Positions 1 through 64,000 of a stretch of 64,000 nt of DNA are shown piece after piece. Position 1 is the stretch's first letter. Each line of letters starts with the position of its first letter. The translations under genes were made by a program, and so were the position numbers. The stretch is from Burkholderia ambifaria (lineage in GTDB: Bacteria; Pseudomonadota; Gammaproteobacteria; Burkholderiales; Burkholderiaceae): NCBI RefSeq assembly GCF_001443045.1, contig NZ_LKPJ01000035.1:1-64000 (forward strand). Direction: 5' to 3'. The notes below the pieces were generated by a model. It was not told the DNA's origin and searched no databases. It saw only the letters and a program-made list of their open reading frames with translations.

Positions 1-573
1 CCCCCGGCCCCTCCGCCCGGCGCGCCGGCCGACGATACGCGCCCGCCGCCGCGCGGCATCGCGCTCGACGAGATCGCGCGCGGGATGCAGCATGCCGCCG
101 CCGCCGCGAACCAGTTGCTCGCGCACCAGTACACGGCCGTGCTCGACCAGTTCTTCGACCTGCGCGACGACGGCCTGCTCGCGCCGCGCGAGGTCACGGT
201 CGCGCTCGACGCGGAGCACACGATGCCGGTGCCGCTCGTCGCGCTCGCCACGCCCCGCGGGCTCGCGCTCGACCGGATGGTCGTGCACCTGACCGTGCGC
301 GGCGACTTCACCGAGGCGCTGCCGGCCGGCGGCGTCGCGGGTAACGACGACCAGCGCGGCCGCTTCTACGTGACGTTCGCGCCGCGTTCCGGGAAAAAGG
401 ACGCGCAGGGGACCACGCGGCAACGCGACACCGAGCACATCGACATCGAAATGCAGTTCGCGGCGCTGCCGCCGCCCGAAGCGATCATGCGCGTGATCGA
501 CGAATACACGCATCACCTGGTGCCGCGCGCACGGCCGGGCAGCAAGGAGAACGACGATGGCGACCCAGCCTGA
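1..573 (+). CDS. DUF2589 domain protein, 5' end outside window
   Basis: The reading frame is open from base 1, so the true start lies upstream; the first internal Met is at 85. The visible part begins with a Pro-rich stretch and then a helix (RGIALDEIARGMQ followed by an Ala-rich run) typical of the DUF2589 N-terminus. A beta-rich part follows with the family's 'MPVPLVALATPRGLALDRM' pattern. DUF2589 proteins have no established biochemical role. The last 17 bases overlap the lysozyme gene that follows, which suggests one operon and translational coupling. A phage-tail, spore-like or extracellular-particle role is possible, but nothing here shows it. The family call is from recognition of the sequence pattern and is fairly firm; function is unknown. 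Confidence 0.75.
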   Translation, partial: PPAPPPGAPADDTRPPPRGIALDEIARGMQHAAAAANQLLAHQYTAVLDQFFDLRDDGLLAPREVTVALDAEHTMPVPLVALATPRGLALDRMVVHLTVRGDFTEALPAGGVAGNDDQRGRFYVTFAPRSGKKDAQGTTRQRDTEHIDIEMQFAALPPPEAIMRVIDEYTHHLVPRARPGSKENDDGDPA

Positions 574-1003
574 ACGCACCGGCGCGCAAGGCATCGCGCT
601 GATCAAGCAGTTCGAGGGGCTGCGGCTCTCGCGCTATCTCGATGCGGTCGGCAAGCCAACGATCGGCTACGGGCACCTGATCCTGCCCAACGAGCGCTTC
701 ACGCGGGCGCTCACGCCAGCCGAGGCGGAGGCGCTGCTGCGGCGCGACCTGCGCGGCGCCGAGCTGAACCTGCGCAAGCTGCTGCACGTGCCGGTCACGC
801 AGCAGCAATTCGATGCGCTGATGTCGTTCGTCTTCAATCTCGGCGCGGGACGGCTGCGCTCGTCCACGCTGCTGCGCTACCTGAACGCCGGCGCGAGCGC
901 GCGCGCGGCCGACCAGTTCCTCGTCTGGAACAAGGCCGGAGGCAAGCCGCTCGCGGGGCTCACGAAGCGCCGCCGTGCCGAACGTGCGCTGTTTCTGTCA
1001 TGA
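557..1003 (+). CDS. GH24 (T4-type) lysozyme / endolysin
   Basis: A 148-residue protein spanning a complete glycoside hydrolase family 24 lysozyme domain, which cleaves the MurNAc-GlcNAc bond of peptidoglycan. The catalytic triad is visible as E20 (in KQFEG), D29 and T35 (in GKPTIGYGH), with the E-8-D-5-T spacing of T4-type lysozymes. The C-terminal 'WNKAGGKPLAGLTKRRRAE' is also typical. There is no signal peptide or SAR anchor, so export would need a holin or another carrier, and none is visible nearby. It overlaps the DUF2589 gene and precedes three paralogous unknown genes. No other phage genes are present, so this looks like a domesticated lysozyme in a small conserved cluster rather than part of a prophage. 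Confidence 0.92.
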   Translation: MATQPERTGAQGIALIKQFEGLRLSRYLDAVGKPTIGYGHLILPNERFTRALTPAEAEALLRRDLRGAELNLRKLLHVPVTQQQFDALMSFVFNLGAGRLRSSTLLRYLNAGASARAADQFLVWNKAGGKPLAGLTKRRRAERALFLS

Positions 1004-1170
1004 GCGCCGTGACGCCGCACCGGCCGAACGTCACGGGTCGCCGCGCATGTCGTTCGCGCCATTTCGCATGACGTCGGCTGCCCGTAAGCTGAAACCGTCG
1101 CTGAAATCTTGCCGCACCTGATCCGTTCCAATCATTCGTCATTTGCCACTCGTCACGACAGGAGTCCCGC

Positions 1171-1407
1171 ATGAACGTCATTCGCTCGCCAGGCCCCACG
1201 ATGCCGCCGCGCCTCGTCGTCTCGCATGCGACGCGCCGCACGCCGGGCGCCGCCTGCGTCGCCGTCGCCACCGCGGCAACGGCCGCGCCGCACGCCCTCG
1301 TTGCCGCCGCCCCGTTGCCCGCCTATGCGGCGGACCTGCAGCGCACGTCGGGGGCGGGGTTGCCGCGCGACGCACGCGGCACGCCCGATCAGGAGCAAAT
1401 GTCATGA
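1171..1407 (+). CDS. Small hypothetical protein, Ala-rich, possibly exported
   Basis: A 78-residue reading frame behind a good ribosome binding site (AGGAG seven bases before the ATG). Its stop overlaps the start of the next gene in an ATGA arrangement, which favours a real, translationally coupled gene. The protein has an Arg-containing N-terminus and then a long Ala/Val segment ending in 'PAYAADL', which could act as a signal peptide with cleavage after AYA. No known family is recognised. It could equally be a leader peptide for the downstream paralogue. Confidence 0.5.
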   Translation: MNVIRSPGPTMPPRLVVSHATRRTPGAACVAVATAATAAPHALVAAAPLPAYAADLQRTSGAGLPRDARGTPDQEQMS

Positions 1408-2024
1408 ACATCAAGCTCCGCTTCATCAATCGCTCGAACGACTGCGGCAACAGCGAGGTCGTGCTGTTCCAGCGCGACGTGATCCCCGATCTCGACGCAT
1501 TCGCGATCGCGTGGAAGGTGATCCGCTATTGCGGACGCGACTGCTTTCATCCGTTCGACTACTCGACCGATATCGACGTCGCGCTCGGCGACGAGCACGG
1601 CAACTTCTCGCCGCGCGTCACGGCACCCGCCGGCGTGCGCTTCGTGGTCGACGCGCAGCCGACCGGACGCGGCCGGCTCGTGCCCGACCCGGCCGACGCG
1701 CCGGGCGGCGACATCGAGGTCGTCAACCGGATGCGGCGCGGTGCAGTGAACGTCAACGCGTTCAGCGCGGGCCGGCTGATCGCGGTGAAGGAAGCGGTCG
1801 TGCCCGGGCAAAAGGCAGTGTTCCGCTTCACGCCGGCGCTATGGATCGGCGTGGCGTCGCAGGTGCAGGAAAGCCGCGCGCTGCACGCGGCGGTGATGTC
1901 GAGCGCGAACACGCTGCTGCCGCTGGCGGGCGTGGCCGCGGCCGACATCGTGATGATGGGCGGCGGCACCGGCACCGACGCGCAGCCGTTCGCGTTCGTG
2001 CTCGAACACATCGTGCGCGCATAG
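1404..2024 (+). CDS. Uncharacterised paralogue 1 of a three-gene tandem family
   Basis: A 206-residue protein starting MNIKLRFINRSNDCGNSE. It shares with the next two genes the N-terminal N-x-S-N-D motif, 'AIAWKVI', the segment 'VPGQKAVFRFTPALWIGVASQ' and a C-terminal 'ADIVMMGGG' followed by a beta strand. It is the most diverged copy, with extra Cys residues and fewer Lys residues. There is no signal peptide or membrane segment. The start is fixed by AGGAG at 1391 and the ATGA overlap with the small gene before it. I recognise the family as one annotated only as hypothetical in Burkholderia and Pseudomonas and often near DUF2589 genes; that association is from memory. Function unknown. Confidence 0.8.
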   Translation: MNIKLRFINRSNDCGNSEVVLFQRDVIPDLDAFAIAWKVIRYCGRDCFHPFDYSTDIDVALGDEHGNFSPRVTAPAGVRFVVDAQPTGRGRLVPDPADAPGGDIEVVNRMRRGAVNVNAFSAGRLIAVKEAVVPGQKAVFRFTPALWIGVASQVQESRALHAAVMSSANTLLPLAGVAAADIVMMGGGTGTDAQPFAFVLEHIVRA

Positions 2025-2092
2025 CGTCGCCCGACACGGCTTGGACCGGCTTGACGGCACGGCTTCACGGCCGGGCCGGCGGGAAAGGTGTG

Positions 2093-2115
2093 CGGCAGAC
2101 CGACTGCCGTTTTTT
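2093..2115 (+). terminator. Intrinsic terminator or attenuator in the leader of paralogue 2
   Basis: The arms CGGCAG (2093-2098) and CTGCCG (2104-2109) form a perfect 6-bp stem with a 5-base loop, followed directly by six T residues. It ends only 20 bases before the GTG start of the next gene, with the AAGGAG ribosome binding site in between. It can therefore end transcription from paralogue 1 or attenuate read-through. Confidence 0.7.
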
Positions 2116-2135
2116 CAAACTCAAGGAGCAACGAC

Positions 2136-2753
2136 GTGGATATCCAACTGAACCTGATCAACCGCTCGAACGACGCGAACAACTCGAGCGTCGTGATCTT
2201 CCAGAAGAACGTGGCGACCGACTTCGACGAACTCGCGATTGCTTGGAAGGTGATCCGCAATTGCGGCCAGGGCGACAACCATCCGTTCAAGTTCCCGATG
2301 ACGATGAGCGTGAGCGCGAGCGATAGCTGGGGCAACTACATGCCGCAGCAAATCGCGGCGAACGGCCAGGTGTTCCAGGTCGTGCGCTCCAGCTCGGGCG
2401 ACGTACTGCAGCTCGGCAGCGACCCGGGCGCGAGCTCCGAGGTGCAGGTACGCAACGACCTGCCGGCCGGCGCGATCAACGCGACGATCTACAAGGACGG
2501 CAACGCGCTCGCGCGCAAGACGTCCGTCGCGCCGGGCCAGAAGGCCGTGTTCCAGTTCAAGCCGACGATCTGGATCGGCGTCGCGTCGCAGATCGAACAG
2601 GGCGCGCTGATGAACTCCGCGGTGATCTCCGACATCAACACCGAACTGTCGCTGCTCGGCATCGCGAGCGCCGACATCGTGATGACCGGCGGCGGCCCGG
2701 GCCCGCGCTCGATGCCGTTCACGTTCCGGCTGGAAAACGTGGTGATGGCGTAA
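2136..2753 (+). CDS. Uncharacterised paralogue 2 of the tandem family
   Basis: A 205-residue protein read from a GTG codon at 2136, chosen because AAGGAG sits just upstream and because the product then lines up residue for residue with its two neighbours (VDIQLNLINRSNDANNSS). An upstream in-frame ATG at 2088 would run through the terminator hairpin and is unlikely. It carries the family blocks 'FQKNVATDFDELAIAWKVI', 'GDNHPFKFP', 'PGQKAVFQFKPTIWIG' and 'ADIVMTGGG'. It is clearly closer to paralogue 3 than to paralogue 1. It is predicted soluble and cytoplasmic, mostly beta, with no recognised catalytic motif. Function unknown. Confidence 0.85.
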   Translation: MDIQLNLINRSNDANNSSVVIFQKNVATDFDELAIAWKVIRNCGQGDNHPFKFPMTMSVSASDSWGNYMPQQIAANGQVFQVVRSSSGDVLQLGSDPGASSEVQVRNDLPAGAINATIYKDGNALARKTSVAPGQKAVFQFKPTIWIGVASQIEQGALMNSAVISDINTELSLLGIASADIVMTGGGPGPRSMPFTFRLENVVMA

Positions 2754-2761
2754 CGGCCCGT

Positions 2762-2785
2762 GCGCCGGCGATGCACGGCCGGCGC
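2762..2785 (+). terminator. GC-rich hairpin between paralogues 2 and 3
   Basis: GCGCCGGC (2762-2769) and GCCGGCGC (2778-2785) make a perfect 8-bp stem with an 8-base loop. There is no T tract, so it may be an RNA-processing or stability hairpin rather than a true terminator. Confidence 0.4.
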
Positions 2786-2823
2786 CCACTCAATCAGTTA
2801 TCCAAAGCAAAGCAAGGTGACTC

Positions 2824-3441
2824 ATGGACATCAATCTCAACTTCGTCAACCTGTCGAACGACGTCAACAACAGCCAGATCGTGATCTTCCAGAAGAACGT
2901 GTCGACGGACTTCGACGAGCTCGCGATCGCGTGGAAGGTCATCACCAACTGCGGACGCGGCGACAATCATCCGTTCGTGTTCCCGATGCTGACGACCGTC
3001 TCCGCGAGCGATGCCGACGGCAACTACATGCCGCAAAAGCGTGCGGACAACGGTCAGGTCTTCAACGTGTCGCGCTCGACATCGGGCAACGTGCTCGCGC
3101 TGGCCGGCGCGGCGCCGACGTCGCGCGAGATCCAGCTGCGCAACGACCTGAGCCAGGGGGCGATCACCGCGTCGGTCTTCAAGGACAACCGGCTGCTCGC
3201 CAACAAGACGGGTATCGTGCCGGGCCAGAAGGCCGTGTTCGAGTTCAAGCCGACGCTGTGGATCGGCACCGCGTCGCAGATCGAACAGGGCGCGGTGATG
3301 AATTCGGCCGTGCTGTCGGACATCAACACCGAACTGTCGCTGCTGGGGATCAAGAGCGCCGACATCGTGATGACGGGCGGCGGCGGCGGCACCACCGCGA
3401 CCGCGTACCAGTTCCGGCTCGCCAACGTGGTGATGGGGTAA
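2824..3441 (+). CDS. Uncharacterised paralogue 3 of the tandem family
   Basis: A 205-residue protein beginning MDINLNFVNLSNDVNNSQ, with the start supported by an AAGGTG ribosome binding site. Conserved blocks match paralogue 2 almost throughout: 'VIFQKNVSTDFDELAIAWKV', 'GDNHPFVFP', 'VPGQKAVFEFKP', 'GTASQIEQGAVMNSAV', 'ADIVMTGGGGG'. The equal length and few gaps point to recent duplication, with paralogue 1 the older branch. The gene ends the cluster; the next gene is on the opposite strand. No domain of known function is recognised. Confidence 0.85.
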   Translation: MDINLNFVNLSNDVNNSQIVIFQKNVSTDFDELAIAWKVITNCGRGDNHPFVFPMLTTVSASDADGNYMPQKRADNGQVFNVSRSTSGNVLALAGAAPTSREIQLRNDLSQGAITASVFKDNRLLANKTGIVPGQKAVFEFKPTLWIGTASQIEQGAVMNSAVLSDINTELSLLGIKSADIVMTGGGGGTTATAYQFRLANVVMG

Positions 3442-3506
3442 ACGGCGCGCGCGCGACGGCGAACGGGTCGCGCCCGTCGCGTCGTCGCGCGGGCGCGGTG
3501 CGTGAA

Positions 3507-4394
3507 TCAGCCCGCGCGCTGCACGGGCGCCATCTTCGAGAAGTACTTCGCACCCGCGACGCAGCCGACGACCACGACCGTCACGACGAGCATCGACGGC
3601 GGCACCGTCTCGTGCAGCAGCCCGGCCGCGAGCAGGAAGCCGAAGAACGGCTGCAGCAGCTGCAGCTGGCCGACGCCCGCGATCCCGCCGAGCGCGAGAC
3701 CGCGATACCAGAACACGAAGCCGATCAGCATGCTGAACAGCGACACGTACGCGAGCCCCCACAGCGCGGCGGCGTCGACGCCGTCGAACGTCGCGGGCCA
3801 CGTGAACCACGCGAGCGGCAGCATCACCGGCAGCGACAGCACGAGCGCCCACGAGATCACCTGCCAGCCGCCGAGCTGGCGCGACAGGCGCGCGCCTTCC
3901 GCATAGCCAAGCCCGCACGCGACGATCGCGGCCAGCATCAGCGCATCGCCCAGCACCGACGCGCTGCCGCCGTTACGCAGCGCGAACGCGGCCACCGCGC
4001 CGCTGCCGACTAGCGAGAAGATCCAGAACGGCAGCCGCGGCCGTTCGCCGCCGCGCCAGACGCCGAATAGCGCGGTCGCGAGCGGCAGCAGCCCGACGAA
4101 CACGATCGCATGCGCGGACGTCACGTGCTTGAGCGCGAGCGCGGTCAGCAGCGGAAAACCGACCACGACCCCGAGCGCGACGACGATGAGCGACGCGGTT
4201 TCCGCGCGCGTCGGCCGTTTCTGCTTCAGCGCGACGAGCAGGCTCAGGCCGAGCACGCCGGCGATCGTCGCACGCGCGAACGTGAGGAACAGCGGGTCGA
4301 GCCCCTGCACCGCGACGCGCGTCGCCGGCAGCGAGCCACTGAAGATGATCACGCCCAGCAAGCCGCTGAGCCATCCGTCGGTCGTCTTTTGCAC
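3507..4394 (-). CDS. EamA/DMT-family inner-membrane transporter
   Basis: A 295-residue protein of the drug/metabolite transporter superfamily with two EamA repeats and about ten hydrophobic helices. Examples are the N-terminal 'LLGVIIFSGSLPATRVAVQGLDPLFLTFARA' region, given here only as the recognisable pattern around residues 12-43, and the second repeat from about residue 150. Such proteins export amino acids or related metabolites; the substrate is not visible. The start is a GTG at 4394 with AGGAT upstream. The gene is divergent from a MocR-type regulator and shares its short promoter region. That pairing commonly means the regulator controls the exporter. Confidence 0.88.
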   Translation of the reverse strand: MQKTTDGWLSGLLGVIIFSGSLPATRVAVQGLDPLFLTFARATIAGVLGLSLLVALKQKRPTRAETASLIVVALGVVVGFPLLTALALKHVTSAHAIVFVGLLPLATALFGVWRGGERPRLPFWIFSLVGSGAVAAFALRNGGSASVLGDALMLAAIVACGLGYAEGARLSRQLGGWQVISWALVLSLPVMLPLAWFTWPATFDGVDAAALWGLAYVSLFSMLIGFVFWYRGLALGGIAGVGQLQLLQPFFGFLLAAGLLHETVPPSMLVVTVVVVGCVAGAKYFSKMAPVQRAG

Positions 4395-4481
4395 GGTAAA
4401 TCCTGGTCAAAAAAAGGTGGATGACCGATGATCCGCCGCCCGCGAAAAGCGCGTAAGCTACAGCCCAATACAATTCGGACA

Positions 4482-4510
4482 AACTGTACTGGACAACTGG
4501 CCGTACAGTT
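4482..4510. promoter_or_regulatory. Perfect inverted repeat, probable MocR-regulator operator
   Basis: AACTGTAC (4482-4489) and GTACAGTT (4503-4510) are exact inverted repeats with a 13-base spacer, so their centres lie 21 bp (two helical turns) apart on the same DNA face. The site ends 10 bases before the regulator ATG and lies between the two divergent genes. This fits autoregulation and control of the exporter. Confidence 0.7.
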
Positions 4511-4520
4511 CCTTCTCGCC

Positions 4521-6023
4521 ATGAACCGCTCCGTGCCGAACCCCGCTCCGCCCGCGCCGTCGCGCACGCGCGTGGAAACCGTGATGGACACGCTGCGCGC
4601 GCGGATCGCGAGCCGCGCGCTGATGCCCGGCGCGCGCGTGCCGTCGATCCGGATGATGGCCGACGCGCTGCACGTATCGAAATCGACCGTCGTCGACGCC
4701 TACGAGCGGCTCGCGAGCGAAGGCGCGCTCGTCGCGCGGCGCGGCTCCGGCTTCTACGTATCGGGCCACGCACCGCCGCTTGCGCTCGGCGAGCTCGGCC
4801 CGCGCCTCGATCGCGAACTCGATCCGCTGTGGCTGTCGCGCCAGGCGCTCGAAGCCGCGCCGAGTTCCGTGAAGCCCGGCTGCGGCTGGCTGCCGTCGTC
4901 GTGGCTGCCGGACGAGAGCCTGCGCCGCGCGCTGCGCGCGGTGTCGCGCGACGAACCCGACGCGCTGACCGACTACGCGACGCCGCTCGGGCTGCCCGCG
5001 CTGCGCCAGCAGCTCGCGTGGCGGCTCGCGCAGCACGGCGTCCATGCGGAACCCACGCAGATCATGCTGACCGACGGCGGCACGCATGCGCTCGATCTCG
5101 TGTGCCGGCTGCTGCTCGAGCCGGGCGACACCGTCGTGCTCGACGATCCGTGCTACTTCAACTTCCAGGCGCTGCTGCGCGCGCATCGCGCACGGATCGT
5201 CAGCGTGCCGTACACGCCGAACGGCCCCGATCTCGCGCGCTTCGAACAGGTGCTCGCCGAACACCGGCCGCGGCTCTACATCACCAACTCGGCGCTGCAC
5301 AACCCGACCGGCGCGACGCTCGCGCCGCCGGTCGCGCACCGGCTGCTGACGCTGGCGGCCGAGCACGGCCTGCTGATCGTCGAGGACGACATCTTCGCGG
5401 ATTTCGAGAGCACGCCCGCGCCGCGCCTGGCGGCATTCGACGGGCTGTCGCGCGTGGTATCGATCGGCAGTTTCTCGAAGACGCTGTCGGCCGCGATCCG
5501 GTGCGGCTATGTCGCCGCGCGCCCCGAATGGATCGATGCGCTCGTCGACCTGAAGCTCGCGACGTCGTTCGGCAATGCGCAGATCGGCGCGAACGTCGTG
5601 CATCGGCTGCTGGTCGACGGCACGTACCGGCGGCATCTCGACAGCCTGCGTGCGCAGCTGGCCGATGCGATGGGCGAAACGATCCGACGGCTCGCGCGCG
5701 CCGGACTCGGAATCTGGACGGAACCGCGCGGCGGCCTGTTCGTGTGGGCCGAGCTACCCGACGGGCTCGATGCCGCACGCGTCGCACGCCATGCGCTCGA
5801 CCATGATGTCGTGCTCGCGCCGGGCGATGTGTTCAGCGCATCGCACAGCGCGACATCGTTCATGCGCTTCAACGTGTCGCGCTGCAAGGGGCCGGCGGTG
5901 TTCGATGCGCTTGCTCGGGCGATGGAGGCGGCGCGGCGCGCCGCGCGCGATACCGAAGCGCCGCCGGAGGCGACGCAATCGCACTCGAACCGCGTCTCAC
6001 TCGATGTCACCGGCAGAATCTGA
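4521..6023 (+). CDS. MocR/PdxR-type regulator (GntR helix-turn-helix fused to aminotransferase-like domain)
   Basis: A 500-residue protein. The N-terminal winged helix-turn-helix of the GntR class is at about residues 15-80 ('PSIRMMADALHVSKSTVVDAYE'). It is joined by a linker to a fold-type I aminotransferase domain ('NPTGATLAP', 'IVEDDIFADFE', and the PLP-lysine motif 'SIGSFSKTLSAAIRCGY'). Such proteins bind PLP as a sensor and control vitamin B6, GABA or amino-acid genes. I chose the ATG at 4521 because upstream ATGs would place coding sequence across the operator repeat and add a basic, non-conserved leader. The last 27 bases overlap tail to tail with the permease gene. Its likely targets are itself and the divergent EamA gene. 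Confidence 0.92.
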   Translation: MNRSVPNPAPPAPSRTRVETVMDTLRARIASRALMPGARVPSIRMMADALHVSKSTVVDAYERLASEGALVARRGSGFYVSGHAPPLALGELGPRLDRELDPLWLSRQALEAAPSSVKPGCGWLPSSWLPDESLRRALRAVSRDEPDALTDYATPLGLPALRQQLAWRLAQHGVHAEPTQIMLTDGGTHALDLVCRLLLEPGDTVVLDDPCYFNFQALLRAHRARIVSVPYTPNGPDLARFEQVLAEHRPRLYITNSALHNPTGATLAPPVAHRLLTLAAEHGLLIVEDDIFADFESTPAPRLAAFDGLSRVVSIGSFSKTLSAAIRCGYVAARPEWIDALVDLKLATSFGNAQIGANVVHRLLVDGTYRRHLDSLRAQLADAMGETIRRLARAGLGIWTEPRGGLFVWAELPDGLDAARVARHALDHDVVLAPGDVFSASHSATSFMRFNVSRCKGPAVFDALARAMEAARRAARDTEAPPEATQSHSNRVSLDVTGRI

Positions 6024-7427
6024 CATGATCAGGCGCTCCGGCGCGCTCGCCCGTGCTCCGCGCGACGCGACGTAGTACAGCAGGCCCGGCACGACGATGC
6101 CGACGATCCACGACACGTCGACGCCACCCAGCGCGTCGACCCACGGCCCGGTATAGAACCCCGTCGCGACAAACGGCATCTGCACGAGTACGCCGATCGC
6201 GTAGACAGCGATGCCCACGGCGTTCCAGCGGCCATACCGTCCGTCAGGATCGAACAGCGCCGGCACGTCGTAATGTTCCCGGGTGACGCAGTAGTAGTCG
6301 ACGAGATTGATCGCGCTCCACGGCGTGAAGAACACGAGCAGAAACAACAGGAACGACGAGAACGCTTTCAGGAAATCATGCTGCCCGGCCAGCGCGATGC
6401 CGCTCGATGCGGCGACGCTCAGCAGCACGAACGCGATGCGGGTACGCGGCGAGATCTCGCGCCGCCCACCGAAGCCGGTCAGGATCGCTGCGACCGACAT
6501 CACGCTGCCATACGCGTTGAGCGTCGTAATCGTCAGCTTGCCCAGCGCGATCGTGAAATAAAGCACGGCGGCGATGGCGCCCGTCGCACCGAGGCCGACG
6601 ATGAAGGCGACCTCGTGTCCCGAGAAGCGGTCACCGGCGAGCGCGGCGGCCAGCACGCCGAACGTCATCGACACCTGCGCACCGATCACGGTGCCGCAGA
6701 ACACGGCGGCAAAGGTTTTCGCCGGCGACGTCGTGCGTGGCAGATAGCGGGAGTAGTCGGCGACGTAGGGTCCGTAGGCGATCTGCCACGACGCGGACAA
6801 CGACACTGCAAGCAGGAACGATGCGAGCGTGAAGTGACGATTCGCCAGCAACGCTGCGAACGCGTGTCCTTGCAACAGGCTCGCGAACAGATACAGGAAT
6901 GCGAGCGTGCCGACGATGCTCGATACGCGCCCCATCGCATGAATCGTTCGGTAGCCGAGGCCGGTGAGCAGAACGACGAGCGCGGAGAAGATCAGGATCG
7001 CGCTGGTATGGCCAACGTTCAACAGTTCCGCAATCGCCTGCCCGGCGAGTACCGTTCCGCCCGCAGAGAATCCGACATACATCACGCAAACGAGCATGAG
7101 TGGCACGATCGCGCCGTACACACCAAACTGCACGCGGCTGGAGACCATCTGCGGCAGCCCGAGCTGCGGCCCTTGTGCGCCGTGCAGCGCCATCACCGCG
7201 CCGCCGAGTACCTGGCCTGCCAGCAAGCCAACCAGCGACCAGAACACGTCGCCGCCGAGCACCACAGCCAGTGCTCCGACAACGACCGCCGTGACCTGCA
7301 GATTCGCGCCGAACCACAGGGTGAACTGACTGAACAGGTTGCCGTGGCGCTCGGCTTCGGGGATATAGTCGATCGAGCGGCGCTCGATCAGCGATGTATT
7401 GGCGACAGGTAAAGCGGTACGTTCCAT
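5997..7427 (-). CDS. NCS1-family purine/cytosine-type permease
   Basis: A 476-residue inner-membrane protein with about twelve hydrophobic segments and the NCS1 hallmarks: an N-terminal 'SIDYIPEAERHGN' signature, 'WFGANLQ' at the first helix, and 'WQIAYGPYVADYSRYLP' around the middle. The family takes up cytosine, allantoin, hydantoins or related nucleobase compounds by cation symport. The ATG at 7427 is preferred over one 93 bases upstream because AGGAG sits seven bases before it. It lies 207 bp downstream of etfA on the same strand, so it may have its own promoter. The exact substrate cannot be read from sequence. Confidence 0.88.
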   Translation of the reverse strand: MERTALPVANTSLIERRSIDYIPEAERHGNLFSQFTLWFGANLQVTAVVVGALAVVLGGDVFWSLVGLLAGQVLGGAVMALHGAQGPQLGLPQMVSSRVQFGVYGAIVPLMLVCVMYVGFSAGGTVLAGQAIAELLNVGHTSAILIFSALVVLLTGLGYRTIHAMGRVSSIVGTLAFLYLFASLLQGHAFAALLANRHFTLASFLLAVSLSASWQIAYGPYVADYSRYLPRTTSPAKTFAAVFCGTVIGAQVSMTFGVLAAALAGDRFSGHEVAFIVGLGATGAIAAVLYFTIALGKLTITTLNAYGSVMSVAAILTGFGGRREISPRTRIAFVLLSVAASSGIALAGQHDFLKAFSSFLLFLLVFFTPWSAINLVDYYCVTREHYDVPALFDPDGRYGRWNAVGIAVYAIGVLVQMPFVATGFYTGPWVDALGGVDVSWIVGIVVPGLLYYVASRGARASAPERLIMSDSAGDIE

Positions 7428-7634
7428 GCTCGGCTCCTGACCGGTGGAAAACTGCGCTTGTGGGTCGCTCGGACCGCCGACATCGGGCCAGGTCGACGGC
7501 ATGCGATGACATGCCCGCATGCTCGTCGACGACGGCCGGCCGGTGAAGCGGACACGGTCCTTCGCGGGGGTTGCGCGCCAGTCGCGACGACACGGCGTGC
7601 GTGCAGGATCGGTCGATCCTGACGATTACGGAAA

Positions 7635-8594
7635 TCAGACCGACGCGGTCAGCGCCGGAACAAGCTCGTTCAGGTCGCCGACCAGGCCGTAATCGGCCAC
7701 GCTGAAGATCGGCGCTTCCGGATCCTTGTTGATCGCGACGATCACCTTCGAATCCTTCATGCCGGCCAGATGCTGGATCGCACCCGAGATGCCGACCGCG
7801 ATGTACAGCTGCGGTGCGACGATCTTGCCGGTCTGGCCGACCTGGTAGTCGTTCGGCACGTAGCCGGCATCGACTGCCGCGCGCGAGGCGCCCAGTGCTG
7901 CCGACAGCTTGTCCGCCAGCGGCTCCAGCACCTTCGTGTAGTTCTCGCCGCTGCCGAGGCCGCGGCCGCCCGACACGATGATGCTCGCCGACGTCAGCTC
8001 CGGACGGTCCAGTTTCGTCACTTCACGGCTCACGAACTGCGACTTGCCGGCGTCGGCTGCCGCTTCGATCTTCTCGACCGATGCGCTGCCGCCTTCCGCT
8101 GCAACCGGATCGAAGCCCGTCGCACGCACCGTGATCACCTTGATCGGATCGCTCGACTGCACTGTCGCGATCGCGTTACCCGCGTAGATCGGGCGCTCGA
8201 ACGTGTCGGCCGAATCGACCGCCGTGATGTCCGAGATCTGCGCGACGTCCAGCTTCGCGGCGATACGCGGCGCGATGTTCTTGCCGTAGGCGGTGGCCGG
8301 CGCGAGGATGTGCGAGTAGTCCTTCGCGATATTCAGCGCGGTCGCTTCGACGTTTTCCGCGAGGCCCGCTTCGAGCTGCGGCGCGTCGGCCAGCAGCACC
8401 TTCGAGACAACCGCGATCTTTGCTGCGGCGTCCGCTGCGCCCTGTGCGTTGTGGCCCGCGACCAGCACGTGGATGTCACCGCCAATCTTCGCCGCCGCTG
8501 CCACCGTGTTCAGCGTCGCGGCCTTGATCGACGCGTTGCCCCCCAAGGGGGCTTCCTTCGGGGCGTCGCACTCTGCAATCACCAGAATCGTCAT
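7635..8594 (-). CDS. etfA: Electron transfer flavoprotein alpha subunit
   Basis: A 319-residue EtfA. The N-terminal domain starts [11 protein letters not shown]. The C-terminal FAD-binding domain carries '[12 protein letters not shown]', '[19 protein letters not shown]' and '[20 protein letters not shown]', the family signature, ending with '[13 protein letters not shown]'. It accepts electrons from acyl-CoA dehydrogenases and passes them to ETF-ubiquinone oxidoreductase. It follows etfB by 16 bp and has a GGGAG site before the ATG. A short Pro/Lys/Gly-containing insertion near residues 15-20 is a little longer than in many homologues. Confidence 0.97.
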
Positions 8595-8610
8595 TTCTTT
8601 GCGCTCCCTC

Positions 8611-9360
8611 TTACAGCACCTTGGCTTCGGTCTTCAGCTTCTCGACCAGCGTCTTCACGTCCGGCACCTTCACGCCGGCTGCGCGCTTCGGCGGCTCGAC
8701 CACCTTCAGCGTCTTCAGACGCGGCGCGACGTCCACGCCCAGGTCTTCCGGCTTCACCGTTTCCAGCGGCTTCTTCTTCGCCTTCATGATGTTCGGCAGC
8801 GTCACGTAGCGCGGCTCGTTCAGGCGCAGGTCGGTGGTGACGACTGCGGGCAGTTGAAGCGACAGCGTTTCCGCGCCGCCGTCGACTTCGCGCGCAACGG
8901 TTGCACGGCCGTCGGCGATCGTCACCTTCGATGCGAACGTCGCTTGCGGCAGGTTGGCCAGCGCAGCCAGCATCTGGCCCGTCTGGTTCGAATCGTCGTC
9001 GATTGCCTGCTTGCCGAGGATCACCAGCTGCGGCTGCTCCTTGTCGACCAGCGCCTTCAGGATCTTCGCGACAGCCAGCGGCTCGACGCTGTCGCTCGAC
9101 TCAACGAGGATCGCGCGATCCGCGCCGATCGCCAGCGCCGTACGCAGCGTTTCCTGCGCTTGCGCGACACCGACCGACACCGCGATCACTTCGGTCGCCA
9201 CGCCAGCCTCCTTCAGGCGCACGGCTTCTTCCACCGCAATTTCGTCGAACGGGTTCATCGACATCTTCACGTTCGCGATGTCGACACCCGTGTTGTCCGA
9301 CTTCACGCGGATCTTCACGTTGTAATCGACCACTCTTTTCACTGCCACCAGCATCTTCAT
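8611..9360 (-). CDS. etfB: Electron transfer flavoprotein beta subunit
   Basis: A 249-residue EtfB with the classical start [19 protein letters not shown] and the AMP-binding motif region '[15 protein letters not shown]'. It forms the heterodimer with the next gene product and helps hold FAD/AMP. The ATG at 9360 is chosen because it gives the conserved N-terminus; a second ATG lies immediately upstream at 9363, and AGGAGACGA precedes both. It is 31 bp downstream of an acyl-CoA dehydrogenase, so donor and carrier are probably co-transcribed. Confidence 0.97.
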
Positions 9361-9391
9361 CATTCGTCTCCTTGTTCGGTTGCATTTGCCG

Positions 9392-10531
9392 TCACGCAAG
9401 CATCGTGCGGGCAATCACCGTGCGCTGGATCTCCGACGATCCTTCGTAGATCCGCAGGATGCGTGCGTCCCGCACCAGTCGCTCGATCCGCATTTCGCGC
9501 GTGAAGCCGTACCCGCCATGAATCTGCAATGCAGCATCGGTCACGAACGCCACCATCTCCGATGCATACAGCTTCGCCATCGACGCCATGTCCGTAAACG
9601 GCTCGCCGGCTGCACGCCGCGCCGCGGCCTGCAGCGTCAGCAGCCATGCAGCCTCGAGTTGCGTCTTCATGTCGGCGAAGCGCCATTGCAGCCCCTGCTT
9701 GTGCGCGAGCGGCTCGCCGCCGACGTGACGCTGCTTCGCCCAGTCGATCGCATCGCCAAGTGCCGCCTCGGCAATACCGAGGCTCGTCGCCGCGACATCG
9801 AGACGGCTGTTGTCCAGCACCTTCATCGCCGTGCGGAAACCGCTCCCCTCGTCGCCGAGCCGGTTCGACGCCGGCACCCTGCAGTCGAACGCAACCTCGT
9901 GCGCGGGTGCGCCGTGAATGCCCATCAGCTTTTCCGGTGACGACACCGACACGCCGGGTGTATCGCGATCGACGATGAATGCGCTGATTCCGCGCGTACC
10001 GAGTTCCGGTGCGGTTTTCGCATAGACGACGATGAATTGGGCGGCATCGGCATTCGAGATGAAATGCTTGACGCCACGAATGCGATAGTGGTCGCCGTCG
10101 CGGACGGCCTGCGTCGTCATGCCGGCCGGATTGGAGCCGGCCTGCGGTTCGGTCAGCGCGAATGCGCCCAGCTTCGCGCCGCTCGCGGCATCCGGCAGAT
10201 AGCGGGCACGCAACGTGTCGTCGCCACCGATCAGCACGGAGTCGGTCGCCAGATAGTGGGCGCCGATCATCGACGAGGTCGCCGCGCACGCGCTCGCGAT
10301 CTCGGCCAGCGACAGGATGATCGCGGCAGGTGACGCGCCAATTCCGCCCCAGCGCTCCGGCAGGTTCATCCCCATCACGCCGAGTTCGGCCAGCGCCGGC
10401 ATATAGCGTGTCGTCGACGTTTCGTCACGATCGACTTGCGCGGCGTGCGGTGCGAGTTCGGCTTGCGCGAAGCGGCGGATCGCGTCGGCGATTTCGAGGT
10501 CGGCGTCGCCGACGCCCAGTCGTTTAAGCAT
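9392..10531 (-). CDS. Acyl-CoA dehydrogenase
   Basis: A 379-residue flavoprotein with the complete fold: an N-terminal helical domain, a middle beta domain with '[15 protein letters not shown]' and '[13 protein letters not shown]', and a C-terminal four-helix domain with '[13 protein letters not shown]'. The catalytic base region reads '[11 protein letters not shown]', the Glu position used in short-chain and methyl-branched type enzymes. It oxidises an acyl-CoA to the 2-enoyl-CoA and feeds ETF. The gene overlaps the upstream CoA-transferase gene by 8 bases. Substrate chain length or branching cannot be fixed from sequence. Confidence 0.95.
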
Positions 10532-11798
10532 CGTTCATCTCCTGATGGGTTTCGGTTTGTCGTGCAGACTCGGCAGCGCCGGTGACGACCGTTTCGGCTG
10601 CCGCGTGAACGACGCCGGCCTTCACGAGTGCGGAGATAGCCGCATCGTCGAGACCAAGCACCCGTCCAAGCACCGCGCGCGTATGCTCGCCGAGCTGGGG
10701 TGCACGCGTCGTACGCGTGTCGGGATAGGCGGAAAATTTCAGCGGCTGGGCAGGCAACCGGATCGGCGAGCCGTCGGCCGCGACCGTATCGACGAGCAGG
10801 CGTCGCGTGCGCGCCTGTTCGCTTTCGAGCGCTTCCTGGATGTTCCGGATCGGCGCGACCGGAATGCCCGCCGCGCCAAGCATCTCGTTGACCTCGTCGA
10901 CCGAACGCGTCGCGCTCCACTGCTCGATGCACGCACGCAATGCCGCCTCGTGTTCGCAACGCAATGTGTCGGACGCGAAACGCACATCGTCGACCAGCGT
11001 CGGATGGCCGATCGTGTCGGCAAGCAGGCCGAACAGTTTGTTGTTGAGTACCGCGACGACGAAATGGCCGTCCGTCGCGCGATACGCGCCGAACGGCGCG
11101 GAAGTCGGATGGCGGTTGCCGACACGCCGCGGCGCCACGCCGGTGGTCGCGTAACGCGCGACGAGCGCAGCGGTCAGGCTCATCGTCGCATCGAACATCG
11201 ACACATCGACGTGCGTACCCTGACCAGTACGATCGCGTGCGACGAGCGCGGCAAGCACGCCCCATGATGCAAATATCCCGCTGACCACGTCGGATACGGA
11301 ATCGCCGACGAGCGTCGGCTCACCATCCGGCGCGCCGGTCGCGTCCATCAGCCCGCACATCGCCTGCAGGATGATGTCGTACGCCGGCCGGCTCGATTCG
11401 GGGCCGGTCTGCCCGAAGCCCGATACGCTCGCATAGACCAGCGCCGGGTTGCGCGCCGACAGTGCCGCGTAGCCGATCCCGAGCCGATCGGCCACGCCGG
11501 GGCGGAAATTCTCGACGACGACATCCGCATCCGCGCACAGCGATTGCGCAAGCGCCCGTCCGTCAGCCGTCTTCATGTCGATCACGACACTGCGCTTGTT
11601 GCGATTCATCGCGCCGAACAGCCCGCTCTCGCCGTTCGCGAACGGGCCGATTGCGCGGTAGTCGTCGCCGGCGGGCGGCTCGATCTTGATCACGTCGGCG
11701 CCGAGGTCGCCGAGCAGTGCCGAACACAGCGGCCCCGCCAGCACCCGGGAAAAGTCGATCACGCGTATGCCGTCGAGCGGCAGCCTGGACATAGTCAC
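10524..11798 (-). CDS. CaiB/BaiF (family III) CoA transferase
   Basis: A 424-residue family III CoA transferase with 'RVIDFSRVLAGPLCSALLGDLGADVIKIEPP' spanning the N-terminal Rossmann part (pattern only). It also has 'NRNKRSVVIDMK', and 'VVVENFRPGVADRLGIGY', in which the following 'YASVSGFG' belongs to the active-site region. Enzymes of this family move CoA between carboxylic acids, activating a substrate for the dehydrogenase encoded next. I use the GTG at 11798 because AGGAG lies nine bases before it; the ATG at 11792 is the alternative and is too far from that site. The unit is divergent from a LysR gene that probably controls it. Confidence 0.92.
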   Translation of the reverse strand: MTMSRLPLDGIRVIDFSRVLAGPLCSALLGDLGADVIKIEPPAGDDYRAIGPFANGESGLFGAMNRNKRSVVIDMKTADGRALAQSLCADADVVVENFRPGVADRLGIGYAALSARNPALVYASVSGFGQTGPESSRPAYDIILQAMCGLMDATGAPDGEPTLVGDSVSDVVSGIFASWGVLAALVARDRTGQGTHVDVSMFDATMSLTAALVARYATTGVAPRRVGNRHPTSAPFGAYRATDGHFVVAVLNNKLFGLLADTIGHPTLVDDVRFASDTLRCEHEAALRACIEQWSATRSVDEVNEMLGAAGIPVAPIRNIQEALESEQARTRRLLVDTVAADGSPIRLPAQPLKFSAYPDTRTTRAPQLGEHTRAVLGRVLGLDDAAISALVKAGVVHAAAETVVTGAAESARQTETHQEMNDA

Positions 11799-11921
11799 GG
11801 CATCTTTCTCCTGAAGGTCGGGCCGAGTCGGCCGATGCGGTGATTCTGTTCGAGCGAGGCAATCAGATAAAATATCGGAATAAATTAACACCTATAAGAT
11901 TTTCATATGGGTAGGTCCGAC
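11799..11921. promoter_or_regulatory. Divergent promoter region, CoA-transferase operon / LysR gene
   Basis: This 123-bp gap becomes strikingly A/T-rich from about 11861 to 11909 (AATCAGATAAAATATCGG, TAAATTAACACC, TATAAGATTTTCATAT), in contrast to the surrounding coding DNA. It must hold both promoters. LysR proteins usually bind T-N11-A sites in such gaps, and several candidate spacings exist; I cannot choose one. Confidence 0.5.
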
Positions 11922-12833
11922 ATGGCTCTGTCGCTGAGACTGCTTCGCTATTTCGTCGCGGCCGCGGAAGCGGGCAGCACGACCGCGGCCGCGCTCCGGC
12001 TCAACGTGTCGCAACCGTCGATATCGGTGGCGATCCGCGAACTCGAAGCGCTGTTTGACGATCCACTGTTCACGCGCGGCGCGGGCACGCGGATGACGCT
12101 CACGCATTTCGGCGAGCGCAAGCTGGCCGAGGCACGTCAGTTGCTTGCATCGGCGTCGGCGTTCGCGACGGACGATGTCGGCGACGAGCCGGGCGGCGTC
12201 GTGCAGATCGGCATCTTCAGCACGATCGCGCCGGTCTATTTGCCGCGCGTGCTCGAGCTCGCGCAGCAGCGTCATCCACGCCTCGAGATCCGCTTCGTCG
12301 AAGGTGATCTCGCGCAGCTCGACATGGCACTGCACAAGCAGCAGATCGACTTCGCACTGATGTACGACGTCGGCTTGCCCGAAGACATCGAGCGCGAGTG
12401 TCTCGCCGAATTGCGGCCCTATGCGCTCGTGCCGGCCGGGTCGGTACTTGCCAAGCGCAAGCGTGCGATTTCATTGCGCGATCTCGCCTCTCAGCCGTTC
12501 ATCCTGATCGACCTGCCGCATAGCCGCGACTTCCTGATGGCACCGTTCTGGCAATGTGGCCTGTCGCCGAATGTCCGCTATCGCGCGGTGTCGATCGAAC
12601 TCGTACGCGCGATGGTCGCAAGCGGGCTCGGCGTGTCGCTGCTGATCACGCAAAGCCCGGCGGTCACGCGCTCGCCGCTCGTCGTTGAATGCCCGATCCG
12701 GGAGTCGACCGTGATCCAGCCGCTGGTGATCGCCCGACTCGCGCGTGCGGCGCGGACCCGCGCGTCGGAAATCGCGGCGACCTGCGTACGCGACGCGGTC
12801 GCGGATGCGATGCGCACGCGCACCGGGCTTTGA
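11922..12833 (+). CDS. LysR-family transcriptional regulator
   Basis: A 303-residue regulator: winged helix-turn-helix at residues 1-65 (MALSLRLLRYFVAAAEAGS, 'NVSQPSISVAIRELE', 'LFTRGAGTRMTLT') and a periplasmic-binding-protein-like effector domain from about residue 90. The Met at 11922 fits the family N-terminus; an in-frame ATG at 11907 would add five residues. It is divergent from the CoA transferase-acyl-CoA dehydrogenase-ETF unit, the usual layout for a LysR activator and its target. The effector is probably the acid or CoA ester handled by that pathway (inference). Confidence 0.93.
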   Translation: MALSLRLLRYFVAAAEAGSTTAAALRLNVSQPSISVAIRELEALFDDPLFTRGAGTRMTLTHFGERKLAEARQLLASASAFATDDVGDEPGGVVQIGIFSTIAPVYLPRVLELAQQRHPRLEIRFVEGDLAQLDMALHKQQIDFALMYDVGLPEDIERECLAELRPYALVPAGSVLAKRKRAISLRDLASQPFILIDLPHSRDFLMAPFWQCGLSPNVRYRAVSIELVRAMVASGLGVSLLITQSPAVTRSPLVVECPIRESTVIQPLVIARLARAARTRASEIAATCVRDAVADAMRTRTGL

Positions 12834-12840
12834 AACGGGA

Positions 12841-12894
12841 CTGCCCGCCTATAATGTCCGGCACCGACGCGATCCCTCGTGTGCCGGCGGGCAG
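12841..12894 (+). promoter_or_regulatory. TATAAT element inside a long inverted repeat
   Basis: CTGCCCGCC (12841-12849) pairs exactly with GGCGGGCAG (12886-12894), and CCGGCAC (12858-12864) pairs with GTGCCGG (12881-12887). A perfect -10 hexamer TATAAT lies at 12850-12855, just inside the left arm. TTGAAA at 12830 could be a -35 box, but the 14-base spacing is short. The structure may serve as promoter and leader hairpin of the next gene, or as the terminator of the LysR gene. Confidence 0.45.
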
Positions 12895-12944
12895 GATGAC
12901 CCAGCATGAACGGGGGCGCCCGTACATCAGGAAGGCATAAAACA

Positions 12945-13622
12945 ATGAGACTGAATTCCGGGAAAACACTGCTGCTATTCGCGGCCCTGTTGCCCATCGC
13001 GAATACATGGGCCGAAAACGTCATCGAATACGCGGATCACAACGAGTATGTCGAGGAGGCCAGGGGCCCTACCTTCCTCAGCCGCGACAGCAAGGTTCTG
13101 TTGATGAGTACTTATTCGCATACCTATACATTCACGAGCAAGGACAGCCTCGCGCCGGACCTCCAGGCGATCGACAATCCGGACATGATCTGGCGGCCCT
13201 ATTTGTCCGACATCTATTCCGATCCCGAGGAAACGTCGTTCACGACCAATTTCGTGATTTGTTTCGGCCACGAATACCCGAAACTTTCGGCAAGCGAGCG
13301 GCTGACGTTACGGAAGTCGGGATTTTCCGACGCTCCCGACGGGGACATCCAGTGCAAGAACGTGCCGATGACCGGGACGAGAGAAGCGGCGCTGGACGAT
13401 GCCGCACTCAAGGCACGCGCGAAGCAGGAGGGCATGGAATCCTTCTGGATCGGCAAGACGACCACCAGCGGCATGATCGTTCATGTGCCGGATACCGCGA
13501 CCGGCAAGGCGGTCAAGTCGATGAAGGCGCCATTCAAGAAGGCCGGCGAATACTTGCGGCATGCGATTGCGCCGTTCGGCCTGATGTTCTGCAAGGGCAG
13601 TTGCGGCCTGCCGGGCGGCTGA
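12945..13622 (+). CDS. Exported protein of unknown function
   Basis: A 225-residue protein with a clear signal peptide: MRLNSGKTLLLFAALLPIAN followed by TWA, with cleavage likely after residue 23. The mature part is polar and moderately acidic. It has Cys residues that could form disulfides ('VICFGHEYPKL', 'IQCKNVP', and a C-terminal 'FCKGSCGLPGG'). I do not recognise the family. The ATG at 12945 gives the signal peptide and follows AGGAAGG; an upstream ATG at 12906 would bury it. It stands alone between a LysR gene and the convergent nadV. Confidence 0.75.
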   Translation: MRLNSGKTLLLFAALLPIANTWAENVIEYADHNEYVEEARGPTFLSRDSKVLLMSTYSHTYTFTSKDSLAPDLQAIDNPDMIWRPYLSDIYSDPEETSFTTNFVICFGHEYPKLSASERLTLRKSGFSDAPDGDIQCKNVPMTGTREAALDDAALKARAKQEGMESFWIGKTTTSGMIVHVPDTATGKAVKSMKAPFKKAGEYLRHAIAPFGLMFCKGSCGLPGG

Positions 13623-13701
13623 ACGGAGCAACGGCATCGCAGCCTGACGCCCGTGTCGCAGGGGCGACGCGAACCGCCATCGAATCGCCCCCGACGCCGG
13701 C

Positions 13702-15135
13702 TTACACCTCCGCCGCGTGCGCCCTCGCCCGCACCTCGGCGAACGTCGTATCGACCAGCATCCGTCCCGTGTCGAACACTGTTTCGAGCGCATCGTCCCA
13801 CTCGCCTTCGAGCACACGATCGTCCCACGCGACCGGCAGCGTCGCCGTCCGGTACTCGCCCGTGCGCCGATTGCGCAGCAACGTCAGCCGCCCCTTCTTC
13901 GAGCGCTTGCCCTGATCGGTGACCGGATCCTTGCGAACGTCGTGCCACACGCCGTCGCGCCGGATCGCCGAGCACTTCATCGCGAAGCGCTGCGTATCGC
14001 GGTTCACCTGCTGCAGCAACGCGCCGCCCATCCCGAACACGACGTTGCCGGCCGCATAGCCCGCGTCGTCGAGCGCGATGAGGATCGCTTCGATCGACCG
14101 CTCGTCAACGCCGTCGCCCTGAATCACGCGCACGCGGTTCAGCACGCGCCGCCCCTTGCCGTTCACGGTCGAGCCGAACGATGCATCGAGTGCGCGCACA
14201 GTCTGCAGCACGATCGTCACCGGGTCGCCAGAGTCGGGGCGCACGACGAGCGTCGCGCCCGAATCGATCACTGCCTGGCGCAGCGGCCCACCCCACATTT
14301 CAAGTGCGGCGAACAGATCGTAGGAGTCCGACACGACTGAAACGATCGCCCCAGGCAGCCCGAAGCGGGCGATCATGTTCCGGTATGCGTCGGCTTCACG
14401 CGCGCGCCCCCACGACGTGATCGTGCTGTGCTCGGCCGCCGGCACCGAATACGCGGCCATCGGCTCGCGATAGAAGCGGTTCGCGGCCAGCACGCCGAGC
14501 ACCGTGTCCGAACCCATGAAGCTGACGAGGTGCGCCGCGCCGCCGATCGCGGCCGACTCCGCGCTCGACACGCCGCGCGCGCCGAAGTCGTGCAGCTTGA
14601 ACGGCAACTGCGCGAGATCGTCGTCGGTCCTCTCGAGAAAGCGGCGGATCGTCTGCCGCAGGTGCCAGCTGCGCGTCGCGACCGTCACCGGATACCACAC
14701 GCGCAACAGCATCGTCTCCAGATACGACGCGAGCCAGAATACCTTCGGGTCGTCGCATTCGACGGTCATCAGCACGTTGTGCACGGGCACGACCGAACCT
14801 TCGGGCACCGCGCGGATCTTCACGGGCAGATAGCCGTCGTAGCGCTCGACGACATGACGCCACCCGTCCTCGTTGAACGGCTCGCCGTGCGCCGCGAAGA
14901 AATCGCGCGCGTCGTCGATCATCGCGTGCGTGACTGGCCGGCACAGATATTCCTTCAGCAGCATCTGCAGGCCGAAGAACAGCGTGCGGTCGTAGCGGCC
15001 GCCGCGCGATTCGACGTACGAGAACATCGCCTGCGCGTCGGGCAGATATTGCAGGAAGTGGGAAGCCTTGTACGAATCCGTGTTGAGGATCGGATTGGCG
15101 AGAACCGCGGCAAAGCCGCCGAGATCGTTTTGCAT
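13702..15135 (-). CDS. nadV: Nicotinamide phosphoribosyltransferase
   Basis: A 477-residue protein of the NAMPT/NadV type, which converts nicotinamide and PRPP to NMN. It begins 'NPILNTDSYKASHFLQYLP' and carries 'YVESRGGRYD', 'KLHDFGARGVSS', 'PAAEHSTITSWG' and 'VVRPDSGDP', all close to NAMPT family blocks and distinct from PncB. The length is near the family norm. The ATG follows GAGGAG by nine bases. It lies 74 bp downstream of nadM, so the two steps of the non-deamidating route from nicotinamide to NAD are in one transcription unit. Confidence 0.93.
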   Translation of the reverse strand: MQNDLGGFAAVLANPILNTDSYKASHFLQYLPDAQAMFSYVESRGGRYDRTLFFGLQMLLKEYLCRPVTHAMIDDARDFFAAHGEPFNEDGWRHVVERYDGYLPVKIRAVPEGSVVPVHNVLMTVECDDPKVFWLASYLETMLLRVWYPVTVATRSWHLRQTIRRFLERTDDDLAQLPFKLHDFGARGVSSAESAAIGGAAHLVSFMGSDTVLGVLAANRFYREPMAAYSVPAAEHSTITSWGRAREADAYRNMIARFGLPGAIVSVVSDSYDLFAALEMWGGPLRQAVIDSGATLVVRPDSGDPVTIVLQTVRALDASFGSTVNGKGRRVLNRVRVIQGDGVDERSIEAILIALDDAGYAAGNVVFGMGGALLQQVNRDTQRFAMKCSAIRRDGVWHDVRKDPVTDQGKRSKKGRLTLLRNRRTGEYRTATLPVAWDDRVLEGEWDDALETVFDTGRMLVDTTFAEVRARAHAAEV

Positions 15136-15209
15136 GGCTAGAGCTCCTCTAGGCCGTTGAAGTGCCGCCGCGTCTGTCGCAGCGGACCGGAATCCGGGGA
15201 ATCAGCGGA

Positions 15210-16250
15210 TCACAGTTTCCCCAGGAAGTGATACGCGATCTCGAAGTGATCCTCGAACATCACGTTGCGCATCTGCGCGAATTCGTTGAGCGGCACCCAG
15301 CGCGCCTTGTCGGCGTCGTCGCTGCCCTTCACGCGCGGCAATTCGCCCGTCGGGAAGTTGAACAGGCACGCGTGCGTGATCGTGCGGCCGCGCAGCGAGC
15401 GCGTCGGATGATCGAACACCTGGCGATCCTTGATCGAGCCGCGCAGCACGGGCTCCGGCAGCTTCAGGCCGGTCTCCTCGCGCAGTTCGCGAATGCACGC
15501 AGCATCGAGCCGTTCGTCCTGCTCGACGAACCCGCCCGGCAGCGCCCACAGGCCGCGGCCCGGTTCGCTGCGTCGGCGCACGAGCAGGATATGGCCCGAG
15601 TGCACGACCACCGCGTCAACCGTCACGAACGTGACCGGATACGGTGCGGCCGACCATGCCTTGCGATAGCCCGCAATGAATTCGGCTTCGGCCTTCAGCT
15701 GCGCGAATTCCGGCTGCGTGCGGAAACGCTCGAGCCAGCCGAATACGGGTTCCGGCACCGCCCATTGCACGAAGCTGTTGGTGCGTTCAGCGAAATACTG
15801 GTCGCGGATTTCGGTCGCGGAAATGTCTTCGGTCGCATCGACGTCGACAAGCTCCCATTGCGGGAACATCCGCAGGTAATACGACGTGGCGTCCTTCTCG
15901 TGGCCGATCAACCCGACCTTGCGCTGCGCGACGTCGCCGAGCGCGGCGGCCACGGCATCCTGCACCCAGCGCACCCAGTCGCCGTCGTTGTACGTCGAAT
16001 CCTGCACCGGCGCGATCGTCACGCGCTCGCGCTCGGACGCATCGAGCAGCGAAGCCAGCATCTGGCAGCGCTCGTCGAACGAGAACGGATCCTTGATGGT
16101 GCGGGGCTTGTCGGTCGAGCCGATCAGCACGCACACGCGTTCGGCCCGGCTCAGTGCCGACTTCAGCACGTTCAGGTGACCACGATGCGGAGGCTGGAAA
16201 CGACCAATGAAAACGAGCGCGTCGAAGCGCCGGTTCTGTTGCGTACTCAT
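15210..16250 (-). CDS. nadM: Bifunctional NMN adenylyltransferase / Nudix hydrolase
   Basis: A 346-residue two-domain enzyme. The N-terminal nucleotidyltransferase has 'ALVFIGRFQPPHRGHLNVL' (the GRFQPxHxGH motif) and 'ISATEIRDQYF' (the ISxTxxR motif), and makes NAD from NMN and ATP. The C-terminal Nudix domain (about residues 205-340) contains the box G-x5-E-x7-REUxEE as 'GGFVEQDERLDAACIRELREETGL'-type sequence. In characterised relatives this domain is an ADP-ribose pyrophosphatase. It is the first gene of a two-gene unit with nadV. The 181-bp region upstream holds two perfect palindromes. Confidence 0.95.
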   Translation of the reverse strand: MSTQQNRRFDALVFIGRFQPPHRGHLNVLKSALSRAERVCVLIGSTDKPRTIKDPFSFDERCQMLASLLDASERERVTIAPVQDSTYNDGDWVRWVQDAVAAALGDVAQRKVGLIGHEKDATSYYLRMFPQWELVDVDATEDISATEIRDQYFAERTNSFVQWAVPEPVFGWLERFRTQPEFAQLKAEAEFIAGYRKAWSAAPYPVTFVTVDAVVVHSGHILLVRRRSEPGRGLWALPGGFVEQDERLDAACIRELREETGLKLPEPVLRGSIKDRQVFDHPTRSLRGRTITHACLFNFPTGELPRVKGSDDADKARWVPLNEFAQMRNVMFEDHFEIAYHFLGKL

Positions 16251-16275
16251 GAGGCTCCCTCAAGAGATTGAAACG

Positions 16276-16322
16276 CTTCGGGTCTTTCCCGAAGGTATGG
16301 AATCGATCGTAGGGGAATTCCC
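16276..16322. promoter_or_regulatory. Two palindromes upstream of nadM
   Basis: CTTCGGG (16276-16282) and CCCGAAG (16288-16294) form a perfect 7-bp inverted repeat with a 5-base gap. GGGAATTCCC (16313-16322) is a perfect 10-bp palindrome. Both lie 26-72 bp upstream of nadM on its leader or promoter side. They could be operator sites for an NAD-responsive repressor or a leader hairpin; no known consensus was matched. Confidence 0.4.
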
Positions 16323-16431
16323 GGAGAAGGTCAATCGAGCACCGGCTCGACTTGACGAAGTCTGAAGAATTGCGCGGCGCAGGCGGGTTACACTCGATTT
16401 CATTCCAATCCGCGCCGTTGCGCCCGCCATC

Positions 16432-16884
16432 ATGAGGATCTCTGTCAGCCGGATCGTCGGCGTCGATCGCAGACGCCTCTTCACGTGGTCGCAGGACTAC
16501 GCGCGGCGGCTCGTGTGGGACAGCTTCCTCGCCGACGCCTATCTGCCCGACGGGATGACGGCCGACGTCGGCGTCGACGCGTTCTGCCGCAGCCAGTCGG
16601 GCGCGACGATGGTGTCGCGGTACATCTCGTACCGTCCACCGCAGGTCGCGGCCGTCGAAATGGTCGACGGGCCGAAGGTGCTCGAGCGCTTCAGCGGCAG
16701 TTGGAACTTCACCGAGCGCACGCCGGGCACGACCGAAGTGAAGTTCACGTATCACTTCCGCGCGCAGCCGGCGTGGCTGCGCTGGCTGCTCGAACCGCTG
16801 ATCGGCGCGTTCTATCTCGTGCAGACACGCCGGCGTCTCGACTCGTTCAAGCGCTGGGCCGAAGCCGAAGCGTTGCCGCACTGA
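16432..16884 (+). CDS. SRPBCC-family (START/polyketide-cyclase-like) protein
   Basis: A 150-residue helix-grip protein. Characteristic elements are an N-terminal strand 'MRISVSRIVGVDRRRLF', the middle 'FSGSWNFTERTPGTTEVKFTYHFRAQP', and a long C-terminal helix ending 'RRRLDSFKRWAEAEA'. This fold binds lipids or other hydrophobic ligands; no ligand can be inferred. There is no signal peptide. The gene is divergent from nadM and ends 7 bp before the convergent speD gene. Confidence 0.75.
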   Translation: MRISVSRIVGVDRRRLFTWSQDYARRLVWDSFLADAYLPDGMTADVGVDAFCRSQSGATMVSRYISYRPPQVAAVEMVDGPKVLERFSGSWNFTERTPGTTEVKFTYHFRAQPAWLRWLLEPLIGAFYLVQTRRRLDSFKRWAEAEALPH

Positions 16885-16891
16885 GCGTCGC

Positions 16892-17269
16892 TCACGCGAC
16901 GCCGCGCGCCACCTGCTGCCGGACCTGCGCATGCGTGCCGAGCGCGGCGGCGATTGCATCGACCGCATCGGCCGCGCGTGCGGCGCCGCACATGAATGCG
17001 TCGACAGCCGCGAAGCCGTGTTCGGGCCACGTATGAATCGTGATGTGCGATTCCGCCAGCAGCACGACACCCGTCACGCCATGCTCGCCGCCGAAATGAT
17101 GGAAATGCGCGCCGATCACGCGCGCGCCGGCCTGCTGCGCGGCGTCGGTGAGCATCGTCTCGAGCCGCGCGGCATCGCGCAGCAGCGCCGCGTCGATGCC
17201 GGCGAGATCGGCCAGCACGTGCGAGCCGAGCGTCGCGCGCGGCGCCGCGACGCTGTCGCGTGCCGTCAT
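16892..17269 (-). CDS. speD: S-adenosylmethionine decarboxylase proenzyme (prokaryotic class 1)
   Basis: A 125-residue SpeD. The self-cleavage site is clear in 'LLAESHITIHTWPEHGFAAV': the bond before the Ser of ESH is broken to give the pyruvoyl cofactor. The catalytic Cys lies in 'DAFMCGAA', and 'GAHFHHFGGEHGVTGVVLL' completes the domain. It supplies decarboxylated SAM as the aminopropyl donor. Its start overlaps the stop of the tiny gene before it (ATGA). It is the last gene of a five-gene unit, opposite a spermidine-synthase-like gene that would use its product. Confidence 0.95.
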   Translation of the reverse strand: MTARDSVAAPRATLGSHVLADLAGIDAALLRDAARLETMLTDAAQQAGARVIGAHFHHFGGEHGVTGVVLLAESHITIHTWPEHGFAAVDAFMCGAARAADAVDAIAAALGTHAQVRQQVARGVA

Positions 17270-17412
17270 TTGTGCGACCCGTACGACGAGTAGCCGCTGC
17301 GCGCCGACGAACTGCCCCAGCCGCTGCCGCCCGAACCGCTGCCGCCGATCGACGCGCAGCTGAACAGCGTAACGACGATCAGCCCGTAGATGCCGTAGAG
17401 GATATAGCGCAT
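17266..17412 (-). CDS. Tiny Ser/Gly-rich membrane or lipoprotein-like protein
   Basis: A 48-residue reading frame read from the ATG at 17412, which overlaps the stop of the DUF4178 gene by one base (TGATG); its own stop overlaps speD by four. Such tight coupling on both sides argues for a real gene. The N-terminus MRYILYGIYGLIVVTLFSC is hydrophobic and ends in a Cys in a lipobox-like context (L-F-S-C). The rest is a low-complexity Ser/Gly tail ending SYGSHK. It may be a small lipoprotein or a membrane-anchored tail. No family recognised. Confidence 0.65.
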   Translation of the reverse strand: MRYILYGIYGLIVVTLFSCASIGGSGSGGSGWGSSSARSGYSSYGSHK

Positions 17413-18932
17413 CACGCGTTGCCCCCGTCCGATGCGAAGCTCTTCCACAGCCATTCAGGCAGCCACAGCACGAGCAGGCCGACCAGCACGTAGACGGAGC
17501 GGCCGCTGAACGAGAACAGCGAACCCATGTTGAGAATCACGAGGATCGCGCTGAACACGAACGGCAGCGGCGCGAAGCTGTGCGGGTGCTTCGCGCCGAA
17601 CAGGCCCGTCGACTTCCCGGCGGAACCCGTTGCGGGCGCAACCGCTGCCGCTGCAAGCGCAGGCGTGCCGAAGCGCTCGGCCAGCGCGCTGGCCGACAAC
17701 GGCCGTGCACGCGACCAGACGATTTCCGCCGCGCTGCGCTCGCGCGTGAGCTTGTCCTTCTGCCAACCGTAGTCGACGATCGACGTGCGGTCGCCGACCT
17801 GCACGCGCCAGTTGAACGCACCGACCACGTAGACAACCTCCGAGTCGTATGCCTCGCGCAGTCGATAAGTCTTGCCGCCGTCGGTCACGTCGGACTCGAC
17901 GCCGATCGTCGGCCAGTGATCGAGCACCTGCACGCGCTCCCAGCGCCCTTCGCTCTGCACGAGCCACAGGAACCCGCGCTTCGGGTTCAGCAGCAGGTAT
18001 TCGTCCCACGTCTCGTCGTCGCCCGGCACGCGGCAGCGCATCATCCCGATCACCGTGTACTTCACGCCGTCGAACGTGCCGATCGCGCCGAGCTCCAGCG
18101 CGCCCTTCACCGCATCGAGCTTGCGCTGCGCGGCGAACACGGTCTGCTGCTCGGCCGTGCATTGCACGCCCGCGTGACAAGTGCCGCACACCACGTAGTC
18201 GGCCACGTTCGGCGCATACGACAGCGACGCGCCACAGCTCGGGCACGCAAACGGCACCATCTCCGCACCGCGCTTCTCGCGCGTATCGTTCTCGGTATCG
18301 CGCAGGCCGGTGAACGCAAGCGCATCGAACTCCAGCGCTTCGCCCGTATAGACGGCCGGGCTCCCGCCGTTCGCTTCGGCGTCGGAATAGTCGTACGTCG
18401 CGAACGCGTTGCCGGTGCGCAGGTCGACGACGCGCGCCTCCCAGCCGGCATCGACGCGAAACGGCAGCTCGCCGTCGCCGCCCGTGCAGCGCGCGGTGCG
18501 CACGTCCGACACGAGATACGCGCGGCCGCCATGATCGATCCGCATGCCGGGTTCGAGCGTGCCGAACGCGGGCCAGGTGCCGCCTGACGCATCGTCGGGC
18601 TCGCGCACCGTGATCGCATACTGCCCCGACGCATCCGACAGCCAGCCGAACGTGCCGTCGTCGAACACGACATACCATTCGCTCCACGCGCCGGCGTCGT
18701 AGGTCATCTGGATGCGCCCGAGCACGGTGAACGTGCGCTTGCCGTAGCGTCCGGCCGTGCCGATCTGGATCGGCGACGCGTCGTCGAGCACCGTGGCCAG
18801 CTCGCCGATGCGTTCGACGTCGGCGCCGCGCTTGAGCAGCGTGCTGCGGCAGAACGCGCAGACGGCCATCACGGCCGCCGCCGAGCGAAACTCGACCGGC
18901 GCGCCGCACTGGGGGCACGAAGTACTGAACAT
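17412..18932 (-). CDS. DUF4178 protein with zinc ribbons and C-terminal membrane anchor
   Basis: A 506-residue protein. It opens with a CxxC...CxxC zinc ribbon ('CPQCGAPVEF', 'VCAFCRS'). Next come a first DUF4178 module (about residues 55-210), a second zinc ribbon ('CPSCGASLSY', 'VCGTCHAG') and a second DUF4178 module to about residue 410. A hydrophobic C-terminal segment pair follows ('FVFSAILVILNMGSLF', 'VYVLVGLLVLWLPEWL'). DUF4178 proteins are known from gene clusters with SPFH, DUF350 and polyamine-synthesis genes, exactly as here, but their activity is unknown. It is probably a membrane-associated adaptor. It starts 9 bp after the SPFH gene ends. Confidence 0.85.
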   Translation of the reverse strand: MFSTSCPQCGAPVEFRSAAAVMAVCAFCRSTLLKRGADVERIGELATVLDDASPIQIGTAGRYGKRTFTVLGRIQMTYDAGAWSEWYVVFDDGTFGWLSDASGQYAITVREPDDASGGTWPAFGTLEPGMRIDHGGRAYLVSDVRTARCTGGDGELPFRVDAGWEARVVDLRTGNAFATYDYSDAEANGGSPAVYTGEALEFDALAFTGLRDTENDTREKRGAEMVPFACPSCGASLSYAPNVADYVVCGTCHAGVQCTAEQQTVFAAQRKLDAVKGALELGAIGTFDGVKYTVIGMMRCRVPGDDETWDEYLLLNPKRGFLWLVQSEGRWERVQVLDHWPTIGVESDVTDGGKTYRLREAYDSEVVYVVGAFNWRVQVGDRTSIVDYGWQKDKLTRERSAAEIVWSRARPLSASALAERFGTPALAAAAVAPATGSAGKSTGLFGAKHPHSFAPLPFVFSAILVILNMGSLFSFSGRSVYVLVGLLVLWLPEWLWKSFASDGGNA

Positions 18933-18941
18933 GCGCGACGC

Positions 18942-19994
18942 TTACCGGGTGAGCTTCGCGAGGATTTCCGCCTTCGCGCGCGAATATTCGTCTTCGGTCA
19001 CGAGGCCCTTGTCGAGCAGGGCCTTCAGCTGTTCGAGGCGCTGCACGTAATCGGTCGCTTCCGCCGGTGCGGCAGGTTGCGCAGCGGCGACCGGTGCCGC
19101 GACGGGCGCCGGAGGTGCGGGCGGTGCCGGCTGCGCGGCGCCCGCGATCTGGCCGGCCATCGCCTGCCCGATCGCAGCGCCAGCCGCGAGCCCCGCGCCG
19201 ACACCCGCGATGCCGCCCGGGTTCTGCGCGGCAAGCGGGATCGCCTGAGCGGTCTGGTATTGCGTCGCGCGGGCGAGATCGCCGGCCATCCCCGCGCCGA
19301 TCCGCAGGTCGAGCGCCTTCTGCAGCTCGGCCGGCAGCGACACGCTTTCGACCGCGAACGCATCGAGCGCGAGGCCGTAGCGCGTGAACACCGGCACCAG
19401 CGCCTCGGCGACGCGTTGCGACAGCAGCGTCTGGTTCGCGGCCATGTCGACGAACGGCACGTCGGCCGAGCCGAACGTCGTGCTCATCGCGGTGACGACC
19501 AGGTTGCGCAACTGCTGTTCGAGATCGTCGACCGTGTACTGCGCACGCGTGCCGCTCACCTCGCGGTGGAACGCGGCCGCATCGACGATCCGATACGAGT
19601 AGATGCCGAACGCGCGCAGCTGCACGAAGCCGAATTCGCGATCGCGGATCGTCACCGGCTGCGCGGTGCCCCAGCGCCGGCCGAGCTGCAGCCGCGTGCT
19701 GAAGAAGTAGACGTCCGACTTGAAAGGCGATTGAAAGAACTTATCCCAGTTCTTCAGGTACGTAAGCACCGGCAGCGTGCGCGTTTCCAGCTTGTACAGC
19801 CCAGGCTGGAACACGTCGGCGACCTTGCCTTCGTTGACGAAGATCGCGACCTGCGTTTCGCGCACGGTCAGCTGGCCGCCGTACTGGATCTCCTGGTCTT
19901 CCATCGGATAGCGCCAGGCCAGCACGCCGTCGGTGTCCTCCGTCCATTGCAGGACGTCGATGAACTGCTTGCGGATAAACGAACCCAGACTCAT
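18942..19994 (-). CDS. SPFH/Band-7 domain protein with C-terminal SHOCT motif
   Basis: A 350-residue protein. The N-terminal SPFH domain ('FIDVLQWTEDTDGVLAWRYP', 'VREGQ-like' strands, 'EFGFVQLRAFGIYSYRI') spans roughly residues 10-235. An Ala/Gly- and Ala/Pro-rich low-complexity linker follows, and then a SHOCT-type helical hairpin at the end ('LKALLDKGLVTEDEYSRAKAEIL'). SPFH proteins form oligomers that organise membranes. The ATG at 19994 is chosen for the domain start and its GAGGAGAT ribosome binding site. It sits between DUF350 and DUF4178 genes in the polyamine cluster. Confidence 0.88.
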   Translation of the reverse strand: MSLGSFIRKQFIDVLQWTEDTDGVLAWRYPMEDQEIQYGGQLTVRETQVAIFVNEGKVADVFQPGLYKLETRTLPVLTYLKNWDKFFQSPFKSDVYFFSTRLQLGRRWGTAQPVTIRDREFGFVQLRAFGIYSYRIVDAAAFHREVSGTRAQYTVDDLEQQLRNLVVTAMSTTFGSADVPFVDMAANQTLLSQRVAEALVPVFTRYGLALDAFAVESVSLPAELQKALDLRIGAGMAGDLARATQYQTAQAIPLAAQNPGGIAGVGAGLAAGAAIGQAMAGQIAGAAQPAPPAPPAPVAAPVAAAQPAAPAEATDYVQRLEQLKALLDKGLVTEDEYSRAKAEILAKLTR

Positions 19995-20020
19995 GTCGAT
20001 CTCCTCGAGCGCGTGGCGCG

Positions 20021-20407
20021 TCAGGTCAGGCAGGCGGCATTGATGATGCCGACGACGAGCGACGCGGCGCCCATCAGGCCGCCCATCGCGACGTTGCGAT
20101 CCTCGATCGCATGGTTCATGCCGGGAATCAGGCGGGTCAGCACCGCATAGGTGACAAGCTGCACGGCCATCGCGCCGACGGCCCACAGCATGACTTCGCC
20201 GAGCGTCGAGTTGTGCGCGATGCTGGAGGCGAGCGTCAGGCAGAACCCGATCAGCGCGCCGCCGAACGACAGCGTCGCGGCCGCGTTGCCGTCGCGGATC
20301 AGTGCCAGTTCGTCGAACGGGGTGACCTTCAGGTACACTGCCGCGAACACGAAAAGCAGCACGAACGCCGACAGTAAATGAACCGCATAAAGATAGGCAC
20401 TATTCAT
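20021..20407 (-). CDS. DUF350 small inner-membrane protein
   Basis: A 128-residue protein with four hydrophobic helices and the DUF350 features 'TLSFGGALIGFCLTLAS' and 'AIEDRNVAMGGLMGAASLVVGIINAA'. The family includes E. coli YjfL, also linked to polyamine- and membrane-stress genes. Function is unproven. It is the first gene of the leftward arm and lies 121 bp from the divergent spermidine synthase gene. The ATG at 20407 has GGAAAAG upstream. Confidence 0.88.
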   Translation of the reverse strand: MNSAYLYAVHLLSAFVLLFVFAAVYLKVTPFDELALIRDGNAAATLSFGGALIGFCLTLASSIAHNSTLGEVMLWAVGAMAVQLVTYAVLTRLIPGMNHAIEDRNVAMGGLMGAASLVVGIINAACLT

Positions 20408-20528
20408 TCTTTTCCTCGGATTTTGTGCTCGGTTCGCCGCCCCGTCGCCGGTCGGCCCACGCAGGGCCGCCGCTCGAAAATCCGCGCCAGTATATCCACA
20501 TTGCCGAACACTGCACAACGGACGCGCC

Positions 20529-22043
20529 ATGCTGCATAAGCGCGCGCTCGTCCTGTCGATCCTCGTGCTCGCGTCGTGCGGGCTCGGCTACGAACTGATC
20601 AGCAGCGCACTGTCGAGCTACCTGCTCGGCGATTCGATCCTGCAGTTCTCGTCGGTGATCGGCTGCTACCTGTTCGCGATGGGGATCGGCTCGTGGCTCG
20701 CGAAGTTCGTCGAGGACGACGACGTGCTCGACCGCTTCGTCGACATCGAGCTGCTCGTCGGCCTGCTCGGCGGCGTGTCGGCCGCGCTGCTGTTCGCGGT
20801 GTTCGCGTGGCTCGCCGCGCCGTTCCGTGCGGCGCTCTACGCGCTCGTGCTCGCACTCGGCCTGCTGATCGGGATGGAAATCCCGCTCGTGATGCGCGCG
20901 TTCCAGCAGCGCCGCCAGGCGTTCCGCCATACCGTCAGCGAGGTGCTGACCTTCGACTATCTCGGTTCGCTCGCCGTGTCGCTGATCTTCCCGCTGGTGC
21001 TCGCGCCGCGTCTCGGCCTGCTGCGCACGAGCTTCCTGTTCGGGCTCCTGAACGCCTTCGTCGCGCTGTGGACCACGCACCTGTTCCGCGACGAGATCCG
21101 CAACGTGCGCGGCAAGCTGATGCGCGCGTCGCTCGTGATCGGGCTGCTCGTCGCCGGCTTCGCGCTGTCGGACCGCATCACGCACTGGGCCGAGCACGGC
21201 GTGTACGGCGACGAGACGATCTATTCGGAAACGACGCCATACCAGCGCATCGTGCTCACGCAGTGGCACGACGACATGCGGCTGTACCTGAACGGTAACC
21301 TGCAGTTCTCGTCGCGCGACGAGCATCGCTATCACGAGGCGCTGATCCATCCGACGATCGAGGCGCTGCCGTGGGCGAAGCGCGTGCTCGTGCTCGGCGG
21401 CGGCGACGGCCTCGCGGTGCGCGAGCTGCTCAAGCACCGCAACCTCGAACAGATCACGCTCATCGATCTCGACCCCGCGATGACGAAGCTGTTCTCGACC
21501 TCGGCACCGCTCGTGAAGCTGAACCAGGGCTCTCTGAAGGACCCGCGCGTGCACGTGATCAACGCCGACGCGGTGCGCTGGCTCGAATCGAACGCCGACG
21601 TGTACGACGCGATCGTCGTCGACTTCCCCGATCCGACCAACTTCGGGCTCGGCCGGCTGTATTCGGTGCCGGTGTTCCGGCTGCTCGCGCGCCACCTGTC
21701 GGAGAACGGCTATGCGGTGATCCAGTCGACGTCGCCGTATTTCGCGCCGCACGCGTACTGGACCATCATCGCGACGCTGCACGAAGCCGGGCTCAACACG
21801 TGGCCGTACCACTGCTACGTGCCGTCGTTCGGCGACTGGGGGTTCGTGATCGCCGGCAAGCGCCGCGACTTCACCGTGCCGACGCATTACTCGGTGCCGA
21901 CGCGCTGGCTCGACGTGCAGACGGCCGCCGAGATGTTCCACTTCCCGGCCGACATGCCGGCGCTGCCGATGTCGCCGAACGAACTCAACGACCAGCCGCT
22001 CGTGCGCCGCTTCGACGACGACTGGAAGCACGTGCTGCGCTGA
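20529..22043 (+). CDS. Membrane-anchored polyamine aminopropyltransferase (spermidine synthase-like)
   Basis: A 504-residue protein in two parts. Residues 1-215 form about seven hydrophobic helices ('SCGLGYELISSALSSYLLG', 'LLGGVSAALLFAVFAWLAAP'). The rest is a spermidine-synthase domain with 'GDETIYSETTPYQRIVLT', 'LYLNGNLQFSSRDEHRYHEAL', the SAM-binding 'VLVLGGGDGLAVRELL' and 'DFPDPTNFGLGRLYS'. The DEHRYHEAL block and the acidic substrate residues are retained, so it is probably active with decarboxylated SAM from SpeD. Anchoring in the membrane sets it apart from the soluble SpeE. Its stop overlaps the next start by one base. Confidence 0.92.
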   Translation: MLHKRALVLSILVLASCGLGYELISSALSSYLLGDSILQFSSVIGCYLFAMGIGSWLAKFVEDDDVLDRFVDIELLVGLLGGVSAALLFAVFAWLAAPFRAALYALVLALGLLIGMEIPLVMRAFQQRRQAFRHTVSEVLTFDYLGSLAVSLIFPLVLAPRLGLLRTSFLFGLLNAFVALWTTHLFRDEIRNVRGKLMRASLVIGLLVAGFALSDRITHWAEHGVYGDETIYSETTPYQRIVLTQWHDDMRLYLNGNLQFSSRDEHRYHEALIHPTIEALPWAKRVLVLGGGDGLAVRELLKHRNLEQITLIDLDPAMTKLFSTSAPLVKLNQGSLKDPRVHVINADAVRWLESNADVYDAIVVDFPDPTNFGLGRLYSVPVFRLLARHLSENGYAVIQSTSPYFAPHAYWTIIATLHEAGLNTWPYHCYVPSFGDWGFVIAGKRRDFTVPTHYSVPTRWLDVQTAAEMFHFPADMPALPMSPNELNDQPLVRRFDDDWKHVLR

Positions 22044-23662
22044 TGGATCGCCGCACGTTCCTCGTCACGTCCGCGGCCGCGTCGCTCGCCGCGTGCGGCC
22101 GCACCGGCTGGATCGAGACGACGCCGCGCGTCGGCTACCCCGGCATGCGCGAAGGCCATGCGCTGCGCGACCACGCGGCGCTGCCGCCACCGTCCGGCAC
22201 GATCGAAACCGACGTCGCGATCCTCGGCGCGGGGGCCGCCGGTCTGTCGTGCGCGTGGCAACTCGCGCGCGCGGGCCACAAGCACTTCACCGTGCTCGCG
22301 GGCCCCGAATTCGGCGGCAATGCGGCCGGCGGCCGCTTCGGCGGGCTCGGCTATCCGAAGGGCGCGCACTACCTGCCGCTGCCGTCGCTCGAATCCGCGC
22401 ACCTGCGCGACATGCTCGCCGATCTCGGCGTGATCGAGTCGGCGCCGTTCTCCGTGCAACCCGTGTACGACGAGCGCGTGCTCGTGCATGCGCCCGACGA
22501 ACGGCTGTTCATCCGCGGCGAGTGGCAGGACGGCATCGTGCCGGCGACCGGCCTCGATACCGACGCGCTCGCGCAGCAAACGCGCTTCTTCGCGTACACG
22601 GACGGTCTGCGCACCGCGCGCGGCGCGGACGGCCGCAAGGTGTTCTGCATCCCGATCGCGGAATCGTCGCGCGACCCGCACTGGCGCGCACTCGACCGGC
22701 GCTCGTTCAAGCAGTGGCTGCTCGACGAGGGTTACACCGCGACCGCGCTGCACTGGTACCTGAACTACTGCTGCCGCGACGACTACGGCGCGGGCTACGA
22801 GCATGTGTCCGCGTGGGCCGGCCTGCACTATTTCTCGTCGCGCGGCGGCCATGCGCGCAATGCGAGCGACGGCGCGGTGCTGACCTGGCCCGACGGGCTG
22901 CATGCGATGGTGACGAAGCTGAGCGATTCGATCACCGCGCGCACCGGTTCGAACGCATGGTCGCGGGATGGCTTCGCCGTTCGCGCGACCGAACGCGCGG
23001 GCGGTGTGGACGTGCTGTGCGCGCGCATCGCCAGCGACGGTACGCTGTCGACCTTCACGCTGAAGGCGCGGCGCGTCGTCAGCGCGATGCCGCTGTTCGT
23101 CGCGGCGCGCGTGTTTGCGCAGCTTTACGCGTACGGTTTCGATCCCGCGCGCGACCTGCCGCCGCGCGCACCGTGGCTCGTATCCAACTTCCTGCTCGAC
23201 GGGATGCCGGCCGAGCAAGCCGGCGTGCCGCTCGCATGGGACAACGTCGTCTATGACGGCGCGGGGCTCGGCTATGTCGTGTCGACGCACCAGCTGATCC
23301 GGATGTCGCCACCGACGCGCTCCGTGTTCTCCGCGTACCAGGCATTGAGCACACGCGCGCCGGACGACACGCGTCGCTGGCTCGCGCAGGCGAAGCCCGA
23401 TGCGCTGCGCGAGCAGGCGGCAATCGACCTGCAGGCCGTGTACGGACGCGAGCTGTGGAAGCATGCGAGCGCGCTCGAGATCACCGTGCGCGGTCATGCG
23501 ATGGCAACGCCCGACGTCGGCTTCCTGAGCCGGCCGGGGCTGCTCGCGTTGCGCGAGGCCGACGGCCCCGTCGTGTTCGCGCATGCGGACCTGTCCGGGC
23601 TGTCGCTGTTCGAGGAAGCGTCGTACTGGGGCATGCTCGCGGCGCGACGCGTGCTCGCCTGA
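22043..23662 (+). CDS. FAD-dependent oxidoreductase, Tat lipoprotein-like
   Basis: A 539-residue flavoprotein of the amine-oxidase-like type. The N-terminus MDRRTFLVTSAAASLAAC combines a twin-arginine motif (RRTFL) with a lipobox (LAAC), suggesting export as a folded flavoprotein and lipid anchoring outside the inner membrane. The Rossmann FAD motif follows ('DVAILGAGAAGLSCAWQLARAG'-type, GxGxxG), and the C-terminal FAD contact is 'VVFAHADLSGLSLFEEASYWG'. It is translationally coupled to the aminopropyltransferase gene, so a polyamine or its product is a plausible substrate (inference). Confidence 0.85.
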   Translation: MDRRTFLVTSAAASLAACGRTGWIETTPRVGYPGMREGHALRDHAALPPPSGTIETDVAILGAGAAGLSCAWQLARAGHKHFTVLAGPEFGGNAAGGRFGGLGYPKGAHYLPLPSLESAHLRDMLADLGVIESAPFSVQPVYDERVLVHAPDERLFIRGEWQDGIVPATGLDTDALAQQTRFFAYTDGLRTARGADGRKVFCIPIAESSRDPHWRALDRRSFKQWLLDEGYTATALHWYLNYCCRDDYGAGYEHVSAWAGLHYFSSRGGHARNASDGAVLTWPDGLHAMVTKLSDSITARTGSNAWSRDGFAVRATERAGGVDVLCARIASDGTLSTFTLKARRVVSAMPLFVAARVFAQLYAYGFDPARDLPPRAPWLVSNFLLDGMPAEQAGVPLAWDNVVYDGAGLGYVVSTHQLIRMSPPTRSVFSAYQALSTRAPDDTRRWLAQAKPDALREQAAIDLQAVYGRELWKHASALEITVRGHAMATPDVGFLSRPGLLALREADGPVVFAHADLSGLSLFEEASYWGMLAARRVLA

Positions 23663-23702
23663 GCGCCGGTTTGCGGCGCATGCGGCGGCGTGCATTCCGT
23701 CA

Positions 23703-23730
23703 TTGCGGCGCCGCCGGCAACCGCTATAAT
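23703..23730 (+). promoter_or_regulatory. Sigma-70-type promoter of the amidase gene
   Basis: TTGCGG (23703-23708) and a perfect TATAAT (23725-23730) are separated by 16 bases. The site is 80 bp upstream of the amidase start and just after the FAD oxidoreductase gene. Confidence 0.55.
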
Positions 23731-23810
23731 CGCGCGACATTCCGACTGCATTGAGCAGGCCGGCGGTGCCGCGCCATTCGCGGCGCCGTATGCCCTCCTC
23801 GACAACAACA

Positions 23811-24572
23811 ATGACACACCGAACCGTTCGACGCCTTCGCCCGTTCGCGCGCGCCGCCGCGCGCCTGCTCGCGTGCGCTCCGCTGCTGGGCACGCCACTG
23901 GCGCTGCATGCGGCCGATGCCGCAAGCCCCGACGCGCCGCCCGCCTCCGGCCGCTACATCGTCGTCGACACCGGCCATACGCCGGCCCATCCTGGTGCAA
24001 CCGGCGCGAGCGGCCGCGTCGAATACCGGTACAACCTCGACCTGTCCACGGCCGTCTCCGAGCGGCTCGTCGCGCATGGCGATCGCGTGCTGCGCACGGC
24101 GGCCGACGGCCGCGAAATCACGCTCGACCAGCGTTCGACGCAAGCGCCCGACGCGAACCTGTTCGTGTCGATCCATCACGATTCGATGCAGCAGCAGTTC
24201 ATCGACGCGGGCCGGCAACGCGAATTCCGCGGTTTCGCCGTGTTCGTGTCGGAGCGCAATCCGCACTACGCGGAAAGCCTGCGTTGCGCGAAGTCGATCG
24301 CCGAGCGGCTGGTCGCGGCCGGCGAACGGCCGTCGCTGTATCACGCGCAGCCGATCAAGGGCGAGAACCGCCCGCTGATCGATCCGCAGCTCGGCATCCA
24401 TCGCTTCGACGATCTCGTCGTGCTGCGCACCGCGCCGATTCCGGCCGTGCTGGTCGAGGCCGGCGTGATCGTCAATCCCGACGAGGAAAAGCGTCTCGCG
24501 CAGCGCGAGACGATCCAGCGTCTCGCTACCGCGATCGCGGGCGGGATCGATGCGTGTACGGCGGCCAGGTAA
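23811..24572 (+). CDS. Secreted N-acetylmuramoyl-L-alanine amidase (Amidase_3)
   Basis: A 253-residue cell-wall hydrolase. The ATG at 23811 gives an Arg-rich N-region, then a hydrophobic core and 'ALHAADA', a signal peptide cleaved after about residue 35. The catalytic domain has the zinc ligands of the family: His in 'VVDTGHTP' (first His), Glu in 'RVEYRYNLDL', His in 'NLFVSIHHDS', and the catalytic Glu in 'AVLVEAGVIVNPDEE'. It removes stem peptides from peptidoglycan in the periplasm. It has its own promoter with a perfect TATAAT. Confidence 0.92.
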   Translation: MTHRTVRRLRPFARAAARLLACAPLLGTPLALHAADAASPDAPPASGRYIVVDTGHTPAHPGATGASGRVEYRYNLDLSTAVSERLVAHGDRVLRTAADGREITLDQRSTQAPDANLFVSIHHDSMQQQFIDAGRQREFRGFAVFVSERNPHYAESLRCAKSIAERLVAAGERPSLYHAQPIKGENRPLIDPQLGIHRFDDLVVLRTAPIPAVLVEAGVIVNPDEEKRLAQRETIQRLATAIAGGIDACTAAR

Positions 24573-24623
24573 AGGCTGGCGCCGGTCGGTTCAAACGGTT
24601 TTCACCCAGTGAGGAGCACTACC

Positions 24624-25013
24624 ATGAAGAAGAAGAATCTGCTCGCATCCTGCGCACTGCTCGCGCTTGCCGTTCCGTTCGCCGCGCAGGCGGCCGGTTG
24701 CGGGAAGCCGCGCAGCGCGTTCGATCAGGTGTACTGCAGCAGCAACGAGTTCTCGCAGCTCGACCGCGAACTGAACGACGAGTACGGCCGCGTGCGCAAG
24801 CAACTGAGCGGCGACCAGCAGGCGAAACTGAAGACGGGCCAGCTTGCGTGGATGAAGCAGCGCGACGACCGCTGCAGCGAAACGCGCGACGACGGCTATC
24901 TCGTGAACCTCCAGTGCGCGATCGACGCGACGCAATCGCGCCTGTCGTTCCTGCGCGAACGCGAGCGCGAATGCTCGAGCACGGGGTGCGTGACGGCGAA
25001 GCTCGGCGAGTAA
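24624..25013 (+). CDS. DUF1311 / LprI-like exported protein
   Basis: A 129-residue protein with a textbook signal peptide (MKKKNLLASCALLALAVPFA, cleaved near AQA-AG). The mature part is a Cys-rich helical domain: 'CGKPRSAFDQVYCSS', 'LDRELNDEYGRVRKQL', 'QLAWMKQRDDRC', and Cys pairs near the end. This is the pattern of DUF1311/LprI proteins, some of which are lysozyme inhibitors. The GAGGAG site confirms the ATG at 24624. It follows the amidase by 51 bp in the same direction, so both envelope proteins may be co-expressed. Confidence 0.85.
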   Translation: MKKKNLLASCALLALAVPFAAQAAGCGKPRSAFDQVYCSSNEFSQLDRELNDEYGRVRKQLSGDQQAKLKTGQLAWMKQRDDRCSETRDDGYLVNLQCAIDATQSRLSFLRERERECSSTGCVTAKLGE

Positions 25014-25141
25014 GCGCTGTTCGGGTGCCGTACCGTGAGTCGCCTCGCGGCGCGGCACCTTCCGTGATGCAATACATGGGTCCGGAAAGGCACGGACGAA
25101 CCGCGCGACGCATCGCGAATAGCCCTCCCGGTGCCGCACCA

Positions 25142-26488
25142 TCACAGAAACCACCGATACTCCCGCGCGCCGATCTCGTTGCGAAAATCCAGCTCCTCCT
25201 GCCGCTTGTTCTCGCAATACACCATCACAAACTCACTGCCGAGCCCTTCACGTACCGCCGCGTGATCCTGCATCGCCGCGACGGCCGACAGCATCTCCTT
25301 CGGAAAATCGATCCCGCTGCCGCGATCGTCGTTGAGCGGCGCGATCGGCTCGATCCGCGCATCGAGCCCGTGCTCCATCCCGGTCAGGATCGCCGCGAGC
25401 ACCAGGTACGGGTTCGCGTCCGCGCTCGCGAGCCGATGCTCGATGCGCAGATTGCGCGCATCCGATTCCGGAATCCGGATGCATGCGTCGCGATCCTCGA
25501 AGCCCCAGCTTGCGCGGCTCGCCGCGTTCACCATCGATCCGTAGCGGCGAAACGCGTTGTGATTCGGCGCGAACACCGGCATGCAGTGCGGCAGCAGCGC
25601 GAGGCAGCCGGCCACCGCATGCCGCAGCGGCCGCTGCCCGTCCGCGGCGAGCAGGTTGCGGCCCGCGTCGTCGTACAGGCTCACGTGCACGTGCATCCCG
25701 CTGCCCGGCGCATGCAGGTACGGCTTGCCCATGAAGCTCGCGCGATAGCCGTGCTGCAACGCGACGCCGCGCGTGCTGCGGCAGAACAGTGCCGACCAGT
25801 CGGCCGCACGCAGCGCATCGTCGGTATGGCCGAAATTGATCTCGAACTGGCCGGGCCCGAGCTCGGCCGTGATCACCGTCGCGTCCACTCCCTGCTCGCA
25901 CGCGGCCTCGACCATCTCGTGCAGCACGTCGGAAAACCGTGACAACCGTTCGATGTGCATGTTCGGCTGATCATCGCGGTCGTCGCTCAGGCGGTCGCGC
26001 GGATACTGCGGCATCCCGTCCGCGAGCTGCGCGGCGAACAGGTAGAACTCGAGCTCGAACGCGACGACCGGCCGGATGCCGCGCACCGCGAACCGCCGCA
26101 GCACGCGCGCAAGCACCTCGCGCGGCTCGAACTCGATCGGCGCATCGGTGCCGTCGGAGCTGATCAGCATCTGCGCGAGCGGTTGCCGCTCCCAGCGCAC
26201 CGGCTTCAGCGTGCCGGGAATCAGGCGACGCGGCGCGTCGGGGTCGCCGTCGTTGAAACAGTAATCGCCGATCTTGTAGAGGCCGCCCTGCGTGCCGAGC
26301 AGCACGCAATTCTGCGGCAGCTTCAGCAGCGAGCCGGACGCGACCTTCTCGAGCGCATCGATCGGATAGCGCTTGCCGTAGAAGTGGCCCGGCAGGTCGA
26401 GACAGATCAGGTCGACATAGCGGATCTCGGGATGCGCCTGCCGGAATGCGCGGACTTCATCGACCAGCACGGGAACGACGTCAGCCAT
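25142..26488 (-). CDS. puuA: Gamma-glutamylpolyamine synthetase-like (glutamine synthetase family)
   Basis: A 448-residue protein with the glutamine synthetase fold: an N-terminal beta-grasp (about residues 15-110) and a catalytic domain with 'AFELEFYLF', 'AELGPGQFEINFGHTDDAL', 'APGSGMHVHVSLYD' and 'RIEHRLASADANPYLVLAAIL'. The divergence from housekeeping GlnA and the puuR/puuB neighbours indicate the enzyme that joins glutamate to putrescine or a similar amine, the first step of the Puu pathway. The ATG follows AAAGGGTGA. A 147-bp gap separates it from the regulator gene upstream. Confidence 0.88.
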   Translation of the reverse strand: MADVVPVLVDEVRAFRQAHPEIRYVDLICLDLPGHFYGKRYPIDALEKVASGSLLKLPQNCVLLGTQGGLYKIGDYCFNDGDPDAPRRLIPGTLKPVRWERQPLAQMLISSDGTDAPIEFEPREVLARVLRRFAVRGIRPVVAFELEFYLFAAQLADGMPQYPRDRLSDDRDDQPNMHIERLSRFSDVLHEMVEAACEQGVDATVITAELGPGQFEINFGHTDDALRAADWSALFCRSTRGVALQHGYRASFMGKPYLHAPGSGMHVHVSLYDDAGRNLLAADGQRPLRHAVAGCLALLPHCMPVFAPNHNAFRRYGSMVNAASRASWGFEDRDACIRIPESDARNLRIEHRLASADANPYLVLAAILTGMEHGLDARIEPIAPLNDDRGSGIDFPKEMLSAVAAMQDHAAVREGLGSEFVMVYCENKRQEELDFRNEIGAREYRWFL

Positions 26489-26635
26489 GTGTCACCCTTT
26501 CCATGTCTTGTATGGCGGTGCCGCGTCGCGGCGAACCGGACTCATCGGCATGCACCACGTCGCACGACCGATGTCGATCAGTACTGCAAACCAGAAGCAC
26601 GGCGCGACGGCCCGTCAGGCCGCCCCGCCGACAAC

Positions 26636-27193
26636 TCAGGTGAACACCCAGATCACGCGCGTCGGCGCGTCGCCCAGGTTCGCGTAGCGAAACCGCTTGT
26701 GTGCAGGAAGCTGGAACGCGTCGTTCGGGCCGAGCGTGACGGGCGTGTCGTCACCGTCGATCCAGATCGTCAGCTCGCCTTCGAGCACGAAGCCGCCCTG
26801 TTCGTCGCTGTCGTCCACGGATCGCTCGCCGCTGTTCGCGCCCGGTGCGAGATGGCTCTCGAGGATCGAGAAGCGCGAACGCATGGTCGGCGACACGAGG
26901 ATGTCCGTGATGCCGGCCGCGTAATACACGGTGCGCCGCTCGTCGGGCCGCGTGACCCACGGCACGCTGCGCGGCTTGCTCAGGCTGTAGAAATACGTGG
27001 TCGGCACGCCCAGCGCCTCGCCGATCGCGGTGAGATCCGCGACCGTCGGGCGCGACAGCCCGCGCTCGACCTGCGACAGAAAGCCGACCGAGCGACCGAT
27101 CCGTTCCGCGAGATCGTTGAGCGTGACCTTGCGATGCTTGCGCAGATCGCGGATCAGGATCGCCAGACTTTCTATCTCTTCCTGTTCGTTCAT
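26636..27193 (-). CDS. puuR: XRE-family regulator with cupin domain (PuuR-like)
   Basis: A 185-residue regulator. The helix-turn-helix is at residues 10-65 ('LIRDLRKHRKVTLNDLAERIGRSVGFLSQVERG' region), and the cupin_2 sensor domain runs from about residue 105 ('GANSGERSVDDSDEQGGFVLEGEL', 'LGPNDAFQLPAHKRFRYANLG'). In E. coli PuuR represses the putrescine-degradation genes and is released by putrescine; this gene sits between puuB-like and puuA-like genes, which fits that role. It starts 16 bp after the puuB stop. Probable operators lie upstream of puuB (28510-28559). Confidence 0.88.
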   Translation of the reverse strand: MNEQEEIESLAILIRDLRKHRKVTLNDLAERIGRSVGFLSQVERGLSRPTVADLTAIGEALGVPTTYFYSLSKPRSVPWVTRPDERRTVYYAAGITDILVSPTMRSRFSILESHLAPGANSGERSVDDSDEQGGFVLEGELTIWIDGDDTPVTLGPNDAFQLPAHKRFRYANLGDAPTRVIWVFT

Positions 27194-27209
27194 GATGGAT
27201 TCCGGTGTG

Positions 27210-28499
27210 TCAGACGGTATCGCGCAAACGGTACCAGGCCTTGCCGATCGCCTCCAGCGGCGCGGCCAGGCGGTCGCCGCCGGGAAAGCGCGGATTGCGG
27301 ATGCGCTGGTACTGCGCGAGCAGGCGGTCGTCGCCGAGCACGGCATCGGCGATCGCACGCGCACCGGCGAGCGTCGGCAGCACGCCGTGTCCCGAGAAGC
27401 CCTGCAGCCAGAAGCGCTGGCCGCGGCGGCCGATGTCCGGCGTGCGTCGCATGCTGATGTCGATGTGGCCGCCCCATGCATAGTCGAGCGGCACGCCGCT
27501 CAGTTGCGGGAACACCCGTTCGAGGTGCGGGCGCGTCGCCGCCGCGATGTCGGCAGGTATGCCGCCGAGATACGTGCAGCCGCCGCCGAACAGCAGGCGG
27601 TTGTCGGGGCTCAGGCGGAAGTAGTCGGGCACGAACTGGTTGTCGATCACGCAGCTGTTGCGCGGCAGCAGCGAACGCGCGACGTCCGGCGCAAGCGGCG
27701 CGCTCGCGACCTGGTAGGTGCCGACCGGCAGCAGCCGGCGCGACAGATCCGGATCGAGCCGGTCGACGTACGCGTTGCACGCGAGCACGAGCACGTCCGC
27801 GCGCACTTCGCCGTGCGCGGTGCGAGCGATATGGCCACCGGCCGTCTCGCGGCAGTCGAGCACGCGGCTCTGTTCGAAGATGCGGCCGCCGGCCCGCTCG
27901 ATCGTCTGCGCGAGACCGAGCGCGAGCTTCAGCGGATTCAGATGGCCAGCCTCGGGATCGTAGAGCGCGGCGAGATAGCGCGCGCTGCCGATCCATTCCG
28001 GCATCTCGTCCTGCCCGATCACGCGCAGCCGGTCATAGCCCCAGCGCTGCGCCGCTTCGTCGCGGGCCTGCGCGAGCATCGCGACGCGGCGCGGCCGCAC
28101 CGCGGCCCACAGGCTGCCGGGTCGGTAGTCGATGTCGAAGCCATGACGTGCAGGCAGTTCGCGCACTTCGGCCGCGGCCCAGCGCATGCTGTCCCACAGC
28201 ACGCGCGCGCCGTCGCGGCCGAGCGAATCCTCGAGCGGCTGCATGTCGCACGACCAGCCGAGCAGCGCCTGTCCGCCGTTGCGGCCCGATGCGGCCCACG
28301 CGACGCGGCTCGCTTCGAGCACGACCACGCGCTTGCCCGCGAGCGCGAGGCGCAACGCCGTGTGCAACCCGCTGAAGCCCGCGCCGACGACCAGCACATC
28401 GGCGTCGATGCGTTCGTCCAGTTCCAGGCGCGGCGGGATCGGCGCCGGGTAGGTGCCGGCGTAGTAGCTTGCGACGTGACGGTCGGACTGCACGAACAT
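27210..28499 (-). CDS. puuB: Gamma-glutamylputrescine oxidoreductase-like (DAO family flavoprotein)
   Basis: A 429-residue FAD-dependent amine oxidoreductase. It has the GxGxxG motif in 'VLVVGAGFSGLHTALRLA', the stretch 'SGRNGGQALLGWSCDM' typical of PuuB, and a C-terminal 'WLQGFSGHGVLPTLAGARAIADAV'. It oxidises gamma-glutamylputrescine to the aldehyde, the step after PuuA. I use the ATG at 28499, which follows GGGAG by six bases; the ATG at 28535 would place coding sequence over the candidate operators. It is the first gene of the puuB-puuR-puuA strand. Confidence 0.88.
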   Translation of the reverse strand: MFVQSDRHVASYYAGTYPAPIPPRLELDERIDADVLVVGAGFSGLHTALRLALAGKRVVVLEASRVAWAASGRNGGQALLGWSCDMQPLEDSLGRDGARVLWDSMRWAAAEVRELPARHGFDIDYRPGSLWAAVRPRRVAMLAQARDEAAQRWGYDRLRVIGQDEMPEWIGSARYLAALYDPEAGHLNPLKLALGLAQTIERAGGRIFEQSRVLDCRETAGGHIARTAHGEVRADVLVLACNAYVDRLDPDLSRRLLPVGTYQVASAPLAPDVARSLLPRNSCVIDNQFVPDYFRLSPDNRLLFGGGCTYLGGIPADIAAATRPHLERVFPQLSGVPLDYAWGGHIDISMRRTPDIGRRGQRFWLQGFSGHGVLPTLAGARAIADAVLGDDRLLAQYQRIRNPRFPGGDRLAAPLEAIGKAWYRLRDTV

Positions 28500-28509
28500 G
28501 CGGGCTCCC

Positions 28510-28559
28510 GTGAAATTTTCGCCAATCAATTTCATGAAAAATTAGCACGGCAATTTCAC
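28510..28559. promoter_or_regulatory. AATTTCA-type repeats upstream of puuB, probable PuuR-like operator
   Basis: Three related sites occur within 50 bp: GTGAAATT at 28510-28517, the palindrome TTTCATGAAA at 28530-28539 (within AATTTCATGAAAAATT), and AATTTCAC at 28552-28559. The outer two are exact inverted repeats of each other. They lie directly upstream of puuB and overlap its expected promoter, in an A/T-rich island. Confidence 0.6.
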
Positions 28560-28904
28560 GCGGGCAAGTAGAGGATCGCGCGTCGATTCGTCAGGAAAAT
28601 GAAATGTTCGATGTGCGCGCGTCGAACGTCTCATGTTGCGATGCGCCAACTTCCGGCCCATCGCCTCTCAAATCGGATTCCTGATCTTCTGAATGCCGGT
28701 GCGTCAATGCGCTACGAAATCGTCGGAAGCGATGTCGGATTGCCACCGACATCGTCGACGACAAGCCTCACTGGTTCGCTCATCTTGCTCTACACTACCG
28801 CGCCGAGCGAGACCCGCGGGCATCCGGGCACGGGAAACGACCCGCGCAACACCACGCCCCGCACCGCCGGCTCGCTCGCTCGCTCACAGCATCCAAGGAA
28901 CATC
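28560..28904. other. Gap between puuB operators and LysR gene
   Basis: About 345 bp without a supportable gene. The forward frame is open but its composition is unlike a protein and no homology is recognised. It must carry the LysR promoter; CTACACT at about 28790 is a weak -10 candidate. Confidence 0.4.
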
Positions 28905-29846
28905 ATGAGCGATTTTCTGCGCGCCCTTTCATGGGACGACCTGCGCATCGTCAAGGCCATCGGCGAAAACGGCACCCTCGTCGCCGCGGCGGACTCACTC
29001 GGCTTGAACCACTCGACCCTGTCGCGTCGGCTGGCCGCCGTCGAGCGGACGCTGGATTCGGTGCTGTTCGATCGCCGCAGGGGCGGTTACCTGCCGACGG
29101 CTGCGGGCGCCAGTGTGATCGCGCTGGCCGAGCGCATGGAGAAAGAGATCGTCGGCGTCGCGCTCCGCGTGTCGGGGCGCGCGCAGGGTCATGAAGGCGA
29201 GTTGCGGATCACCACCAGCGATGCGTTGCTGCTGGACTTCCTGACCCCCGTCATCGCCGATTTCCGGCTGCGCAATCCGGGCGTGCACGTCGATGTGATC
29301 GTCGGCAACAGGTCGCTGAATCTCGCGCGCGGCGATTCCGACATCGCATTTCGGGCCACCATCGCGCCGCCCGAGAACCTCGCCGGCCGCAAGATCGCGA
29401 ACGTCGCATGGGCCATCTACGGGCGCAGGATCGACTACGTCGGCTCGACGCTCGACGTCGACGCACTCTACCGGCGACACTGGATCTCGTACGGAGAAGG
29501 CCTGTCGGGGCTCCGCGCGTTCCGGTTCGTCGACGATCATGTCCGGCGGGAAAACATCGTCTACCGGAGCGATTCCGTGGCAGGCGTCGCGGCGGCCATC
29601 GCCGCGGGAATCGGGATCGGGTTCCTGCCGTGCATGCACGGCGACGTCTCGGAGAAGCTCGTCCGCATCAGCCCCGTCGAGCCTTCGGTTTCCGACGAGC
29701 TATGGGTGCTGACTCATCCGGATATCCGCAGATCCGAACGGGTTCTCGCGTTCATGCGGCATTGCGCCGAAGCGATCGCCGAGCATCGCGACCTCATCGA
29801 AGGCCACGGCCCGCGCTTCTGCCATACGCCGGACAGCGATCGATAG
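28905..29846 (+). CDS. LysR-family transcriptional regulator
   Basis: A 313-residue LysR protein: DNA-binding domain at residues 1-70 ('FLRALSWDDLRIVKAIGENG', 'GLNHSTLSRRLAAVE', 'LFDRRRGGYLPT') and an effector domain ('GELRITTSDALLLDFLTPVI'). The ATG at 28905 follows AAGGAA and gives the canonical N-terminus; the frame is open much further upstream but that part is not protein-like. It is followed 233 bp downstream by a cysteine hydrolase gene in the same direction and may regulate it. Confidence 0.92.
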   Translation: MSDFLRALSWDDLRIVKAIGENGTLVAAADSLGLNHSTLSRRLAAVERTLDSVLFDRRRGGYLPTAAGASVIALAERMEKEIVGVALRVSGRAQGHEGELRITTSDALLLDFLTPVIADFRLRNPGVHVDVIVGNRSLNLARGDSDIAFRATIAPPENLAGRKIANVAWAIYGRRIDYVGSTLDVDALYRRHWISYGEGLSGLRAFRFVDDHVRRENIVYRSDSVAGVAAAIAAGIGIGFLPCMHGDVSEKLVRISPVEPSVSDELWVLTHPDIRRSERVLAFMRHCAEAIAEHRDLIEGHGPRFCHTPDSDR

Positions 29847-30079
29847 CGGACGGCGACGCTCACTCGACACGACGCGTGACCGGTTGCCGTTGCACGGCGA
29901 TCGTGCCGTCATCCGCAAAAATGCGGAAATGATTCCGCGCCGATGCGTTCCTCCTCGCGAATGGCCGCTGCTAGAGTTTCGGTATGCCGACGACGCGAAG
30001 TCATTTCGCCGCCGTCGGCCTTCAGACCAACCATGTGTCATGGTCCGGCCATCTCCGTCATCCTCACCAGGAATGCGTC

Positions 30080-30736
30080 ATGAGCGTCAAAGCGATTGCA
30101 AAACCCGCCAGTTCCCTCCTCAGCCCGCACGATCACGCATTGCTTCTGGTCGATCACCAGTCTCAAATGGCGTTCAACACGAAGTCGATCGACATCACCA
30201 GCCTGCGCGCCAACGCGGGCATCCTGGCGCGCGCCGCAAAGGGCTTCAAGGTGCCGACGATCATCTCGACGATCTCGCGCGACAGCTTCGCCGGCCCGCT
30301 GTTCGACGAGATCACCGAAGTCTTTCCCGATGCGGAAATCACCGACCGCACGACGTCCAACGGCTGGGAAGACGAGCATCTCGTCGCGCGCGTCAACGCC
30401 ACCGGCAAGACCCGCCTGGTCATCGCCGGCCTGTGGACTTCGGTATGCGTCAACGGCCCCGTGCTGTCGGCGCTCGAGCAGGGTTTCGAAGTCTACGTGG
30501 TCACCGATGCCTGCGGCGACTGCACGTCCGAAGCGCACGAACGCGCGATCGAGCGAATGATCCAGGCTGGCGCCCGCCCGATCACGGCGCTGACCTACCT
30601 GCTCGAACTGCAGCGCGACTGGGCCCGCACCGAAACCTATGACCTCACGACGGGCATCGCGATGAAGCTCGGCGGCGCGTTCGGTGTCGGCATCCAGTAC
30701 GCGAAAACGATGTTCGGCGCGCACGAGTCGCACTGA
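30080..30736 (+). CDS. Isochorismatase-family cysteine hydrolase (YcaC-like)
   Basis: A 218-residue hydrolase. It has the family's catalytic Asp in 'ALLLVDHQSQM', a basic residue region in 'GKTRLVIAGLWTSVCVNGP' with the nucleophilic Cys in 'WTSVCV', and 'VYVVTDACGDCTSEAHERAIERM'. This pattern is that of YcaC-type enzymes of unknown physiological substrate rather than true isochorismatases. AGGAA precedes the ATG at 30080. A xapX-like gene follows; that pairing is common in proteobacteria. Confidence 0.9.
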   Translation: MSVKAIAKPASSLLSPHDHALLLVDHQSQMAFNTKSIDITSLRANAGILARAAKGFKVPTIISTISRDSFAGPLFDEITEVFPDAEITDRTTSNGWEDEHLVARVNATGKTRLVIAGLWTSVCVNGPVLSALEQGFEVYVVTDACGDCTSEAHERAIERMIQAGARPITALTYLLELQRDWARTETYDLTTGIAMKLGGAFGVGIQYAKTMFGAHESH

Positions 30737-30906
30737 CACCGAAGCGATTCCACGAAGCGAAGACGCCCGGATTCATGCCAGTCGCGCCCCATGCGGGCGC
30801 GATGCGCCGGCCCTCCGTTGCCCGAGGCGCGGCGCGATCGGTCGCGGTTCGGTCCTTCAAACCGTCCAGCGCCTCGCCCGACGCGGAACACTGCGGCACG
30901 CACCGC

Positions 30907-31169
30907 ATGAAACCTATCTCTTGTCGCCGGGCGCCGGCCTCCTGGTTGGCCTCATCTATTCACTGCTCGGCATACGCTCGCCGGCGCCGCCCGCGATCGC
31001 CCTCGTCGGCCTGCTCGGTATCCTCGTCGGCGAACAGGCCCTGCCGTATGTGAAGCAGCACGTTCATGTTTCTCCAGCCGCCACCGTGTCCTCCACTTCC
31101 CCCGCGAACGGCGCGTCAAAAACGCAGGATCACGAATCAATCAGGGAAGGTGGGCACACGTGGCGATGA
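30907..31169 (+). pseudogene. xapX-like small membrane protein gene with a frameshift at its start
   Basis: From about 30910 the frame encodes 'ETYLLSPGAGLLVGLIYSLL' and then 'RSPAPPAIALVGLLGILVGEQ', the XapX (DUF1427) two-helix domain. XapX proteins normally begin with Met-Lys and an aromatic followed by LLS. Here an ATG AAA at 30907 is one base out of frame with the rest: three A residues follow the ATG where four would join it in frame. The only in-frame start close by is TTG at 30921. It may therefore be inactivated, started at TTG, or a homopolymer sequencing error. It follows the cysteine hydrolase by 170 bp. Confidence 0.6.
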
Positions 31170-31344
31170 CACCGCGAGCGCAGGCCCATCGATTGCTGGC
31201 GCACCGGGTCGTGCCGCCATCTGTGTCTTTTCTCGAACCCGGTCCGGGCGGATAATGAGTGCTTGCATGCCTTGCCGTCGCGGTGCGGGCAACCCGCGCC
31301 ACGACGGCAAGCGTACGCGGCATTGACGCAAGGAGGCTTCCCGC

Positions 31345-31572
31345 ATGACGCAGCCATTCAGACTGGGCGACCACGTCCGCTGGAATTCCGAAGCCGGGTA
31401 CGTGACCGGCACGATCATCGCGATCCACACACAGGATTTCGACTACAAGGGGCATCGCCACCGCGCATCGCCCGACGATCCGCAATACGAGATCAAGAGC
31501 GATCGTACCGACCACATCGCCGCGCATCGCGGCCGCGTGCTCGAACGCATCGACGGCAAGGACGACGCGTGA
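31345..31572 (+). CDS. HVA1/DUF2945 Tudor-like small protein
   Basis: A 75-residue protein matching the 'hypervirulence-associated' Tudor-like domain: 'FRLGDHVRWNSEAGYVTGTI', 'YKGHRHRASPDDPQYEIKSD' and 'AAHRGRVLERI'. The fold suggests binding to a macromolecule or modified residue, but function is unknown. AGGAGG lies upstream of the ATG. Its stop overlaps the next gene's GTG start by three bases, so the two are coupled; this Tudor-DUF488 pairing is common. Confidence 0.85.
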   Translation: MTQPFRLGDHVRWNSEAGYVTGTIIAIHTQDFDYKGHRHRASPDDPQYEIKSDRTDHIAAHRGRVLERIDGKDDA

Positions 31573-32147
31573 CACTCCCGTTCTACACGATCGGCCATTC
31601 GAACCGCACGCTCGACGAATTCGTCGAGATGCTCGATGCGGTCGATGTCGCGCTGCTCGCCGATATCCGGAAGATGACGCGCTCACGCACGAATCCGCAG
31701 TTTAACGAAGCGACGCTCCCCGGCGCACTCGCCGCCGTCGATATCGCGTACGAACACATCGCGGCGCTCGGCGGCCTGCGCGGCAAGTCGCGCGGCGTGC
31801 CCGACGAGGTCAACGATTTCTGGACGAACAGCAGCTTCCATCGCTACGCCGACTACGCACTGTCGCCCGAGTTTCGAGCGGGCCTCGACCAGTTGATCGC
31901 GCAAGGGCACGCGCAACGCTGCGCGATCATGTGCTCGGAAGCCGTGTGGTGGCGCTGTCACCGGCGCATCGTGTCCGACTACCTGATCGCGCGCGGCGAA
32001 ACTGTGCTGCACATCATGGGCAAGAACCGCGTGGAGCCCGCGCGCCTCACGGCCGGCGCGGTGATCCGGGCGGACGGCACGATCGTCTATCCGGACGTCG
32101 AAGGCGATGCGGCAAAGGAAGAACCCGCCGCTCGACCGGACGCGTGA
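31569..32147 (+). CDS. DUF488 protein
   Basis: A 192-residue DUF488 protein with 'YTIGHSNRTLDEFVEML', 'LLADIRKMTRSRTNPQFNE', 'ALGGLRGKSRG' and the Cys-containing 'AIMCSEAVWWRCHRRIVSDYL'. The Cys and His residues of the last block suggest a redox, metal or nucleotide-processing site, unproven. It starts at a GTG inside the stop of the Tudor-like gene (GTGA), which fixes the start. Confidence 0.85.
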   Translation: MTLPFYTIGHSNRTLDEFVEMLDAVDVALLADIRKMTRSRTNPQFNEATLPGALAAVDIAYEHIAALGGLRGKSRGVPDEVNDFWTNSSFHRYADYALSPEFRAGLDQLIAQGHAQRCAIMCSEAVWWRCHRRIVSDYLIARGETVLHIMGKNRVEPARLTAGAVIRADGTIVYPDVEGDAAKEEPAARPDA

Positions 32148-32398
32148 CGCGGCATCCGATGCGCGCCCCACGCACGTTGGCGAAATAACGCCATGACGGC
32201 ATGACGCCATGGCGGCGTGACGTGACGAGACCTGACGCGACAAGCCGCGCCGCCCGCCCCTTCGGCCCCTGGCCCCGCACATCCGACGCCCCGCGCTTGC
32301 CCCGATTTGCGCGTCGGCCATCCTGCATTACCATCGAGCGACCACCGCGCGTGCCGGCCCCCGGCATGCGAGCCCACTACCTCAGCCCCCCCGCACCG

Positions 32399-33136
32399 AT
32401 GCTCGCTCTCATCATCCTCGCCGGCCTCTGGGCCGGCCTGCAGAACGCCCTCGCGGGCGGCGGCTCGTTTGTCACGCTGCCCGCGCTGATCGTATCGGGG
32501 ATGTCGCCGCTCGCGGCGAACATCACGTCGACGGTCGCGCTGTTCCCCGGCCAGGTCACGACGGGCTGGGCAAGCCGGAACATGGTGCGCGGCGCGGGCA
32601 AGCTGCCGTTTCGCGCGCTGTTCGCGATCAGCGTGGTCGGCGGCGCACTCGGCGGGCTGCTGCTGCTGAAAACGCCGTCGTCGATCTTCTCGCACCTCGT
32701 GCCGTGGCTCGTGCTGTTCGCGACGGTCGTGTTCGCGTGGGGCAGCTTCTTCCGCAAGCCCGGCGCGGGCACACAGCATCTCGGCCCCGTCACGGCCGCG
32801 ATCGCGCAGTTCCTGATCGCGATCTACGGCGGCTACTTCGGCGGCGGCATCGGGTTCCTGATGATGGCCGCGCTGACGATGGCCGGCCTGTCGCCGCGTC
32901 ACGCGATGTCAACCAAGAACGCACTCGCGGGCGTGATGAACGCGTCGGCGGTCGTGCTGTTCCTGAGCTCGCCGCACCTGCACTGGCAGGCGGCCATCGC
33001 ACTTGGCGGCGGCGCGGTCGTCGGCGGCCTGCTCGGCGCGTGGGCGCTGCACCGCGTGAACGAGCGCGTGCTGCGGATCGCGATCGTCTGCATCGGCACC
33101 GCGCTGACCGTCGGGCTGTTCGTCAAGCCGATCTGA
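32399..33136 (+). CDS. TSUP-family (TauE/SafE) membrane permease
   Basis: A 245-residue inner-membrane protein with about eight helices and the TSUP signature near the start ('LWAGLQNALAGGGSFVTLPAL') plus its repeat ('FLIAIYGGYFGGGIGFLMMAAL'). The family exports sulfite, sulfoacetate or other anions; substrate unknown. I chose the ATG at 32399, which begins directly with the first helix. ATG 32366 would add 11 residues and neither start has a clear ribosome binding site. Confidence 0.88.
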   Translation: MLALIILAGLWAGLQNALAGGGSFVTLPALIVSGMSPLAANITSTVALFPGQVTTGWASRNMVRGAGKLPFRALFAISVVGGALGGLLLLKTPSSIFSHLVPWLVLFATVVFAWGSFFRKPGAGTQHLGPVTAAIAQFLIAIYGGYFGGGIGFLMMAALTMAGLSPRHAMSTKNALAGVMNASAVVLFLSSPHLHWQAAIALGGGAVVGGLLGAWALHRVNERVLRIAIVCIGTALTVGLFVKPI

Positions 33137-33285
33137 CGCGCGCCGATCGCGCGCACGGCACGCACGCGCAATCGATGGACGGGCGTCCGTGCGGTGAGCG
33201 ATGGCGGTAATGCGCCCGCCTCGATGTCGCGAGCGCGTAGGACGGGCTGGGCGCCCCGCTCGTCAATCCTTGCAGGCGAGCACGT

Positions 33286-33864
33286 TCAACCGAACGGCCG
33301 CACGCCGATCAGCGGCTCGTGCAGGAACAGCGCGAAGACGGCCCACACGACGAGCCCGGCCACGATCGTCACGGCATCGCCCGACAGCCTGCCGGCCGGA
33401 TAGCGAACGCCGTCGCGGCGGTCGCGCGCGCGCCACACGACGAAATCGACCAGCGACCACACGAAGAATGCGCCGAACAGCACGACCGCATGCAGCGAGC
33501 CGTTCGCGAGCAGGTGCGCGATGGCCCACACCATCACGCCGGCCACCATCGGATGACCGACGAGCGTCTTGATGCGGTTGCGCGGCACGTAGGACGCGGC
33601 GATCAGCACGAATGCGATCGCGGTCAGCATGCCGGTGAGGTGCCGCACGCCGACGGGCGACACCCACAGCAGCGCCCCGCCCTGGCGCGCGATCCCGTAA
33701 CCCCAGATGATCAGCACGAAGCCGACGATCGACGCGATCGCATAGGGGCCCTTCCAGCGTTTCTCGCCGATCCGCTCGATGGTCGCGGATCGCCAGCCGT
33801 CCGCGACGATCCGGATCGAGTGCACACCGAGGAAGATCGCTAAACCGAGAATCAGGACGAGCAT
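33286..33864 (-). CDS. NnrU-family membrane protein
   Basis: A 192-residue integral membrane protein with five or six helices. NnrU features are 'ILGLAIFLGVHSIRIVADGWR' at the N-terminus, 'RHLTGMLTAIAFVLIAASY' and 'LVGHPMVAGVMVWAIAHLLANG' with the conserved GHP and HLLANG. NnrU is tied to nitric oxide/nitrite metabolism in some bacteria, but here no denitrification genes are near. GGAGA precedes the ATG. Confidence 0.88.
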   Translation of the reverse strand: MLVLILGLAIFLGVHSIRIVADGWRSATIERIGEKRWKGPYAIASIVGFVLIIWGYGIARQGGALLWVSPVGVRHLTGMLTAIAFVLIAASYVPRNRIKTLVGHPMVAGVMVWAIAHLLANGSLHAVVLFGAFFVWSLVDFVVWRARDRRDGVRYPAGRLSGDAVTIVAGLVVWAVFALFLHEPLIGVRPFG

Positions 33865-34107
33865 CGGCTATCTCCGTCTGGAACGATGAGTGGGGAATCA
33901 TTCGCGCGGCTTTCGATGCGCCGTTCGCGAGGCCGGCAGCGAGGCCGGCTCGGGTTGCGCCGGGTACGGACGCAATCGCGCCGATCATAAACGCCGGGGC
34001 CGCCGTTGTGAAGCAGGCGGAATATGCGGTGCGTCAAGCCCGGCGCTTGCGCGCATCCAGCGTGGATCGAAAGAAAGGACGGGAAAAGCGCCGTCGTACG
34101 CTCGACG

Positions 34108-34515
34108 CTACGTGCGCTTGCGCGTCGCCTCCGGTTTCGGCGCCGGCTTCGACTTCGGCCGTGCCTTGCGCTTCGGCGCCCCGGCCAACAACGCCGCGCG
34201 ATACGCGCCGCGACACCAGTCGAACAGCGCGCCCGCGTCCTCGAGCACGTCGGCCGGCGTTTCGTAATAGCCCTCGAGCGCAACGGTGCGCGTGGGACGC
34301 TCGTACGAGAACGGGCCCATCCCCGCCGCGACGAACGCCGGACGGTTCACGTCGTCGACGCGCAGGAACAGCGACCCGCGCGACATGAAGCCGAACATCA
34401 CGCCGTCGAGCCGCATCGCGGCGCCGCTGAAGAACCGCACGACTTCCACCTTGCCGAGCGGCGCGAGCTGGTACGCGATCTCCTCGCCGTGCGCCTTCTC
34501 GGATTGCCAGCTCAT
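34108..34515 (-). CDS. TfoX N-terminal domain protein
   Basis: A 135-residue protein. The TfoX/Sxy N-terminal domain covers residues 10-105 ('VEVVRFFSGAAMRLDGVMFGFMSRGSLFLRVDD' region, 'MGPFSYERP', 'LEGYYETPADVLED'). A Lys/Arg/Pro-rich tail follows ('KRKARPKSKPAPKPEATRKR'-like), which could contact nucleic acid. Full TfoX activates competence genes; this protein has only the N-terminal domain, so that role is uncertain. Its start overlaps the preceding gene's stop (ATGA). Confidence 0.85.
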   Translation of the reverse strand: MSWQSEKAHGEEIAYQLAPLGKVEVVRFFSGAAMRLDGVMFGFMSRGSLFLRVDDVNRPAFVAAGMGPFSYERPTRTVALEGYYETPADVLEDAGALFDWCRGAYRAALLAGAPKRKARPKSKPAPKPEATRKRT

Positions 34516-35621
34516 GCGGGCTCCGTGCAGCGCTGCGTCCACACGTCGAGTTCCGCGTCGTCGAAGCCGACGGCCGCCGCGCTTTCGCGAATCTGCCGCC
34601 ACGTCGCGCGATCGACCGGGATGCCGTCCGCGCCGCGCGCGGCGCGACTCGCCTCCTCCGGCTCGCCGGGCATCCGCACCGGCGCATCGCCCGCCTGCGG
34701 CGACGCCTTCGCCCACGCGACGAACGCATCGGCTTCACGCTGCGCATCGGCCGCATCGAACGCATTCGGATCGATCAGCACCGACAGCATCCCGTTGACG
34801 ATCGCACTCGTCTTCTGCAACGTGCCGCCATAGGTCGTATGCCCGCCGACCAGCGCGCCGCCGAAGATCTCGCACATCGCGGCCAGCGCATAACCCTTGT
34901 GCAGCCCGAACGGCAGCAGCGAGCCGAACGGCTGCTCGTGCATGACGGCCGGATCGTCGGTCGGCTGGCCGCGATGATCGATCAGCGACCCGTCCGGCAC
35001 GCGCTTGCCCTGGTTGTACGCGACCCGCGTCTTGCCGTACGCGATCGCGCTCGTCGCGAAATCGAGCAGCAGCGGCGGCCGGCCCGCGCGCGGATACGCG
35101 GCGCAGAACGGATTCGTGCCGAAGCGTGGATCGGTGCCGTTGAGCGGCGCGACGAGCAGGTCGCCCGGCACGTTGACGAAATGGAACGACACGAGCCCCG
35201 AGCGCGCGCACTGCTCGGCCCAGTGCCCGATGCGGCCGAGGTGATGGACGTCGCGCAGGCCGATCGCACAGATGCCCATGCGTCGCGCGCGCTCGATTCC
35301 TTCGACCATCGCCTCGAACGCGATCACCTGGCCGAAGCCGCGCCCGCCGTCGACCGTCAGCACCGCGCCGCCATCACGGACGATCGACGCGTGACCGTTC
35401 AACTGCAGTTGCCCTTCCCGCCACGAAGCGACGTAGTTCGGGATCATCCCGATCCCGTGCGAATCGTGACCAGCCAGATTCGCACCGACCAGGTGATCGG
35501 CGACGAGCCGCGCCTCGCGCTCGCTGCTGCCGGCCCGCTCCCAGAGTGCCGCGACGAACGCGTGCAGCGGTTCGGCGCGCATGCGCAGCGGGTCGGTATC
35601 GGGTGTCGGCAACGCGGTCAT
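34512..35621 (-). CDS. Malate/L-lactate-type dehydrogenase (Ldh2 family)
   Basis: A 369-residue NAD(P)-dependent oxidoreductase of the Ldh2 family. Characteristic blocks are 'NLAGHDSHGIGMIPNYV', 'VDGGRGFGQVIAFEAM', 'GLRDVHHLGRIGHWAEQCA', 'GTDPRFGTNPFCAAYP' and 'LPFGLHKGYALAAMCEIFGGAL', including the catalytic His of the DSHG region. Substrates in the family include malate, sulfolactate and ureidoglycolate; context does not decide. It lies 51 bp downstream of a peptidase gene and overlaps the TfoX-like gene. Confidence 0.9.
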   Translation of the reverse strand: MTALPTPDTDPLRMRAEPLHAFVAALWERAGSSEREARLVADHLVGANLAGHDSHGIGMIPNYVASWREGQLQLNGHASIVRDGGAVLTVDGGRGFGQVIAFEAMVEGIERARRMGICAIGLRDVHHLGRIGHWAEQCARSGLVSFHFVNVPGDLLVAPLNGTDPRFGTNPFCAAYPRAGRPPLLLDFATSAIAYGKTRVAYNQGKRVPDGSLIDHRGQPTDDPAVMHEQPFGSLLPFGLHKGYALAAMCEIFGGALVGGHTTYGGTLQKTSAIVNGMLSVLIDPNAFDAADAQREADAFVAWAKASPQAGDAPVRMPGEPEEASRAARGADGIPVDRATWRQIRESAAAVGFDDAELDVWTQRCTEPA

Positions 35622-35672
35622 CGGCAAGGCTCCATCAGGTCGGGTCAAGGGCGGGTCAGGCAGCAACGTCGA

Positions 35673-37127
35673 TCAGCGCGCGGACGCGATCACGTCCGCC
35701 ACCGCCGCGGTCAGCTTCTTCGCGTACGGCACGTGCAGGAACTCGTTCGGGCCGTGCGCGTTCGACTTCGGCCCGAGCACGCCGCACACCATGAACTGCG
35801 CGGCCGGGAAGCCTGCCTGCAGCACGTTCATCAGCGGGATCGTGCCGCCGAGGCCCATGTACGCGCAGTCCGCACCGAAGTGGCGGCGCGACGCGGCGTC
35901 GAGCGACGACGCGAGCCACGGCGCGAGATCCGGCGCGCTCCAGCCGGTCGCGGCGCCCGCGTCCGGCTTGAACGTGACCTTCGCGTTGTACGGTGGATCG
36001 AGTTCGAGCAGTTCCTTCAACTGCTGCACGGCCTGCGCGGCATCGACGAGCGGCGGCAGGCGCAGCGACAGCTTGAACGCGGTGCGCGGACGCAGCACGT
36101 TGCCCGCATCGGCGAGCGCCGGCAGGCCGGCTGCGCCCGTCACCGACAGCGACGGACGCCACGTCGAATTCAACAGCGCCTCGCGCGGATCGGTCGTGGT
36201 CGGCAGCACCGGCTTGCCGTCCGCGCCGCAGGCCCACGGCAGCCCCTTCCATACGGCGTCGCCGAGGATCGCGGCAGCCGCGTCGGCTTCGCGCACGCGG
36301 CTGTCGGGAATCTCGCAATGGAACACGCGCGGCAGCAGGTTGCCGTTCTTCGCATCTTCCAGCCGTTCGAACAGCTGACGCATCACGCGGAAGCTCGACG
36401 GCGCGATGCCGCCGAACACGCCCGAGTGAACACCTTCCTCGAGCACCTCGACCTGCAGGTCGCCGGACACCAGCCCGCGCAGCGACGTCGTGAGCCACAT
36501 CTGGTCGTAGTTGCCGGCGCCCGAATCGAGGCACACGACGAGCGACACCTGGCCGAGCCGGTCGCGCAGCGCGTCGACATACGGCAGCAGGTCGTAGCTG
36601 CCCGACTCCTCGCAGGTTTCGATCAGGCCGACGCAGCGCGGCCGTTCGACGCCCTGCTCGTCGAGCGCGCCGAGCGCCGCGAGGCTCGCGTAGATCGCAT
36701 AGCCGTCGTCCGCGCCGCCGCGGCCGTACAGTTTGCCGTTCTCGAGCTTCGGCGTCCACGGGCCGAGGTCCGCGCGCCAGCCGTCGAATTCGGGCTGCTT
36801 GTCGAGGTGGCCGTACAGCAGGATCGTGTCGGTGCTGCCCGAGCGTGTCGCGGGGGTTTCGAAGAAGATCACCGGCGTGCGGCCGGGCAAGCGCACGATC
36901 TCGAGCTTCAGGCCTTTCACCGGCTGGCGTTCGGCCCACTGCGCGGCATCGGTGACGACGCGTTCGAGATATCCGCGTTTCGCCCAGTCGGGGTCGAATG
37001 CGGGACTCTTCGCGGGGATCGCGATGTAGTCGGTCAGTGCGTGGAGGATTTCATCGTTCCACTTGCGCTCGACGAAGGTCACGAGCTTGTCATGGTCGAG
37101 GACGGGGGTAGTGTCGACGGAGGTCAT
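35673..37127 (-). CDS. M20-family metallopeptidase (dipeptidase)
   Basis: A 484-residue M20 peptidase. The metal-binding His is in 'ILLYGHLDKQPEF', the bridging Asp in 'LYGRGGADDGYAIY', and the catalytic Glu pair in 'CVGLIETCEESGSYD'. A further metal Asp is in 'VVCLDSGAGNYDQMW'. The dimerisation domain spans about residues 225-380. It is cytoplasmic, since no signal peptide is present. The length and motif spacing fit the dipeptidase subgroup (like CNDP/DapE relatives). It is followed by the Ldh2-type dehydrogenase gene in the same direction. Confidence 0.92.
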   Translation of the reverse strand: MTSVDTTPVLDHDKLVTFVERKWNDEILHALTDYIAIPAKSPAFDPDWAKRGYLERVVTDAAQWAERQPVKGLKLEIVRLPGRTPVIFFETPATRSGSTDTILLYGHLDKQPEFDGWRADLGPWTPKLENGKLYGRGGADDGYAIYASLAALGALDEQGVERPRCVGLIETCEESGSYDLLPYVDALRDRLGQVSLVVCLDSGAGNYDQMWLTTSLRGLVSGDLQVEVLEEGVHSGVFGGIAPSSFRVMRQLFERLEDAKNGNLLPRVFHCEIPDSRVREADAAAAILGDAVWKGLPWACGADGKPVLPTTTDPREALLNSTWRPSLSVTGAAGLPALADAGNVLRPRTAFKLSLRLPPLVDAAQAVQQLKELLELDPPYNAKVTFKPDAGAATGWSAPDLAPWLASSLDAASRRHFGADCAYMGLGGTIPLMNVLQAGFPAAQFMVCGVLGPKSNAHGPNEFLHVPYAKKLTAAVADVIASAR

Positions 37128-37270
37128 GGTGGGGGTGCCTGGATAGGGCTGACGAAAAACCGGATGATACGCCGATGGCCCCGGCCCGGGGCCCTTTCCG
37201 CGCCGTTTTCAGGGTCGGTTTCGGGCCCGTTTTCCCTATTGCTCGAACGCGCTGCCGCGCAGCGGATTCA

Positions 37271-37456
37271 TCACCCTATCCGCCCGGCATCCCGCTGCTG
37301 ATGCCCGGAGAAAACGCGGGGCCGGCCGACGGCCCGCTGCTCGGCTACCTGGAGGCGCTCGAGCAGTACGACCTGCGCTTCCCCAGCTTCACGCACGACA
37401 CGCACGGCGTCGAAGTCGAGGACGGCGTGTACCGGATCGCGTGCATCAAGGAAACC
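37271..37456 (+). pseudogene. 3' remnant of an Orn/Lys/Arg decarboxylase gene
   Basis: In one forward frame this stretch encodes 'YPPGIPLLMPGENAGPADGP', 'LLGYLEALEQYDLRFPSF' and 'GVEVEDGVYRIACIKE', the extreme C-terminus of acid-inducible type ornithine/lysine/arginine decarboxylases. About 60 residues survive out of more than 700. The PLP-binding core is gone, upstream DNA is unrelated, and the frame runs on without the normal stop. It is a decayed gene end. It follows an M20 gene on the other strand. Confidence 0.75.
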
Positions 37457-37546
37457 GCGCACGATACCGACACGCGCCGAGCATGCGCGTCGCGACGCCG
37501 CGCCGGCAACACGCGGCCGGCGGCGCGATGCATGAGGACCTGCCGG

Positions 37547-38275
37547 TTACGCCGGCAGCTGACCAACCCACGCGGCAAGCAGCGCTTCGCCTTCCTCGTC
37601 GAGCTTGCCCTTCAGCTCGCCGTACCACGGCGCGATCGCATCGGCCGGCTGCGTGGCCTTCAGGATCTCGAGACTGTTCTCGAGGAATGCGGAAAAGAAC
37701 GGAATGCCGCGCATGTAGAGGAACGTCGAATCGGTGATGCGCACGTGGCCATACACGTCGCGCACCCATGCGAGATGCGGCAGCGACTCGCGCAGGTGGC
37801 CGCTTTGCATCAGCGCCGAGATGAAGTTCACGCGCGCGGCGACATCCGACTGCTCGCGCGTGTCGTGATTGACCTCGGCGGCCTTCTGCATCCACGCTTC
37901 GCCGCGTTCCACTTCGTCGCACATCACGGAAGTCGTCGCGAGCTGCACCGCGTTGTGCGCGCTCGGCTCGTGCTGGAACAACGCGAGCCAGTACGGAAAC
38001 GCTTCCGGGTAACGCTTCATCGCCGAGTACGACAGCGCGCACAGACGCGTCGCATCGGCCAGCCGCTCTGCATGCGGCGCGGCGGCCGCGATCGCGGTCT
38101 CGTGCCGGCCGGCCTGGAATGCCTTCAGCGCGGGTGCGAGTTCGGGCGCGATGTCGGGGCCATCCTGCCCGGCCGCGTCGGATGCTTCCGGAGCGTCTGG
38201 CGCACCGGTCGAAGGTACGGGCGACGCGGCTTCGTCGCGCGGTTTCTTTCCGAACAGCTTTCCCAGCAGGCCCAT
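37547..38275 (-). CDS. TPR-like helical repeat protein
   Basis: A 242-residue protein. The basic/hydrophobic N-terminus MGLLGKLFGKKP is followed by a Pro/Ala/Asp-rich linker to about residue 45. The rest is an all-helical part with TPR-like repeats ('ALKAFQAGRHETAIAAAAPHAERLADATRLCALSYSAM' region, 'EAFPYWLALFQHEPSAHNAVQLATTSV'). It probably acts as a protein-interaction scaffold in the cytoplasm; the partner is unknown. It is a single-gene unit. Confidence 0.7.
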   Translation of the reverse strand: MGLLGKLFGKKPRDEAASPVPSTGAPDAPEASDAAGQDGPDIAPELAPALKAFQAGRHETAIAAAAPHAERLADATRLCALSYSAMKRYPEAFPYWLALFQHEPSAHNAVQLATTSVMCDEVERGEAWMQKAAEVNHDTREQSDVAARVNFISALMQSGHLRESLPHLAWVRDVYGHVRITDSTFLYMRGIPFFSAFLENSLEILKATQPADAIAPWYGELKGKLDEEGEALLAAWVGQLPA

Positions 38276-38455
38276 GGTGATTGTCCTTGTCCTTGTCGTT
38301 GTGAGGGATCAATGGCGGCTTCCCGCCGCGGCGCGCGGGATGGGCGGCATGTGTGGATCGGGTCGCCGCACGGCGACCGCCATCTTACGCGCGCTTGAAG
38401 TCGACAAGAAATGACCGACGGCCGGGCGCCGCCGATGCAGGGGAAGACGCGACGC

Positions 38456-39430
38456 TTACGCGTGCGGAGGCCGGACGCCGCGATCCATCCCGCGCCGGTA
38501 CGCGGCGGGGCTCGTCGCCGCGACACGCCGGAAATGGCGGCGCAGCGACTCCTCGGAACCGAACCCCGAGCGCACGGCAATCTGCGCGAGCGACAGCGCG
38601 GGATGCGTTTCGAGCATGTCCTTCGCGACGTTCACGCGCTCGCGGATCAGCCACGCGAGCGGCGACATGCCCGTTGCATCCGCGAACTGGCGCTGCAGCG
38701 TGCGCGTGCTCATCGCGGCCTGCGCGGCCAGCGACGCGAGCGTGTGCGGCTCGGCCGCATGCGCGCGCATCCAGTCGATCAGCTTCGCGAGTCGGTCGCT
38801 ACCGCCCGGTGCGACCGGGCGCGGCACGAACTGCGCCTGGCCGCCGTCGCGATGCGGCGGCAGCACGAGACGTTGCGCGACGCGGTTCGCGATCGCGCCG
38901 CCATGATCGCGGCGCACGAGATGCAACAGCATGTCGAGCCCCGCGGCCGAGCCGGCCGACGTGACGATCTGCCCTTCGTCGACGTACAGCGCGTCGGGAT
39001 TCACGCGCAGCGCCGGATAGCGCGCCTGCAGGCGCTCGGCATAACGCCAGTGCGTCGTCACGGTCAACCCGTCGAGCACGCCGGCCGCCGCGAGCACGAA
39101 CACGCCCGAGCAGATCGAACAGAGCCGCGCGCCGCGGCGATGCGCGGCACGCAGCCTCTTCAGCAACGGCTCCGGCGGCAGTTCGTCCGGATCGCGCCAG
39201 CCGGGGATCACGATGGTGTCCGCGCGATCGAGCATCGCGAGCCGGTACGGCGCGGCGACCGTGATGCCGCCGGCCGCGCGCACGGGCCCCGGCTCGCTCG
39301 CGCAGACCGCGAAGCGATACCAGTCGACGTCGAGTTCCGGGCGTTCGAGCGCGAACAGTTCGACCACGCAGCCGAATTCGAAGGTGCAGAGGCGATCGTA
39401 GGCGAGCGCGACGACGAGATGATTATGCAT
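38456..39430 (-). CDS. ftrA: GlxA/FtrA-type AraC-family regulator (DJ-1-like domain + AraC HTH)
   Basis: A 324-residue regulator. The N-terminal DJ-1/PfpI-like domain ('VVALAYDRLCTFEFGCVVELF', 'LCSICSGVFVLAAAGVLDG') spans residues 1-190. The C-terminal AraC double helix-turn-helix covers about residues 215-315 ('LASLAAQAAMSTRTLQRQF', 'IAVRSGFGSEESLRRHFRR'). It is divergent from a rhodanese gene 111 bp away. FtrA proteins are typically found beside such a gene, which suggests direct control. Confidence 0.88.
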   Translation of the reverse strand: MHNHLVVALAYDRLCTFEFGCVVELFALERPELDVDWYRFAVCASEPGPVRAAGGITVAAPYRLAMLDRADTIVIPGWRDPDELPPEPLLKRLRAAHRRGARLCSICSGVFVLAAAGVLDGLTVTTHWRYAERLQARYPALRVNPDALYVDEGQIVTSAGSAAGLDMLLHLVRRDHGGAIANRVAQRLVLPPHRDGGQAQFVPRPVAPGGSDRLAKLIDWMRAHAAEPHTLASLAAQAAMSTRTLQRQFADATGMSPLAWLIRERVNVAKDMLETHPALSLAQIAVRSGFGSEESLRRHFRRVAATSPAAYRRGMDRGVRPPHA

Positions 39431-39541
39431 GGCGCGATGTTACCGGAACTTGTCGATCGCGCCACTGCCGGAAAAGCCGGCGAACCGCGATACTGCCCTT
39501 CATTCCGGCGCATTCCGCGCCGTCCTTCAGGAGCGCCTTTC

Positions 39542-39961
39542 ATGTCATACGTAACCGACGTCCCCGCCGCCGACAGCGCCGCCGCCCTCGCCCACTTCGA
39601 AGCGTCGCTGCGCTTCGAGACCGACTGCTGGGACGTGCATGACGCGTTCGCGTCCGGCGTGCCCGATTTCGTGCTGCTCGACGTCCGGAGTCCGGAACAG
39701 TTTGCCGCCGGCCACGTGCCCGGCGCGCGCAACCTGCCGCACCGCAAGATCGTCGCCGGCAAGCTCGCCGCCCATCCGGCCGACACGCTGTTCGTCGTGT
39801 ACTGCGCGGGTCCGCATTGCAACGGCGCCGCGCGCGCGGCGATCCGGCTCGCGCGGCTCGGCCGCCCGGTGAAGCTGATGATCGGCGGCGTTACCGGCTG
39901 GCTCGACGAAGGTTTCGTGCTGAGCAACGATGCGCAGCTGGAGGCCGCCGCCGCGCACTGA
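39542..39961 (+). CDS. Rhodanese-like domain protein
   Basis: A 139-residue single rhodanese domain with 'FVLLDVRSPEQFAAGHVPGARNLPHRKI' pattern and the active-site loop 'VVYCAGPHCNGAARAAIRL', whose first Cys is the sulfur-carrying residue. It would carry persulfide sulfur in the cytoplasm; the acceptor is unknown. AGGAG precedes the ATG. It is divergent from the FtrA-type regulator. Confidence 0.9.
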   Translation: MSYVTDVPAADSAAALAHFEASLRFETDCWDVHDAFASGVPDFVLLDVRSPEQFAAGHVPGARNLPHRKIVAGKLAAHPADTLFVVYCAGPHCNGAARAAIRLARLGRPVKLMIGGVTGWLDEGFVLSNDAQLEAAAAH

Positions 39962-40051
39962 TCGTCATTAAAAACGCAACAATCAATTGCCAGCACACAA
40001 ACGGAAAAAGCGCGACAATCGGTCTCATTGCAGTTCGGACGGAGCAGCAAC

Positions 40052-40378
40052 ATGCAACACGCAGTCCTGATTCAGGTGGCCGGTTCGGTCGCAGCGATCG
40101 CGCTCTATTTTCTCCCGGCCGTCATCGCCGACCGGCGCGGCCGGCACGACAAGCTGATGATCGCGATGTTCAACGCCCTGTTCGCATGGACGGGCATCGG
40201 CTGGCTGATGACGCTGTACTGGGCATGCCAGCCGAACCCGCAAACCGACGTCGCGCAAACCATCCTCGCGAAGCGCCGCGGCATCAGCATGCGGACCTTC
40301 TCCACCGGTCTCGTCGAACGCGTGCAGCGCCGCGTCGCCGCCCAGGAGCAATGGGCCGAGAAGCAAGGTTGCCGTTAA
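40052..40378 (+). CDS. Superinfection immunity-family membrane protein
   Basis: A 108-residue protein with two hydrophobic helices ('VAGSVAAIALYFLPAVIADR' and 'ALFAWTGIGWLMTLYWACQ') and the motif 'ALYFLPAVIADRRGRHDKL', which matches the Imm superinfection-immunity family named after phage T4 Imm. The C-terminal half is basic and helical. Members are widespread in bacterial chromosomes without phage, so an antiphage role is only a possibility. The ATG at 40052 follows GGAGCAG. It is convergent with a P450 gene. Confidence 0.8.
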   Translation: MQHAVLIQVAGSVAAIALYFLPAVIADRRGRHDKLMIAMFNALFAWTGIGWLMTLYWACQPNPQTDVAQTILAKRRGISMRTFSTGLVERVQRRVAAQEQWAEKQGCR

Positions 40379-40393
40379 GTCCCGCTTTTCCGC

Positions 40394-41575
40394 TTACCTC
40401 GCCACGCCGAACTTCGGCATCCTGACGTTGGTCGAGGCCCGGTAGTCCCACACCAGCCTGTCGCGCGGCGCGTCACCGCCCGCGCGCAACCATGCCCCGA
40501 ACGCCCCCGCCGTCACTGCCCGCGCGATCCGCTCGCCCGGGCACGCGTGCGGCCCCGTGCCGAAGCCGAAGTTCGGCCCCGGCGCGCGATCCGGCAGCAG
40601 CCGATGCGGCTCGCGATGCACGGCCGGATCCCGATTCGCGGCCGCCAGCACGACCAGGATGACCGCACCGGCATCGACGGTCACGCCTTCGATCGTCGTG
40701 CGCGATGCGACGAAGCGGCGCGTGTTCTGTACCGGCGAATCGAATCGGCCAACCTCGGCGACGAAAGCATCGAGCACGGCGGCATCCGGCATCGCGCGCT
40801 CGCCGCCTGCGCCGGCGGCCGTCGCACCGTCCCATGCGACCAGCACATTGCCGAGCCACGCCGCCGTGGCCTCGCACGTCTGCGACAACAAGCCGACGAG
40901 ATTCGCGACCAGCGCACCGCTCGCGTGCCAGCCCGCGGCGCCGGCCGCCTGCTGAATCGCCGCAACCCATGAGCCGTCCTGCGCACGTGCATGCGCAACG
41001 CGCTCCGTCATCCGCTCGAGCAGTTGCCGCGCGGCTTCGCTTGCGCGGGCCAGCGCCGCGCCGCCGGACAGCGGCGACAGCGCCGCGACGAAGTCGACGA
41101 CCAGCGCGGCGATGCCGTCGAGCTGCGCAGCGTCGAAACCGAGCAGATCGGCGACCGCGCAAACGGGCACGGTCAGACACCACGCGTTCAACGCATCGGC
41201 GTCATGCAACGCGCGCAGCCGGCTGCCGGCGAGCTGTGCGGCACGTTCGCGCAACATGTGGGCGTCGATCGGCGCGAACGCCGCGCGCAGCGCCTGCTTC
41301 GGCACGTCGTGCCGCAGTGCGCCATCGTTCATGCGCACCAGTTCGCCGAACAGCGCGCCTGCGGTCGTGCCGCGCAACGCGGGCGGCACCGGCATATCGA
41401 GCGGCCTGACACGGCACGCCGGATGGCCAAGCACCGCCGTCACGCTCGCGGCCCGGCTCGCGACCCACAGGCCGAGCGTGGCGTCGAACGCGAGCGGCGG
41501 CCCGTCGACGAGCGTCGCGTAGTAGGGATAGGGATCGCGGTGCGTGACCGCGGCAATCGGATCGGTCGGGTTCAT
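40394..41575 (-). CDS. Cytochrome P450
   Basis: A 393-residue soluble bacterial P450. The haem-ligand loop is 'NFGFGTGPHACPGERIA' with the axial Cys, the ExxR-containing region is near 'AEVGRFDSPVQNTRRFV', and the I-helix region near 'LLSQTCEATAAWL' is unusual in lacking a clear (A/G)GxxT. The length is normal. The ATG at 41575 starts 'NPTDPIAAVTHRDPYPYYA', the usual N-terminus. No ferredoxin or reductase gene is adjacent. The substrate is unknown. Confidence 0.9.
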   Translation of the reverse strand: MNPTDPIAAVTHRDPYPYYATLVDGPPLAFDATLGLWVASRAASVTAVLGHPACRVRPLDMPVPPALRGTTAGALFGELVRMNDGALRHDVPKQALRAAFAPIDAHMLRERAAQLAGSRLRALHDADALNAWCLTVPVCAVADLLGFDAAQLDGIAALVVDFVAALSPLSGGAALARASEAARQLLERMTERVAHARAQDGSWVAAIQQAAGAAGWHASGALVANLVGLLSQTCEATAAWLGNVLVAWDGATAAGAGGERAMPDAAVLDAFVAEVGRFDSPVQNTRRFVASRTTIEGVTVDAGAVILVVLAAANRDPAVHREPHRLLPDRAPGPNFGFGTGPHACPGERIARAVTAGAFGAWLRAGGDAPRDRLVWDYRASTNVRMPKFGVAR

Positions 41576-41713
41576 GCGTCCAGTATCGGTGTGCCGGGCC
41601 GCCGCATGTTTCGGGCTGACGTGAAATGTCGTGGATATTGCGGTGGTGCCGGCACCGCTGCTGCACGGCAACATACGGGCGGCAAGCGGCGCCGCGCCGT
41701 AGCGAAGGCGGCG

Positions 41714-41980
41714 TCAGGCCGCCGACCGGTAGCGGTGCGCCTGCATGCGCACGCGGGCGCGCCCGGCGGAAATCGCGCGCGGCTCGAGCACCACCGTCTC
41801 GTGATGAAACATTTCCTGTCGGAAGTGGCCGCTGTCGTCGAACCACTGGCAGATCAGCCAGTCGGCATCGTCGAACACGACCGGCCCGGCATAGGTGACG
41901 GTCATGCGCGGCCCGCCGGTTTTCAGCGTCACGACATCGCCGACGCGAAAGCCACTGCGGTGATTGTCTCGGATCGTCAT
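41714..41980 (-). CDS. YodC/DUF2158 small protein
   Basis: An 88-residue protein with the DUF2158 core 'FRVGDVVTLKTGGPRMTV' and 'DWLICQWFDDSGHFRQEMFH', a small SH3-like beta barrel. An Arg-rich C-terminal tail extends beyond the family core. Function unknown. Single gene. Confidence 0.85.
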   Translation of the reverse strand: MTIRDNHRSGFRVGDVVTLKTGGPRMTVTYAGPVVFDDADWLICQWFDDSGHFRQEMFHHETVVLEPRAISAGRARVRMQAHRYRSAA

Positions 41981-42316
41981 CGCTCTCTCGATATTTTATA
42001 TATTCATTTTTTTGCGGCCCGCCGACACGGTCGTTTTGACGGTGCCGAAGATTACCAATTCGAAAAATAATCGGCAACTCCTTGAAACGGAAAGGATTCG
42101 GTCGAGGAATCGCAACCATAGGCAGGACCGGTGCATCTGGCTGATGATCGATCGCCGGAACCGACGCGGCTTGCGCGCCGGTTCCGGTCGAAAAGCCGGA
42201 ATGCGGAGAATAAACGATGCAATTCTCGCCGTCGTCGGACTTTAAATGGACGGCGCTTTCGATTGATTACTGTCAATCAGTTTTCGGCTGGAAACGTTCC
42301 CATGTTTTATTAGCGG
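41981..42316. other. A/T-richer intergenic region
   Basis: A 336-bp gap, visibly richer in A/T than its surroundings (for example TATTTTATATATTCATTTTTTTG around 41993-42015, split here only to show composition). Short open frames exist on both strands but none has a ribosome binding site with protein-like composition. It presumably contains the DUF2158 promoter. No known RNA recognised. Confidence 0.4.
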
Positions 42317-43177
42317 TCATTGTGCAAACGAAACGCGCGAATTGTCCGGCGCCGCAAACCAGCGATCGAGGTCGCGCCCCGACACCGCCGCTTGCGCGAA
42401 CGTGAACGTGCCGTCGCGCGCCATTTCCGTCGCGGCGCGCAGGAACGCGCCGAGCGCGGCCCGCGCCAGTGCACCGCCGACGCTGACGCGCTTCACGCCG
42501 AGCGCCGCAAGCGCATCGAGGCTCAACAACCCGCCTTGCAGCCCCATCACGACGTTGACCGGCGCGCCGACCGCGCGGGTGACCGCTGCGATGTCGTCGG
42601 CATCGGTCAGGCCCGGCGCGTACAGCACGTCGGCGCCCGCGTCGCGGTACGCGACCAGCCGCGCGATCGTATCGGCGAGGTCGCGGCGGCCGTGCAGGTA
42701 GTTTTCGCAGCGCGCGGTCAGCGTGAACGGAAACGGCAGCGCGCGCGCCGCGTCGACCGCCGCCGCGATGCGCTCGACCGCAGCGTCGTGCGGATAGATC
42801 GGCGCATCGGCACGGCCGGTCGCATCCTCGATCGAGCCGCCCACCGCGCCGGCGCCGGCCGCGAGGCGGATCGTCTCGGCAACCGTGTCGGGTGCGTCGC
42901 CGAAGCCGTTCTCGAGATCGGCGCTGACCGGCAGGCCGCCCGCGGCGACGATCTCGGCGATGTGGCCGAGCATTTCGTCACGGCCGATCGCGTTGTCGGG
43001 CCGCCCTCTCGAATACGCGAAACCGGCGCTCGTGGTGGCAAGCGATTCGAAGCCGGCCATCGCGAGCAGCCGGGCGGAACCGGCGTCCCACGGGTTCGGG
43101 ATGATGAAGGCGCCGGAGCGCGCGTGCAGCGCGCGGAAGGCTTCGGCGTGGCGGAACTGCGCGTCGGAATCGGACAT
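42317..43177 (-). CDS. Isocitrate lyase/PEP mutase-family protein
   Basis: A 286-residue TIM-barrel protein of the ICL/PEPM superfamily: 'GAFIIPNPWDAGSARLLAMAGFESLATTSAGFAYSRG' region, 'VSADLENGFGDAPDTVAETI', 'GGSIEDATG' and 'LTARCENYLHGRRDLADTIARL'. In place of the lyase KKCGH motif, it has the shorter pattern of the uncharacterised PEPM-like subgroup, so C-C bond cleavage or phosphonate chemistry is possible but not shown. GAGGAG precedes the ATG at 43177. A pentanucleotide repeat lies 170-230 bp upstream. Confidence 0.88.
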   Translation of the reverse strand: MSDSDAQFRHAEAFRALHARSGAFIIPNPWDAGSARLLAMAGFESLATTSAGFAYSRGRPDNAIGRDEMLGHIAEIVAAGGLPVSADLENGFGDAPDTVAETIRLAAGAGAVGGSIEDATGRADAPIYPHDAAVERIAAAVDAARALPFPFTLTARCENYLHGRRDLADTIARLVAYRDAGADVLYAPGLTDADDIAAVTRAVGAPVNVVMGLQGGLLSLDALAALGVKRVSVGGALARAALGAFLRAATEMARDGTFTFAQAAVSGRDLDRWFAAPDNSRVSFAQ

Positions 43178-43350
43178 CGGTGTCTCCTCGGGACTGGAGA
43201 CGCCAGCATACGCGCGCGCGGCACCGCGACGGTTCGCGGTGCGGTGAAATGTCGATGTGGATGCCAGGCCCTCGCATGTGCGGTGCTGCGGTGCTGCGGT
43301 GCGTGGTGCTGCGTGGTGCTGCGTGGTCCGGCGGGGCACGGCACGGCACG

Positions 43351-43405
43351 GTGCGGTGCGGTGCGGTGCGGTGCGGTGCGGTGCGGTGCGGTGCGGTGCG
43401 GTGCG
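43351..43405. repeat. (GTGCG)11 pentanucleotide microsatellite
   Basis: Eleven perfect head-to-tail copies of GTGCG, flanked by degenerate relatives (GCACG units at 43335-43350; GGTGC/TGCGT variants from about 43278 and to 43440). It lies upstream of the ICL/PEPM gene on its 5' side. Unit length is not a multiple of three, so copy-number change would shift any reading frame or alter promoter spacing. Confidence 0.9.
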
Positions 43406-43447
43406 GTGCAGCGTAGTGCGGCGTGGCCCGGTGCGGCGCGTCGCCGC

Positions 43448-43600
43448 TCAGGAACCAAGCTTCTTCGTCAGGAAAATGCGTGCATGCCTGGCCGGACAAT
43501 CCGGCAGTTCACCGAAGCGGATATAACCGCACTTCTCATGGAACCACCGCGCTTGGCAGTCGAACGTATCGAGCCACGCGCTCTGACAACCGCATGCCCG
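43448..43600 (-). pseudogene. C-terminal remnant of a GNAT acetyltransferase gene
   Basis: Read on the minus strand, this gives 50 residues including 'AWLDTFDCQARWFHEKCGYI', 'RFGELPDCPARHARIFLTKKL' and then a stop at 43448. That is the terminal part of GNAT N-acetyltransferases (the W-L-x-T-F / F-Y-E-K-x-G-Y / L-x-K-x-L pattern). The acetyl-CoA-binding core is missing. The fragment follows the stop codon of the murR-like gene immediately and in the same frame, so a deletion joined two once separate genes. Confidence 0.75.
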
Positions 43601-44461
43601 CTACACGACATACGCCCCCTTCGCATGCAACTCCGCTTCCGTGCGCTCGAGCGCCGCAATCGCATCGCTGCCTTCGAGCGCGAGCAACTGCGCGACCAGC
43701 GCTTCGGCCATCGCATGCGCGGCGACCAGCGACGGAAAGAACGACGGGCTGTCGTGCGTGAAGATCAGCTGTGCGTCCGCATGCAGCGCGATCGGCGACA
43801 CCGCGCTGTCGGTGATTGCGACGATCTTGCTGCCCTGCGCTTTCGCCGCTTGCGCGACGCGCGTCGCCTCCGCCGAATACGGCGCGAAACTGATGATCAC
43901 GGTCACGCTCTGCTTCGCGATCGTGCGCAGCTCCATCTCGAGCGAGCCGGCGACGCCGTTGAGCAGCGACACGGTCGGCCGGAACAGCCGGTAGCCGTAC
44001 ACGAAACCGAACGCGACCGGATAGCACGACCGGAACCCCGCGACATGCACGTGCGATGCCTTGCGGATCAGCTTCGCGGCATCCGCGAGCGTGTGCTCGT
44101 TCTGTGCGGCGGTCGCGGCGAGATTGTGCTGCTGCGCGGCAAGCAGGTCATGCGAGAGCGACGCCTTAGCATCGGGCTTCACGAGCGAACGCGCACGCTG
44201 CGTGAGCGGCTCGGGACGCGCGCGCACGCGCGCGACGCACAGGTCGCGCAACTCGTTCCAGCCGGGGAAACCGAATTGCTGCGCGAGCCGCACGAGCGAT
44301 GCGGGCTGGACCTGCGCGCGCTGCGCGACCTTGCGCATCGACGAGGTGGCGACCTCGTCGGGATGATCGAGCAGAAATGCAGCGCCCGCCTGGAATTGCG
44401 GGCTCAGTTCGGAAAATTGCGCCCGGATCCGGGACGCGAGTTCATCGAAATTGGCAGCCAT
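43601..44461 (-). CDS. MurR/RpiR-family transcriptional regulator
   Basis: A 286-residue regulator: N-terminal RpiR helix-turn-helix (residues 1-78, 'SSMRKVAQRAQVQPASLVRLAQQFGFPGW' region) and a SIS sugar-phosphate-binding domain (about residues 120-260, 'VHVAGFRSCYPVAFGFVYGY', 'AITDSAVSPIALHAD'). Such proteins sense phosphosugars. No sugar pathway gene is adjacent. Its stop codon abuts a GNAT remnant in the same frame, so the native C-terminus may have been altered slightly. Confidence 0.9.
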   Translation of the reverse strand: MAANFDELASRIRAQFSELSPQFQAGAAFLLDHPDEVATSSMRKVAQRAQVQPASLVRLAQQFGFPGWNELRDLCVARVRARPEPLTQRARSLVKPDAKASLSHDLLAAQQHNLAATAAQNEHTLADAAKLIRKASHVHVAGFRSCYPVAFGFVYGYRLFRPTVSLLNGVAGSLEMELRTIAKQSVTVIISFAPYSAEATRVAQAAKAQGSKIVAITDSAVSPIALHADAQLIFTHDSPSFFPSLVAAHAMAEALVAQLLALEGSDAIAALERTEAELHAKGAYVV

Positions 44462-44516
44462 CTTGGTGGGAACGGGAACCGGTCGCCCATGGTATCACCG
44501 GCCCCGCGCACACCGG

Positions 44517-44870
44517 TCAGCGCAGCACTTCGACGTGGTCGGCGTCGAGCTTCACGCGGCCCGACCATTTGCGCTCGAACTCGCCAGTCACCTTCACTTC
44601 GCTCTTGTCGCTGACGGGCTGGCCGGCCGCCCACAGCTTGTGGTCGATCTCGACGTGGATCGTGCCCGTCGCATCGGCGAACTCGTAATCCTCGCCGCCG
44701 ACGTGCTTGACGATGCGCCCCTGCAATTGCACGTGCTGGTCGTCCTTGCCGTTCGCGAGGAGTTCCTTCACGGTGGTCGTCGTCAGCGCGGACGGTCCGG
44801 TGTACTGCGCATGGACGGCGGCCGGCAGCGTCGCGAGCGCGACCGTCAGGATTCTGGCCAGGTGTTTCAT
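44517..44870 (-). CDS. ygiW: YgiW/YdeI-type OB-fold stress protein
   Basis: A 117-residue periplasmic protein. Signal peptide MKHLARILTVALATLPAAVH, cleaved near AHA-QY. A BOF domain follows: 'YTGPSALTTTTVKELLANGKDD', 'HVQLQGRIVKHVGGEDYEFAD' and 'TIHVEIDHKLWAGQPV'-like sequence. The ATG at 44870 fits the signal peptide. It is divergent from qseBC, the same arrangement as E. coli ygiW-qseBC, which supports both assignments and suggests QseB control. Confidence 0.9.
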   Translation of the reverse strand: MKHLARILTVALATLPAAVHAQYTGPSALTTTTVKELLANGKDDQHVQLQGRIVKHVGGEDYEFADATGTIHVEIDHKLWAAGQPVSDKSEVKVTGEFERKWSGRVKLDADHVEVLR

Positions 44871-45095
44871 GATTGCGTTCCTCTTCTTCGATGTGGTGTC
44901 GCGCCCCGTTGAACGCGACGAGCCAAGATTACGGACCGTAAGATTAAGCAAACCTGAAGGCGCGCCGAAGCGACACGGTGCCGCATTGGACAAGTACGAA
45001 AGCGCCACCGCCCGCCGGCCGTTAAGCTCGCCCTAAGACACCTGCGCTTATCATGGGAATCCCGGGCGCCCGCGCCCGCCAACAGACACGAATCC

Positions 45096-45758
45096 ATGCG
45101 CGTACTGCTCGTCGAGGACGATCCGCTGATCGGCAGCGGGCTCGAACAGGGCCTCAAACAGGAAGGCTTCGCGGTCGACTGGGTCAAGGACGGCGACGCC
45201 GCATCGCTCGCGCTGCGCTCCACCGGCTACGGCCTGCTGCTGCTCGATCTCGGGCTGCCGAACCGCGACGGCCTGTCGGTGCTCGCGTCGCTGCGCCGCC
45301 GCGACGAAACCCTGCCCGCGATCATCATCACCGCGCGCGACGGCGTGCCGGACCGCATCGCCGGCCTCGACAGCGGCGCCGACGACTACCTCGTCAAGCC
45401 GTTCGTGCTCGAGGAACTGCTCGCCCGCATTCGCGCGGTCAACCGCCGCCATGCGGGGCGCGCGCAAACGACGCTCTCGATCGGCCCGCTGCGGCTCGAC
45501 CCGATCAAGCACCTGGTCTGGCTCAACGACGACGAAATCACGCTGTCGCCGAAGGAATTCGTGCTGCTGCACGAACTGATGCGCGACCCCGGCGCGGTGA
45601 TCTCGCGCGAGCAGTTCGAGGAACGGCTGTACAGCTGGGGCGAGGAAATCGAGAGCAACGCGGTGCAGGTGCACATCCACAACCTGCGCAAGAAGCTCGG
45701 CCACGACATGATTCGCACGGTACGCGGCGTCGGCTACCGGATCGGTGACGGCGCATGA
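45096..45758 (+). CDS. qseB: OmpR-family response regulator (QseB-like)
   Basis: A 220-residue response regulator. The receiver domain has the acidic pair D8/D9, the phospho-acceptor D51 in 'GLLLLDLGLPNRDG' and the conserved Lys in 'DDYLVKPFVLEELLAR'. The C-terminal winged helix ends 'NAVQVHIHNLRKKLGHDMIRTVRGVGYRIG'. Its stop overlaps the kinase start (ATGA). The next-door ygiW supports QseB rather than another PmrA/OmpR paralogue. Confidence 0.93.
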   Translation: MRVLLVEDDPLIGSGLEQGLKQEGFAVDWVKDGDAASLALRSTGYGLLLLDLGLPNRDGLSVLASLRRRDETLPAIIITARDGVPDRIAGLDSGADDYLVKPFVLEELLARIRAVNRRHAGRAQTTLSIGPLRLDPIKHLVWLNDDEITLSPKEFVLLHELMRDPGAVISREQFEERLYSWGEEIESNAVQVHIHNLRKKLGHDMIRTVRGVGYRIGDGA

Positions 45759-47131
45759 CGAACCTGCAACGCGCGATCGCGCGCTGGCGCAGCGCGTCGC
45801 TGCGGCGGCGCCTGTTGACATGGCTGCTGCCCGCCGCATGCGTGATCGGGCTGGTCGCGAGCGCGGGCACCTACTGGGGCGCGCTGCGCGAGCTCGACGA
45901 TCTTCTCGACGACCAGATGCGCAGCATGTCGAAGCAGATCGTCGTCGGCCCGAACGGCGAGCTGTCGTTCCGCAACCAGGGCGACGGCAAGCACGACTTC
46001 GAGGCCGGCGATCCCGACGCCGTGCTGCTGCAAGTCTGGCGCAACGGCGCGCTGGTCTATTCGACCGATCGCAAATCGACGCTGCCGCCGCCCGCGCAAA
46101 CGGGCGTCGCGAGCGTCAACGTCGGCGGCCAGCCCTGGCGTACCTACGTGACCGAACGCGGCGGCACGACGATCCGGCTCGCGCAGGCCCGCCATGCGCG
46201 CTGGGAAGCGATCGCCGGCATCGCGGTGCACCTGCTGTGGCCGGTATTCTCGATGCTGCCGGTGCTCGCGATCGGGTTGTGGTTCGGCATCGGCGCGGGG
46301 TTGCGGCCGCTGCGCACGATCGCATCCGGCCTGAAGCGCAGGAATGCGAACAATCTCGAACCGGTCGACGTCGCGTCGATGCCGAACGAGGTCCGCCCGC
46401 TCGCCGAAGCGATCAACGATCTGCTCGCGCGACTCGACCGTTCGTTCACGCTGCAGCGCCACTTCATCGCCGATGCCGCGCACGAGCTGCGCACGCCGAT
46501 CATGGGGCTGTCGATCCAGTCGCAATTGCTGCGGCGCGCCGCGACGTCCGAAGAACGCGAGCAGATCCTCGCGCAGATCCACGCGGGCACGACGCGCCTC
46601 GGCCACCTCGCCGAACAGTTGCTGACGCTCGCGCGCCTCGAACCCGATGCGCAGGCGTCCGCCGCGGCATCCACGCCCGTCGATCTCGCCGCGCTGTGCC
46701 GCTCGGTCGTCGCCGACCGCACGCGCGTCGCGGATGCGCACCGGATCGACCTCGGCGCGATCGTGTCGTCGCCGGTGATGGCCGCCGGCAATATCGACAC
46801 GTTGCGCGTGCTGCTGAACAACCTCGTCGACAACGCGATCCGCTACGCGGGCGACGGCGCGCGCGTCGACGTGTCCGCGCGCCTCGACGGCGCGACGCCC
46901 GTGCTCGAAGTCGCCGACGACGGCCCCGGCATTCCGGAGGCCGAGCGCACGGACGTATGGGAGCGCTTCTATCGCGGCGAAGGCGCGCAGGCGGCCACGT
47001 CGTCGGGCAGCGGGCTCGGGCTGTCGATCGTCAAGCGGATCGCCGAACAGCATCGCGCGACGGTCGCGCTCGGCACGACGCAAGGCGGGCGCGGGCTGAC
47101 CGTGACGGTGCGCTTTCCCGTGCCGGCCTGA
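45755..47131 (+). CDS. qseC: Sensor histidine kinase (QseC-like)
   Basis: A 458-residue membrane kinase. TM1 is at about residues 23-43 and TM2 at about 160-185, enclosing a periplasmic sensor of some 115 residues. A HAMP-like linker follows. The phospho-accepting H243 lies in 'FIADAAHELRTPIMGL', then the N box 'LLNNLVDNAIRYAGDG', and G boxes 'VADDGPGIPEAE' and 'GSGLGLSIVKRIAE'. It would phosphorylate the regulator encoded immediately upstream. The first copy of the 77-bp element lies 20 bp after its stop. Confidence 0.93.
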   Translation: MTNLQRAIARWRSASLRRRLLTWLLPAACVIGLVASAGTYWGALRELDDLLDDQMRSMSKQIVVGPNGELSFRNQGDGKHDFEAGDPDAVLLQVWRNGALVYSTDRKSTLPPPAQTGVASVNVGGQPWRTYVTERGGTTIRLAQARHARWEAIAGIAVHLLWPVFSMLPVLAIGLWFGIGAGLRPLRTIASGLKRRNANNLEPVDVASMPNEVRPLAEAINDLLARLDRSFTLQRHFIADAAHELRTPIMGLSIQSQLLRRAATSEEREQILAQIHAGTTRLGHLAEQLLTLARLEPDAQASAAASTPVDLAALCRSVVADRTRVADAHRIDLGAIVSSPVMAAGNIDTLRVLLNNLVDNAIRYAGDGARVDVSARLDGATPVLEVADDGPGIPEAERTDVWERFYRGEGAQAATSSGSGLGLSIVKRIAEQHRATVALGTTQGGRGLTVTVRFPVPA

Positions 47132-47150
47132 CGCGCGCCCGATGTGCGGC

Positions 47151-47227
47151 TTTTCCACAGATTGTGTTGGCAAGCTTGTGGACAACCCACCGCTAACGGC
47201 GCCAAGTCATTGATCTGAAAGGATTTT
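47151..47227 (+). repeat. 77-bp intergenic element, copy A
   Basis: First of nine ungapped copies. It has TTTTCCACAG at the left, the invariant core TGTTGGCAAG, then TGTGGA and the downstream TTGATC block. The right 9-mer here is TGTGGACAA. It lies between qseC and the marR promoter. Confidence 0.9.
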
Positions 47228-47329
47228 CCGGTCGTGCGCAGCGAATGCGCCAGCCCATCGCACATCGCGTACCGGTCCTTCCCCTCCCGACCCGGCACTG
47301 TCCTCCCATTACGGCGACATGCGGCCAAT

Positions 47330-47367
47330 TTGACAACCAGTTGTCTATTGCGTAAACTGGTTGTCAA
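47330..47367. promoter_or_regulatory. 13-bp perfect inverted repeat over the marR promoter
   Basis: TTGACAACCAGTT (47330-47342) and AACTGGTTGTCAA (47355-47367) are exact inverted repeats with a 12-base spacer. TTGACA in the left arm is a consensus -35 box, and TAAACT at 47353 lies 17 bases further, a good -10 position. A regulator bound here would block RNA polymerase. It ends 19 bp before the MarR-type gene, implying autoregulation. Confidence 0.8.
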
Positions 47368-47386
47368 TTCATCGCACATCCCGACC

Positions 47387-47833
47387 ATGACGAAACCCGC
47401 CAAGCTGACTGCCGTCGCGCTGTCCGTCTTCCGGCTGAACGGCCTGCTGATCGAATGGGGCAATACCTTTGCCGCGCCGCACGGCCTGACCAGCGCACGC
47501 TGGCAAGTGCTGGGCGCCATCTCGATGGCGCCGAAAGCCCCGAACATCCCGCAGATCGCCGACGCCATGGGCATCACGCGGCAGGCCGTCCTGAAACAGA
47601 TCAACGTGCTGACGGAAGAAGGTCTCGTGCAGCCGCTGGCGAACCCGACACACAAGCGCTCCCCGCTGTATGCGCCGACCGCGCGCGGTGCTGCGGCCTA
47701 TCAGGCGGTGGTCGAGCAATGGCAACAGCATGTCCGCGACATCTCCGGTCAGTTCAGTTCGGCTGACCTCGATGCGGCGATTCGTGTTCTGTCCGCGATG
47801 TCCGATGCGCATGCGCCGAACGGACAAACGTGA
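47387..47833 (+). CDS. MarR-family transcriptional regulator
   Basis: A 148-residue MarR protein: dimerising helices at both ends and a winged helix-turn-helix in the middle ('IPQIADAMGITRQAVLKQINVLTEEGLV', 'THKRSPLYAPTARGAAAY'). The ATG at 47387 sits directly after the operator/promoter repeat and gives a family-sized protein. It is followed 35 bp later by a monooxygenase gene that is probably in the same operon and derepressed with it. Confidence 0.92.
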   Translation: MTKPAKLTAVALSVFRLNGLLIEWGNTFAAPHGLTSARWQVLGAISMAPKAPNIPQIADAMGITRQAVLKQINVLTEEGLVQPLANPTHKRSPLYAPTARGAAAYQAVVEQWQQHVRDISGQFSSADLDAAIRVLSAMSDAHAPNGQT

Positions 47834-47868
47834 TCGCACCACCGACCCACTACTCACAGGAGTGCCTG

Positions 47869-48237
47869 ATGCCTCATTTCAAACCGATGGATCCGGCCTT
47901 TCCGATCCAGCAGCAGTTCGGCATCGACGCGGCCCCCGTCGTCCTCGTCAACGTCTTCACGCTCGATCCTGCCGATGAAGCCGATTTCCTGGCCGTGTGG
48001 AAGGACGACGCCGAGTTCATGAAACGGCAGCCGGGATTCATTTCGACGCAGCTGCATCGCGCGCTCGGCGACAGTCCGACTTACTTCAATTATGCGATCT
48101 GGGAGTCGACCGACGCGTTTCGCGCGGCCTTCACGCATCCCGAGTTCGTCGCGAAGCTCTCGGCCTATCCGTCGTCCGCCGTCGCGAGCCCGCACTTGTT
48201 CCAGAAAGTCGCCGTGACGGGCATTTGTACCGCGTGA
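47869..48237 (+). CDS. Antibiotic biosynthesis monooxygenase (ABM) domain protein
   Basis: A 122-residue dimeric alpha/beta-barrel protein with the ABM pattern: 'VVLVNVFTLDPADEADFLAVW', 'EFMKRQPGFISTQLHRAL', 'YFNYAIWESTDAFRAAFTHPEF'. Relatives oxidise quinols or polyketides without cofactors. AGGAG precedes the ATG at 47869. Its pairing with a MarR regulator suggests a response to a quinone-like or phenolic compound (inference). Confidence 0.88.
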   Translation: MPHFKPMDPAFPIQQQFGIDAAPVVLVNVFTLDPADEADFLAVWKDDAEFMKRQPGFISTQLHRALGDSPTYFNYAIWESTDAFRAAFTHPEFVAKLSAYPSSAVASPHLFQKVAVTGICTA

Positions 48238-48304
48238 GCCCACGCACGAACCGGGGCCGCACACGGTTTGCATGCCATGCGTGCCGCCCGATCGCGACGC
48301 GGAC

Positions 48305-48381
48305 TTCTCCACAGAAAATGTTGGCAAGCTTGTGGATATCCTGCGCACCGCAACGCTAAGCCCTTGATCCGACAGACTTTG
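48305..48381 (+). repeat. 77-bp intergenic element, copy B
   Basis: Left 9-mer TTCTCCACA, core TGTTGGCAAG, right 9-mer TGTGGATAT, then GCTAAGCCCT and TTGATCCG at the conserved distance. It lies 67 bp downstream of the monooxygenase stop. Confidence 0.9.
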
Positions 48382-48497
48382 GCACGCGTGATGCAGACGC
48401 GCCGCGCGCCGCACCGTCATACGCGCCGGTTCGCCGCACTTCGCATCACGATGCCACGTCGGCGCCCTGCCAATACGCCACGCGATCGTCGCGTCAC

Positions 48498-48574
48498 TTA
48501 CCCACAGATTTTGTTGGCAAGCTTGTGGATATCCTGAGCAAGCATCGGCTAACCCGTTGATCGGCCAGTGATTC
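48498..48574 (+). repeat. 77-bp intergenic element, copy C
   Basis: Left 9-mer TTACCCACA, core TGTTGGCAAG, right 9-mer TGTGGATAT, then GCTAACCCGT and TTGATC. It starts 193 bp after copy B. The rest of the 560-bp gap 48238-48797 shows no gene. Confidence 0.9.
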
Positions 48575-48797
48575 ATGCGCCGCGTCACCGTTGCGGCACC
48601 GCGCGGGGCCGCCTGCGTGTGCGGCCGGACGATCCGGCGCGACAGCGGCACTTGCCCGCACCTTGACGCCCGCACACGCGACGCGTCACGATCACACGAG
48701 CCGCACGCGGCCACGCAGCACGAGACTTCACGCGACGGCACCGCGGGCCGGCCGTTCCGCCCGCACCGGACAACGGCACATCATTCCGAGGAAGACC

Positions 48798-48998
48798 ATG
48801 GAACACTTCACCGCAGCGCAGTTGCTCGTCTCGCTCGTGCTCGTCGCGATCGTCGTCTATCCGTATGTCCGCATCGTTCGGCGTACCGGACATTCGGGCT
48901 GGTGGATCCTGACGATGTTCGTCCCGGTCCTGAACTTCGTGATGTTGTGGGTGTTCGCGTTCGCGCGCTGGCCCGCCGTCGACGATCGGCAGGGCTGA
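48798..48998 (+). CDS. Small two-helix membrane protein
   Basis: A 66-residue protein: helix 1 'LLVSLVLVAIVVYPYVRI', a short basic loop 'VRRTGHSGWWI', helix 2 'LTMFVPVLNFVMLWVFAFA' and a polar tail. The 'GHSGWWIL...P(V/L)LN' pattern resembles small DUF805-like or PLDc-N-like membrane proteins. GAGGAAG precedes the ATG. Function unknown. It stands alone between two groups of the 77-bp elements. Confidence 0.7.
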   Translation: MEHFTAAQLLVSLVLVAIVVYPYVRIVRRTGHSGWWILTMFVPVLNFVMLWVFAFARWPAVDDRQG

Positions 48999-49023
48999 AC
49001 ATCGAACGGGCGACCGCGCAGGA

Positions 49024-49100
49024 TTGTCCACAGATTGTGTTGGCAAGCATGTGGATAGCCTGCGCATACCGCGATCAAGCGCTTGATCCGAAAGGCTTTG
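49024..49100 (+). repeat. 77-bp intergenic element, copy D
   Basis: Left 9-mer TTGTCCACA, core TGTTGGCAAG, right 9-mer TGTGGATAG, then ATCAAGCGCT and TTGATCCGAAAGGCTTTG. It is nearly identical to copy E. The following linker begins with a GCGCCGCTTCGAA stretch that recurs after copy E. Confidence 0.9.
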
Positions 49101-49195
49101 TCCGCGCCGCTTCGAATGAGGCACGCGGCAGGCAACACGCCGCTCGCGCATCGTCACGCAACGCAACGGGTTGCGTATCGTGCGCGCCATGCCGC

Positions 49196-49272
49196 TTGTC
49201 CACAGATTGTGTTGGCAAGCGTGTGGATAGCCTGCGCATACCACGCACAAGCGCTTGATCCGAAAGACTTTG
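49196..49272 (+). repeat. 77-bp intergenic element, copy E
   Basis: It starts exactly 172 bp after copy D and differs from it at only a few positions. The linker after it starts GCGCCGCCTCGAA, related to the one after D, so D and E appear to be duplicated with flanking DNA. Confidence 0.9.
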
Positions 49273-49367
49273 TCGGCGCCGCCTCGAACCGTGCAGGCAG
49301 GCCGGCGCAACGCGTGCCGCATGCCATCGCGGCGTTCGTTGCGCGATGAACGCGACCGCTTGCAGCC

Positions 49368-49444
49368 TTGTCCACAATTTGTGTTGGCAAGGATGTGGAT
49401 ATCCTGAGCATGTGTGACCTAAGTCGTTGATCGCACAACGTTTC
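49368..49444 (+). repeat. 77-bp intergenic element, copy F
   Basis: It starts exactly 172 bp after copy E. Left 9-mer TTGTCCACA, core TGTTGGCAAG, right 9-mer TGTGGATAT, then CCTAAGTCGT and TTGATCGCAC. It ends 83 bp from the 3' end of the beta-lactamase gene. The 529-bp gap 48999-49527 holds copies D-F and no gene that I can support. Confidence 0.9.
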
Positions 49445-49527
49445 GACCGGCTGGTCACGACTGCGGCACGGCATGCATCCGCCGCTTCATTCATCCATCC
49501 ATCGATTGCACACGCCGTATCGCCCGC

Positions 49528-50421
49528 TCAAGCGAACGTCGCGACCGCGATGCGCGCAGCGGCTGCGATCACGTCGTCCTTCGCCTTCGCATCGGCACGC
49601 GTTTGCGTGTAGTACACGACGAGCACGATCGGCGCGCGCGACGGCAGCCAGATCACGCCCGCGTCGTTCGTCGTCCCGTAGTCGCCGGTGCCGGTCTTGT
49701 CGGCCACCTGCGACCCGGCCGGCACGCCCGCGCGAATCCGCTTGTCGCCGACCTTGTTGCCGCGCAGCCATGCGACGAGCTGCGCACGCTGCGCGCTCGG
49801 CAACGCATCGCCGAGCGTGAGCACACGCATGCTCGCGGCCATCGCAGCCGGCGTCGTCGTGTCGCGCGGGTCGCCCGGCAACGCGGTGTTCAGTTCGGTC
49901 TCCCAGCGATCGAGCCGGAACGTGTCGTCGCCGATCGAGCGCGCATACGCGGTCACCGCCGACGGCCCGCCGATCAGCTTCATCGCCAGGTTCGCGGCCG
50001 AGTTGTCGCTGTACTGGATCGCCGCCTCGCACAACTCGGCAACCGTCATCCCGGTGCCGACATGCTTGCCCGACACCGGCGAGTAGTTCACGAGATCGGA
50101 CTGCCCGATCATCACGCGCTGCTGCAGCAGCCCCGGACGCTCGACGCTCTGCGCGAGCACCGCCGCTCCCAGCATCGCCTTGAACGTGCTGCAGAACGGG
50201 AAGCGCTCGCTCGCGCGATGCTGCGCGCGCCGGCCGCTCGCGGTGTCGATCGCGCACACGCCGAGACGGCCGCCCGCCGCGCGCTCGAGCGCGACAAACG
50301 ACGTTGCGGACGCAACGCCCTGCCCCGCGGCAGGCGACGACGCGCACGCGGTGACGGTCAGGACGAGCGGCGCCGTCGCGGCGGCCAGCAACAGGGTTCG
50401 ACGTTGCGATGAGTAGGTCAT
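49528..50421 (-). CDS. penA: Class A beta-lactamase (PenA type)
   Basis: A 297-residue serine beta-lactamase. Catalytic motifs are the S70-x-x-K in 'RFPFCSTFKAM' (with Cys at position 69, typical of Burkholderia Pen enzymes), SDN in 'IQYSDNSAANL', the omega-loop Glu in 'DRWETELNTALPGDPRDT', and KTG in 'VADKTGTGDYG'. The N-terminus has RR at positions 7-8 and a hydrophobic run with 'VTACAS', suggesting a Tat-type and/or lipoprotein signal. It hydrolyses penicillins and some cephalosporins in the periplasm. It is divergent from a LysR regulator. Confidence 0.95.
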   Translation of the reverse strand: MTYSSQRRTLLLAAATAPLVLTVTACASSPAAGQGVASATSFVALERAAGGRLGVCAIDTASGRRAQHRASERFPFCSTFKAMLGAAVLAQSVERPGLLQQRVMIGQSDLVNYSPVSGKHVGTGMTVAELCEAAIQYSDNSAANLAMKLIGGPSAVTAYARSIGDDTFRLDRWETELNTALPGDPRDTTTPAAMAASMRVLTLGDALPSAQRAQLVAWLRGNKVGDKRIRAGVPAGSQVADKTGTGDYGTTNDAGVIWLPSRAPIVLVVYYTQTRADAKAKDDVIAAAARIAVATFA

Positions 50422-50485
50422 GTCGTGTCTCTCGTGGTGGAATGGATGCAGAACGGCCGGCCGGCGAGACAGCACTATCGTGACT

Positions 50486-50512
50486 TTACGGTTGCCTGAC
50501 AAGCAACGATAA
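50486..50512. promoter_or_regulatory. Inverted repeat between penA and its LysR regulator
   Basis: TTACGGTTGC (50486-50495) and GCAACGATAA (50503-50512) match as inverted arms at eight of ten positions around a 7-base centre. The site is in the 116-bp divergent gap where AmpR/PenR-type proteins bind. It fits a LysR T-N11-A core. Confidence 0.6.
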
Positions 50513-50537
50513 TTGAGCGCTGCCAAAAGAAATTCTT

Positions 50538-51428
50538 ATGACCAAGCTCCGTCCTCATCTTCCGCTGAATGCGTTGCGCGCGTTCGAATCGTCGGCCCGC
50601 CACCTGAACTTCACGCGCGCCGGCCTCGAGCTGAGCGTGACCCAGGCGGCCGTGAGCCAGCAGGTGCGCTCGCTCGAGGAGCGGCTCGGCTGCGCGCTGT
50701 TCACGCGGCTGCCGCGCGGCCTCGGGCTCACCGACGAAGGACGCGCGCTGCTGCCGGTGCTCAGCGATGCGTTCAGCCGGATCGAGACCGTGCTCAAGCA
50801 GTTCGAGGGCGGGCGCTTCCACGAGGTGCTGACGCTCGGCGCGGTCGGCACCTTTGCCATAGGTTGGCTAATGCCACGGTTGAAGCGCTTCGGCGACACG
50901 CACCCGTTCGTCGAGCTGCGGCTGCGGACCAACAACAACGTCGTCGACCTCGCGGCCGAGGGCCTCGATTTCGCGATCCGCTTCGGAGAAGGCAACTGGC
51001 CGGCGACGCGCAACGAGCGGCTGCTCGACGCACCGCTCACCGCGCTGTGCGCGCCGGAGATCGCGCGGCGCCTCGCGCAGCCGGCCGATCTCGCGAACGA
51101 AACGCTGCTGCGCTCGTACCGCACCGACGAATGGCTCGGCTGGTTCGACGCCGCACAACTCGAACCGTGGTCGGTCAACGGGCCCGTGTTCGATTCGTCG
51201 CGGCTGATGGTCGAGGCCGCGATGCAGGGCGCGGGCATCGCGCTCGCGCCGGCCTGCATGTTCTCGCGCGAACTACAGCTGGGCCTGCTCGCGCGGCCGC
51301 TCGACATCGACGTGCGCGCGGGCGGCTACTGGCTCACGTCGCTGAAGTCGAAGCCGCTCACGCCGGCAATGACGCTGTTTCGCGACTGGATCGTTGCGGA
51401 GGCGGCCGACGCGGCACCGGCCGAATGA
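50538..51428 (+). CDS. penR: LysR-family regulator of the beta-lactamase (AmpR/PenR type)
   Basis: A 296-residue regulator beginning 'LRPHLPLNALRAFESSARHLNFTRAG', the hallmark N-terminus of the AmpR/GcvA branch. The recognition helix is at 'VTQAAVSQQVRSLEERL'. The effector domain contains 'LTLGAVGTFAIGWLMPRL' and 'VDLAAEGLDFAIRFGEGNWP'. AmpR-type proteins bind muropeptides and induce beta-lactamase when the cell wall is damaged. The divergent position next to penA makes this its probable activator. Confidence 0.93.
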   Translation: MTKLRPHLPLNALRAFESSARHLNFTRAGLELSVTQAAVSQQVRSLEERLGCALFTRLPRGLGLTDEGRALLPVLSDAFSRIETVLKQFEGGRFHEVLTLGAVGTFAIGWLMPRLKRFGDTHPFVELRLRTNNNVVDLAAEGLDFAIRFGEGNWPATRNERLLDAPLTALCAPEIARRLAQPADLANETLLRSYRTDEWLGWFDAAQLEPWSVNGPVFDSSRLMVEAAMQGAGIALAPACMFSRELQLGLLARPLDIDVRAGGYWLTSLKSKPLTPAMTLFRDWIVAEAADAAPAE

Positions 51429-51438
51429 CGGGACCGGC

Positions 51439-51515
51439 TTGTCCACAGATTTTGTTGGCAAGGATGTGGATATCCTGGGTACCCGGGACCTAACCCGTTG
51501 ATCGCGCACGATTTA
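51439..51515 (+). repeat. 77-bp intergenic element, copy G
   Basis: Left 9-mer TTGTCCACA, core TGTTGGCAAG, right 9-mer TGTGGATAT, then CCTAACCCGT and TTGATCGCGC. It starts 10 bp after the penR stop. Confidence 0.9.
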
Positions 51516-51615
51516 TGGAGACGGTGCACACACCGGGCAGCCGGCGCGCAAGGGGGTCGACGTATCGGCCGCCGCACGCGGGATACTCAACCATCAAGAA
51601 GCAATCACGTCAGAC

Positions 51616-51692
51616 TTATCCACAGATTTTGTTGGCAAGCCTGTGGATATTCCGCCAATGTGACACGTAACATCCTGATACAAAAGAAGATT
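51616..51692 (+). repeat. 77-bp intergenic element, copy H
   Basis: This copy has the perfect DnaA-box consensus TTATCCACA at 51616-51624. TATCCACAG (51617-51625) and CTGTGGATA (51641-51649) form a perfect 9-bp inverted repeat around ATTTTGTTGGCAAGC. Its 3' half is the most diverged (CGTAACATCC, TGATAC). Confidence 0.9.
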
Positions 51693-51778
51693 CAGTAGAT
51701 CAGGCCCCGCAGGTCAACGACGCGGCATCGTTTGCGACCGCGCAGCACGCACTGCGCGTCCAATTCGGGGCCAGCCAG

Positions 51779-51855
51779 TTCTCCACAGATTATGTTGGCA
51801 AGCGTGTGGATATCCTGCGCACCAGCCGGCTAACTCATTGAGCGCACGGGGTTTT
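51779..51855 (+). repeat. 77-bp intergenic element, copy I
   Basis: Left 9-mer TTCTCCACA, core TGTTGGCAAG, right 9-mer TGTGGATAT, then GCTAACTCAT and TTGAGCGC. It is the last copy seen; none occurs in the 12 kb to its right. The gap 51429-51923 holds copies G-I and no gene. Confidence 0.9.
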
Positions 51856-51923
51856 GTGTGCGCCGCACAGGATTGGGCAGCACCGGCGCAGGCCAGGCGG
51901 CCAACGCCGGCACCGCCGGTTCG

Positions 51924-52175
51924 TCAATGCCGGTCGAGCCCGCCGCGCAATTCGCTCGCCTTGTCGCGCAGCGCCTCGTAGCCCGAGCGCGCATGTTCGG
52001 GCAGGTCGGGATCGCCGATCAACGCGCCGAGCGTTTCGATCAGGCTGAACAGGATGCCCTTCGCCGCGCCCACCGCGATGCTCTGCGACTCGATCGACTT
52101 GTGCAGGTGGTCGACCGCCGCTTCCAGATTCTCGAGCTTCTGCTCGCCGTCGTCGGGCCGATTGTCGGTCGTCAT
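51924..52175 (-). CDS. Small helical hypothetical protein
   Basis: An 83-residue protein, acidic and predicted all-helical ('KLENLEAAVDHLHKSIESQS', 'ILFSLIETLGALIGDPDLPEH', 'YEALRDKASELRGGL'), with no signal peptide or membrane segment. I use the ATG at 52175 because GGAGG lies nine bases upstream; an ATG six codons earlier has no such site. Family and function not recognised. Confidence 0.65.
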   Translation of the reverse strand: MTTDNRPDDGEQKLENLEAAVDHLHKSIESQSIAVGAAKGILFSLIETLGALIGDPDLPEHARSGYEALRDKASELRGGLDRH

Positions 52176-52270
52176 CGTAGGTGCCTCCGCCATCGTTCAA
52201 GGGTCATGTCACGATTCTATGCCGCTGCGCGCGGACGTGGCACGACATCGCGCAACGTCCGCGCAGCCGG

Positions 52271-54496
52271 CTACAGCACCGCGACCACCTTCACGCGCCC
52301 TGGCTGCGCCGCCGCCGCGACCACCTGCCCGTCGACGCGCCGGAACGTCAGCGACACGGTTTCGTCGCCGACCCGCAGGTCGTCGATGCGCAGCCAGTCG
52401 ACGCCTTCAGGCAGCGCCGGGCGCTCGACGCGCACCTCGTGGCGTGCCGCGTCGACGCTCACGCCGAGACACGCCTGCAGCATCATGAACGGCGCACCGG
52501 CCGCCCATGCCTGCGGCAGGCATGCGACCGGATAGGCCGTCGGCGGTTCGCCGCGCCGCCGCGGGAACCCGCAGAACAGCTCCGGCAGCCGCATCTCGAA
52601 GCTCACCGCCGCCTCGAACAGCGCGCGCAACAGGTTCACCGCAGCCGTCTTGTCGCCGTAGCGCGCAAGCCCACGCGCGATCAGCGCATTGTCGTGCGGC
52701 CACACCGAACCGTTGTGATAGGCCATCGGGTTGAAGCGCGGCTGGCCGGCCGCGAGCGTGCGGATGCCCCAGCCGGTCTGGAACAGCGCCGAGCCGAGCA
52801 CGCCGGCCACCGCCGCGCCGCGCTCCGCGTCGGGCAGCCCGAACGCGAGCAGATGGCCCGCGTTCGACGCGAACACGCGGCACAGGTCGCCGTGACCGTC
52901 GAGCGCGATCCCGTAGAACTGGCCTTCCGGCATCCAGAACAACGCTTCGACCTGGTCACGCAGCGTCTTCGCGCGCAGTGCATAGCGCGTCGCATCGGCC
53001 GCGTGGCCGCGCCGGTGCGAGCACATCGACATCGCATCGAGCGCCGCGCACGCATACGCCTGCACTTCGACGAGCGCGATCGGGCCGTCGGGGAAGCGAC
53101 CGTCCGCGTGGAACACGGAATCGTGGCTGTCCTTCCAGCCCTGGTTCGCGAGACCGCGCTCCGATGTGCGCTGGTAATCGAGCAGCCCGTAAGGATTGCG
53201 GTCGCACTTGTCGATCACCCACTGCGCGGCGCGCTCGAGCGCGGGCCACAGTTCGTCGATCAACGCATCGTCGCCGGTGTGTTCGACGTACGCGCCGGCG
53301 AGCACGATGAACAGCGGGGTCGTATCGACACCGCCGTAATACAGCGCGAACGGCACCTCGCCCGTCGCGGCCATCTCGCTGCGGCGGAACTCGTGCATGA
53401 TCTTGCCGGGCTCCGCATCGCGAAACGCGGACGTCTCGCGTGCCTGATGCTCCGCGAGAAAGCGCAGCACGCCGCGCGCGAGCGACGGCTGCAGCCACAG
53501 CATCTGCAGCGACGTGATCACCGCGTCGCGGCCGAACGGCGTCGAGAACCACGGAATGCCCGCGTACGGATACGGCCCGGTGTCGAGCTGGGTCGTGAGC
53601 AGCCCGAGATCCGCGAGCGACCGGTCGAGCCACGCGTCGAACAGCGGATTGCCGGTGTTGACGCGCGCCATCGACTCGCGTCGCGAACGCATCTCGCGAT
53701 GCACGCCGACCAGCGCGGTGCGCAGCGCGACACGCCCGCACCCCGGGCCTTCGCCGTCGTGCGCCGGGCCGAGCGTCGCGTCGACGGTCAGGTAGATCGA
53801 CACGCACGCCTGCGCGGCGATCGTCAGCGTGTAATCGGCACGATCGACCGACAGCGTGTCGGGCGCCGGCGAGAAATGCACGGTCACGTTGCGCTCGACC
53901 TTGTCGAGGCCGTCGTAGCGCAGCCGTACCGCACCGGCGTCGACGCGCGGCGCGACCACCGTGCCGCGCTTCGGGCGCTGCGTGCCGCGCACTTCGAACA
54001 TGTCCTTGAAATCCGCCGCGAACGACAGCGACAGCGGCACCTCGGCCTCGCTCGCGCCGTAGTTCGTCAGCGTCAGCGCTTCATACAGCACGTCGCCCGC
54101 GAGCACGCGCATCCGTTCGATGTGGATCACGCCCTCGGGCGTCTCGTGGCCGCCGAGCGGCGGCAGCGGGCGGTTCGTCAGGTGCGCGGTGAACGACGCG
54201 TTGTCCGCGCTCGTCGCGCCCGACAGCAGCGACGGCGCGCGGCCGCCGAAGGTCAGACGCCATGTCGACAGCACGCGCATGTCGTCGACGAACAGGCCGT
54301 CGTCGTGACCGCCGATGTCGCCGAGCGCGTCGCCGACCACGAACGCGTCGCCGGATTTCAGCACGTACTGGTTGTTGCGCGCGAGCGCCTGCGGATCGGC
54401 TTCGGGCGCGATGAATGCGGGACCGGACGCTTGGGTCGGGGGGACAGGTGCGACTTGCGGCGCCTGCGTCGTGGTGGCTTCGGCATGATTCGGCAT
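52271..54496 (-). CDS. Glycogen-debranching-type enzyme (amylo-alpha-1,6-glucosidase-like)
   Basis: A 741-residue protein. An N-terminal beta domain ('FVVGDALGDIGGHDDGLFVDDMRVLSTWRL' region, residues 50-250) matches the bacterial glycogen debranching enzyme N-terminal domain. It is followed by an (alpha/alpha)6-barrel with 'AGIPWFSTPFGRDAVITSLQML', 'PFALYYGGVDTTPLFIVLAGAY', 'NQGWKDSHDSVFHADGR' and 'YHNGSVWPHDNALIARGLARYG'; the Asp/Glu-rich loops hold the likely acid/base residues. It probably removes alpha-1,6 branches or acts on other glucans. AGGAGC precedes the ATG. It stands alone, with no glg genes near. Confidence 0.88.
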   Translation of the reverse strand: MPNHAEATTTQAPQVAPVPPTQASGPAFIAPEADPQALARNNQYVLKSGDAFVVGDALGDIGGHDDGLFVDDMRVLSTWRLTFGGRAPSLLSGATSADNASFTAHLTNRPLPPLGGHETPEGVIHIERMRVLAGDVLYEALTLTNYGASEAEVPLSLSFAADFKDMFEVRGTQRPKRGTVVAPRVDAGAVRLRYDGLDKVERNVTVHFSPAPDTLSVDRADYTLTIAAQACVSIYLTVDATLGPAHDGEGPGCGRVALRTALVGVHREMRSRRESMARVNTGNPLFDAWLDRSLADLGLLTTQLDTGPYPYAGIPWFSTPFGRDAVITSLQMLWLQPSLARGVLRFLAEHQARETSAFRDAEPGKIMHEFRRSEMAATGEVPFALYYGGVDTTPLFIVLAGAYVEHTGDDALIDELWPALERAAQWVIDKCDRNPYGLLDYQRTSERGLANQGWKDSHDSVFHADGRFPDGPIALVEVQAYACAALDAMSMCSHRRGHAADATRYALRAKTLRDQVEALFWMPEGQFYGIALDGHGDLCRVFASNAGHLLAFGLPDAERGAAVAGVLGSALFQTGWGIRTLAAGQPRFNPMAYHNGSVWPHDNALIARGLARYGDKTAAVNLLRALFEAAVSFEMRLPELFCGFPRRRGEPPTAYPVACLPQAWAAGAPFMMLQACLGVSVDAARHEVRVERPALPEGVDWLRIDDLRVGDETVSLTFRRVDGQVVAAAAQPGRVKVVAVL

Positions 54497-54583
54497 CGAT
54501 GCTCCTGTGTCGAGACGCAACGCGCAGCGCGCGTCGCGTGTTTCGCACAGGATAGGCCAGAACGGGCCACGTGCGCAGCGACG

Positions 54584-54626
54584 AAAAAGACGCGCCCCCA
54601 TGCGGCATTGCCATCGCCGCATGGGG
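54584..54626 (-). terminator. Intrinsic terminator of the autotransporter gene
   Basis: CCCCATGCGGC (54596-54606) and GCCGCATGGGG (54616-54626) form a perfect 11-bp stem with a 9-base loop. On the minus strand the stem is followed after seven bases by a run of five T residues (54588-54584). It lies 27 bp beyond the autotransporter stop. Confidence 0.85.
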
Positions 54627-54652
54627 TCGCGAACACGCATATCAGGCGTCGG

Positions 54653-57600
54653 TCAGAACCTCCACAGGAGGTTGCCGAGCACCGCGTTGTCGCGCACGCC
54701 GCTGCCGTACTGGCCGCTGAACGTGAGGCCGAGCGTCAGGCGCCTGGTGATGTTCGCGTCGATACCCGCTTCGAGCACCGCGCTGTCGCGAGCAATCGGC
54801 ACGCCCGACACCTGGAACGACGTGCCGCCATTCGCGAACGTGAACGCCGACGACGGCCGCACGTTGCCGAACGCATGCCGCCAGCCGACCGTTCCGCGTG
54901 CGGTGAACGTGCCGCTCGCGATCGTGCCGAGCTGCGACGCGGCGCGCAGGCCGAGTGTCGAGAAACCGACGTGGGTCGTCTGGCCACCGGCCTGCAGCGC
55001 GGCCGCACCGCCGCTTTCCGTATAGCCGTCGGTATGCAGGTTCACATAGGCCAGGCCGGCGAACGGTTCGAGCGCGACCGGCCCGACCGGCAGCGCGTAG
55101 CCGACTTCGCCGAACACTTGCGCGGAATTCGCGTTGTAGCCGGCCGAATCGTGATCGGAGAAGCCCGCGAAGCCCGGATAGCGATCGCTATTGATCCGGT
55201 ACCACGTGTATGACGCGCCGCCGCGCACGCCGAGCGCACCGTACTGGGCACCGCCGTACAGCGACAGGTAGTAGCTGTTGACCGACGCGGACGAACTCTG
55301 GTCGTTGTCGAGCGAGCTGTGCGTGACGCCCGCGGCCAGGCCGGCACGCCACTTGTCGTTGAGCGCCATGTCGGCACCGGCGATGAAGCCCGTCATGCTG
55401 CGGTTGATCGTCGACGCGTTGTCGTCGCCCGCGAGCCGGCTGCGGCCGCCGAACGCCTGCCCCCAGACCACCGGCTGATAAGGCGTGCCGCCGTAGCAGC
55501 CCTCGCGCGAGCCGATCCGGCGTTCCGGCGGCAGCGTCGGGTCGGCGACGCCGGCCGTGTTGTCGCCGCACAGCGCGGTGCCGCCCGACGACAGCGCGGC
55601 GAGCGGCCCCGACCCCGGCGCGAGACCCTGGCGCACGCGATCGGTCACCGCATCGCGCACGTAGCGGCTGTCGAGCAGCAGCATGCTCTTCAGGCTCGCC
55701 TGCAGTTCGCCGTCGAGCATCCCGTAGGCCCGGCGCGCGGTGGCCGCATCGGTCGTCAGCACCGTGTCGTACAGCGTGTTGCCCGCGCCGAGCCCGCCGA
55801 TCGCGGTCGCGACCGCGCGCTGGTTCGGCGTCGTCGCGACATCGGGCAGCGACGTGCCGTTCGCGACGAGCCGCAGGTACACGTGGCCCGGATCGTAGCT
55901 GAGCGTCGGCATGAGGAACGCGTAGTTCGAACTCACCTGGCTGAACGTGCCCTGCACGCCCGACGATGCGCTGAGGATCGTGTACGTCGTGCTCGGCTGG
56001 TAGCTGGCCTGGTTCGCGAGCACCTGCACGGTGCCACCGTTCAACGTGGCCGTGCCGCTCGCCGCGATGCTGCCGCTCTGCTGCGGCGTGACCGCGACCT
56101 GCAGCGTCGAGCCCGGCTGGAACGTGACGTTGCCGGCGACGTTCAGCGCCGCGCCCGGCTGCGACGCGGCCGCGAACGCACCGCTCTGGACCACGACGCC
56201 GCCGACGGTGCCGATACCCGTCAGCGTCGCGCCGTTCTGCACGGTCACGGTCGACTGGCCGAGCGAACCGTCGACGGCGAGCGTGCCCGCGGCGACGGTC
56301 GTCGGACCGCTCAGCGTATTGGTGCCGGTCAGCGTCAGCTGTCCGCTGCCGGCCTGGGTCAGCGAACCGGTGCCGGACAGCACGCTCGCGAGCGTCACGT
56401 TGGCGGACTGGTTGACGATCAGTGCGCCGTTGTCGACGACATTGCCGACCACGCTGCCCGACGTGCCGCCGTTGCCGAGCTGCAGCGTGCCGCCCGACGC
56501 GATCGTCGTGCCGCCCGTGTACGTGTTGCTGCCGGTCAGCGTCTGCGTGCCGGTGCCTGCGACCGTGAGGCCGCCGGTGCCGCCGATGACCCCGCCGAAT
56601 GTGCCGTTGCCGCTGCCGTTCAGCGCCAGCGCGTTCGCGCCGAGATTCACGGTGCTGCCGGCCGCCCCCGACAGCGCGCCGATCGTCTGCGCGCCCGACG
56701 CGCCGCTCACGTCGAACGTCGCGCCCGTGCCCGCGAGATGCACCGCGCCTGTCGATGCAAGGCTGCCGCCCGAACCGAGCGCGAGCGTGCTGCCGCCGTT
56801 GATCGTCGTGCCGCCCGTATACGTGTTCGCGCCCGTCAGCGTTTGCGTACCGGTACCCGCGAGCGTCACGCCGCCAGTGCCGCCGATTGCACCGCCGAAC
56901 GTGCTGGTGCCGCTGCCGTTCAGTGTCAGCGCGTTCGCGCCGAGGTTCACGGTGCTGCCTGTCGCCCCCGACAGCGCGCCGAGCGTCTGCGCGCCCGACG
57001 CGCCGCTCAGGTCGAACGTCGCGCCCGTACCCGCGAGGTTCACCGTGCTGCCCGATGCGAGGCTGCCCCCCGAACCGAGCGCGAGCGTACTGCCACCGTT
57101 GATCGTCGTGCCACCGGTATACGTGTTCGCGCCCGTCAGCGTCTGAATGCCGGTGCCCGCGAGCGTCAGGCCGCCGGTGCCGCCGATCGCGCCGCCGAAC
57201 GTGCCGTTGCCGCTGCCGTTCAGCGTCAGCGCATTCGCGCCGAGGTTCACGTTCGTGCCGGCCGCGCCGCTCAGCGTGCCGAGCGTCTGCGCACCCGATG
57301 CGCCGCTCAGGTCGAAGGTCGCGCCCGTGCCCGCGAGGTTCACCGTGCTGCCCGATGCGAGGCTGCCGCCCGCAGCGAGCGCGAGCGTGCTGCCGCCGTT
57401 GATCGTCGTGCCACCCGTGTACGTGTTCGCGCCCGTCAGCGTCTGCGTACCGGTACCCGCGACCGTCACGGCACCCGTGCCGCCGATCGTCCCGCCGAAC
57501 GTGCCGTTGCCGCTGCCGTTCAGCGTCAGCGCGTTCGCACCGAGGTTCACGGTGCTGCCTGTCGCCCCCGACAGTTCGCCGATCGTCTGCGTGCCCGCTG

Positions 57601-60600
57601 CACCGCTCACGTCGAACGTCGCACCCGCGCCGGCCAGGTTCACCGAGCCCGTCGATGCGAGGCTGCCGCCCGCACCCAGTGCGAGCGCGCTGCCACCATT
57701 GATCGTCGTGCCGCCGGTATAGGTGTTCGCCCCCGTCAGCGTCTGCGTGCCGGTGCCCGCGAGCGTCAGGCTGCCGGTGCCGCCGATCGCACCGCCGAAC
57801 GTGTCGTTGCCGCTGCCGCTCAGCGTCAGCGCATTCGCGCCGAGGTTCACGTTCGTGCCGGCCGTGCCGGTCAGTGCGCCGATCGTCTGCGCACCCGACG
57901 CACCGCCCAGGTCGAACGTCGCACCCGCGCCGGCCAGGTTCACCGAGCCCGTCGATGCGAGACTGCCGCCTGCACCCAGTGCGAGCGTGCTGCCACCGTT
58001 GATCGTCGTGCCGCCCGTGTAGGTGTTCGCACCGGACAGCGTTTGCGTGCCGGTACCCGCAAGCGTCAGGCCGCCGATGCCGCCGATGACGCCGCTGAAC
58101 GTGCCGCTGGCGATCCCGCCCAGCGTCAGCGTATTGCCGCCGAGGCTAACGTTCGTGCCGGCCACGCCCGACAACGCGCCGAGCGTCTGCCCGCCCGACG
58201 CGCCGCTCAGGTCGAGCGTCGCGCCGGCCCCCGCAAGATTCATCGCGCCGGTCGCGGCAAGGCTGCCGCCCGTGCCGATCGCGAGCGTCCCCGCGTTGAT
58301 CGTCGTGCCGCCCGTGTAGGTGTTCGCACCCGTCAGCGTGGTCGTCGCCGCGCCGTCCTTCACGAGCGCGCCCGTACCGGAAATCGCACCACTCAGCCCG
58401 AGTGCGTTGCTGCCGCCGAGCGTCAACGTCGCGCCCGTGCCGAGATCGATCGCGTTGGCGACCGACAGGCTCGCGTTCGTATCGAGCGTCGCCGCGCCGC
58501 CGGCCGTCACCGTGCCGGTACCCAGCGCCGCGTTGTTGCCGAGCACCACGGCACCGCTGTTCAGGTTCGTGCCGCCCGTATAGGTATTCGCGCCGTTCAG
58601 CGTCTGCGTGCCGGTGCCCGCGAGCGTCAGGCTGCCGGTGCCGTCGATGACGCCGCCGAACGTGCCGCTTGCCGTCCCGCCCAGCGTCAGCGCGTTGCCG
58701 CCCAGACTGATGTTCGTCCCCGCGACGCCGGACAGCGCGCCGAGCGTCTGCGCACCCGACGCAGCGCTCAGGTCGAGCGTCGCGCCGGCTCCCGCGAGAT
58801 TCATCGTGCCGGTCGCGGCAAGGCTGCCGCCCGCGCCGATCGCCAGTGTCCCCGCGTTGATCGTCGTGCCGCCCGTATAGGTGTTCGTGCCCGTCAGCGT
58901 CGTGGTGGCCGCACCGTCCTTCACGAGCGCCCCCGTACCGGAGATCGCACCACTCAACCCGAGTGCGTTGCTGCCGCCGAGCGTGAGCGTCGCGCCCGTG
59001 CCGAGATCGATCGCATTGGCGACCGACAGGCTCGCATTCGTATCGAGCGTCGCCGCGCCGCCGACGGTCAGCGTGCCGGTGCCGAGTGCCCCATTGTTGC
59101 CGAGGACGAGGCTGCCGCTGTTCAGGTTCGTGCCACCCGTATAGGTATTCGCGCCGTTCAGCGTCTGCGTGCCGGTGCCCGCGAGCGTCAGGCTGCCGGT
59201 GCCGTCGATGACCCCGCCGAACGTGCCGCTTGCCGCCCCGCCCAGCGTCAGCGCGCTGGCGCCGAGGGTCACGTTCGTGCCGGCCCCGCCCGACAGCGCG
59301 CCGATCGACTGTGCTCCGCCTGCGCTGATGTCGAGCGTGGCGCCCGGATTGACCAGGTTCACCGTCCCCGTGGACGACAGGCTGCCGCCCGCGCCGATCG
59401 CGAGCGTCCCGGCGTTGATCGTCGTGCCGCCCGTGTACGTGTTCGCACCCGTCAGCGTCGTGGTCGCCGCGCCGTCCTTCACGAGCGCACCGGTACCGGA
59501 GATCACGCCGCTCAGCCCGAGTGCATTGCTGCCGCCGAGCGTGAGCGTCGCGCTCGTACCGAGATCGATCGCGTTGCCGACCGACAGGTTCGTGGTCGTA
59601 TCGAGCGTCGCCGCGCCGCCGACAGTCAGTGCCCCCGTGCCGAGCGCCGCACCGTTGCCCAGCACGAGGCCGCCCGCATTCAGCGTCGTGCCACCCGAGT
59701 AGGTGTTCGCGCCGGACAGCGTCAGCGTCGCCGCACCATCCTTCACGAGCCCGCCCGCGCCGGCGATCGTGCCGCCCAGCCCGAGATCGGTGCTGCCGGC
59801 GAGCGTGAGCGTCGTGCCGGTGGCGACGTTGATGTCGTTCGCGAGCGCCACGTTGTTGGTCGTATCGAGCGTCGACGAACCGTTGACGTTGACCGCGCCG
59901 AAACCCAGCGCCGTGTTGCTGCCGACGACGACGTTGCTGCTGTTCAGGTTCGTGCCGCCCGTATAGGTATTCGTGCCGGTCAGCGCCTGCGTGCCTGTGC
60001 CGGACAGCGTCAAGCCGCCCGTGCCGCCGATCGTGCCGCCGTAGGTCGTATTGCCGCTGCCGTCGAGCGTCAGCGCATTCGCGCCGAGGTTCACGTTCGT
60101 GCCCGCCGCGCCGGCCAGCGAACCGATCGTCTGCGCCCCCGTCGTACCGCTCAGGTCGAACGTCGCGCCCGCACCGGCGAGGTTGACGGTGCCCGTGGAC
60201 GAGAGGCTGCCGCCCGCACCCAGCGCCAGCGTGCCGCTGTTGATCATCGTGTCGCCCGTATACGTGTTCGCGCCGGTCAGCGTCGTGGTCGCCGCGCCGT
60301 TCTTCACGAGGCCGCCGGTGCCGCTGATCGTGCCGGCCAGGCCGAGATCGTTGCTGCCGCCGAGCGTCAGTGTCGCGCCCGTGGCGAGATTAACTGCGTT
60401 GCCGAGCGTCACGTTCGTGCTCGTGTCGAGCGTCGCCGACGCGTTGACGTTCAGCGCGCCCGAGCCGAGCGCCCCGTTGTTGCCGACCACGAGACCGCCG
60501 GCGTTCAGGTTCGTGCCGCCCGTGTAGGTGTTCGCGCCCGACAGCGTCAGCGTGCCGCCGTCGTTCTTCGTCAGCGCGCCGCCGCCCGTCACCGTGCCCG

Positions 60601-61753
60601 ACAGCGTGAGCCCGGTCGCGCCCTGCACCGCCAACCCGCCCGCGCCGAGATCCACGTTGTTGCTGACGTCGAGCCCGGCGGCACCCGCCTGCAGCGCACC
60701 GCCGGTGGCCGTGATCGTGCCCGTGCCGAGCGACGCGTTGTCGCCGATGATCGCGACGCCGCCCGACAGCGTCGCGTCCTGCGCGGACGATGCGCCATTG
60801 ATCGTCCAGTTGCCGCTCGTGACGTCCAGGTGATTGAAGTTGATGTAGTTGTTGACCGCGATGGTGCCGTTTGCCGACGCGCCTTGCTGCAGCACCAGCG
60901 TGTTGTTGCCGCCGGCGCCGCCGTCGACGGTGCCGGTTGCCGCGACGCCGAGCGTGACCGGGCCGACCGTGATGTTGAACGCGCCGCCCGTGCCGCCCGC
61001 CGTGTTGACCGACGAGCCCGTCACGGCATTGAACGTGTTGGCGCTGTTCGCGCCCATCGACACGCTGCCGTTGATCGTGCCCGAGTTGGTAAAGGTATTG
61101 CCCTGCCCGGGCGTGCCGTTCGAACCGAGCGATACGCGGCCGGTGATCGTCCCGCTGTTCGACATGTTGACCTGGCCGCCGCCGTATGCGGCGACCACGG
61201 GCGCGTCCGCGCCGACCAGCGTTGCGCCGACCAGCGGGGTGGAGCCGATCGAACCGGTGTTCGTGATGTTGGAGACGCCGCCCGTGCCGTTCTGGACCGA
61301 CAGCGCCATACCCGTCACGCCACTGATCGCGACACCGGTCGAGCCGTTCATCGTGCCGTTGTTGGTCACGGTCGTGGTGCTCGCCGCCGCGTTGCCGACC
61401 ACCGTGCCGCTCGACAGCACGCCGAGGCCGCTGCCGAGCACGGTCGGATCGATGGTGCCGTTGTTGGTCAGCGTGACATTGCTGCCGGTCAGCGACATCG
61501 CGGTGCCGCCGACGCCGAGCAGCACGCCGACGCTCGCGCCGGGATTGACCGTGACGTTCAGGTTGTTGGCGCTGTTCGAATAGCTGGGCGCCAGCGGATT
61601 CGCGACACCCGAACAGGTCACCGTGGTGCCTGCCGCCGAGCAGAATGCGTACGCGGGAACGATGCCCGCGCCGGACAACGCAAGGAAAACGCCGGTCGGC
61701 AACAGGAATCTCGGAAACGACTCTCCACTCTTCTTCGAATGCGCGATATTCAT
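54653..61753 (-). CDS. Giant autotransporter (type Va) with about 16 passenger repeats
   Basis: A 2,366-residue surface protein. It has a signal peptide ending 'VPAYA' (residue 36), a beta-helical passenger, and a C-terminal autotransporter beta-barrel (about residues 2095-2366, 'WGQAFGGRSRLAGDDNAS' to the final 'LLWRF'). Between about residues 400 and 1800 the passenger has about 16 copies of an autotransporter-associated repeat marked by 'NTYTGGT', many with 'LAGTGTQTL' and 'GSVNLAGAGATFDL'. Five consecutive units are exactly 300 bp (100 residues) long. Ser/Gly/Thr/Ala richness suggests an adhesin or biofilm protein. I use the ATG at 61753; an in-frame ATG 63 bases upstream would spoil the signal peptide. 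Confidence 0.93.
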   Translation of the reverse strand: MNIAHSKKSGESFPRFLLPTGVFLALSGAGIVPAYAFCSAAGTTVTCSGVANPLAPSYSNSANNLNVTVNPGASVGVLLGVGGTAMSLTGSNVTLTNNGTIDPTVLGSGLGVLSSGTVVGNAAASTTTVTNNGTMNGSTGVAISGVTGMALSVQNGTGGVSNITNTGSIGSTPLVGATLVGADAPVVAAYGGGQVNMSNSGTITGRVSLGSNGTPGQGNTFTNSGTINGSVSMGANSANTFNAVTGSSVNTAGGTGGAFNITVGPVTLGVAATGTVDGGAGGNNTLVLQQGASANGTIAVNNYINFNHLDVTSGNWTINGASSAQDATLSGGVAIIGDNASLGTGTITATGGALQAGAAGLDVSNNVDLGAGGLAVQGATGLTLSGTVTGGGALTKNDGGTLTLSGANTYTGGTNLNAGGLVVGNNGALGSGALNVNASATLDTSTNVTLGNAVNLATGATLTLGGSNDLGLAGTISGTGGLVKNGAATTTLTGANTYTGDTMINSGTLALGAGGSLSSTGTVNLAGAGATFDLSGTTGAQTIGSLAGAAGTNVNLGANALTLDGSGNTTYGGTIGGTGGLTLSGTGTQALTGTNTYTGGTNLNSSNVVVGSNTALGFGAVNVNGSSTLDTTNNVALANDINVATGTTLTLAGSTDLGLGGTIAGAGGLVKDGAATLTLSGANTYSGGTTLNAGGLVLGNGAALGTGALTVGGAATLDTTTNLSVGNAIDLGTSATLTLGGSNALGLSGVISGTGALVKDGAATTTLTGANTYTGGTTINAGTLAIGAGGSLSSTGTVNLVNPGATLDISAGGAQSIGALSGGAGTNVTLGASALTLGGAASGTFGGVIDGTGSLTLAGTGTQTLNGANTYTGGTNLNSGSLVLGNNGALGTGTLTVGGAATLDTNASLSVANAIDLGTGATLTLGGSNALGLSGAISGTGALVKDGAATTTLTGTNTYTGGTTINAGTLAIGAGGSLAATGTMNLAGAGATLDLSAASGAQTLGALSGVAGTNISLGGNALTLGGTASGTFGGVIDGTGSLTLAGTGTQTLNGANTYTGGTNLNSGAVVLGNNAALGTGTVTAGGAATLDTNASLSVANAIDLGTGATLTLGGSNALGLSGAISGTGALVKDGAATTTLTGANTYTGGTTINAGTLAIGTGGSLAATGAMNLAGAGATLDLSGASGGQTLGALSGVAGTNVSLGGNTLTLGGIASGTFSGVIGGIGGLTLAGTGTQTLSGANTYTGGTTINGGSTLALGAGGSLASTGSVNLAGAGATFDLGGASGAQTIGALTGTAGTNVNLGANALTLSGSGNDTFGGAIGGTGSLTLAGTGTQTLTGANTYTGGTTINGGSALALGAGGSLASTGSVNLAGAGATFDVSGAAGTQTIGELSGATGSTVNLGANALTLNGSGNGTFGGTIGGTGAVTVAGTGTQTLTGANTYTGGTTINGGSTLALAAGGSLASGSTVNLAGTGATFDLSGASGAQTLGTLSGAAGTNVNLGANALTLNGSGNGTFGGAIGGTGGLTLAGTGIQTLTGANTYTGGTTINGGSTLALGSGGSLASGSTVNLAGTGATFDLSGASGAQTLGALSGATGSTVNLGANALTLNGSGTSTFGGAIGGTGGVTLAGTGTQTLTGANTYTGGTTINGGSTLALGSGGSLASTGAVHLAGTGATFDVSGASGAQTIGALSGAAGSTVNLGANALALNGSGNGTFGGVIGGTGGLTVAGTGTQTLTGSNTYTGGTTIASGGTLQLGNGGTSGSVVGNVVDNGALIVNQSANVTLASVLSGTGSLTQAGSGQLTLTGTNTLSGPTTVAAGTLAVDGSLGQSTVTVQNGATLTGIGTVGGVVVQSGAFAAASQPGAALNVAGNVTFQPGSTLQVAVTPQQSGSIAASGTATLNGGTVQVLANQASYQPSTTYTILSASSGVQGTFSQVSSNYAFLMPTLSYDPGHVYLRLVANGTSLPDVATTPNQRAVATAIGGLGAGNTLYDTVLTTDAATARRAYGMLDGELQASLKSMLLLDSRYVRDAVTDRVRQGLAPGSGPLAALSSGGTALCGDNTAGVADPTLPPERRIGSREGCYGGTPYQPVVWGQAFGGRSRLAGDDNASTINRSMTGFIAGADMALNDKWRAGLAAGVTHSSLDNDQSSSASVNSYYLSLYGGAQYGALGVRGGASYTWYRINSDRYPGFAGFSDHDSAGYNANSAQVFGEVGYALPVGPVALEPFAGLAYVNLHTDGYTESGGAAALQAGGQTTHVGFSTLGLRAASQLGTIASGTFTARGTVGWRHAFGNVRPSSAFTFANGGTSFQVSGVPIARDSAVLEAGIDANITRRLTLGLTFSGQYGSGVRDNAVLGNLLWRF
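56521..58020. repeat. Tandem 300-bp DNA repeats inside the autotransporter gene
   Basis: The anchor encoding NTYTGGT recurs at 56521, 56821, 57121, 57421, 57721 and 58021, giving five units of exactly 300 bp with very similar sequence. Less regular units (about 259-300 bp) continue to about 60530. Such near-identical tandem units can expand or contract by recombination and are prone to assembly error. Confidence 0.85.
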
Positions 61754-62641
61754 CCTTCCCCCTCGGCATCGGCATGACCGCTGAATCGCGCGACGACTGC
61801 GGAAAATCCGGGGCAAAAGCGTGCCCTCCGGCGGTCGCGGTACGACGTCGGTTTATTCATGAATGAACTACGAGTTAATCGATTCTCGTTTGCGAATGAA
61901 AAACTAGCCGGATGACACAACCCTGGCCCCTTATTATTTATGCAGTGATTTTCTGGTTGATTTGATTGCCGCCCGCCTTTTGTCAGACAAGGCTAGTTCA
62001 AAAGAAGATGGTTTTCCAGTCGATATTCAGCGATTGGAGCCACGCCTGTGTGGTGCGTATTTTTTACTTGATTTTGTGCACCCACAATCGAATCCCGGGA
62101 TATTCCGGTAATTTCGCGCGATTTCCGGAAAAGGTATCCGAGACTTGCGATCAGTGAAAACACCGATACTTCCACGGGGTCGACAGCAAGATTTGCGTTG
62201 CGCGATATGTGCAGGATCACGCCGCTGGCGCAGATAATCGCAGAACGTTTTGATGCGCCGCTCAGGAGCGGAGCATTTTCAAGATCCTGCAGATCACTTT
62301 CAAATCCGGCTGCGCCTGAAACCTGCAATCCCGATCGTCGCCATTTATTTGGCGACGACGGTACCGATCCCATCAACGGAGTGGCGCACTTGATGCAGCC
62401 TGAAACGGCGAGAAAATCCGAAGCGGGAAAGGATGCGGCATAGATAATCGAAACCCGGCCCGCGTGCGGCAGAAATCGGATAGGCAGCGGATGTTCGCGC
62501 GCACTTGCATGTCCAGATCTCGAGATCGAGATCGACATGACGTGCCAAGCGTATCCGGAGACATCGGACGACGTTCGGCATGCTGGAGGGTCGGGGTTCG
62601 AAAGACTTTCAAGGAACGTCAACGGGCCGGCGCGGCCGGCG
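61754..62641. other. A/T-richer non-coding region upstream of the autotransporter
   Basis: About 890 bp without a supportable gene. The part from 61855 to 62160 is markedly A/T-rich (for example CCCCTTATTATTTATGCAG near 61930), unlike the rest of the window, and probably contains the autotransporter promoter. A 242-codon open frame on the minus strand crosses the region but lacks a ribosome binding site and recognisable domains. Confidence 0.45.
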
Positions 62642-62818
62642 TCAATCCACCGGACACATCGAAAGCCGCCCCATCGCCTCCCCGGCGCCGCGCACCGCGC
62701 AGGTGGCAGGCTCGTCGGCAATCCACGCGCTCAGCCCGGTCTCGTCGCGCAGCAGGCGTCCGAGATCTGCGAGCAATGCGCCGCCGCCCGTCAGCGCCAC
62801 GCCGCGCTCGTGCGTATA
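62642..62818 (-). pseudogene. C-terminal remnant of an MreB-family gene
   Basis: On the minus strand one frame reads 'THERGVALTGGGALLADLGR', then 'LLRDETGLSAWIADEPATCA' and 'VRGAGEAMGRL', and stops at 62642. This is the last part of MreB, whose homologues have G-I-x-L-T-G-G-G-A-L-L followed by E-E-T-G-L-P and the C-V-A-R-G block. The nucleotide-binding N-terminal domains are absent and no start is present upstream. About 50 of some 345 residues survive. Confidence 0.75.
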
Positions 62819-63161
62819 AATCCGCGTACTCGCTGTTCCAGGGTCGATCGCAACGGGTTACGCAAACAACTTTCCGAACAGCGGTGTCGACATAGTTAGC
62901 TTTTTTGAACAAACCGGCCGGAGCGGCCAGGCCGCAACCCCGCGGCGCGCCTTTGCCGCCCGATCACGGACTTGGCGGCAAATCGTTCCGATACTTTAGG
63001 TAATCCCGATGATTTTTTGCGAAGAAATTGCCGAAAACGCGTTCCGGCACGCGGGCGGCTACGCATCGCCCTCTCGCGTTGCGCTTGTAAAACACGGTAA
63101 TCTCTCGGTCTTGCCTGCTCCCGGCAGGCGTTCGACGCCCGATCACGCCAGGTATTCCACC
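62819..63161. other. Gap between mreB remnant and phospholipase gene
   Basis: About 340 bp with no supportable gene. No further MreB sequence could be read upstream of the remnant. The last 150 bp contain A/T-rich stretches (GATGATTTTTTGCGAAG near 63006; GCGCTTGTAAAACACGG near 63080) suited to the promoter of the following gene. Confidence 0.4.
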
Positions 63162-64000
63162 ATGACAGCGACCGCTTCTCTCCGCTGGCCAGGGGTGCGC
63201 CAGCTCGGCACAACGCTCGTTGCGCTCTGGTGCTGCGCCGTTGCCGCGCAGCCCTTGCCGGCCGCCGACACCGTTACCCGCACCGCAACGACGTCCGCTG
63301 CCGCCGCACCGGCGGCACCCGCCACGACGGCTGCCGCCCCCGCCGCCACGCCCGTGCCGACCTGCAACGCCGACGGCGGTCCGGCCGGCCGGCCGTCGAT
63401 CGGCCTCGTGCTGTCCGGCGGCGGCGCCCGCGGGTACGCGCACCTGGGTGTGCTGAAAGTGCTCGAGGAGAACCGCATCCCGATCGACTGCATCGCCGGC
63501 ACCAGCATGGGCGCGGTGGTCGGTGGCCTGTATGCGAGCGGGATGGCCGCCGACGAGATGCAAAAGCGGCTGTCGGAGGTGAACCTGGCCGACATCGCGT
63601 TCGACGTGACGGATCGCGCGGACCTGCCGCAAAGCAGCCGCGAGGACGAGCGCCTGTACATCAACAGCCTGACGCTCGGCTTCGGCAAGAAGGGCGTGAA
63701 GGCGCCGGTCGGCCTGGTGCAGGGCAACCGGCTGCAGGCGCTGCTCGCGAACTGGACGGCCGCCGTGCCGACCAACCAGCCGTTCGACCAACTGCCGATC
63801 CCGTATCGCGCGGTCGCGACCGACCTGCAGACGGGCCAGATGGTCGTGCTGGACCACGGCTCGCTGCCGCTCGCGATCCGCGCGAGCATGGCGATGCCCG
63901 GCCTGTTCGCGCCGGCCGAGATCAACGGCCGCGCGCTCGTCGACGGCGGGCTCGTCAGCAACCTGCCGGTCGATACCGCGCGGCAGATGGGCGCGAAGGT
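63162..64000 (+). CDS. Patatin-like phospholipase, 3' end outside window
   Basis: An open frame from the ATG at 63162 runs off the window, so at least 279 residues. The N-terminus has a signal-like hydrophobic run ('LGTTLVALWCCAVAAQPLPA') and an Ala/Pro/Thr-rich linker to about residue 70. The patatin domain follows: the oxyanion loop 'IGLVLSGGGARGYAHLGVL', the nucleophile elbow 'IAGTSMGAVVGGLYASGM' (GxSxG) and the catalytic Asp in 'ALVDGGLVSNLPVDTAR'. Exported patatins of this type often continue into a POTRA/BamA-like barrel (PlpD-type), which would lie beyond the window. Lipase activity is likely. Confidence 0.9.
   Translation, partial: MTATASLRWPGVRQLGTTLVALWCCAVAAQPLPAADTVTRTATTSAAAAPAAPATTAAAPAATPVPTCNADGGPAGRPSIGLVLSGGGARGYAHLGVLKVLEENRIPIDCIAGTSMGAVVGGLYASGMAADEMQKRLSEVNLADIAFDVTDRADLPQSSREDERLYINSLTLGFGKKGVKAPVGLVQGNRLQALLANWTAAVPTNQPFDQLPIPYRAVATDLQTGQMVVLDHGSLPLAIRASMAMPGLFAPAEINGRALVDGGLVSNLPVDTARQMGAK

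What the first reader, a model, noticed from the sequence alone, without database searches (positions are those of the whole stretch)
47151..51855. Nine copies of a 77-bp intergenic element carrying paired DnaA-box-like sites
Nine sequences (A-I, starting at 47151, 48305, 48498, 49024, 49196, 49368, 51439, 51616, 51779) align without a gap over 77 bp. All are on the plus strand, all lie between genes, and none was seen elsewhere in the window. Conserved blocks are a left 9-mer TTnTCCACA, the invariant core TGTTGGCAAG, a right 9-mer TGTGGATAn, a block near CTAACCCGT at positions 51-60, and TTGATC at 61-66. The two 9-mers are inverted and within zero to two mismatches of the DnaA-box consensus TTATCCACA (copy H left is exact), 26 bp centre to centre. 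One idea is a DnaA-titration or replication-control locus, comparable in concept to datA. Others are a nucleoid-protein site, a repeated small RNA, or a REP-like element. The fixed distance to the TTGATC block is not explained by DnaA boxes alone.
Basis: partly seen in the sequence, partly recalled or inferred. Interest (0 to 1): 0.85.

Follow-up and report, generated by a model that had tools for sequence, protein, structure and literature searches.

The report
Nine-copy DnaA and IHF site array
A cluster of nine short non-coding DNA units in Burkholderia carries binding-site patterns for the replication starter DnaA and the DNA-bending protein IHF in a fixed layout, has been kept across the genus, and looks like an amplified version of the sites that tune when E. 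coli copies its DNA.

Summary
In detail: nine gap-free copies, all plus-strand and intergenic, in one 4.7-kb cluster; no other match within 1 mismatch of the core pattern in the 8.1-Mb genome. It is genus-wide: 64 of 65 genomes by strict pattern, 65 of 65 by profile. In 12 nine-copy genomes orthologous copies are 93% identical against 53-61% in flanks. The unexplained "TTGATC" block is an IHF consensus read on the minus strand: 8 of 8 core positions in 127 of 163 copies, 7 of 8 in 36. The boxes sit at 0(+), +14(-), +26(-), the layout of E. coli DARS1 and DARS2; datA and oriC score lower. The middle box is weak. The array lies about midway along a chromosome-2 replichore in 13 of 13 genomes placed; related sites occur on chromosome 1 and, without IHF, near oriC2. 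Best reading: a DnaA/IHF replication-control array, most likely DARS-like (regenerating ATP-DnaA), less likely datA-like or titrating. RNA, REP, iteron and local-operator readings are disfavoured. DnaA binding is inferred, not shown. No description of it was found in nine paper searches. New variant of a known kind.

The parts
47151..47227 (+). Copy A: box I TTTTCCACA, middle box TGTTGGCAA (minus strand), box III TGTGGACAA (minus strand), IHF-like site 47203-47215 (minus strand)
48305..48381 (+). Copy B: box I TTCTCCACA; IHF-like site 48357-48369 (minus strand)
48498..48574 (+). Copy C: box I TTACCCACA; IHF-like site 48550-48562 (minus strand)
49024..49100 (+). Copy D: box I TTGTCCACA; IHF-like site 49076-49088 (minus strand)
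49196..49272 (+). Copy E: box I TTGTCCACA; IHF-like site 49248-49260 (minus strand)
49368..49444 (+). Copy F: box I TTGTCCACA; IHF-like site 49420-49432 (minus strand)
51439..51515 (+). Copy G: box I TTGTCCACA; IHF-like site 51491-51503 (minus strand)
51616..51692 (+). Copy H: box I TTATCCACA (exact consensus), highest triple-box score in the window (23 of 27); IHF-like site 51668-51680 (minus strand)
51779..51855 (+). Copy I: box I TTCTCCACA; IHF-like site 51831-51843 (minus strand), the one copy with 7 of 9 positions (which copy it is: read by eye from the alignment)
49528..50422 (-). Neighbour, not part of the array: class A beta-lactamase gene between copies F and G
   Evidence: Pfam PF13354; no tblastn hit in four fetched stretches that still hold the array
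50538..51428 (+). Neighbour, not part of the array: LysR-type regulator gene between copies F and G
   Evidence: Pfam PF00126 and PF03466

Best explanation
Each unit is a compact DnaA-IHF site. DnaA box I faces a weak box II (TTGCCAACA) across 5 bp; box III lies 3 bp beyond II in the same direction; 17 bp further an IHF site would bend the DNA. This is the box layout of the E. coli DARS core with an IHF site built in, repeated nine times about midway along a replichore of chromosome 2. [quoted passage not shown] Shown here: sequence, spacing, conservation, position, IHF consensus, independence from neighbouring genes. Inferred: DnaA and IHF binding, the direction of the nucleotide effect, the timing role, and the placing of the window's own draft contig on chromosome 2 (by synteny with 13 genomes). 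I put about 0.85 on a DnaA/IHF replication-control locus of some kind, and the stated confidence on the DARS-like version.
For: (1) Boxes at 0(+)/+14(-)/+26(-) score 22-23 of 27 in 9 of 9 window copies; E. coli DARS1 scores 24 and DARS2 22 in the same frame, datA's best is 19, oriC has none at 18 or more, and 10 mononucleotide shuffles of the window reach 16-17. (2) The middle position is the third-best DnaA-box match of all offsets and strands in 163 genus copies (6.0 of 9; next 4.8) and in 29 copies from other genera (5.9; next 4.7). (3) IHF: of 163 copies 127 match ATCAANNNNTTR 8 of 8 and 36 match 7 of 8, with T conserved at 75-76 and mostly at 74. In 29 elements of other genera picked on positions 4-32 only, 19 reach 7 of 9 or more at the same offset; the next-best offset by mean has 5. 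(4) dnaA and an IHF-alpha gene are in the own genome. (5) 65 of 65 genus genomes match the profile; nearest neighbour in the same slot in 104 of 108 copies. (6) The array is 0.20-0.31 of chromosome-2 length from oriC2, pointing at oriC2, in 13 of 13 genomes placed.
Against: Box II, whose opposing arrangement with box I is described as essential in E. coli DARS, is the weakest box here (6 of 9), whereas it is the strongest in both E. coli DARS cores. The searches that found the copies used this core, so its conservation is partly selected. The first base of the IHF consensus is usually G, not A/T. Where IHF sites lie in E. coli DARS2 relative to its core was not checked, and no Fis site was sought. 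Ten of 29 elements in other genera do not reach 7 of 9 for IHF. A second, weaker triple (20) lies in the E. coli DARS2 region, so the geometry is not confined to the named cores. The tests rest on consensus matching to E. coli factors; no binding, ChIP or replication data were available. Conserved distance and orientation may partly be plain synteny. datA-type hydrolysis or titration would use the same ingredients.
Confidence: 0.5

Rival explanations
1. datA-like or titration locus: the array binds ATP-DnaA after replication and either hydrolyses its ATP with IHF or sequesters it, restraining re-initiation.
For: datA also combines DnaA boxes and one IHF site with important spacing. Nine units give 18 boxes within 1 mismatch plus 9 weak ones in 4.7 kb. 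In the tandem sub-clusters each IHF site lies between two box groups, as the datA sequence shows by eye.
Against: The unit's triple is not in datA (best 19 of 27, with box I matching only 4 of 9). Two inverted strong boxes plus a fixed weak one per unit is more elaborate than titration needs. Spacing between units varies.
Confidence: 0.27
2. Replicon-specific control site like Vibrio crtS: the main ligand is a chromosome-2 factor such as RepA, with DnaA and IHF secondary.
For: In the 13 genomes placed the array is on the iteron-bearing replicon; a related site exists on chromosome 1; the core between the boxes is almost invariant in 163 copies.
Against: The published c2 iteron (PMC4948915) is absent from the window even at 3 mismatches. 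Related units occur dispersed in 9 of 13 other genera that I sampled.
Confidence: 0.08
3. Chromosome-architecture or transcription-roadblock site built from DnaA and IHF, without a role in initiation.
For: IHF bends DNA; the array's units share one direction.
Against: Box order and spacing match a replication-control core; units flank genes in both directions and persist where those genes were not found.
Confidence: 0.1
4. Repeated small RNA or structured RNA.
For: The two outer 9-mers could pair as a 6-bp stem.
Against: Covariation term 0.04 and 0 of 8 predicted pairs with compensatory change (the paired columns hardly vary, so this is weak); 0 terminator-like sites in 47000-52000 against 4.1 in shuffles, and no promoter-like site inside a unit among 3 found; no Rfam match.
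Confidence: 0.02
5. REP-like or mobile intergenic repeat.
For: Multi-copy, short, intergenic, partly palindromic; dispersed in other genera.
Against: In the own genome all copies are in one cluster and one orientation; 48 of 65 genus genomes have 8-10 hits on one strand; orthologous slots conserved; no phage match for a three-copy stretch.
Confidence: 0.03

Closest known systems
E. coli DARS1 and DARS2 (DnaA-reactivating sequences)
   Same: Three DnaA boxes at 0(+), +14(-), +26(-) with gaps of 5 and 3 bp; intergenic; conserved relative distance from the origin (start of the abstract of PMC5010248 in the listing); IHF involved at DARS2.
   Different: Nine units in an array instead of single loci; on the secondary chromosome; box II weak and box III strong; IHF site built into each unit; Fis sites not examined.
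E. coli datA
   Same: DnaA boxes plus an IHF consensus (9 of 9) at one intergenic locus away from the origin.
   Different: The unit's box triple is not present; one locus; single chromosome.
Vibrio cholerae crtS
   Same: A short non-coding site coupling two chromosomes is the conceptual parallel for the novel reading.
   Different: crtS lies on chromosome 1 and triggers chromosome 2 (passages; start of abstracts). The array lies on chromosome 2 and carries DnaA and IHF patterns; no crtS sequence was compared.
Chromosome-2 iterons of B. cenocepacia (PMC4948915)
   Same: Repeated replication-related sites on the same replicon.
   Different: Unrelated sequence, and none in the window.

Membership tests
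DARS | Core of three DnaA boxes with I and II in opposing orientation | tested here: met
   Same offsets as E. coli DARS1 and DARS2, with box II counted as a low-affinity box (3 mismatches; the class of 2-3 mismatches is described)
DARS | Box II of high affinity, as in both E. coli DARS cores | tested here: not met
   TTGCCAACA matches 6 of 9; E. coli box II matches 9 (DARS1) and 8 (DARS2). The near-oriC2 triple, a separate element, matches 8
DARS | Stimulates ADP release from DnaA | not testable with these tools
   needs biochemistry
DARS | IHF and Fis sites (DARS2) | tested here: inconclusive
   IHF consensus met; Fis not examined
datA | IHF site together with DnaA boxes | tested here: met
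datA | datA arrangement of boxes 2, 7, 3 around the IHF site | tested here: inconclusive
   the unit's triple is not in datA; the datA layout itself was not scored against the array
[quoted passage not shown]
   needs biochemistry
Chromosome-2 RepA iterons | CCCGAAAANNCTCACCT repeats | tested here: not met
   0 in the window at up to 3 mismatches
Structured RNA or sRNA | Compensatory base-pair changes or a terminator | tested here: not met
   the paired columns hardly vary, so the covariation test has little power
REP-like element | Many copies scattered over the genome | tested here: not met
   one cluster in the own genome; in other genera related units are dispersed, a few per genome

The most novel reading that the evidence does not exclude
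The array is a reverse checkpoint between chromosomes: replication past the middle of a chromosome-2 replichore doubles nine DARS-like units at once, ATP-DnaA rises, and the next round at oriC1 is licensed, so the secondary chromosome reports its progress to the primary one, opposite in direction to Vibrio crtS.
Probability: 0.2. Interest if true: 0.93.

Novelty: new variant of a known kind. Interest (0 to 1): 0.8.

Why it matters
How multi-chromosome bacteria keep DnaA-driven and plasmid-type origins in step is known in few cases; a 2026 survey names crtS in Vibrio and methylation-based control in Agrobacterium and calls for identifying such timers elsewhere (passages of PMC13342612). A genus-wide array with DnaA and IHF patterns on Burkholderia chromosome 2, plus related sites on chromosome 1 and near oriC2, gives a defined non-coding candidate that can be bound, removed or moved. 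It also gives a portable 65-bp unit for testing whether the DARS layout tolerates a weak box II when IHF is adjacent.

Tried and rejected
Structured RNA: Rfam gave 0 matches in the window, RNAalifold gave no compensatory pair, 0 terminator-like sites were found. RepA iterons: none in the window. The family PF10134 did not mark oriC2 (matches in 2 of 12 genomes), so I located oriC2 with the iteron consensus printed in PMC4948915. Operator for the beta-lactamase/LysR or MarR/ABM genes: the array persists in four of 20 fetched stretches (L095, L096, L101, L102) with no tblastn hit at 1e-8 to those four genes. One query of that script, the small membrane protein, was translated one base out of frame and its rows are not used. 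Mobile element: a phage search with a three-copy stretch found nothing. A search for the core 10-mer in papers returned 60 papers, 20 listed; no listed title concerns Burkholderia or bacterial replication control; none was read. In one search the chromosome-1 set counted elements in both orientations because boxes I and III are mirror images; that row is not used, one search is. In one search the label "toward ori" for G013 is a script artefact: its two units point in opposite directions. One search saw only the window copies because of a wrong regular expression; one search replaces it for the genus.
Full report
OBSERVATION. The nine copies are real and at the stated places and align without a gap over 80 columns. 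In the window the core pattern occurs 9 times against 0.19 expected at up to 3 mismatches. In the own genome of 8.1 Mb in 82 contigs the 9 exact matches are these; at up to 2 mismatches there is one further site, and the reversed control also gives one. The window is part of a 70-kb contig (C31). Gene map, named by Pfam: sensor kinase 45755-47131 (+), copy A, MarR 47387-47833 (+), ABM-domain protein 47830-48237 (+), copies B and C, a 66-residue protein without Pfam match 48798-48998 (+), copies D, E, F, class A beta-lactamase 49528-50422 (-), LysR regulator 50538-51428 (+), copies G, H, I, an 89-residue protein without Pfam match 51924-52193 (-), a glycogen-debranching-like enzyme 52271-54640 (-). 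The copies keep one strand although the genes do not.

DISTRIBUTION. With up to 1 mismatch in TGTTGGCAAGNNTGTGGA, 64 of 65 genomes of the genus (own included) have matches; 48 of 65 have 8-10 on one strand, and 5 have one more on the other strand; the reversed control pattern gives one hit in 3 of 65. The place list was cut by the tool; in the genomes listed there (G000-G015, G017, G018 and part of G019) the hits form one cluster, with a single stray 1-mismatch hit in G005, G014 and G017. Copy A can lie apart (10.6 kb from B in L087). A sequence-only profile of 69 copies (R1) matches in 65 of 65, 6-13 matches each at E up to 0.01. The one genome missed by the pattern (G016) has three array copies by profile. 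Named records: the stretch D-F is found in 4 of 72,556 plasmid-collection records, all large Burkholderia replicons (B. arboris, B. cenocepacia, B. stagnalis, B. multivorans), with no feature listed under the match; that gene table is incomplete (one of these records lists 4 features in all). Beyond the genus, the longer pattern with up to 3 mismatches has matches in 168 of 299 family genomes and 13 of 25 genera, with 0 control hits in the rows.

CONSERVATION. I fetched the locus from 20 genomes, chosen from the listings, and took every element with a left box of 7 of 9 or better and a core of 6 of 10 or better: 163 elements including the nine of the window. In the 12 loci with nine copies (108 copies) the nearest neighbour in another genome is in the same slot for 104 of 108. 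Orthologous copies are 92.8% identical over 76 bp against 52.6% and 61.4% in the 76-bp flanks, and paralogues within a genome 71.1% (ungapped comparison, so indels lower the flank values). The copies are therefore old, separately maintained sites. The array persists in four stretches (L095, L096, L101, L102) with no detectable beta-lactamase, LysR, MarR or ABM gene in the part fetched.

THE 3' BLOCK IS AN IHF CONSENSUS. Positions 53-65 read on the minus strand fit WATCAANNNNTTR (as quoted in PMC4585315, passage seen). Of 163 copies, 127 match the 8 positions of ATCAANNNNTTR completely and 36 match 7; the first base is usually G instead of A/T. T is conserved at 75-76 (89% and 97%) and less at 74 (66%), an A/T tract upstream of the site on the minus strand. 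Selection of the 163 did not use this block. Independent check: 29 elements in other genera, picked on positions 4-32 only from 26 loci, have 7 of 9 or more at the same offset and strand in 19; the next-best offset by mean has 5, and it is the mirror of the same palindrome.

THE BOXES HAVE DARS GEOMETRY. Boxes I and III are 26 bp apart and inverted. Between them the invariant core, read on the minus strand, is TTGCCAACA at +14, the third-best match to TTATCCACA of all offsets and strands in 163 genus copies and in 29 copies from other genera (the searches that found them used this core, so its conservation is partly selected). E. coli K-12 DARS1 reads TTATCCACT-5-TGTGGATAA-3-TGTGTATTA and DARS2 TTATTCACC-5-TGTGGATAG-3-TGTGAAGAA, the same 0/+14/+26 layout. 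I placed these loci by eye from the deletion primers printed in PMC4585315. Scores out of 27: DARS1 24, DARS2 22 (a second triple in that region 20), window copies 22-23, datA best 19, oriC none at 18 or more, ten mononucleotide shuffles of the window 16-17. A review and a research article state that the opposing arrangement of boxes I and II is a mark of DARS (PMC10380432 and PMC8682772, passages). The difference: box II is the strongest box in both E. coli cores and the weakest here.

RELATED SITES. All 12 genomes scanned with the profile at E up to 0.05 also have a chromosome-1 type locus with 1-3 units. Of 19 units read there, the core is TGTTGACAG or another TGTTGA form, the right box is TGTTGATAA in 13, and the IHF score is 6-9 of 9. 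In the own draft genome it lies between a PALP-family enzyme gene and a penicillin-binding transpeptidase gene. All 12 also have a triple without IHF (TTATCCACA-5-TGTGGAAAA-3-TGTGGAAAG or -T), score 24 of 27 like DARS1. In 11 of 12 it lies about 5-10 kb from the oriC2 iterons; in G016 the iterons were not searched. In the own genome a further triple without IHF lies at C4:18183 (score 24). In 46 genomes of 13 other genera, which I chose mostly from genera with hits, the profile finds units in 36 genomes and 9 genera, dispersed and sometimes in close tandem (place list cut).

POSITION. oriC2 was placed with the c2 iteron of PMC4948915 (sections 6 and 24 part 1 read), which matches in 17 of 17 genomes searched. 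I used 13 of these; the own genome is a draft, and the places of three others (G027, G029, G031) were cut from the list. In 13 of 13 the array is on the contig with the iterons, 571-904 kb from them, 0.20-0.31 of the replicon (mean 0.256), and points toward oriC2 (inputs typed). Relative to iteron strand it is on one arm in 11 and on the other in 2 (G007, G020; my reading), as an inversion around the origin would give. On chromosome 1 the related locus is 0.37-0.43 of the replicon from dnaA in 11 of 11 genomes; the units point toward the origin in 10, and G013 has two in opposite directions. Orientation and distance may partly reflect synteny.

MECHANISM. Shown: sequence, spacing, conservation, position and presence of dnaA and one IHF-alpha gene above cut-off. 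Inferred: DnaA and IHF binding. My preferred version is a DARS-like centre that regenerates ATP-DnaA after the middle of a chromosome-2 replichore has been copied; datA-like hydrolysis or titration is the main rival. It is not filed as a member of DARS, because the strong box II seen in both E. coli cores is absent and ADP release is untested; the claim is that it works like one.

LITERATURE. Nine paper searches were made. By title and start of abstract none listed a paper on DARS- or datA-like sites in Burkholderia: "DnaA-reactivating sequence" with "Burkholderia" returned one review of replication proteins (listing only). The replication study of B. cenocepacia J2315 (PMC4948915) does not mention this array in the sections and passages I read; its cluster threshold was 3 DnaA boxes within 100 bp, it mentions a second c2 iteron cluster 140 kb from the origin, and its supplements were not read. 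Other papers were seen as passages or one methods section: PMC13342612, PMC10380432, PMC4585315, PMC8682772, PMC10950094. The library holds open-licence papers only, so absence is not proof.

Noticed in passing
own genome C56:24262-24305 (L114); L172-L182: A DnaA-box triple with E. coli DARS1-like score (24 of 27) and no IHF site, present in 12 of 12 genomes examined and about 5-10 kb from the oriC2 iterons in the 11 where these were located; its role is unexplored.
   Followed up: partly
own genome C4:18183 (L112): Another DARS-geometry triple (CTATCCACA, TGTGGATAA, TGTTGAAAA; score 24 of 27), apparently next to a Mg-chelatase/comM-like gene judged by eye; conservation not tested.
   Followed up: no
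L080, L081, L111 and L163-L171 (chromosome-1 locus): One to three DnaA-IHF units, in the own genome between a PALP-family enzyme gene and a penicillin-binding transpeptidase gene, about 0.4 of chromosome 1 from dnaA.
   Followed up: partly
other Burkholderiaceae genera: Related units occur in dispersed copies in 9 of 13 genera sampled, sometimes in close tandem; the array may be a Burkholderia condensation of a wider element family.
   Followed up: partly
window 54653-61816 (repeats 56464-60604): Large open reading frame on the minus strand (2387 aa) with internal repeats spaced mostly 264-300 bp, resembling an autotransporter passenger by eye.
   Followed up: no
window 43295-43454: Tract of GGTGC-type pentamer repeats (family D14).
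   Followed up: no
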